DNA of 26,416 nt from Deltaproteobacteria bacterium (lineage in GTDB: Bacteria > Myxococcota_A > JAADFL01): NCBI GenBank assembly GCA_013152945.1, contig JAADFL010000070.1:1-26416 (forward strand). The letters are read 5' to 3'. A program made the translations under genes and the position numbers. Under the pieces are notes generated by a model. The model saw only the letters and a list, made by a program, of their open reading frames with translations, was not told the origin of the DNA and ran no database searches. Below, piece by piece: positions 1-26,416 of this stretch (the first letter of the stretch is position 1; each line of letters opens with the position of its first letter).

Positions 1-84
1 GATATGGAATCCGCCCCTACGGTAAATCGTATTTCATTTGCGTTTTTTTATATACCCGTATTCGGGCGGACATCGAATCCGATC

Positions 85-105
85 GGGCGGATATGGAATC
101 CGCCC
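85..105. repeat. Perfect 8-bp-stem hairpin at repeat junction 1/2
   Basis: GGGCGGAT (85-92), a 5-nt loop ATGGA, then ATCCGCCC (98-105). A REP-like palindrome rather than a Rho-independent terminator, since no T tract follows directly. Confidence 0.8.
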
Positions 106-173
106 CTACGGTAAATCATATTTCATTTGCGTTTTTTTATATACCCGTATTCGGGCGGACATCGAATCCGATT

Positions 174-194
174 GGGCGGATATGGAATCCGCCC
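174..194. repeat. Perfect 8-bp-stem hairpin at repeat junction 2/3
   Basis: The same GGGCGGAT / ATGGA / ATCCGCCC hairpin as at the previous junction, exactly 89 bp further on. Confidence 0.8.
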
Positions 195-344
195 CTACGG
201 TAAATCATATTTCATTTGCGTTTTTCATATACCCGTATTCGGGCGGATATCGAATCCGGGCTTGATCTCTGCCCTTACTATGGTGGTAAACTCTTTTTTC
301 ATAAAACGGGAAAACAGGCCTTTGGCCCTGATGGAGGTGAATAC

Positions 345-1238
345 ATGGCCTTGAATAGAGACGCCATAGGCAAGGAATACAGTGGATTCGAATGGGATGT
401 CACCAAGGAAAGGATAATGGATTACACAAGGGCGTACGGTGACGACAACCCGGCCTTTCTGGAGAACTACGATGATAAGGGCATTGTGGCGCCTCCCATG
501 TTTGCCGTGGTTTTCCAACTGGAACCGGTTATGACCCCACTCTTTGACCAGGATGTTGGCGTTAACATGATGAAGTTGGTTCACGGTGAGCAGGCCATGA
601 AGTTTCACAAGCTTGTCAGGCCCGGCGACAAGGTGCTTTCAAAGTGCGTAATACTTGGCATGGAAGAGAAATCGAGTGGAGAGTTGCTGGAACTGGAGGT
701 TACGTCCACTGATCAACAGGGCGAGATTCTTGTTGTCTCCAATGGAGTAATGTTCATAAGAGGGAAAAAGAAAAAAGACAAGTCAGAAGTTGCCGAGGAA
801 AAGGCCGGGAAGAAAGATTTGAAAGCATGGGAAGAAAAAGAAGCCGGTTTCACAGGAGGCCTGCTTCTTGAAAGGACAATTGTAACCGATAAGGACCAGC
901 CCGACCGGTACTCACAAGCCAGTGGAGACATGAACCCGATCCACCTGGACGACGATTTTGCAAGGAGTGTCGGCCTTCCAGGCCGCATAATGCATGGTCT
1001 TTGCACAATGGCAATCTGCCAAAAGGTTCTGATCGATGGAATGTGTGACAGGGATCCCGCAAGGCTAAAGTCCTTCAAGGTGAGGTTCAGTGGTATGGTG
1101 GTTCCGGGTGAGGGAATAACCACCAGGGTATGGAAAGTCGAAGAAAAAAGCGGAGAAATGGCCGTCGGCCTTGATGCAAGAACCAGCGAGGACAACTACG
1201 TAATAACCAAGGCCGATGCTGTGATTAGCACCGGATAG
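345..1238 (+). CDS. Two-domain MaoC-type (hydratase 2) dehydratase
   Basis: 297 aa, start ATG 345 chosen for the GGAGGTGA ribosome site at 333-340; the longer frame upstream runs into the tandem repeats and was discarded. The N-terminal half (about 1-140) resembles a MaoC/FAS1-like hot-dog fold, with YGDDNP at 31-36 in the place of the hydratase signature but no following catalytic His. The C-terminal half carries the true hydratase 2 signature SGDMNPIHLDDDFA, with Asp195 and His200 as the expected catalytic pair. Such proteins hydrate or dehydrate 2-enoyl/3-hydroxyacyl-CoA (or ACP) thioesters. A charged Lys/Glu-rich linker (about 140-175) joins the halves. It stands alone, 135 bp before the radical SAM genes. 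It could serve the acyl-CoA dehydrogenase/ketosynthase locus near the other end of the window, but nothing here links them directly. Family assignment is firm; substrate is unknown. Confidence 0.88.
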   Translation: MALNRDAIGKEYSGFEWDVTKERIMDYTRAYGDDNPAFLENYDDKGIVAPPMFAVVFQLEPVMTPLFDQDVGVNMMKLVHGEQAMKFHKLVRPGDKVLSKCVILGMEEKSSGELLELEVTSTDQQGEILVVSNGVMFIRGKKKKDKSEVAEEKAGKKDLKAWEEKEAGFTGGLLLERTIVTDKDQPDRYSQASGDMNPIHLDDDFARSVGLPGRIMHGLCTMAICQKVLIDGMCDRDPARLKSFKVRFSGMVVPGEGITTRVWKVEEKSGEMAVGLDARTSEDNYVITKADAVISTG

Positions 1239-1373
1239 CACCTGTGCCAAAATGGCTTTCTTCCGGCGGCCTATGCCACAAAGCTGAAGGCATCCTTCTT
1301 CGATCATGGGCGAACCTAATTGACCGGAACACAGCCTGCAGGTACAAATTGTCACGGGAGACTTTGTTTTGAC

Positions 1374-3695
1374 ATGAAGGTTCTATTGGTGCACCCGCCC
1401 TTGCTGCTTGGCGCATACTTTGCTAATTACCCGAGTTTCTCCGACATGGGTATGCTGTACCTTGCGGCATTCCTGCGGGAAAAAGGCTTTGACGTCTTTG
1501 TTGCAGATTCGCTTTGTCCGGGCGACGGAAAAATATCCTACAAAGAAAGCGGCAACGGCAGGTTCCTGCTGGGCACGGAGCCGGCAAAACTTTCAGCCAT
1601 GATACCGGCTGGCGCAGATGCAATCCTGATGTCCGCGCCGCTCTATGCAAGTCCAAGACGTTACCACTCTACCATGCTGAAGGAGACTATTTCGGTCTTC
1701 AGAAAGGCTAATCCAGGGGCTCCAGTAATAATTGCGGACATGTACATCGGTGGCATAGATTACTTACCATACGACCCCAAAGCACTGCTCGATTCGAACG
1801 CGGAAATCGACTTTGTGATACAAGGTGAGGCCGAGCTTACCACGACCGCTTTACTTGAAAGGTTGCAATCAGGGAAAGGGGCTTTTCCAGGGGGTGTGGT
1901 ATACAGGGCGAACCACTGCGGAACCATGTCGCCCGGCAGGCAAATGCTCATTGAAGACCTTGATACCCTTCCCTTGCCTGCATTCGACCTGGTTGGCGAC
2001 GGGCACTATCCAAAGATGCAGGCCATGGCGGCAGGTATGGACCTCATCCATGAGCATACGGAGCAAGTCGAGTATTTGCCTGTAATGTCGAGCAGGGGCT
2101 GCCCATTTGAGTGCTTTTTTTGTGCAGGCGCATTCAAGGGCAATTTCAGGTCACACAGCCCGGAGTACTTTGAAAATAAAATACTTGCCCAGGCGGAAAG
2201 CCTTGGGGCAAAGGTCCTCTTGTTCATGGACGACTGCGCAAATGCTGATCCGCGGCGGTTCGACAAGTTAATTCAGGCCCTAATGAAAAAGAATTTTTCA
2301 TTCGATTTCATGAATGGTTTGCGGGCCGACCTATTGTCAGAAGAGACTATTCATGAATTGAAAAAGGCCGGTGCCATAAAACTGACCATGAGTGCCGAAT
2401 CAGGTGACCAGGCCGTGCTGGACAAGATGATACAAAAAAGACTGGAACTGGCCAGGATTGATAAGGCTCTTGAAGCAGGGAATAAGGCAGGCCTTCGCCA
2501 GCAGGTTCACTACATGATCGGTTTTCCATTCGAGACGCCCGCACAGGTCAACCGCACCCTGTCTTTCGCCCTGGACCGCATGCGCAGGTTCAAGGCAGAG
2601 CCTTTGGTCCAGTTTGCAACTCCTGTGCCCGGCACCAGATTGCACGCCGAATGCAAAGACAATGATTTTCTCGAAACTGATCCAAGCAGCCTTGACCTGC
2701 TGGGGATATTTGAAAAAAGATCGATTATCAACGGAAAATACCTGTCGCCGAATGATCTTTCCTTGTTCATGAAATCCTTTAAAGAGGCAATGGCAGGTAT
2801 CACAGACGATTCAGTCATGGTGGAGATCACAACTGCCTGCAATAATGCGTGTTTGTTTTGTTCCGCCGGTTCCACTCTTTCCAGATCGAACATTTTTCCA
2901 TCTTTAAAAGAGGTAACTCTATGGCTGAAAGAATCATTTGGTAACGGTAAAAGAAGGCTCGAGCTGGACGGTGGAGAACCGACTTTGCATCCAAAACTTT
3001 TCGAAATAATCAGGGCGGCAAAGGATCTTGGCTATGAATCCATTGCCATGGTTACGAACGGACGGCGCCTTGCATACCAAAGTTATACGGCCAAGCTGTT
3101 GGACTCGGGCTTGGATCAGGTGCTGATTTCAGTTCCTTCGGCGATTCCCAAGGAGCACGACCGTATTACCATGGTCCGGGATTCCTTCAGGCAAACCGGG
3201 ATGGGAATAGAAAATGCCCTGGCAACCGGATTTCAATCAGTCTCGATAAACACCGTGCTTTCATCATACACCCTGTCCACTTTGGCCATGACCGTGAACT
3301 GGGCCTGCAAGATGGCTACAGGCAGTGTAAACATACAATATTGCCTTTCAATAGGAAGGGCTGCATCCAATAAAATGACTCCGAAATGGAAAGACGCAGA
3401 AAAGGCATTAAAACAAATTTCCATAAGGCCGGAAGGACCGGACCTGGTGTTGCAAAACATACCTTATTGCCTCCTTCGCGATTCCGGGCTGACCGATAGT
3501 TTTGCCATGGAGCGAGTAAAGCAGGATCGTGTAAGAAGAACTGCGAGCGGAAGGCTATTAAGGTTTGGAGACCTGGTGCAAAAAGGTTTTATGAGAATCG
3601 ACCGGTGCAGTTCGTGTCCCTTTTACATAACCTGTCCGGGTATGCCTGTCGCCGGAACACTGAAGTCGCACGAACAAGGGCGGGGAATTATATGA
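1374..3695 (+). CDS. B12-binding radical SAM protein fused to a second SPASM-like radical SAM module
   Basis: 773 aa, start ATG 1374 (GGGAG at 1356-1360, long spacing) because MKVLLVHPPLLLG is the usual beginning of B12-binding radical SAM proteins. Domain 1: a Rossmann-like cobalamin-binding region (about 1-200), then a radical SAM barrel with CPFECFFC (Cys243, Cys247, Cys250). Domain 2 begins near residue 482 and has its own radical SAM motif CNNACLFC (Cys489, Cys493, Cys496), then GGEPTLHP and VTNGRRLA. The C-terminus carries IPYC followed by C-x2-C-x5-C (Cys745, Cys748, Cys754), which matches the core spacing of SPASM/twitch auxiliary [4Fe-4S] sites. Family knowledge: the first half can methylate or rearrange unactivated carbons; SPASM-like enzymes often modify peptides. 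Domain 2 is clearly paralogous to the next gene, whose start overlaps this stop by ATGA. A two-headed radical SAM protein of this kind is unusual; the substrate is unknown. Confidence 0.9.
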   Translation: MKVLLVHPPLLLGAYFANYPSFSDMGMLYLAAFLREKGFDVFVADSLCPGDGKISYKESGNGRFLLGTEPAKLSAMIPAGADAILMSAPLYASPRRYHSTMLKETISVFRKANPGAPVIIADMYIGGIDYLPYDPKALLDSNAEIDFVIQGEAELTTTALLERLQSGKGAFPGGVVYRANHCGTMSPGRQMLIEDLDTLPLPAFDLVGDGHYPKMQAMAAGMDLIHEHTEQVEYLPVMSSRGCPFECFFCAGAFKGNFRSHSPEYFENKILAQAESLGAKVLLFMDDCANADPRRFDKLIQALMKKNFSFDFMNGLRADLLSEETIHELKKAGAIKLTMSAESGDQAVLDKMIQKRLELARIDKALEAGNKAGLRQQVHYMIGFPFETPAQVNRTLSFALDRMRRFKAEPLVQFATPVPGTRLHAECKDNDFLETDPSSLDLLGIFEKRSIINGKYLSPNDLSLFMKSFKEAMAGITDDSVMVEITTACNNACLFCSAGSTLSRSNIFPSLKEVTLWLKESFGNGKRRLELDGGEPTLHPKLFEIIRAAKDLGYESIAMVTNGRRLAYQSYTAKLLDSGLDQVLISVPSAIPKEHDRITMVRDSFRQTGMGIENALATGFQSVSINTVLSSYTLSTLAMTVNWACKMATGSVNIQYCLSIGRAASNKMTPKWKDAEKALKQISIRPEGPDLVLQNIPYCLLRDSGLTDSFAMERVKQDRVRRTASGRLLRFGDLVQKGFMRIDRCSSCPFYITCPGMPVAGTLKSHEQGRGII

Positions 3696-4582
3696 ACACC
3701 GCCCATAGCACAAAACGCCTGCATCTTATTACCAGCATGGTGTGTAACAACAACTGCTTATTCTGCATTGACGAAGCAGGAGAGAGACCCGGCCTCAATG
3801 TTCAGGATGCTCATATACAGCTTAATGACAACAGGAATCTGGAGAGCGTGGTCTTTACCTGCGGCGAACCGACCTTGCACGGAAACCTTATAGAAATGAT
3901 ACAGGCTGCCGCCGGCTTGGGGTACAAAGAGATACTCTTGGTTACTAACGGCCGGCGACTTGCATATTCCATATATACAAATGCCTTGGTCCAAGCCGGA
4001 TTGACTGGCATAACAGTATCAGTACACGGTTCTTGTTCAAGGGTTCACGACAGGCTGACAAGGACACCGGGGGCTTTTGAGCAAACCCTCATGGGCCTCA
4101 AGAACCTGTCGAAGTTGAGGGACAAAGGCGCAGGCATAAGACTTTCGATCAGCACTGTTGTACAGAAGGGTAACTTGGACGATTTGGCATCACTCCTGGA
4201 ACTCTTATCCGCTTTCGAACCGGATTCCATCGTATTGAATGCGATCCAACCTGCAGGCAGGGCATTGAGCCACTTCAGATCAGTAATGGAGCGATATTCG
4301 TTGATGGCAAAAGGGATTGTCCATGCACTGGAAAAAAAACGGCCGGGCGGGGAAATCGTGGTACAGGGCTTGCCATTTTGCGTTTCGCCCGGAGGGCGGG
4401 TCGATTTCGGACATAGGGAAAACATTGTCATGCGGAAAGATGGCCTGGACATCAACCTGGAACCGAATCGGGGCCAGGTAATGGGCCCTCCATGTCGGGT
4501 ATGCTCCAGGGCAAACGAATGCGGGGGGGTTTTCAAGGCATATGCGGAACATTTCGGATGGGACGAGTTTCACCCGCTTTGA
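3692..4582 (+). CDS. SPASM-like radical SAM protein
   Basis: 296 aa; start ATG 3692 overlaps the preceding stop (ATGA), implying translational coupling. Radical SAM cluster motif CNNNCLFC (Cys18, Cys22, Cys25) lies very near the N-terminus, followed by CGEPTLH and LVTNGRRLAY, almost identical to the second half of the preceding protein. The C-terminus has LPFC and then C-x2-C-x5-C (Cys268, Cys271, Cys277), consistent with one auxiliary iron-sulfur cluster, and ends GWDEFHPL. No B12-binding domain. Expected to be a cytosolic AdoMet-cleaving enzyme. Together with the upstream fused protein and the Cys-rich exported protein 20 bp downstream it forms a three-gene operon. It arose either from duplication of the fused protein's C-terminal half or the other way round. 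Reaction and substrate are unknown. Confidence 0.9.
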   Translation: MNTAHSTKRLHLITSMVCNNNCLFCIDEAGERPGLNVQDAHIQLNDNRNLESVVFTCGEPTLHGNLIEMIQAAAGLGYKEILLVTNGRRLAYSIYTNALVQAGLTGITVSVHGSCSRVHDRLTRTPGAFEQTLMGLKNLSKLRDKGAGIRLSISTVVQKGNLDDLASLLELLSAFEPDSIVLNAIQPAGRALSHFRSVMERYSLMAKGIVHALEKKRPGGEIVVQGLPFCVSPGGRVDFGHRENIVMRKDGLDINLEPNRGQVMGPPCRVCSRANECGGVFKAYAEHFGWDEFHPL

Positions 4583-4601
4583 ACAATTGGAGGCGAGTTG
4601 C

Positions 4602-5480
4602 ATGAAAGCTACATATGCATTTGCCATTCTCGTGGCACTGGCATCCGTAACAGTGGCTGTTTTTTCATTGGTAGAGCTGTCTGGGCAGGAAGCACCCGGC
4701 ACGGAAACAAGACCGGCCAAGAACACCGACACGACTGTTTCCGGCAGGACCAAGGCGTCAAACCATGCCTCCAAGTGTTCCAAAATACCCCCACCGGGAG
4801 GAACCAGAAAGCCATGGTTCGATAAATCCATTATAAAAAATAAGCTTTCATCGCAAAGTACGCTTTGTCTCACTTTCCTTAAAAGACTCATGCACTCCAG
4901 TGAAAACAGCAACCCAAATCCACTTGCCCCAAATAATTCCTTTTTCAGCACAGCACGAGAGCTTCGTATCAATTACTTGTCCTGTTTACAGGCTGCCGGC
5001 CGGAAAGAAGCTTGTTCCACCAATTTTAAAGAAGGTACGGCAAGGACAAAGTGCCTGTCAAAAGCCGTCATATATGGCTTGCTTATGCCCCACTTGGCCC
5101 TGGGCCGGGAATGCCCGGGAGAATTGATTGAGCAATGCAATTCGCTGGGTTACGGATCTATTTGCAAGGCATTGTGCAATGCTAGAACAAGCGGAACGGC
5201 AGCATGCAATGGAATTACAAGGATGAAGGATTTCTGCATGGCTCTTTCGACAGGGGACATTAGTCGCTGCAGCAAGGGCCCTGGTGGTCATGGATGTAAA
5301 GAGGCCTTTGAAATAATGGCCGGCATCAAACAGGGTAAACCGGCCAAGGATGCTTTGTGGCCGGGCACCGGCTTTCTTCAAGGGGAAAACGGGTGCAAAA
5401 GGCTCTTTCAAGAGAATGCCGGCAAAATATGCTCTGATGCCAGCCTGTTCAAGTTCAAGGGAATACCAGGAAAGGATTAA
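4602..5480 (+). CDS. Cys-rich exported protein of unknown function
   Basis: 292 aa, start ATG 4602 supported by GGAGGCGAG at 4589-4597. The N-terminus (MKATYAFAILVALASVTVAV) is a signal peptide or signal anchor without a lipobox. Residues 30-60 are Thr/Ala/Lys-rich and linker-like. The rest is small, basic and carries 15 cysteines, many about 5-15 residues apart (for example FCMALSTGDISRC), suggesting a disulphide-bonded domain outside the cytoplasm. I recognise no family. It is the last gene of the radical SAM operon and converges with the opposite-strand radical SAM gene. It might be a substrate, partner or only a neighbour; the odd cysteine count leaves at least one thiol unpaired if all others form disulphides. 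Confidence 0.75.
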   Translation: MKATYAFAILVALASVTVAVFSLVELSGQEAPGTETRPAKNTDTTVSGRTKASNHASKCSKIPPPGGTRKPWFDKSIIKNKLSSQSTLCLTFLKRLMHSSENSNPNPLAPNNSFFSTARELRINYLSCLQAAGRKEACSTNFKEGTARTKCLSKAVIYGLLMPHLALGRECPGELIEQCNSLGYGSICKALCNARTSGTAACNGITRMKDFCMALSTGDISRCSKGPGGHGCKEAFEIMAGIKQGKPAKDALWPGTGFLQGENGCKRLFQENAGKICSDASLFKFKGIPGKD

Positions 5481-5528
5481 CTGGTGCATTGCCGATAATA
5501 TTTTCCGCATTCCGCCGCTTCTAAAGCC

Positions 5529-6551
5529 TCAGGGGATAGGTACAAAGTCGGAATCGCCATAGAGACTTAAATATCGCAGCCATATTCCCTCGCAGTAATC
5601 ATACAGAGAACAAGACATGCAGAATCCCGGCTTGGTCTTGAGCCTGTCTTTCTTCCTGGCGGTCCAAAGGAACCTGTCAACCAAGCCTGTTTGCGAGCGT
5701 AATACCGCCACGTGTGTCTCCATGTCACGGCGTTCCCCGAGACAGGGTAGGAGCAAGCTCATGTCAGCAAGGATGTGGGGAGGAAGTATGCAAAGCGGCA
5801 AATCCCCGAACGTAATTTTTCTGTTCAATGATTCGAGGTTGTAAATAAACAATTCTCCCAATGCCTCTCCTACTTCCCTCATGCAGGGAACCATGCTTTT
5901 GTCTTCTGCGGTTTTGCCCTCAGGCCTCATCACATTGAACCTGAAATCTCTCACGCCCATGTCTGAAAAAAACTTGCAATATCCCGGCAGGTCGGGGAGA
6001 ACCGGTGCCACCAGTACAGACTCCAGGGCAAGGCCGTGTTCCAGCAGTCCCAGGCTGTCGAGATTAAGCGCCTGGACCAGTCCGTCCATTTTTTGCTTGA
6101 AAGAACCTGGCCGGCCTGTCAGCCTGTCTTCCAGCATTCCATTACGGGAATGTATAGAAATAGCCAGCCTTGTGACCCCGGAATCAACCATCTTGCGGGC
6201 CAGTTCATTTACCGCCAGCCTTGTTCCGTTTGTGCACAGGGCCACCCTTGAGTACCCGATCCGTCGCGCATAATCGACCACTTCTTCCAGCCACGGGTAG
6301 AGCGTGGGCTCTCCACCGAGGAATCCGAGAGATGTGCACCCTTCACCCAATCCTCGTTCAATCTCATCCTTTACCACTTCCCTTGGAGTCCATTGCCGGT
6401 CTGCAGGCGGGACTATTCCGTTGGCGCAAAACAAACATCTGTTGTTACATGCCTTACCCAGGCTTACTTCCAGGTTGATCTGGCGATCCTGCTTTAAACT
6501 CTCACCCGATGATTTGTTCAATTCGCTCCCTGGATTCCCCCTGCAATTCAT
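5529..6551 (-). CDS. SPASM-like radical SAM protein, opposite strand
   Basis: 340 aa as drawn from ATG at 6551; the first 50 nt overlap the end of the upstream HEAT-like gene. A TTG at about residue 11, preceded by AGGGAG, is an alternative start and would shrink the overlap. Radical SAM motif CNNRCLFC (Cys35, Cys39, Cys42), then GGEPTLYP, LCTNGTRLA and AISIHS. The C-terminus has LPLC and C-x2-C-x5-C (Cys311, Cys314, Cys320), ending CEGIWLRYLSLYGDSDF. It is the third paralogue of the SPASM-like module in this locus, more diverged than the two on the plus strand. Probably co-transcribed with the HEAT-like gene. Function unknown beyond AdoMet radical chemistry. Confidence 0.88.
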   Translation of the reverse strand: MNCRGNPGSELNKSSGESLKQDRQINLEVSLGKACNNRCLFCANGIVPPADRQWTPREVVKDEIERGLGEGCTSLGFLGGEPTLYPWLEEVVDYARRIGYSRVALCTNGTRLAVNELARKMVDSGVTRLAISIHSRNGMLEDRLTGRPGSFKQKMDGLVQALNLDSLGLLEHGLALESVLVAPVLPDLPGYCKFFSDMGVRDFRFNVMRPEGKTAEDKSMVPCMREVGEALGELFIYNLESLNRKITFGDLPLCILPPHILADMSLLLPCLGERRDMETHVAVLRSQTGLVDRFLWTARKKDRLKTKPGFCMSCSLYDYCEGIWLRYLSLYGDSDFVPIP

Positions 6552-7212
6552 CCATCCTTAGCCTCAGCACCCGAACCGCTCCGGCCTTTGCTCTGCCTGC
6601 CAGCACCGGAAAAAGAATTTCAGTCCAATCAGGAAGGACCCTTTTCCCACACTGCTGCAATATCTCGAGCAACATGGGAGATAACAATTTTCGTCTCTTG
6701 GGACTTGAATCGGCAAGAGAAGCCAATATCTTTACGGCAGAGTGCTGTATCTCAAGGGTTCCACTGTTGAAAGCCCCAATCAATTCATCTCTTCTCGACC
6801 ATACTACCTGTGGCGCATACTTGCAGATCCATGTCAGCGCCTCCATGGAAGAAGCCACCAGCCAATCCTGCTCGGCATTCAGAAAGGCCAGGAACCTGTC
6901 TGCAAAAGGCATGATCGTGGAAGGAGCCTCTTCTCCGCATGCCGCCAGTGCAGTCGCTGCCGCCGATGAATAGTCTTCGACCTCCATGAGCCGTACAAGT
7001 CCGGCTATGGAGTCATGGTCTCTTTTCCTGCCGAGTGATATTCCATAAGCCCTGTTTTTGGAACGATTCGACTTGGCAGGACCAAGAAAAAGCAGGTGTT
7101 CAATTCCAGGCGATCCTTGGTTGTCGATTTTTGTACTTCTCTTTTTTCTCTTGATATGACGAGATTTCCCCGCCTTTTTCCTATTTCCAGGCTGTTTTTC
7201 CTTTTCAGACAT
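6502..7212 (-). CDS. HEAT-repeat-like helical protein
   Basis: 236 aa, start ATG 7212 chosen because the upstream sequence reads GGAGGGGG-TGCT-ATG on the minus strand, a very strong ribosome site; the frame stays open to 7371 but that part contains the promoter-like elements. The first 60 residues are highly basic (many Lys/Arg, RKKAGKSRHIKRKKRS) and probably disordered or nucleic-acid/anion binding. The remainder is alpha-helical with Ala/Leu-rich repeats (SSAAATALAACGEEA, QHSAVKILASLADSSPK) typical of HEAT/ARM-like scaffolds. No catalytic motif and no signal peptide. Its end overlaps the start of the radical SAM gene, so the two are likely translated together; a scaffold or adaptor role for that enzyme is inference. 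Confidence 0.72.
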   Translation of the reverse strand: MSEKEKQPGNRKKAGKSRHIKRKKRSTKIDNQGSPGIEHLLFLGPAKSNRSKNRAYGISLGRKRDHDSIAGLVRLMEVEDYSSAAATALAACGEEAPSTIMPFADRFLAFLNAEQDWLVASSMEALTWICKYAPQVVWSRRDELIGAFNSGTLEIQHSAVKILASLADSSPKRRKLLSPMLLEILQQCGKRVLPDWTEILFPVLAGRAKAGAVRVLRLRMDELQGESRERIEQIIG

Positions 7213-7276
7213 AGCACCCCCTCCATCAATCAATGCCTTTCTCGCCATCATGCCTTCCCGGATGCTGGCTTTTGAA

Positions 7277-7304
7277 TATTTATCGTTGACAACGAACATG
7301 TCAA
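7277..7304 (-). promoter_or_regulatory. Promoter with palindromic operator for the HEAT-like/radical SAM pair
   Basis: On the minus strand TTGACA (7304-7299) is followed after 16 bp by TAAATA (7282-7277), about 60 nt before the gene start at 7212. The -35 box is one arm of a perfect inverted repeat TTGACA-N7-TGTCAA (7286-7304), the layout of a dimeric repressor site. The regulator is unknown. The element lies inside the open upstream extension of the gene, which argues against that longer start. Confidence 0.5.
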
Positions 7305-7395
7305 CCCCTGCCAATTTCTGGACTGGATGATCGAATGATGCTATCTGGTAATTGAGAGATGAATCGGGCATGACGGGAACAATTGGTAAAGCTCC

Positions 7396-8292
7396 ATGAC
7401 ATTTCCTGTAGCTGGAATCGAAATATCACCTTTTATACCCCTTGGAGCCGGATTCTTCCTGACCTTTTTCCTTTCTTCTGCAGGGGTCTCAGGTGCATTC
7501 ATTCTACTGCCGTTCCAGGTGAGCGTACTTGGATTTACATCACCAGGAGCCACAGCCACAAACCACATATTCAATGTGATGGCCATTCCCGGTGGTATTG
7601 CAAGATATATCAGAGAAAAAAGGATGCTTTGGCCCCTGGCAGGAACCATGCTGCTGGGCACGGGACCGGGAGTGGTTTTGGGATCACTTGGAAGGATATA
7701 CATTCTGTCTGATTCGACGGACTTCAAGTTGTTCATGGGAGTAGTGTTGGCATTGATCGGATCGAGGTTGGCGGCAAAAGCGATGTCAAGCACATCAAGA
7801 AATCCCGTAACATATGAAAATATGCCGGATTTTGATGCTCCAATAAAAATAACGCGATTTGATCACCTTCTTCTGGAATATGAATACCGGGGCGACCATT
7901 ACAGGATTTCCACGCCCGTCTTGGCAGGCATGGGGCTTTTGGTCGGTATCTTGGGAGGTGCGTACGGAGTCGGTGGCGGCGCATTGCTTTCACCTCTGCT
8001 AATAGGTGTATTCAGGTTGCCCGTGTATACCACTGCAGGTGCCACCCTTTTTTGTACCTGGGTATCTTCCCTGATTGCCGCCCTATTCTTCTGGGCTTTA
8101 TCTTCTTTTTTAAACGTGCCTTACATATCGCCTGACTGGCTTCTTGGATTACTTTTCGGTTGCGGCGGCATCATGGGCATGTATATCGGTGCTTCGTTGC
8201 AGTTGAAAATACCGGCCCGGCTGATCGAATTCGTCTTATCAGGGGCTGTATTATCGTTGGCTTGTTTATACATCGCCGGATATTTCCTGTAG
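7396..8292 (+). CDS. TauE/SafE-family membrane permease
   Basis: 298 aa, very hydrophobic with roughly eight membrane segments in two similar halves. The first half has PLGAGFFLTFFLSSAGVSGA and PGATATNHIFNVMAIPGG; the second has YGVGGGALLSPLLIGVF and YTTAGATLFCTWVSS. These paired Gly-rich re-entrant segments are the hallmark of TauE/SafE (UPF0721) transporters, thought to export sulfonates, sulfite or related organic anions. A polar cytosolic loop (about 130-165) links the halves. Start ATG 7396 has no good ribosome site (GGTAAAG is the nearest). The gene is divergent from the HEAT-like gene with 183 bp between starts. Substrate cannot be read from sequence. Confidence 0.9.
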   Translation: MTFPVAGIEISPFIPLGAGFFLTFFLSSAGVSGAFILLPFQVSVLGFTSPGATATNHIFNVMAIPGGIARYIREKRMLWPLAGTMLLGTGPGVVLGSLGRIYILSDSTDFKLFMGVVLALIGSRLAAKAMSSTSRNPVTYENMPDFDAPIKITRFDHLLLEYEYRGDHYRISTPVLAGMGLLVGILGGAYGVGGGALLSPLLIGVFRLPVYTTAGATLFCTWVSSLIAALFFWALSSFLNVPYISPDWLLGLLFGCGGIMGMYIGASLQLKIPARLIEFVLSGAVLSLACLYIAGYFL

Positions 8293-8345
8293 TACTTCAC
8301 CAACCGGAACAAAACCGGGACAAAAAACTTCAAAGGATTATTTAT

Positions 8346-8357
8346 TTGCCATGGCAA
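8346..8357. promoter_or_regulatory. 12-bp perfect palindrome upstream of the MshEN gene
   Basis: TTGCCATGGCAA is self-complementary and lies in the 155-bp gap between the permease and the next gene, about 90 bp before its start. Possible operator; a chance palindrome is also possible. A second, shorter palindrome TTGTACAA follows about 20 bp later. Confidence 0.3.
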
Positions 8358-8447
8358 CGAGGATGGGCTAATCATTGTACAAGGTAACATCATGGTAGGA
8401 AACCGGAGTAATTGGAACGCACTACCTCGAGGAGGCATCGTGCAGGT

Positions 8448-9206
8448 ATGAGACCCAAGCTTGGAGAAATCCTGGTAAATGCAGGTGTCATAGACCAAGT
8501 TCAAATCAGGGCAGCCCTTGCAGAGCAACGAAAGTGGGGAGGACGACTCGGCACCATATTAGTCCAGATGAGGATGCTTTCAGAGGACGAACTGGTAAAT
8601 GCCCTTTCGAAACAACTGAACATACCCAGGTTCAGGTTCAAGGAAGGCGTAGTATCAGAGGATGCCCTGGAACTTGTCGATGTGGACGTTTGCGAAAAAC
8701 ACAGCCTGCTCCCGGTGGCGGTAAACAGTGGGAAAAAGATTCTTCTGATCGCCATGGCCGATCCCACCAACTTCGAGGCGGTGGATGAGATACAATTCTC
8801 CACTGGCCATCGCGTTCAGGTTGCGGTCTGCGGCCCTTCGGAAATACACAAGGCAATCAGGAAATACCACTACGGCGAGACAAGCAATGAAGGCTTTGGA
8901 GGCGTGATGTCAGGCAGGGGAGCCATGAGCTACACGGCCTTCGGTGATTTTTCCCAGGAAAATTTGGTCGAGGAAGGGATTAGCAAACCCATCGTGAGGA
9001 TCAAGAGCAGATCCGATATGCCCAAAGCCGGACAAGGCAGCTCAACGGCAGGCCCGGGCCATAAGGAAGATTATGAAAGGGTTGTGGCCGAACTTGGAGA
9101 TAAGCTGAAAAAGGTCATGCAGGCTCAAAAAGAGTTGATAAATCTGCTCATCGAAAAAAAATTGATAGACAAGAGGGAGCTCATAGACAGGCTGAAAAGA
9201 TTGTAA
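8448..9206 (+). CDS. Stand-alone MshEN (GspE/PilB N-terminal-like) domain protein
   Basis: 252 aa. Start ATG 8448 (MRPKLGEILVNAGVI) with GGAGG at 8431-8435; a TTG at 8412 would add 12 unlikely residues. Residues 1-150 match the N-terminal domain of type II secretion/type IV pilus assembly ATPases: LGEILVNAGVI, a WGGRLGTIL segment, then a second subdomain with LLPVAVNSGKKILLIAMADPTN and a VDEIQFSTGHRV segment. In known MshEN domains this fold binds cyclic di-GMP. No Walker ATPase follows; instead there is a polar linker and a C-terminal amphipathic coiled coil (about 205-252, rich in Lys, Glu and Leu). It is therefore more likely a signalling adaptor than a motor. It precedes the kinase gene by 132 bp on the same strand. 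Confidence 0.82.
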   Translation: MRPKLGEILVNAGVIDQVQIRAALAEQRKWGGRLGTILVQMRMLSEDELVNALSKQLNIPRFRFKEGVVSEDALELVDVDVCEKHSLLPVAVNSGKKILLIAMADPTNFEAVDEIQFSTGHRVQVAVCGPSEIHKAIRKYHYGETSNEGFGGVMSGRGAMSYTAFGDFSQENLVEEGISKPIVRIKSRSDMPKAGQGSSTAGPGHKEDYERVVAELGDKLKKVMQAQKELINLLIEKKLIDKRELIDRLKRL

Positions 9207-9338
9207 AACCGATTATGTCTTGCTTTTCTCTCGAACTAATCATGCAATTCTTTATTCACGGGCCATTAGATAATATGTCCCATGTTCCTCGTGGGTATGC
9301 CTTTACACGGACAAATCCAAAGGCTAAACTCTATCAAT

Positions 9339-11222
9339 ATGGTTGGGGTTAGCCTGTCCAGGTATAAGATACTGGAAGAACTGGGGCGCGGTGGAATGTC
9401 TACCGTGTACGCGGCACAGGATACCGAGCTTAAACGCCTGGTGGCTTTGAAGGTGCTTCATTCGCAACTTGCTTTACGACCTGACATAATGGAGAGATTC
9501 AAGAGAGAAGCAAGGGCGGTCGCCAGATTGCATCATGACAACATCCTGGAAATATACGATTTCAGCGCACAAGGGCCGGAAGGAACATTCATAGTCACGG
9601 AAATGATAGACGGCAAGGATCTGGCCCAACTTCTGTCAGAGCATGTCTTTAAAATACCTGAACTGGGAGTCCTGATAGTTGCCGAAGTTGCCAACGGACT
9701 GGACCATGCCCATGTACACGATATCGTGCACAGAGATATCAAGCCGCAGAACGTCATGATTCGAAGAGATGGCGTGGTCAAACTTACGGACTTCGGCATA
9801 GCCAGGATACTGGATGAAGGCCAGATGACGATGACAGGGACCGTGCTCGGTTCTCCTGCCCATATGTGTCCCGAGCTTATACAGGGTAAGGAAGTCGATT
9901 CCAGGGGCGATATTTTTTCTCTTGGAATACTCTTATACCAGTGCATAACCGGAGAATTGCCGTTCAAAGGAAACAATCCCAGCATATTATTCAAAAAGAT
10001 AATGGAGCTGGACTATCCTCCACCCGAGAGCATCAACCCGGCCGTGGGCAGGAAGCTGTCCTTCATTGTATCCAAGTGCTTGAGGATTAGCCCGAAATCC
10101 AGATTCCAAAGCGCAGCCGAACTAAGGGATCGATTGCTGGATGTCACCGGGGAACTGGGTTTTGAAGAACCGAGGCGGGAAATCAAGCTTGTCCTGGAGA
10201 ATCCGGAGAAAAGAGAACTGGAACTGCTGCCCCATGTTGTTTCGAGACTCAAGAAAAACGCCGAGTCTTACCGACGGGCAAATAAATCGCCCCTTGCTCT
10301 CGATTGCCTCGAAAGGGCATTGGCGCTTGCGCCGGATGATGACGAGAGCCGTACTCTCCTGGAAAAAATATCGAGAAGTAACAGGTTGAAGAGGTATTGG
10401 AAAATTGCATCCGTGCTTGCCGCAGCAGCGACTTTTTTGGTTCTTATTGTTATATATGCGCCGGGTTTCTTCGTGAACAATGGAGCCATGGAAAAGAATC
10501 CGGGCCAAGGAGAATCGTCCAAAGAACAGCCGGAAAATGCGTTTCATGAAAGAACAAATAGTGCCGCGCGCAAACAAGGAACGGCAATAGGTAATAGGAA
10601 GCCAGGATCTATCGATGTTGACTTGAAAGCTACAAAGCATGACCTGAACAGCAAATCCGCGGAAAAGCAGGTGGCAAGGCTGAAATCCAAGTTCGCCAAG
10701 GCACCCGGCCGCAAGTACGTATCACGGCCGAAGCCGATGATTAAAAGACCAGTCCATATTTTTCATTCGAATGATTTCAAAGCAAAAAGAATTATTTTGG
10801 CTCAATTTTGGGCTGACGTGTACCTGGATGGTGAAAAAAAAGGCCGGACACCGCCGCCCATCCCGCTCGATCTCTCTCCGGGAATACATGAGATAAAACT
10901 CGTCAATGCATTTTGCGATCCTACCGTAATCAAGCTCGATATTGAAAAACCAGGAGTGGAGAGGCTGCCGGTACACCTGCATTGTCCTGCCAGGATAATA
11001 TTGAAGGCGCCACCCGGGGCACTGGTTTTTGTCGACCAGAAACTCAGGGGAAGCACGCCTTTAAAGACCCCTTTGGAGCTTGATTGGCCGGAACCGGCTT
11101 TTGAGAAAAAGGTAACCTTGAGGATCACCAAGCGGGCTCACAAGCCCTTTGAAAAAAAACTCTTGCTGAAGCGGGGTGACACCAGGAAAATCCAGGCAGA
11201 GTTGCCACTGGAGAAAAAATGA
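9339..11222 (+). CDS. Transmembrane Ser/Thr protein kinase with C-terminal PEGA domains
   Basis: 627 aa from ATG 9339, chosen because the kinase fold begins at once (RYKILEELGRGG); in-frame ATGs at 9282 and 9297 also lack good ribosome sites, so the start is uncertain. The kinase domain (about 9-285) has a glycine loop GRGGMSTV, Lys38, alpha-C Glu57, HRDIKPQN (131-138) and DFG (151-153), so it should be active. The activation loop carries several Thr and reads CPE where APE is usual. A short helical (TPR-like) stretch precedes a membrane segment near 352-375. The exposed part has a Lys-rich linker and two PEGA-like repeats (about 484-550 and 550-620; VYLDGEKKGRTPPP, VFVDQKLRGSTPL). The stop overlaps the next start (ATGA). 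Likely senses envelope state and signals to neighbouring genes. Confidence 0.92.
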   Translation: MVGVSLSRYKILEELGRGGMSTVYAAQDTELKRLVALKVLHSQLALRPDIMERFKREARAVARLHHDNILEIYDFSAQGPEGTFIVTEMIDGKDLAQLLSEHVFKIPELGVLIVAEVANGLDHAHVHDIVHRDIKPQNVMIRRDGVVKLTDFGIARILDEGQMTMTGTVLGSPAHMCPELIQGKEVDSRGDIFSLGILLYQCITGELPFKGNNPSILFKKIMELDYPPPESINPAVGRKLSFIVSKCLRISPKSRFQSAAELRDRLLDVTGELGFEEPRREIKLVLENPEKRELELLPHVVSRLKKNAESYRRANKSPLALDCLERALALAPDDDESRTLLEKISRSNRLKRYWKIASVLAAAATFLVLIVIYAPGFFVNNGAMEKNPGQGESSKEQPENAFHERTNSAARKQGTAIGNRKPGSIDVDLKATKHDLNSKSAEKQVARLKSKFAKAPGRKYVSRPKPMIKRPVHIFHSNDFKAKRIILAQFWADVYLDGEKKGRTPPPIPLDLSPGIHEIKLVNAFCDPTVIKLDIEKPGVERLPVHLHCPARIILKAPPGALVFVDQKLRGSTPLKTPLELDWPEPAFEKKVTLRITKRAHKPFEKKLLLKRGDTRKIQAELPLEKK

Positions 11223-12145
11223 GGAATATTCTCAAGGCCAAGCAGAACGGCTGCTTTTGTTTCCGGTCGAAGAACATGGCTGCCGGAGCCTTGACGGTCC
11301 TGTATTTCTGTTTGCTTCCAGTTTCGAGCCTTGCCGGAAAACAGGAAGATCCAAGACTGAAAAGGGCGGAAAACCTGCTCCAGTACGGTGAGTACGGAGA
11401 CGCCATCTCCCAGCTTGTCGAATTGTTGTACCCGGTGAGACTTGATCGAAGAGAGGATGCCAACAAGGCCAGGGAGCTTCTCGGCGTTTGCTATTTCTAT
11501 GTAGGAGATCTGGACAAGTCACGTTATGAGTTCATAGAACTTCTAAAAATGGATCCCAACCACCATCTCGATCCCTTGTTGTATCCACCTCCTCTAGTGG
11601 AATTCTTCGATTCCATTCGAACAGAGATCGCAGAAGAGTTGAAACGAATAAAAGAAGAACGCTTGGCGGAAGAAAGAAAGAGAAAGAAAAAAGAAGAAGC
11701 CAGGAAAAAGGCGGCTAAAAAGGCTGAAAAAGTTTACATCGAAAGGCACAGCAAGAAAAATTCGTTACCCCTCGTGTTCGTGCCTTTCGGGGTCGGCCAA
11801 TTCCAGAACAATGACCTAACGAAGGGATTTGCCGTTCTGGGCGGGGAAACAGCCCTGCTGGCACTGAACATCATTTCCTATCATGTTATAGTAGGCTTGA
11901 AAAACCCGGACGGCACGATTCCTTCGCGTGACATGGAACTCGCCAAGGGAATGAGGGTCACACAGATGGCGAGTCTCGGCGCCCTTTTGGTCCTCATTGT
12001 GTACGGCGTGGTTGATGCCTGGATTAACTTCAAGCCATACGAAGTGGAATTGAGCCCCCTGGGGAAAGAAGTTTCCGATTCAACGGGTCATGACAAGAAT
12101 TCAAGCCTTAGCCGTTTCATACTCCAGGCTTCTTGGAGGTTCTAG
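11219..12145 (+). CDS. TPR-containing exported/membrane protein
   Basis: 308 aa; ATG 11219 overlaps the kinase stop and has GGAG five bases upstream. An N-terminal hydrophobic signal (about 20-37, AAGALTVLYFCLLPVSSLAG) follows a basic start, so it is exported or anchored. Residues 40-125 form TPR-like helices (AENLLQYGEYGDAISQLVEL, LGVCYFYVGDLDKSRYEFIE). Residues 130-180 are a highly charged Lys/Glu/Arg coiled coil. The C-terminal third has a FVPFGVGQFQNNDLTKG motif followed by two hydrophobic segments, an arrangement seen in many envelope proteins of this type. No enzymatic motif. Position between the kinase and the sigma-54 activator suggests a part in the same signalling pathway, perhaps as a partner of the kinase's outer domain (inference). 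Confidence 0.82.
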   Translation: MRNILKAKQNGCFCFRSKNMAAGALTVLYFCLLPVSSLAGKQEDPRLKRAENLLQYGEYGDAISQLVELLYPVRLDRREDANKARELLGVCYFYVGDLDKSRYEFIELLKMDPNHHLDPLLYPPPLVEFFDSIRTEIAEELKRIKEERLAEERKRKKKEEARKKAAKKAEKVYIERHSKKNSLPLVFVPFGVGQFQNNDLTKGFAVLGGETALLALNIISYHVIVGLKNPDGTIPSRDMELAKGMRVTQMASLGALLVLIVYGVVDAWINFKPYEVELSPLGKEVSDSTGHDKNSSLSRFILQASWRF

Positions 12146-12146
12146 C

Positions 12147-13934
12147 ATGCCTTTCCTGTTGCTCAAGGAAGGAACTCCCAACCCGGGCAAAACCATGCCT
12201 ATTCACAGAAAATTTATTTCCATCGGCAAGAGCCCGGACAATGATATCGTGATCGAGGGAACAGGTGTCGAGGAAAATCATGCACAAATAATTTTCGATG
12301 GTAAGGACTTCACATTGCATGCCGTGGACAGAAAGGCCAAGGTATTGGTTAATGGTAGGGCAAAACGCCAGGTGAGATTGGCCCATGGAGATAATATACA
12401 GATTGGGAACGGGGTGCTCGTATTCAATCTTTATGAAACAGCCCTTTTGGACAATGGACAAAACAATAAGTTGGAATATTATCGCAAAGTGTACGAGTTC
12501 ACCAAGAAGGTGACCGAAAACACATCCATACCGGACATCCTGGACACCCTGATGCGAGAGATCATGGAGATAACAGGGGCGGACAAAGGATTCCTGGTAC
12601 TCTTCGGTGGAGACGAATATCATTTCAAGGTGGCCAGAAACATCGCGGGAGAAAAGATCCTCGATGCAATAGATCAGGTAAGCGACACCATAATTTCCAG
12701 GGTGATTGAAACAGGTAAACCTCTGCTGGTTTCAGACGCCCTGTCCCACGAAGAATTCAGGTCGTCGGCCAGCGTAATCAACCTGCGCTTGTCGTCTGTA
12801 CTTTGCGCGCCTCTCATTGACAGGGGGGAAGTATTCGGCATCATATACCTTGGTAACGATAATATCGTGAACCTCTTTGATGAAGATTCCCTCGAGGTCC
12901 TCAAGGTCTTTGCAGGCCAAGCGTCTTTACTCGTATTGAATGCATTGAAGGTAAACGACTTGAGATTGGCAAACGAAGCCTTGCGGGAACAAATCGAGAG
13001 TACCGACACCGGTAACATCGTAGGCGCATGCCGGAGCATGATGGATATATTCGAAAAAATCCGGAAGGTGGCGCCTGCAGATGTTTCCGTGCTTATTACA
13101 GGAGAAACAGGAACCGGAAAGGAATTGGTTGCAAGGGAGCTGCATAGAAAAAGCCATAGAAACAAGGGGCCTTTTATTGCCGTGAATTGTGGAGCCCTAC
13201 CGGAAAATTTACTGGAAAGCGAATTGTTCGGACACATGAGAGGGGCTTTTACCGGTGCGGTTGCAAACAGGATTGGCAAGTTCCAGGCAGCCGACAAAGG
13301 GACCTTGTTACTCGATGAAATCGGTGAAATGTCTCCTTTGTTGCAAGTCAAGCTGTTGCGTGCAATCGAGGAGAGACAGGTGACAAGGGTAGGCAGCACC
13401 AAGCCGGAGCCTGTTGATATCAGAATAATCGCTGCCACCAATCGGAATCTTCAACAAGAGGTGGCCAACGGGGCCTTCAGGGAAGACCTGTTCTATCGGT
13501 TGAATGTCATAAATCTACAGTTGCCGCCGCTACGTGAAAGGGGCGAGGACATAGTCCTGGTAGCCAAGTATTTTCTTGAAAAGGCTGTTCTTGAAATGAA
13601 AACAAATTCCAAGCGCTTCTCACCGGCCGCGATAAAGGCAATGCGAAGACATTCCTGGCCAGGTAATGTAAGGGAACTGGAAAATAGAGTACGCAAGGCC
13701 GTTGTGTTGTCCGATGGACCAATAATCACTCCGAGCGACATGGATCTTGATATGGAGAATCAGAGTGAGATTTTGACTCTATCTGCTGCAAGGGACGAGT
13801 TTACCCGCAGGTATATCGAGCAGATTTTGGAAAGAAACCAGGGAAACAGAACAAAGGCTGCCAAGGATCTCGGAGTGGATCCCAGGACGATTTTCAGGTA
13901 CCTGGAAAAGGATCGAAACCGTGACAAGGCTTGA
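12147..13934 (+). CDS. FHA-GAF-AAA+-Fis sigma-54-dependent transcriptional activator
   Basis: 595 aa, ATG 12147 with GGAGG at 12135-12139, one base after the preceding stop. Order: FHA-like domain (1-100), GAF domain (about 125-280), sigma-54 AAA+ domain (about 290-530), Fis-type helix-turn-helix (about 550-590). Walker A GETGTGKE is at 319-326, the sigma-54 contact loop GAFTGA at 366-371, and Walker B TLLLDEIGE near 386. It should therefore remodel sigma-54 RNA polymerase. FHA domains normally bind phosphothreonine, fitting the kinase two genes upstream. However, the key Arg of the GR-S motif is Lys here (IGKSPDND) and the usual Ser of S-x-x-H is replaced (VEENHAQI), so phosphopeptide binding may be altered. 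The DNA targets are not evident in the window. Confidence 0.94.
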   Translation: MPFLLLKEGTPNPGKTMPIHRKFISIGKSPDNDIVIEGTGVEENHAQIIFDGKDFTLHAVDRKAKVLVNGRAKRQVRLAHGDNIQIGNGVLVFNLYETALLDNGQNNKLEYYRKVYEFTKKVTENTSIPDILDTLMREIMEITGADKGFLVLFGGDEYHFKVARNIAGEKILDAIDQVSDTIISRVIETGKPLLVSDALSHEEFRSSASVINLRLSSVLCAPLIDRGEVFGIIYLGNDNIVNLFDEDSLEVLKVFAGQASLLVLNALKVNDLRLANEALREQIESTDTGNIVGACRSMMDIFEKIRKVAPADVSVLITGETGTGKELVARELHRKSHRNKGPFIAVNCGALPENLLESELFGHMRGAFTGAVANRIGKFQAADKGTLLLDEIGEMSPLLQVKLLRAIEERQVTRVGSTKPEPVDIRIIAATNRNLQQEVANGAFREDLFYRLNVINLQLPPLRERGEDIVLVAKYFLEKAVLEMKTNSKRFSPAAIKAMRRHSWPGNVRELENRVRKAVVLSDGPIITPSDMDLDMENQSEILTLSAARDEFTRRYIEQILERNQGNRTKAAKDLGVDPRTIFRYLEKDRNRDKA

Positions 13935-14574
13935 CTTTGCAAAATATCTGACAAGAAAGTCATACCAAGCAGCACGGCACAAACCGGCAAACCAACGTCA
14001 ATTATTTGTTATTAAAACGTTTTTTGCCTGGCTCGCGTCGTGTGGCACAAGATTTGCTATAAGTATTGCCGGTATTAGCAGAGGAAGCGCTTTGATTGCA
14101 ATGACACTATTGCCCGGTTGCATTATTCCCCCTGATATCGAGGTCGAGCCCAACTATCCGCCCAAGGTAGATATTTCCCTGGTTCAGCCGCGGCCCTTTG
14201 GCGATGATGACCAGAACTGGCTTCAACTCAATATAAACGAGCAATGTGATACGCCCAACATGACGTTTTTTCTTCCATGGAGAGCAATTACCGACCAAAA
14301 CAAAGGTGACCAGCATTTCGTAAGATTTTTCTACAGCACCCAGCACGGATGGAGTCTTGCCGGGGCAATCGCGGATGTAAGGGAGGACATAAACGGTTAT
14401 GTAGTGGAAATCGTGCCTGCGCGAATTCCGACCCCGCAAAGGTTGGTATTGTACGCTCTGGTTACTGATCGTCCATGGCCTGCGGAAGCTGAAAATGATC
14501 GCCAATTGGCTAAAGGTGCAAAAAGGACCGAACTATTCTGGATTATAGAGGTCATCGATGATCCGTCGTGTTGA
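13921..14574 (+). CDS. Predicted lipoprotein of unknown function
   Basis: 217 aa from GTG 13921, which overlaps the activator's stop by 14 nt. A hydrophobic stretch ends in LLPGC at Cys67, a plausible lipobox, but the signal would be unusually long; no better in-frame ATG or GTG exists, and a TTG at 14092 would leave too short a signal. The start is therefore uncertain. The mature part (about 68-217) is beta-rich and acidic, with no recognised catalytic motif; two cysteines besides the lipid one are present (NEQCDTP and the C-terminal DPSC). It overlaps the next lipoprotein gene by 17 nt, so the two are probably translated together and may act as a pair at the outer membrane. Confidence 0.72.
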   Translation: MTRLDFAKYLTRKSYQAARHKPANQRQLFVIKTFFAWLASCGTRFAISIAGISRGSALIAMTLLPGCIIPPDIEVEPNYPPKVDISLVQPRPFGDDDQNWLQLNINEQCDTPNMTFFLPWRAITDQNKGDQHFVRFFYSTQHGWSLAGAIADVREDINGYVVEIVPARIPTPQRLVLYALVTDRPWPAEAENDRQLAKGAKRTELFWIIEVIDDPSC

Positions 14575-16234
14575 ATTCATATTGCTCGGCGTCAGTATAA
14601 TTGCCTTGTCGGCATTTGCAACAGCGTGCCAGGGAGGGGCTGTGCCGATAACACAGGAGTCTGTTCCCGATGATATAGTCAGCTTTTTATTTACCCCTCC
14701 AAATGACTCGGGTTACAAGCAACAGGCATTTGTTGACGTCTCGCTGTCGGAGCTTGGCAATTTCAATTTCAATCTAAACCCTTCAAGGACAGTGACCGGA
14801 CTGATATTGAACAAGGATAATCTCTTTTCAGGTATGGCTGCAGGGCTTACTTTTACGCCGAGAGAATCTATTCCCGGATTGGTGGTCCTTCCGGGAACCA
14901 CCAGTTCCAGAAAGGATCAGAGAAACGGCAAAATGATGCCCTTTTCAATAGGGTTGACTGCCGGCACCTATGATGTGCTCGTAACTCCTGATGATCCGAT
15001 GCTGCCGCCGATTCGTTATGTTAATGTCAAGGTGGATTGGTCAAACAGTGAAAAACGTCTCGATTTTCACTACCCATCCACTTCCGAACTCAACACCTTG
15101 TCCGGCACGGTCAGATTGGAGGGTGCATCAGGCACGGAGATTGCCGGGCTCATGGTTCAAGCATATGATATGGAATCGGGAAAGGCGTCCACAATAGCCC
15201 GTACAGGAGGCCCTGAAGGTAAGGGAGGCGATTTTAAGCTCGCATTTCCTCCCGGGGCCGGCACGTATACATTAAGAGTATGGTCTCCAAGCGAAACAGA
15301 TCCCCAAAAAAGACTCTATTTCCCGACAATAGAGTTTAATAACGCCGTTGTATTCGAACAGGATCCTGAAACAGGAAAAGTAAAAAACCGTCAGGTGACC
15401 GGAAAGAATATCGTCTTTCCCTCCGGGCTCACGAACCAACCGGTTACTGTCAGGGGCAAGGTTACATCTTCGGCTGATGATATGCCGCTCAAGGATGTTA
15501 CAGTCAAGTTTTCATCAGACCTCATGGTGGAGGCAAAGGTCTTTCGAGCCTCGTTCGAAGCCAGCATGAAAACAGATGAAAACGGGGAATACCAATTGGA
15601 AATACTGCCGGGGGGTTCGTACCACATAATGGCGGTTCCTCCACCAGGAAGCGACAGGCGCTCCACCGAGATAACCAAGTACATAGAATCACCTAAAAGT
15701 TCCAGGGAGATGACTTTGGACATACAATTGGAAAAAAAATCCCGATTAATGGTACAATTGGTAAAAGCTTCGTCTAACCGTCCCCTGGGAATTTCGAATG
15801 GTCAAAGTGCCTTGGTAAAAGCGAGGAAAATCGCCGGATTGGGTGAGCAGGAAATAGCAAGCGCCTGGACCGACGAAAAAGGGGAGTGCGCACTTTCCTT
15901 GGATGTCGGAGTATATGACATAATAGCGATTCCGCCTGTTTCATCCAATTTGAGCGGAGCAATATTGAAGGGCTACTTTCACAGGGGAAATGATGATAGC
16001 CGGGTAAAGCTTGAACTTTTTGAAGGAACCAGGCTTTGTGGATCCGTGCTGGATGAGAAGGGAAATCCCATGGGACCCACAAGAGTCGAAATCTTCAATT
16101 CTCCCGAGGATGGTTGGCCCGCGGAATTGATTGCAGAGGCGGAAGAAAATGGTTTTTCAGGTAACAACGGAAGATTTTGTGTCCTTGTTCCATCCGGCAG
16201 CGCCTCCAACAAAAAGGCGGACGACAAGAAATAG
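14558..16234 (+). CDS. Lipoprotein with repeated carboxypeptidase-regulatory-like beta domains
   Basis: 558 aa, ATG 14558 with GAGG six bases upstream, overlapping the preceding gene by 17 nt. Signal peptide MIRRVEFILLGVSIIALSAF and lipobox ATAC give lipid-modified Cys24. The rest is beta-sheet-rich with several CarboxypepD_reg/Ig-like units, seen as recurring patterns: LSGTVRLEGASGTEIAGLMV, VRGKVTSSADDMPLKDVTVK, TDENGEYQLEILPGGSYHI, TDEKGECALSLDVGVYDIIA and LCGSVLDEKGNPMGPTRVEI. Such modules are structural or ligand-binding surface domains. It closes the signalling operon and is followed by a convergent gene. No enzymatic activity is expected. Confidence 0.87.
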   Translation: MIRRVEFILLGVSIIALSAFATACQGGAVPITQESVPDDIVSFLFTPPNDSGYKQQAFVDVSLSELGNFNFNLNPSRTVTGLILNKDNLFSGMAAGLTFTPRESIPGLVVLPGTTSSRKDQRNGKMMPFSIGLTAGTYDVLVTPDDPMLPPIRYVNVKVDWSNSEKRLDFHYPSTSELNTLSGTVRLEGASGTEIAGLMVQAYDMESGKASTIARTGGPEGKGGDFKLAFPPGAGTYTLRVWSPSETDPQKRLYFPTIEFNNAVVFEQDPETGKVKNRQVTGKNIVFPSGLTNQPVTVRGKVTSSADDMPLKDVTVKFSSDLMVEAKVFRASFEASMKTDENGEYQLEILPGGSYHIMAVPPPGSDRRSTEITKYIESPKSSREMTLDIQLEKKSRLMVQLVKASSNRPLGISNGQSALVKARKIAGLGEQEIASAWTDEKGECALSLDVGVYDIIAIPPVSSNLSGAILKGYFHRGNDDSRVKLELFEGTRLCGSVLDEKGNPMGPTRVEIFNSPEDGWPAELIAEAEENGFSGNNGRFCVLVPSGSASNKKADDKK

Positions 16235-16336
16235 AATCGGTAACGGCTCCAACCGCCAAAGGTATTTTCATACAGAATATATTAATTGCTCCATGGAGAC
16301 TTGTGTCATTTGAACGCCGCCGGTAACTTTTCGGAC

Positions 16337-16362
16337 GGTCGGGGCTGAAGCAAAGCCCGGCC
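16337..16362. repeat. GC-rich inverted repeat between convergent genes
   Basis: GGTCGGGGCT, a 7-nt loop GAAGCAA, then AGCCCGGCC pair over nine positions with one bulged G and one G-T. It lies in the 156-bp gap where the lipoprotein and TPR genes converge, so it could end or stabilise both transcripts. No T tract follows on either strand, so it is not a canonical intrinsic terminator. Nothing else was recognised in the gap. Confidence 0.5.
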
Positions 16363-16390
16363 AATAAAGACTTGTACTTGGAATGCAGCA

Positions 16391-17440
16391 TCACTGGACA
16401 GGAGATTTGAGCTTTTTCCGTTTTTCTGGTGAAGATGCCGATTTCTTGTTCTCCTTGTTCTCCTTGTTTTCTTTATTTTCTTTGTTCTCCTTGTTCTCTT
16501 GGTTTTCCTTGGTAGTGACTGTTCTCTTGGTGTTACGGCCCTGATTGCTTTTTACAACCGCACTTCCCCCTGTTTTTTTCTTTGGTCCTTCCAATTGCTC
16601 TATCTTGTGTCTTACCAAGGATGCCTTGTCGCCGGATGGATATTTTTCCAGAAACCTGTGGTATGCATTGATGGCCTGTGTTTTTTCTCCGATCATCTCG
16701 AAACAATATGCAAGGTAATATGCAGCATCATCAGCGAAATCAGACTTGGGATCCGCCTTGATTGCAGCTTTGAAATCCTGAATTGCTTTCTTCAGGCTGC
16801 CGACCTTGTAACGAGCGAAACCCCGTCTCCAAAATGCCTCTGCACTGAAAGGAGCATTGGGTGCCATGGCAATCGCCTGGTCAAGGAGCGGCAATGACTG
16901 CTCGTACCTTCCTTTCCACGTTTGACTCCTGCCTTGTTCGAACCTGCTTTTCCCCTCTTCCATAAAGATGTCTTCCGCTTCTTCTCTCAACATTTTAAAG
17001 GCAGTGGGATCCAGTGATTTCTTGTTCAGGGATGAAAATAATTTTGCAGCCTTGACAAGGTTTTTCCTGCTGCGAAGCATCAGATGTATTTTCATGGCGA
17101 CTTCGGATTCGTGCTCCCTTGCTTCCTGGATCGTTCGCAATTCTGCAAGTTTCTTTGTAACCTTGTCTGCATTTATTTCGGCTTGTTTCAGCTTTGCTTG
17201 AGTACTATTCAGCTTGAAACTGAACACGTAATACATCGAGGTTCCAACCACGGCCAGCAAAAAGAAATATCCCAGCACGCTGTTCAGGAAATACTGCCTT
17301 CCGTACTTGACCTGTCTCTTGGCAAGTAATTTCAGATCTGCCTGGAGGCCCTGCACAAGGTTCTGTGTTTGGATCATTGTGTTCCTGGTCTCGATTGTTT
17401 CTTTCCTAATCTCCCGTAAACTAATGTCCTCATCACTCAT
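16391..17440 (-). CDS. Membrane-anchored TPR protein with Lys-Glu-Asn repeat tail
   Basis: 349 aa, start ATG 17440 (MSDEDISLREI) with GGAGG six bases upstream; a GTG two codons earlier overlaps that ribosome site. A cytosolic N-terminus of about 50 residues is followed by one membrane segment (51-73, YFLNSVLGYFFLLAVVG...). A coiled coil (about 76-115) and TPR-like helices come next (WKGRYEQSLPLLDQAIAMAP, AFWRRGFARYKVGSLKKAIQ, AAYYLAYCFEMIGEKTQAIN). The tail is basic and contains seven K/Q-E-N triplets. The TPR unit resembles YbgF/BamD-like periplasmic scaffolds. It is transcribed away from the tRNA genes, alone on this strand. Role unknown; envelope assembly or complex scaffolding is likely. 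Confidence 0.85.
   Translation of the reverse strand: MSDEDISLREIRKETIETRNTMIQTQNLVQGLQADLKLLAKRQVKYGRQYFLNSVLGYFFLLAVVGTSMYYVFSFKLNSTQAKLKQAEINADKVTKKLAELRTIQEAREHESEVAMKIHLMLRSRKNLVKAAKLFSSLNKKSLDPTAFKMLREEAEDIFMEEGKSRFEQGRSQTWKGRYEQSLPLLDQAIAMAPNAPFSAEAFWRRGFARYKVGSLKKAIQDFKAAIKADPKSDFADDAAYYLAYCFEMIGEKTQAINAYHRFLEKYPSGDKASLVRHKIEQLEGPKKKTGGSAVVKSNQGRNTKRTVTTKENQENKENKENKENKENKENKKSASSPEKRKKLKSPVQ
16448..16510 (-). repeat. 9-bp in-frame tandem repeat coding (K/Q)EN x7
   Basis: Seven consecutive 9-nt units (plus strand GTTCTCCTT with variants such as GTTTTCTTT) encode Lys/Gln-Glu-Asn triplets at residues 311-331 of the TPR protein. The period of three codons keeps the frame if copy number changes. 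Variation among units is mostly synonymous. Confidence 0.9.
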
Positions 17441-17542
17441 GTACACCCTCCGTTCCTAAAGTATTTTCACACCATTCCCAAGCCGTAGATAGAATATCCA
17501 AAACAGTTTCGAACTCCATTCTAATAATAAAGGGTTGTCTCC

Positions 17543-17560
17543 GGTCAAGTCTGCTTGACA
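17543..17560. promoter_or_regulatory. Palindrome with outward TTGAC boxes between the TPR gene and the tRNAs
   Basis: GTCAAG-TCTG-CTTGAC (17544-17559) is a perfect inverted repeat. Its right arm extends to TTGACA (17555-17560), a consensus -35 toward the tRNA genes, and its left arm gives TTGACC on the minus strand toward the TPR gene. Matching -10 boxes are weak: TAGCTA at 17 bp on plus, TATTAG at 16 bp or TAGAAT at 19 bp on minus. A shared divergent control region is plausible, not proven. The rest of the 183-bp gap shows nothing else. Confidence 0.4.
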
Positions 17561-17623
17561 GACGGCTCGTGATAATGTAGCTATTCACACCGCTTGCGTC
17601 CCTTTTTCAAGGCGCTGTTCTTT

Positions 17624-17699
17624 GGGCCGTTAGCTCAGGTGGCAGAGCAGCGGACTTTTAATCCGCAGGTCGCTGGTTCGAATCCAGTACGGCTCACCA
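17624..17699 (+). tRNA. tRNA-Lys (anticodon TTT)
   Basis: Complete cloverleaf: acceptor GGGCCGT pairs with ACGGCTC (one G-T). Anticodon stem GCGGA/TCCGC encloses CTTTTAA with TTT at 17657-17659; the T arm has GGTTCGAATCC. Discriminator A is followed by an encoded CCA (17697-17699). 12 bp before a tRNA-Glu, so the two are probably one transcript. Confidence 0.97.
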
Positions 17700-17711
17700 G
17701 TGAAATCGTGC

Positions 17712-17788
17712 GACCCTATCGTCTAGCCTGGTTAGGACACCAGCCTTTCACGCTGGCGGCACGGGTTCAAATCCCGTTGGGGTCGCCA
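17712..17788 (+). tRNA. tRNA-Glu (anticodon TTC)
   Basis: Acceptor GACCCTA pairs with TGGGGTC (one T-G). Anticodon stem CCAGC/GCTGG encloses CTTTCAC with TTC at 17747-17749; T stem ACGGG/CCCGT with loop TTCAAAT. Discriminator G and encoded CCA (17786-17788). A run of six T follows at once and may help end transcription. Confidence 0.97.
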
Positions 17789-18081
17789 ATTTTTTGTACA
17801 ACCCAGAAAACCCGCCAAGAACAACTTTTTTAAAGGTCTTTGAATTTCTTTCGTGTTTATGCGGAAAAATTGAGACCCGGCACTGCGGTACGGATAGAGA
17901 ACGATTTTAAAAATACCCTTTGATGTAAAGCAATTACAGGCAATCAACCTGATTTTCTGTTTTACTGTTTGATATGGCATCGCATGTTCTACTATCTTTC
18001 AAAAAGACGGCACCGGGCCGTGATATCGATGGTCAGGCACCGACGACCGGGGCGCACGGACGAAACGAAAGGAGAAATCAG
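17789..18081. other. Intergenic stretch, no gene recognised
   Basis: 293 bp between tRNA-Glu and the DUF1638-like gene. It is AT-rich in its first two thirds, with T runs at 17790 and near 17826. No further RNA gene or clear promoter was found. The open frame extending upstream of 18082 is best read as leader, because the ribosome site AAGGAG lies at 18069-18074. Confidence 0.5.
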
Positions 18082-18735
18082 ATGAGCACCAACTCTTTCA
18101 GGAATGTAGCTATTGTGTCCTGCGGAACCATGAGCCTGGAGCTGAATAAACTTCGGAAGGATGGATTCCTCGATACCGACCACATATTATATACTGGGCC
18201 CGGCCTTCATGAAGACATGCACGAACTCGAGCGCCAGCTTTTTGACAAGGTGGAAAAGGCGAAAAAAAGAAAAGACAAGGTCATAGTGGTATATGGCGGA
18301 AAGTTCTGCTACGTGAATGTCGGGAACCCCACCCGTACAATGAGGGTGCTGATAGATGAGATGGGGCCGAACGTGGCCAGGATCGATGCAACCCACTGCA
18401 TGGACATGATAGCCGATCAAGAAGAGCGGGATCGTATTCAACAAAATTTGGCAGGCGGAGAGCCGGTTTGGTGGATGACTCCGGGCTGGGTCAAATTCCG
18501 CAAGTACGTATTCAAAGACTGGGCCAAGGCCACGGCAAACGAAAATTTTCCAAGGCATACGGGCGGAGCCATAGTGCTCGATGCTGTTGGATACATGGAT
18601 CAGTACATGGCGAACGAACCTGAGGCCTTTCTCGATTACTGCGACTGGATGGGCATTCCCATGCAGGCCGCCAATGTCTCCATGGATCGTTTCAAGGGGT
18701 TATTGCTGGATCAACTGAAAAAGTTGGAGGGATGA
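18082..18735 (+). CDS. DUF1638-like protein
   Basis: 217 aa, ATG 18082 with AAGGAG seven bases upstream. The pattern fits the DUF1638 family: an N-terminal IVSCGTMSLELNKL strand-turn, a central KVIVVYGGKFCYVN segment, VARIDATHCMDMIAD, and the characteristic GGEPVWWMTPGWVKF. The Cys and His residues in these motifs could bind a metal or cofactor. Family members occur in anaerobes and archaea, often near corrinoid or methyl-transfer genes, but their activity is not established. No signal peptide, so cytosolic. Here it is a single gene between the tRNAs and the TetR gene, with 193 bp after it. I am fairly sure of the family and cannot assign a function. Confidence 0.75.
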   Translation: MSTNSFRNVAIVSCGTMSLELNKLRKDGFLDTDHILYTGPGLHEDMHELERQLFDKVEKAKKRKDKVIVVYGGKFCYVNVGNPTRTMRVLIDEMGPNVARIDATHCMDMIADQEERDRIQQNLAGGEPVWWMTPGWVKFRKYVFKDWAKATANENFPRHTGGAIVLDAVGYMDQYMANEPEAFLDYCDWMGIPMQAANVSMDRFKGLLLDQLKKLEG

Positions 18736-18887
18736 TCGTCGGTTATAGCCCTGTTTTCAGTCACTTGAACTTCTCTTTTTCATGCCCGGCCGTTTGTTCT
18801 TCGTCCTATTGTTTAACAATTATTTTACCGGGATGTTAACAGGGCCGGATGCTCCGGGGCAGTTGCCGATCGGATTTTCTATCAGAC

Positions 18888-18916
18888 TTGAAACTTCATC
18901 TAATTAGTTCTATTCT
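18888..18916 (+). promoter_or_regulatory. Putative promoter of the TetR gene, near-leaderless
   Basis: TTGAAA (18888-18893), 17-bp spacer, TATTCT (18911-18916). Transcription would begin around 18923, only a few bases before ATG 18929, and there is no ribosome site in front of that ATG, so a leaderless message is likely. About 15 bp upstream lies CCGATCGG (18866-18873), the same core as the second operator downstream, a possible autoregulatory site. Confidence 0.45.
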
Positions 18917-18928
18917 TATTCAATAAAT

Positions 18929-19564
18929 ATGGCTGATAAAAAAAAGGATACGAGAAAACAGGGCAGAAAGGATGCCTCCCGGAGGAAGAGGGACAAAGAG
19001 ATCCGTTATGCGGCGTATACTTGTTTTAAAAAACAAGGATACCATGATACAACTGTAGACAGTATCTGCAAGGCTGCTGGAATCAGTAAAGGGGCATTTT
19101 ATTGGCATTTCCAAAGCAAGCAGGACGTATTCCTAAGCATACTTTCGAACTGGGCACAGGAAGTCGAGCAAGAGCTGGCCAAGCAGTTCAAGGATTCACT
19201 TGCCAAGAGGGAGCCTATTGAGGCAGTTGCCAAGGCCCTGGAACTGGAAGCAAGAAAAGAAAGAAAGATAATGCCTGTATGGCTGGATTTTTTAACACAT
19301 GCCAATAGGGATCCAAAAATCAAAACCGTTGTTGCTGATTTTCACAAGAGGATCAGGAAGGCAATTGCAATGCTCCTTGGGCCGTATTTGAAATACCGCT
19401 TCAATGAACAGGAGATCATGGCAATATCCGGGGTCGTGTTTGCCGCATTCCTCGGTCTTATCTGCCAATACCTGGCCGATCCAGATGAAGCCGACTTTAA
19501 ACGGCAGATGGGCAGATTCATGCCTGTGCTCAAATCTTACCTGAAGAAACCCAAAAACGTATAA
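18929..19564 (+). CDS. TetR/AcrR-family transcriptional regulator
   Basis: 211 aa, ATG 18929 with no Shine-Dalgarno. A basic tail of about 24 residues precedes the TetR helix-turn-helix (about 25-75): IRYAAYTCFKKQGYHDTTVD, then ICKAAGISKGAFYWHFQSKQ, an excellent family match. The C-terminal ligand-binding domain is all helical (about 80-205), with a hydrophobic final helix region (ISGVVFAAFLGLICQYL). The gene ends 25 bp before a perfect palindrome lying over the promoter of the acyl-CoA dehydrogenase gene, the expected target. By context the inducer is probably an acyl-CoA or lipid-like molecule, which is inference. Confidence 0.93.
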   Translation: MADKKKDTRKQGRKDASRRKRDKEIRYAAYTCFKKQGYHDTTVDSICKAAGISKGAFYWHFQSKQDVFLSILSNWAQEVEQELAKQFKDSLAKREPIEAVAKALELEARKERKIMPVWLDFLTHANRDPKIKTVVADFHKRIRKAIAMLLGPYLKYRFNEQEIMAISGVVFAAFLGLICQYLADPDEADFKRQMGRFMPVLKSYLKKPKNV

Positions 19565-19585
19565 AAAGATTTTTTTAAACAGATG

Positions 19586-19614
19586 TTGACTAGACCGACC
19601 GGTCGGTCTAGAAT
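19586..19614 (+). promoter_or_regulatory. Promoter of the acyl-CoA dehydrogenase/ketosynthase operon
   Basis: TTGACT (19586-19591), a 17-bp spacer, then TAGAAT (19609-19614), both five of six to consensus. The spacer is filled by a TetR-type palindrome, so repressor and RNA polymerase cannot bind together. The start codon at 19662 lies about 40 bp after the expected transcription start. Confidence 0.8.
19590..19611. promoter_or_regulatory. TetR operator 1, perfect 22-bp palindrome
   Basis: The half-site CTAGACCGACC (19590-19600) is followed directly by its exact complement GGTCGGTCTAG (19601-19611). It spans the -35/-10 spacer of the operon promoter. The TAGACC..GGTCTA ends recall the operator of the TetR-family regulator NemR, though here the arms are longer. 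Confidence 0.85.
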
Positions 19615-19630
19615 ACCGCCACTTGTTAAC

Positions 19631-19646
19631 CTGACCGATCGGTCTA
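19631..19646. promoter_or_regulatory. TetR operator 2, GACCGATCGGTC core
   Basis: A 12-bp perfect palindrome (19633-19644) sharing the GACCG/CGGTC arms of operator 1 but with the arms four bases closer. It lies between the transcription start and the ribosome site GGAGG (19650-19654), so binding would block elongation or help cooperative repression. Confidence 0.7.
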
Positions 19647-19661
19647 ACCGGAGGTGTCATA

Positions 19662-21302
19662 ATGAGTGGGCTGGATGGAGAGACATTGGAACTCGTTATT
19701 TCTTCCTTGAAAAAGTATTCTCAAAAGAAACTTACCCCTGAATACCTGTTGTCCCTGGACAAGGCGGACATATTTCCTAAAGATGTACTCAAGGATCTTT
19801 ACAATCCAAATGAAATCGGATTGCACCTGTTGTTCGTTCCGGAAGAGTTCGGCGGATTCGGTGCCGGTGCATACGATATCTATCGTGTATCCGAGACCCT
19901 GGCTTCAATTGACCTTGGAGTAGCAACCGCCGTGCTGGCTACCTTTCTCGGCACTGACCCGATATCCGTGGGCGGGACGGAGGCACAAAAAAATCATTGG
20001 ATGAAGAGGATTGCCGGTGAGGGGCTGTTGGTGGCTTATGGAGCGACAGAGCCACAGGCAGGCAGTGATCTCACTACACTCAAGACCGTGGCCAAGCCTG
20101 TTGAAAAATCGGACGATGTCACGGGGGATATCAAGGGCTACATTCTCAATGGACAAAAACAATGGATCAGCAACGGTGGCGTGGCGCAGGTATATACCAT
20201 ACTTGCGGATACACCCAAAGGCCCGTCCTGGTTCATTGTCGAAAGGGATACAAAGGGCTTTTCCCACGGCAAGCCGGAGGAAAAGCATGGAATAAGAGCC
20301 AGTAATACGGCGGCACTTTTCTTGGATGACGTTTTTGTACCTGCCGACCGTCTTATTGGAAAAGAGGAAGGCAAGGGCCTAAGCCAGGCACAAGCAGTGT
20401 TCGGCTACACCAGGCTCATGGTGGCGGCATTCGGACTTGGTGCAGGTTGGGCTGCCTTGAAAAGGGCCATAAGATATTCCCAGGAAAGATACCAGGGAGG
20501 CTCCCTGCTCTGTGAAAAGCAGGCGTTTACCCACAAATTGCTTGTGCCGAACGCAGTCAGGTTGGAGACCGCCAGGTCATTTATCGAGTGGACCGCTGAA
20601 AAGATCGATCAGGGCGGCCGGGACATGGCGGTAGAAGGAGCAATAGCCAAGTACCTTGCCACCGAAGGAGGGAATAAGGCGGCTGAAGATGCGATTCAAG
20701 CCCATGGAGGATACGGATATACACGGGAATACATGGTCGAAAAGATCAAGCGGGACGTTCGGATAACCACCATATACGAGGGCACGTCCGAGGTACTGGA
20801 AAACACCATTGCCAGGAGTAGATGGCAGCTTCATCTCAAGACCAGAGGAGAGCATTTCAAGACTTGGAGCAACCGGTTGATGAATGATTCATCGCTGGAA
20901 ACGAGTGGCGGTAGGCAGGCAGGTCTGGCAATGCTTTGGTTGGCTGAAATACTGGAGCGCTGCCGCGAGTCCAGGCTCACAAGGAGCCAACACGTGATGT
21001 ACAGGTTGGGCGAATTAATAACCGTTGCCGAGGGGGCAGCCATATTTGCAGGACAGGTAAAACACAGTCCAAGCAAGGCCGTGCCGTTCGGCCAGGACTG
21101 CATGGATGCCATGTCAAGAATATGCGCCCGGGAAGCTGCTCAAAAAATCGCATGGCATGGTTCCAAGTTGATTGCAGCAGCGAATGGTACACCTCCAAAT
21201 ATAGACTTTTCGGCTGCAATTGAAAGTCAGACCGGGATGATCCAAGACATGGACCTGGTGGCAAAGTCACTAATCGAGGCTTATCCGGCCGGTACAGAAT
21301 AG
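19662..21302 (+). CDS. Acyl-CoA dehydrogenase with long C-terminal extension
   Basis: 546 aa, ATG 19662 with GGAGG seven bases upstream. Typical acyl-CoA dehydrogenase order: helical N-domain, beta domain with [17 protein letters not shown] (FAD/substrate contacts) and [16 protein letters not shown], then the C-terminal helical domain with [26 protein letters not shown] places the catalytic base at Glu373. It should oxidise an acyl-CoA to the 2-enoyl-CoA using FAD, passing electrons to ETF. Standard members end near 390; about 150 further helical residues follow here, as in some longer ACADs. Controlled by the TetR operators just upstream. The next gene starts 14 bp after its stop, so the two are co-transcribed. 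Confidence 0.94.
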
Positions 21303-21316
21303 ACAGGAGTTTCATT

Positions 21317-24300
21317 ATGGACGAGTTTGGAGCAATAGCAGTAGTCGGAAAAGGCGCGGTCATGCCCGATGCCTTGGATGCCGATGCTTTTTGGAAAAAC
21401 ATAGTAGAAAAAAAATACAGTATACGAGAGGTGCCACGGGATCGCTGGCTCGCAGAAGACTACTTCGACCCTAATCCAAGGGCCAAGGACAAGACCTACT
21501 CGAAAATAGGCGCTTTTGTAACAGGCTTCGAGTTCAACTGGAAACGGTTCAAGATTCCTCCAAAGGTGGCAGAAGCCATGGACCCGGCACAGCAATGGGC
21601 AGTGGAGGCGGTATCACAGGCATTGACGGATTATGGATTTCCAGAAAGGTCTTTGGACCTGAAAAATACCGGCGTGATCCTGGGAGCGGCTATGGGCGGC
21701 GACATGCATCTTGAGAACCACCTGCGAATATCTTTTCCAGAGTATAGGCGCCTTCTCGAGTCACTGCCCGAATTCATGCAACTACCCGAGGAAACCAGGA
21801 ACGGGCTCATCACTTCCTGGTACTCAAAGGTCGACCATCGTTTCAAGGCAATCACCGAGGACTCCATGCCGGGTGAATTGCCGAATGTAATATCAGGGCG
21901 AATAGCAAACGTGTTCGACATGAGGGGGACAAATTTCACGATTGATGCTGCGTGTGCATCCAGCCTTGGAGCCTTGGCCGCGGCATCGGAAATGCTCCTT
22001 TCAGGGCGTTGTTCCGCAGTGGTTACGGGCGGGGTCGACCACAACATGTCTGCATCCACATTTGTGAAATTCTGCAAGGTCGGGGCGTTGAGCGGCAAGG
22101 GCAGCAGGCCTTTCGGCAAGGGTGCCGACGGTTTCGTGATGGGAGAGGGATGCGCCGTGCTCCTGTTGAAGAGACTTGAAGACGCAATCGCCTCGGGTGA
22201 CAAGGTTTACGCGGTCATCAGAGGAATCGGATCGTCCGGGGACGGGAAGGGTAAGGGCATTACTGCACCAAATCCAAACGGACAGAGACTCGCGATAGAG
22301 AGAGCCTGGAAAACAGCCGGCCTGGATCCATTGACAACAGGGCTCGTGGAAGCACACGGTACCAGCACGGCCGTGGGGGACATGGTCGAAGCCCAGGTTT
22401 TGAATGATATCTTTTCTGGCACAAAGCCGGGAATGATTGCCCTTGGATCGGTGAAAAGCAATATCGGTCATCTCAAGGCTGCGGCCGGGGCTGCAGGCTT
22501 ACTCAAGGCAGTCATGGCAATAGACAAGAAAGTATTTCCGCCCACCCTGCATTCTGATCCGCCCAACCCGGGAATAGATTTTTCAAAGAGTTCATTCAGG
22601 CTCTCCCGGGAACTCGATGAATGGAACACGCATGGAAACACACCAAGGCGCGCGGGTGTGAGCGCCTATGGATTCGGCGGTACGAACTTTCATGTCATTC
22701 TGGAAGAATTCACCGGAAGACTCAATGGAAAGATTAAAGGTATAAATGGTGGGGGCTCAATTAAAGCCGGTCGAACGGAATTCGGGCATGCACGAAACAA
22801 CAGTGGTGAAAAGCCGGTTGTTTCAGGAATCGAGGGAGAATCAGGGCAACGAATCACCGGCTCGTACGGGATCGATCCCGGCGATGGTAATGTAAGGAGC
22901 AGGAGCTACTTGCTTTCAGGTATTATTGCATTCCAAGCGAACACAAAGAGTGAATTGTTCGAAATGCTCGAGCAAGCACTCGAAGATCCTTCTTTGGCAG
23001 TCGAAAAACATGGTTTAAACGATTTTATTAGGCTTTCAGGCAAAGAACGGCTGGTGATCGAACATAACGGGCAAAAAGAATTGACGAAAAAGCTCAAGTT
23101 GGTGAAAACCGCGATATCAAAGGATGACAAGGCCACCTGGAACGCCTTGAAAGGGCAGGGTATCTTCAGATCCAATAATGATACGGATACCAAGTTGGCC
23201 TTTCTTTACCCCGGGCAAGGCTCGCAGTACCTGAACATGGGCAGGAAACTGATCGAATCAGAACCTGCTGCGGCAAAGGTATTTGCAGAAGCCGACAAGA
23301 TAATGACACCTATCTTGAACCAGCCCCTTACATCCTACTTGTTCCTTGACCCGAAGGACGAGGCAGGGAAAAAGAAAGCCGAAATGGCATTGATGGACAC
23401 TGCCATTACACAGCCTGCCGTGCTCGCGCTCGATATAGCATTGACGCGCGTTCTCGAGGAAAAGGGCTTTATTCCACAAGTTGTCATGGGGCATTCACTT
23501 GGTGAGTATGCTGCTCTCGTAGCAGCAGGTGTCTTGCCTTTCGCCCATGCTCTGGAGGCTGCCGCCGCCAGAGGCAAAGAAATGGCTGACGTGAAGGTTG
23601 AAGATAAAGGCAGGATGGCCGCTGTTTTTGCATCCAAGCGAGATGTGGAAAAGATACTGAAACAAGTAGATGGATATGTGATAATCGCCAACCTCAACAG
23701 TTCCAATCAATTCGTGATTGGGGGCGCTACAAAGGCCATAGAGGATGCAAGCGCAAGGTTTCAACGTCTCGGAATACGGGTTGTGCAATTGCCGGTGAGT
23801 CATGCCTTCCATACTCGCATCGTAGAGCCCGCAGCCATCCCGTTGAGGAGAGTCTTGGACAGGCTGGACTTCAGACCGCCGGGCATTCCATTGATCTCGA
23901 ACGTGACGGGCGAACCATATCCAAACGACGTGCAAGGAATAAAAGACTTATTGCAGAAACAGATCTCATCCCCGGTGCAGTGGATAAAGAGTTTGAAGAC
24001 GCTGCACCGGATGAATACGGGAATTTTCCTGGAGGTGGGCCCGAAGAAGGCCCTGTCGGCCTTTACCGAAGATGTCTTGGCCAATGAATCCGGGATTTTG
24101 TCAACCTTTACCAATCACCCGAAGCTTGGTGACATCAAGTCGTTGAGGCAGGCCATATGCGGTCTCCTTGCTGCCGGAAAAGGCAAACACTTACAGAAAG
24201 AAAACGCTGTGAGCCTGGATGTTTTCCGACAGGAAACCGGAAAAAAAGAGGTTAATGAGATGAAAAACCGATTTAAAACTTTTTCAAAGCCTATTGGATC

Positions 24301-26416
24301 GTCAAATGAACATGTGCCGTACGGATTCAAAAATAATGATAACCGGATGGTATCCTTTGGCATGGCCGGCGGCACTGCTTGGGAGAATGATGACCAGGTC
24401 GTGATAACCGGCACCGGGCTGGGCCTTCCGGGTGCGGAGAAGCATATCATGGATCCCGACAATGTAATGCGCATCCTGAGGGGCGAACAGTTCATCGACC
24501 TTTTACCCCACCGTTTCCATGAAAAGATGGTGGCGAAACGCATCAACAGGTTGGTCAAAGACAGGGATGGAAACGGCAGTTTCCAGACGATTTCCGATCC
24601 GGACTCTGTGATACATCTTGCAGGCAGACCCGGTAAATTCGATCTGACTGAAGAATACGGGGTTTCTCCGGACCTGGTGCAGGCAATGGATATCACCACA
24701 CAGCTTGCCATGGCAGCCGGTCTGGATGCACTGCGGGAGGCTGGAATACCGCTGGTAAGGGAATACAAGAAGACAAAGACCGGCAGCATGCTCCCATCCG
24801 CCTGGAAGCTTCCAGAGGCCTTGAGGGATGAGACCGGTATTATTTTCGCCAGTGCCTTTCCAGGGTATTCCAACTTTGCAGACATTCTGGAGCGTTACCA
24901 TACATACAAGACAAAGGTGAAATGGCTGGAAGACCTGGAGGATTTGAGAAGTCGCACCAGCGATCCCGCTGCCCTCGACGAAATATACCGCCACATCAAT
25001 GCATTGAAAGATGAGCTTCGTTCAAAGCCGTTTGATTTCGATCGAAAGTTCCTGCTCCAGGTACTCTCCATGGGGCATACCCAGTTTGCCGAGTACATTG
25101 GGGCAAGGGGCCCATGCACGCAGGTAAATGCAGCTTGCGCCAGTACTCCCCAGGCCGTGTCAATGGCGGAAGATTGGATTCGTGCGGGAAGATGCAGGAG
25201 AGTGGTAGTTGTGGCGGCCGACAATGCGACAGGTAATCAACTGATGGAATGGATAGGCTCCGGTTTCTTGGCAATCGGAGCAGCCGCGACCGACTATCAG
25301 GTTGAAGATGCAGCCTTGCCTTTTGATAAAAGAAGGCATGGCATGATCATAGGCATGGGAAGTTGCGGCCTGGTCCTGGAGAGCGCAAAGGCCGCGGCTG
25401 AAAGAGGCAGGACCGGAATAGTCCAGCTCCTGGCGAGTACAAAGCGAAACAGCGCGTATCATGCAACCAAGCTCGAAGTCGACCACATTGCAGACACCTT
25501 GAACGAACTGGTTACATCGGTCGAGCAAAATTACGGTCTGGACAGGCATTTCATGGCGGCCAATACAGTATTTATTTCTCACGAGACATACACACCGGCA
25601 AGAGGCGGCAGCGCCTCGGCCGAGGTGGAAGCAATAAAAAAGACATTCGGTAATGATGCGTCAAAGATAGTGATATGCAATACTAAGGGATATACAGGAC
25701 ATCCCATGGCTGTCGGAATAGAGGACGTGGTGGGTGTAAAGGTCCTTGAACACGGCATTGTGCCGCCGGTGCCCAACTTCAAGGAAAAGGATCCCGACTT
25801 GGGCGATATCAATTTGAGCAGAGGCGGTTACTATCCTGTGAAATATGCAATCAGGGTGGCTGCTGGATTCGGCTCTCAAGTAAGTATCACCATGACTGCA
25901 AGGTTGGCCGGCCCGCCGGACAGGATCGTGGATCGACGAAAATGGCAAGAATGGCTGGCCGAAGTTTCCGGCCGCGAAACACCGGAAATCGAAGTTGAGA
26001 AAAGAGTGCTTCGAATCAAAGATCAGGGGCCGCCGGAGCACAAGGCCAAGCAATCCTCTTTCAAAGAGACTTTTGTGAATGCGACGGGTGCGAATCCCGG
26101 CCGGCTTCAGGCATCAATGACGATTCCCGTAACGCCGGGGATCCGAATGGGAGCGGTTCAACAAGCCCCTCAACCAGGGCTCGAAATCCGAAATATTTCG
26201 CCTGCCATGGCGGAAGCACATGATAAGCCGATATCCCTAAACACCGGCGATTCCGCTTCACCTGAAAATGGGTGGAAGCAGGATACGGATGATGCAGCCC
26301 CGAACTTGGCGCGACATTCCGTACAGGAAGAAAAAGTCGCGCAGGAGCCGGCAAAGGTCATGGATGAAAACCCTGTAAAAGAAATCCAGGACCAGGTGCT
26401 TGCAATAGTTGCTGAC
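21317..26416 (+). CDS. KS-AT-KS megasynthase (fatty acid/polyketide type), partial at window end
   Basis: Open for 1700 codons from ATG 21317 (AGGAG seven bases upstream) to the window edge with no stop. KS1 (about 1-440): IDAACASSLGAL with Cys213, VEAHGTST with His347 and SVKSNIGH with His385, a complete active site. Linker to about 620. Acyltransferase (about 625-930): FLYPGQGSQY, GHSLGEY with Ser727, and HAFH at 829-832, the form usual in malonyl-CoA-specific ATs. A second KS (about 1026-1530): NAACASTPQ with Cys1274, a changed ISHETYTPARGG region with His1422, and TKGYTGHPM with His1462, so its three catalytic positions remain but the motifs are atypical. After a Pro/Ala-rich linker the last residues (VKEIQDQVLAIVAD) look like the start of an acyl carrier protein. 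Resembles PUFA-synthase-type multienzymes, but KS-AT-KS differs from the PfaA order. Product unknown. Confidence 0.93.
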   Translation, partial: MDEFGAIAVVGKGAVMPDALDADAFWKNIVEKKYSIREVPRDRWLAEDYFDPNPRAKDKTYSKIGAFVTGFEFNWKRFKIPPKVAEAMDPAQQWAVEAVSQALTDYGFPERSLDLKNTGVILGAAMGGDMHLENHLRISFPEYRRLLESLPEFMQLPEETRNGLITSWYSKVDHRFKAITEDSMPGELPNVISGRIANVFDMRGTNFTIDAACASSLGALAAASEMLLSGRCSAVVTGGVDHNMSASTFVKFCKVGALSGKGSRPFGKGADGFVMGEGCAVLLLKRLEDAIASGDKVYAVIRGIGSSGDGKGKGITAPNPNGQRLAIERAWKTAGLDPLTTGLVEAHGTSTAVGDMVEAQVLNDIFSGTKPGMIALGSVKSNIGHLKAAAGAAGLLKAVMAIDKKVFPPTLHSDPPNPGIDFSKSSFRLSRELDEWNTHGNTPRRAGVSAYGFGGTNFHVILEEFTGRLNGKIKGINGGGSIKAGRTEFGHARNNSGEKPVVSGIEGESGQRITGSYGIDPGDGNVRSRSYLLSGIIAFQANTKSELFEMLEQALEDPSLAVEKHGLNDFIRLSGKERLVIEHNGQKELTKKLKLVKTAISKDDKATWNALKGQGIFRSNNDTDTKLAFLYPGQGSQYLNMGRKLIESEPAAAKVFAEADKIMTPILNQPLTSYLFLDPKDEAGKKKAEMALMDTAITQPAVLALDIALTRVLEEKGFIPQVVMGHSLGEYAALVAAGVLPFAHALEAAAARGKEMADVKVEDKGRMAAVFASKRDVEKILKQVDGYVIIANLNSSNQFVIGGATKAIEDASARFQRLGIRVVQLPVSHAFHTRIVEPAAIPLRRVLDRLDFRPPGIPLISNVTGEPYPNDVQGIKDLLQKQISSPVQWIKSLKTLHRMNTGIFLEVGPKKALSAFTEDVLANESGILSTFTNHPKLGDIKSLRQAICGLLAAGKGKHLQKENAVSLDVFRQETGKKEVNEMKNRFKTFSKPIGSSNEHVPYGFKNNDNRMVSFGMAGGTAWENDDQVVITGTGLGLPGAEKHIMDPDNVMRILRGEQFIDLLPHRFHEKMVAKRINRLVKDRDGNGSFQTISDPDSVIHLAGRPGKFDLTEEYGVSPDLVQAMDITTQLAMAAGLDALREAGIPLVREYKKTKTGSMLPSAWKLPEALRDETGIIFASAFPGYSNFADILERYHTYKTKVKWLEDLEDLRSRTSDPAALDEIYRHINALKDELRSKPFDFDRKFLLQVLSMGHTQFAEYIGARGPCTQVNAACASTPQAVSMAEDWIRAGRCRRVVVVAADNATGNQLMEWIGSGFLAIGAAATDYQVEDAALPFDKRRHGMIIGMGSCGLVLESAKAAAERGRTGIVQLLASTKRNSAYHATKLEVDHIADTLNELVTSVEQNYGLDRHFMAANTVFISHETYTPARGGSASAEVEAIKKTFGNDASKIVICNTKGYTGHPMAVGIEDVVGVKVLEHGIVPPVPNFKEKDPDLGDINLSRGGYYPVKYAIRVAAGFGSQVSITMTARLAGPPDRIVDRRKWQEWLAEVSGRETPEIEVEKRVLRIKDQGPPEHKAKQSSFKETFVNATGANPGRLQASMTIPVTPGIRMGAVQQAPQPGLEIRNISPAMAEAHDKPISLNTGDSASPENGWKQDTDDAAPNLARHSVQEEKVAQEPAKVMDENPVKEIQDQVLAIVAD

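Follow-up and report, generated by a model that had tools for sequence, protein, structure and literature searches.

Three radical SAM enzymes encoded at one deltaproteobacterial locus, P0002, P0003 and P0005, are probably maturases of an extended His-Xaa-Ser (Hxs, type 4) peptide-modification system in Myxococcota, encoded away from the core genes of that system. The observations behind this assignment are the family relationship seen in phylogeny and profile matches, the co-occurrence with Hxs genes, and gene orders that recur among relatives. The locus lies in a window of 26,416 nucleotides, which is an entire contig (C70). An initial annotation had proposed for the radical SAM genes a single pathway of several modification steps, likely acting on a peptide, and had matched them to no described system. 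The first proposal is borne out, in that the P0002, P0003 and P0005 families all track, and often adjoin, the same HxsB/HxsD/HGS-repeat system; the second must be revised, the match being the extended predicted Hxs system.

Locus organization and radical SAM motifs

The features of the locus are listed in Table 1. P0002, P0003 and P0004 run in one direction: the start codon of P0003 lies within the stop of P0002 (ATGA; 4-base overlap, 3692-3695), P0004 begins 20 bases after P0003, and the three genes therefore look like one operon. On the minus strand, P0005 and P0006 share 50 bases and point towards P0002-P0003-P0004. Scans for promoters and terminators yielded little above chance expectation.

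Table 1. Features of the radical SAM locus (positions in the window)
Feature	Position	Strand	Size or residues	Basis or remark
P0002, two-headed radical SAM enzyme	1374..3695	+	773 aa	
P0002, cobalamin-type radical SAM half			residues 1-477	
P0002, twitch-type (HxsC4-like) half			residues 477-759	
P0002, first CxxxCxxC	2100..2123	+	Cys243/247/250	sequence; invariant in 40-row alignment
P0002, second CxxxCxxC	2838..2861	+	Cys489/493/496	sequence; invariant in 40-row alignment
P0003, radical SAM enzyme, HxsC4 clade	3692..4582	+	296 aa	tree, profile, alignment
P0003, CxxxCxxC	3743..3766	+	Cys18/22/25	sequence; invariant in 12-row alignment
P0004, exported or membrane-anchored, 15 Cys	4602..5480	+		orphan
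P0005, radical SAM enzyme	5529..6551	-	340 aa	orthologue of last gene in conserved Hxs operon
P0005, CxxxCxxC	6426..6449	-	Cys35/39/42	sequence
P0006, helical protein overlapping P0005	6502..7212	-		open frame reaches 7371

The four CxxxCxxC radical SAM motifs reported earlier for three polypeptides are confirmed, two in P0002 and one each in P0003 and P0005, and all four units combine the motif with a Radical_SAM domain, as judged by Pfam and alignments (Pfam matches P0002 in two stretches, at 1.9e-35, P0003 at 5.7e-13 and P0005 at 7.6e-20). Both CxxxCxxC sets of P0002 and its four auxiliary cysteines are invariant in the alignment of 40 sequences; together with the Pfam matches, this invariance indicates that the motifs are more than chance occurrences. 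The twitch-type domains of P0002, P0003 and P0005 have in common GEPTL, TNG(R/T)RLA and a final CxxCxxxxxC. Their earlier description as SPASM-like paralogues named the same shared motifs (TNGxRLA and C-x2-C-x5-C in its notation). A Pfam search with the SPASM model PF13186 gives no match in any of the three proteins, which have a four-Cys twitch-like site instead.

P0002 is a conserved two-headed fusion

P0002 is a conserved fusion of a cobalamin-type radical SAM half and a twitch-type radical SAM half. Full-length relatives occur in 76 of 377 genomes of the phylum, nearly always in single copy. In an AlphaFold2 model of P0002 (pLDDT 85.9, pTM 0.88), and in the fold matches, a Rossmann-type domain precedes the radical SAM domain of the first half. 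The first half matches the folds of MgmA (Z 25.3), OxsB (25.1) and TsrM (24.2), with AprD4 as its top structural match, and the second half matches those of SkfB (Z 22.4) and SuiB (21.7). By sequence, AprD4 and BlsE are among the best solved relatives. The label "B12-binding" given to this enzyme at the outset fits the fold; the Pfam B12-binding match in P0002, about 21.7-21.8 bits, is below the cut-off of 32.1, and the same family is detected at E<=0.01 in 16 of the 40 relatives. The two-headed fusion has no NCBIfam model of its own, and P0002 reaches no NCBIfam cut-off, the best match being the RiPP enzyme ApyD (98 bits vs a cut-off of 750).

P0003 and P0005 belong to families of Hxs loci

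A tree groups P0003 with the HxsC4 clade with support 98, as a long branch. On the HxsC4 model NF038332, P0003 scores 194.6 bits, far below the cut-off of 500, and three genes of the same clade that lie beside HxsA4 score 606-631. In ten genomes, genes of the P0003 clade lie 1.4-2.4 kb from HxsB, adjoining the HGS-repeat peptide HxsA4. P0005, also a long branch, was left unplaced both by the first tree and by profile scores, reaching no NCBIfam cut-off, and its orthologues were found by direct comparison with Hxs loci. In all seven genomes that have both on one contig, the P0005 orthologue lies 3.3-4.0 kb from HxsB, and the gene order is HxsD-HxsB-HxsA-rSAM-rSAM-P0005, with the orthologue of P0005 last.

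The enzyme families co-occur with the Hxs system

In co-occurrence tests, most of which count genomes regardless of relatedness, HxsB is above cut-off in 73 of 76 P0002-positive genomes vs 125 of 377 genomes overall (Fisher 1.4e-39), in 52 of 53 genomes with the P0003 clade, and in all 37 with partner family E. The same association is seen within three mixed families, where HxsB is present in 27 of 27 P0002-positive genomes vs 2 of at least 14 P0002-negative genomes. DNA encoding (His-Xaa-Ser)5 occurs in 75 of 76 P0002-positive genomes vs 7 of 76 HxsB-negative genomes, and in none of these seven does a known HxsA context hold a repeat made of HGS codons alone. P0002 relatives adjoin HxsD-HxsB at three loci (L141, L125 and L102). 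Recurrent neighbours of these radical SAM genes are HxsA4 and the HExxH peptide beta-hydroxylase TIGR04267; methyltransferase partners also occur, and in one genome a tryptophan halogenase adjoins the P0002 relative.

The source genome has an Hxs core on another contig (C27), comprising HxsD (TIGR03976; 60.0 bits, cut-off 50), an HxsD-related gene (NF038315; 44.5 bits, cut-off 41), HxsB (530.6 bits, curated cut-off 370), HxsA4 (NF038313; 55.1 bits, cut-off 55) and a radical SAM-methyltransferase fusion. Here HxsA4 is a small peptide of HGS repeats that carries a twin-arginine-like signal; its gene lies at 8013-8468 on the minus strand of locus L049 and is the sole His-Xaa-Ser repeat locus in the genome. 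The window itself contains none of the core HxsA/B/D genes and no His-Xaa-Ser repeat; clustering of the core with genes of the window's types is seen in relatives. The family ties, the co-occurrence and the presence of the core on another contig together point to a detached group of Hxs maturases at this locus.

P0004 and P0006 are orphans

An exported 15-cysteine protein among the radical SAM genes had been noted previously, and P0004, with its 15 cysteines and hydrophobic N-terminus, agrees with that description. The further proposal that this protein and a HEAT-like protein are parts of the system found no support: both are orphans, and their membership in the Hxs system is unsupported. For P0004, no convincing homologue was found at loose E-values in 37 genomes (its own and 36 others) or in any collected locus, and for P0006 none was found in the collected loci. 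P0006, a putative HEAT-like protein, has no Pfam match and is all-helical in a single-sequence model of low confidence (pLDDT 57), too weak to name a fold.

These results bear on a different reading, that the locus is self-contained, with Hxs-derived enzymes re-directed to P0004 of the same operon and P0006 as a scaffold. The tight, one-directional packing of P0002-P0003-P0004, the overlap of P0005 and P0006, the location of the core Hxs genes elsewhere, and the long branches of P0003 and P0005 are all consistent with it. We nevertheless consider it unlikely: P0004 and P0006 lack homologues in every collected locus, the P0002 family accompanies HGS repeats in 75 of 76 genomes, and cysteine-rich genes, of which these genomes have many, show no enrichment next to the enzymes (9% adjacent vs 5-17% at distances 2 to 7). 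Cysteine-rich proteins near HxsC4-clade genes at two other loci (L115 and L124) were dropped as substrate candidates because such genes are so abundant.

Discussion

The Hxs system (NCBIfam HxsA4/HxsB/HxsC4/HxsD) is a prediction by Haft and Basu, cited in PMC9062424. In the literature searched, we found no characterized reaction or product of any Hxs enzyme, and nothing on the function of HxsC4, HxsA-D or double radical SAM fusions. The case described here resembles the predicted system in that HxsA4, HxsB and HxsD of the genome exceed curated cut-offs, P0003 falls in the HxsC4 clade, and the P0002 and P0005 families are found together with HxsB and HGS repeats. It differs in the placement of the core genes on a separate contig, in the sub-threshold HxsC4 score of P0003, and in the lack, for the P0002 and P0005 types, of an NCBIfam model whose cut-off they reach.

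With class 1 cobalamin radical SAM enzymes (OxsB, TsrM, TokK; MgmA, CysS, ApyD), the first half of P0002 shares the Rossmann and radical SAM arrangement (Z 24-25); in P0002, however, another complete radical SAM domain follows, and the use of cobalamin is predicted. With the RiPP twitch/SPASM maturases SkfB, SuiB and anSME, and with BlsE, the second half of P0002, P0003 and P0005 share the radical SAM barrel and the four-Cys auxiliary site (P-x-C, CxxCxxxxxC), whereas a full SPASM domain is not detected in them by Pfam. FbiC (FO synthase), like P0002, carries a pair of complete radical SAM domains on a single chain; unlike P0002, it is not known to have a cobalamin-type domain, and in an NCBIfam search the CofG and CofH models are absent among the best matches of either P0002 half.

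Production of a small molecule, cofactor or lipid by these enzymes, rather than a modified peptide, appears quite improbable. The sequence relatives AprD4 and BlsE do act on sugar-containing small molecules, and methyltransferase partners and a tryptophan halogenase neighbour also occur in small-molecule pathways. Against this, the enzymes are nested near-perfectly within HxsB-positive, HGS-repeat-positive genomes and recur beside HxsA4 and the peptide beta-hydroxylase, so that the cofactor or lipid pathway entertained at first retains less support than peptide modification. A chance grouping of unrelated radical SAM genes, which can arise in a genome with dozens of them (24-48 matches), is scarcely credible, given the four-base overlap between the genes for P0002 and P0003, the ties of all three families to one system by co-occurrence or gene order, and the finding that their homologues, far from being scattered singly or divided among different known families, form one expanded family with shared neighbours.

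According to the hypothesis of detached Hxs maturases, the HGS-repeat peptide would be the substrate, in trans, of P0002, P0003 and P0005. At its first head, P0002 would modify a carbon centre, most likely by adding a methyl group, the reaction of other cobalamin radical SAM enzymes that methylate peptides and proteins. Methylation is unsure, since the top structural match of this half, AprD4, is not known to use cobalamin. Further radical steps (oxidation, epimerization or cross-linking) would fall to the second head of P0002, to P0003 and to P0005, all of which have auxiliary-cluster sites, and would target the same HGS repeats before export. The presence of two radical sites on one P0002 chain suggests successive handling of neighbouring repeats. 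A bolder and tentative extension, for which we would put the chances at well short of even, is that the cobalamin and twitch heads work one after the other on consecutive HGS repeats of a single peptide and, with HxsB, HxsC4, the P0005 type and the radical SAM-methyltransferase, provide at least six radical sites, whose product would be an exported polymer of polyhistidine type, densely modified and belonging to a new chemical class.

On this assignment, the Hxs system gains a phylum-wide partner set: that is, the two-headed radical SAM fusion, HxsC4, the P0005 type, the E family with methyltransferases, and the HExxH hydroxylase. With a clear substrate candidate, the HGS-repeat peptide, and defined partners, Hxs chemistry becomes open to direct test. 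Parts of the system may be dispersed over the genome, in which case cluster-based mining would miss them. A contig scan with narrow peptide patterns gave matches only in Myxococcota/Deltaproteobacteria loci.

Two converging gene groups carry four radical SAM motifs

The source assembly comprises 4.84 Mb in 218 contigs; the window spans one of these, C70 (26,416 bp), from end to end. The radical SAM genes are held in two converging, operon-like groups (table). The four CxxxCxxC motifs, the common GEPTL and TNGxRLA motifs, and the terminal CxxCxxxxxC described in the initial annotation are present as stated, and the radical SAM domains are backed by Pfam.

Features of the window and of associated loci on other contigs and in other genomes
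Feature	Location	Strand	Remarks
P0002-P0003-P0004	window 1374-5480	+	operon-like; P0003 start inside P0002 stop codon; P0003-P0004 gap 20 bases
P0006-P0005	window 7212-5529	-	operon-like; genes overlap by 50 bases
Tandem array	window 1-258, left contig end		89-bp unit, 2.9 copies, 97% matches; probably an intergenic repeat on which the assembly broke
MshEN/c-di-GMP-binding domain protein	window 8448-9206		stand-alone, without PilB-type ATPase domain
Ser/Thr kinase with PEGA domain	window 9282-11222		adjoins MshEN protein
tRNA-Lys and tRNA-Glu	window 17624-17788		paired
TetR regulator	window 18929-19564		ahead of synthase
Acyl-CoA dehydrogenase	window 19662-21302		ahead of synthase
Polyketide- or polyunsaturated-fatty-acid-type synthase, large	window 21317-26416, off contig end		start only; ketosynthase and acyltransferase; 1700 aa visible
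HxsD	contig C27		60.0 bits (cut-off 50)
HxsD-related	contig C27		44.5 bits (cut-off 41)
HxsB	contig C27		530.5 bits (cut-off 370)
HGS-repeat protein (HxsA4-like)	contig C27, L049 8013-8468		151 aa; twin-arginine-like signal of its own; HxsA4 55.1 bits (cut-off 55)
Radical SAM-methyltransferase fusion	contig C27		alongside HxsD, HxsB and HGS-repeat protein
Tryptophan halogenase	L109 6934-8490 (relative genome G294)		343 bits; directly upstream of P0002 relative, in cluster with radical SAM families B, C and D; may add halogenation in a single lineage
SAM methyltransferases with N-terminal Cys cluster	L126 10596-11537; L088 10512-12380; L121 1088-2935		beside P0002 relatives; fused to or adjoining radical SAM domains; CxxxCxxC lost from radical SAM part in L088
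C-terminal (auxiliary-cluster) half only of HxsC4-like radical SAM enzyme	L115 2705-3295; L157 13107-13613		small genes; intact enzymes nearby

P0002 is a conserved two-headed enzyme

Of 377 genomes sampled from the phylum (Myxococcota), 76 encode a full-length relative of P0002 (~30% identity), almost always as a single copy. Across 40 aligned sequences there is no change in either CxxxCxxC set, in C699, in C745/C748/C754, or in the GGEPT motif. P0002 gives a good AlphaFold2 model (pLDDT 85.9, pTM 0.88). Residues 1-477 match the fold of cobalamin-type radical SAM enzymes (AprD4, Z 28.8; MgmA, 25.3; OxsB, 25.1; CysS, 24.5; TsrM, 24.2); the matches to residues 477-759 are a mix of peptide-type and other enzymes (viperin, Z 22.9; SkfB, 22.4; SuiB, 21.7; BlsE, 21.0). 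Profile comparisons against solved chains agree with the fold matches for both the first half (AprD4, 3.5e-29) and the second half (BlsE, 4.6e-21; PqqE, 2.1e-16). We conclude that P0002 is a conserved two-headed enzyme. Because the match to Pfam B12-binding stays under cut-off, we grade cobalamin use only as probable; the Rossmann domain of class-1 cobalamin enzymes binds cobalamin without a histidine ligand (PMC13331322), which fits P0002, itself without the classical His motif.

P0002 and family B co-occur with the His-Xaa-Ser system

The best named NCBIfam relative of both P0003 and P0005 is HxsC4, of the predicted His-Xaa-Ser peptide-modification system (Hxs). In a tree built from 170 radical SAM domains of related loci, recurrent families A-E and the P0002 family are resolved, P0003 groups with family B (support 98), and P0005 stays unplaced. 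Profile searches of the 377 genomes separate family B (members at least 313 bits, other paralogues at most 246) and family E (at least 336 vs. at most 244) cleanly. Among B-positive genomes, 46 of 53 also have P0002 (Fisher 3e-31), as do 34 of 37 E-positive ones (Fisher 8e-24). A P0002 relative has family E within 12 kb in 21 genomes, spread over six families, and family B within that distance in seven genomes, spread over five families and counting the window.

HxsB (TIGR03978, above cut-off), found in 125 of 377 genomes overall, is present in 73/76 P0002-positive, 52/53 B-positive, and 37/37 E-positive genomes, in tests that ignore relatedness of the genomes; the three P0002-positive genomes without HxsB are incomplete assemblies (58-89%). 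Within three families containing both P0002-positive and P0002-negative genomes, HxsB is present in 27/27 positives and absent from at least 12/14 negatives. DNA coding for (His-Xaa-Ser)5 occurs in 75/76 P0002-positive genomes, including 62/62 of high quality, and in 7/76 HxsB-negative genomes, where the matches listed resemble other simple repeats.

Gene order agrees with co-occurrence, and both tie P0002 and family B to Hxs. Many loci group HxsD, HxsD-related, HxsB, a small gene, and family B; P0002 relatives adjoin HxsD-HxsB in two loci (L141, L125) and stand across from HxsD-HxsB in a third (L102). The small gene, which lies between HxsB and family B, encodes in several loci a (His-Gly-Ser)n (HGS) peptide ending in HGSW; all four tested exceed the HxsA4 cut-off, and three B genes next to such peptides score 606-631 bits on HxsC4 (cut-off 500). 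Another recurrent member of these clusters is the aKG-HExxH peptide beta-hydroxylase TIGR04267, whose family reportedly acts on RiPP precursors by hydroxylating His, Asp, and Gln residues (PMC12636437); its recurrence speaks for peptide chemistry.

P0005 matches (36-40% identity over most of the length, at least 190 bits) occur in 13 of 79 other genomes, a set that is mainly HxsB-positive and so carries no information on co-occurrence. In all seven genomes with both genes on one contig, representing five families, the P0005-like gene lies 3.3-4.0 kb from HxsB, preceded by HxsD, HxsD-related, HxsB, HGS peptide, radical SAM, and radical SAM (the peptide not being called as a separate gene in two of the seven).

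The window probably holds a detached part of an extended Hxs system

The source genome has its Hxs core, including its sole His-Xaa-Ser repeat locus, on contig C27 (table), and related family A and C enzymes on contig C218; the window therefore contains a detached part of the system. We conclude that the association of P0002-type enzymes with Hxs is real and conserved, and that the locus represents an extended form of a peptide system already known, though uncharacterised; the two-headed P0002 is its most distinctive new part.

Inclusion of P0004 (Cys-rich) and P0006 (helical) in the system, as first proposed, finds no support: neither has homologues in related loci. For P0006, putatively HEAT-like, Pfam gives no match and the structure model is all-helical at low confidence (pLDDT 57). 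Its position in the operon-like P0002-P0003-P0004 group would allow P0004 to be a local substrate of the enzymes, a less likely reading; Cys-rich genes show no enrichment next to these enzymes.

Proposed chemistry

Beyond the directly established domain make-up, conserved cluster ligands, and association with the Hxs core, P0002, P0003, and P0005 would be predicted to act on HxsA4. Several cobalamin radical SAM enzymes methylate an unactivated carbon on proteins or peptides, and by analogy the cobalamin-type head of P0002 would most likely do the same; its twitch-type head, together with P0003 and P0005, may carry out a second radical reaction through an auxiliary cluster. In related loci, methyltransferases accompany radical SAM domains, either fused or adjacent to them, consistent with extensive modification of the product. 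As a guess, the product's function is perhaps metal binding, by a modified His-rich peptide that is exported.

In several relatives, unlike in the source genome, HxsA shows no TAT-like signal; such a start is found there on a small protein of its own, encoded ahead of HxsD. Radical SAM genes are strongly expanded in the source genome and its relatives (24-48 matches in one genome), many in HxsC4-like tandem arrays.
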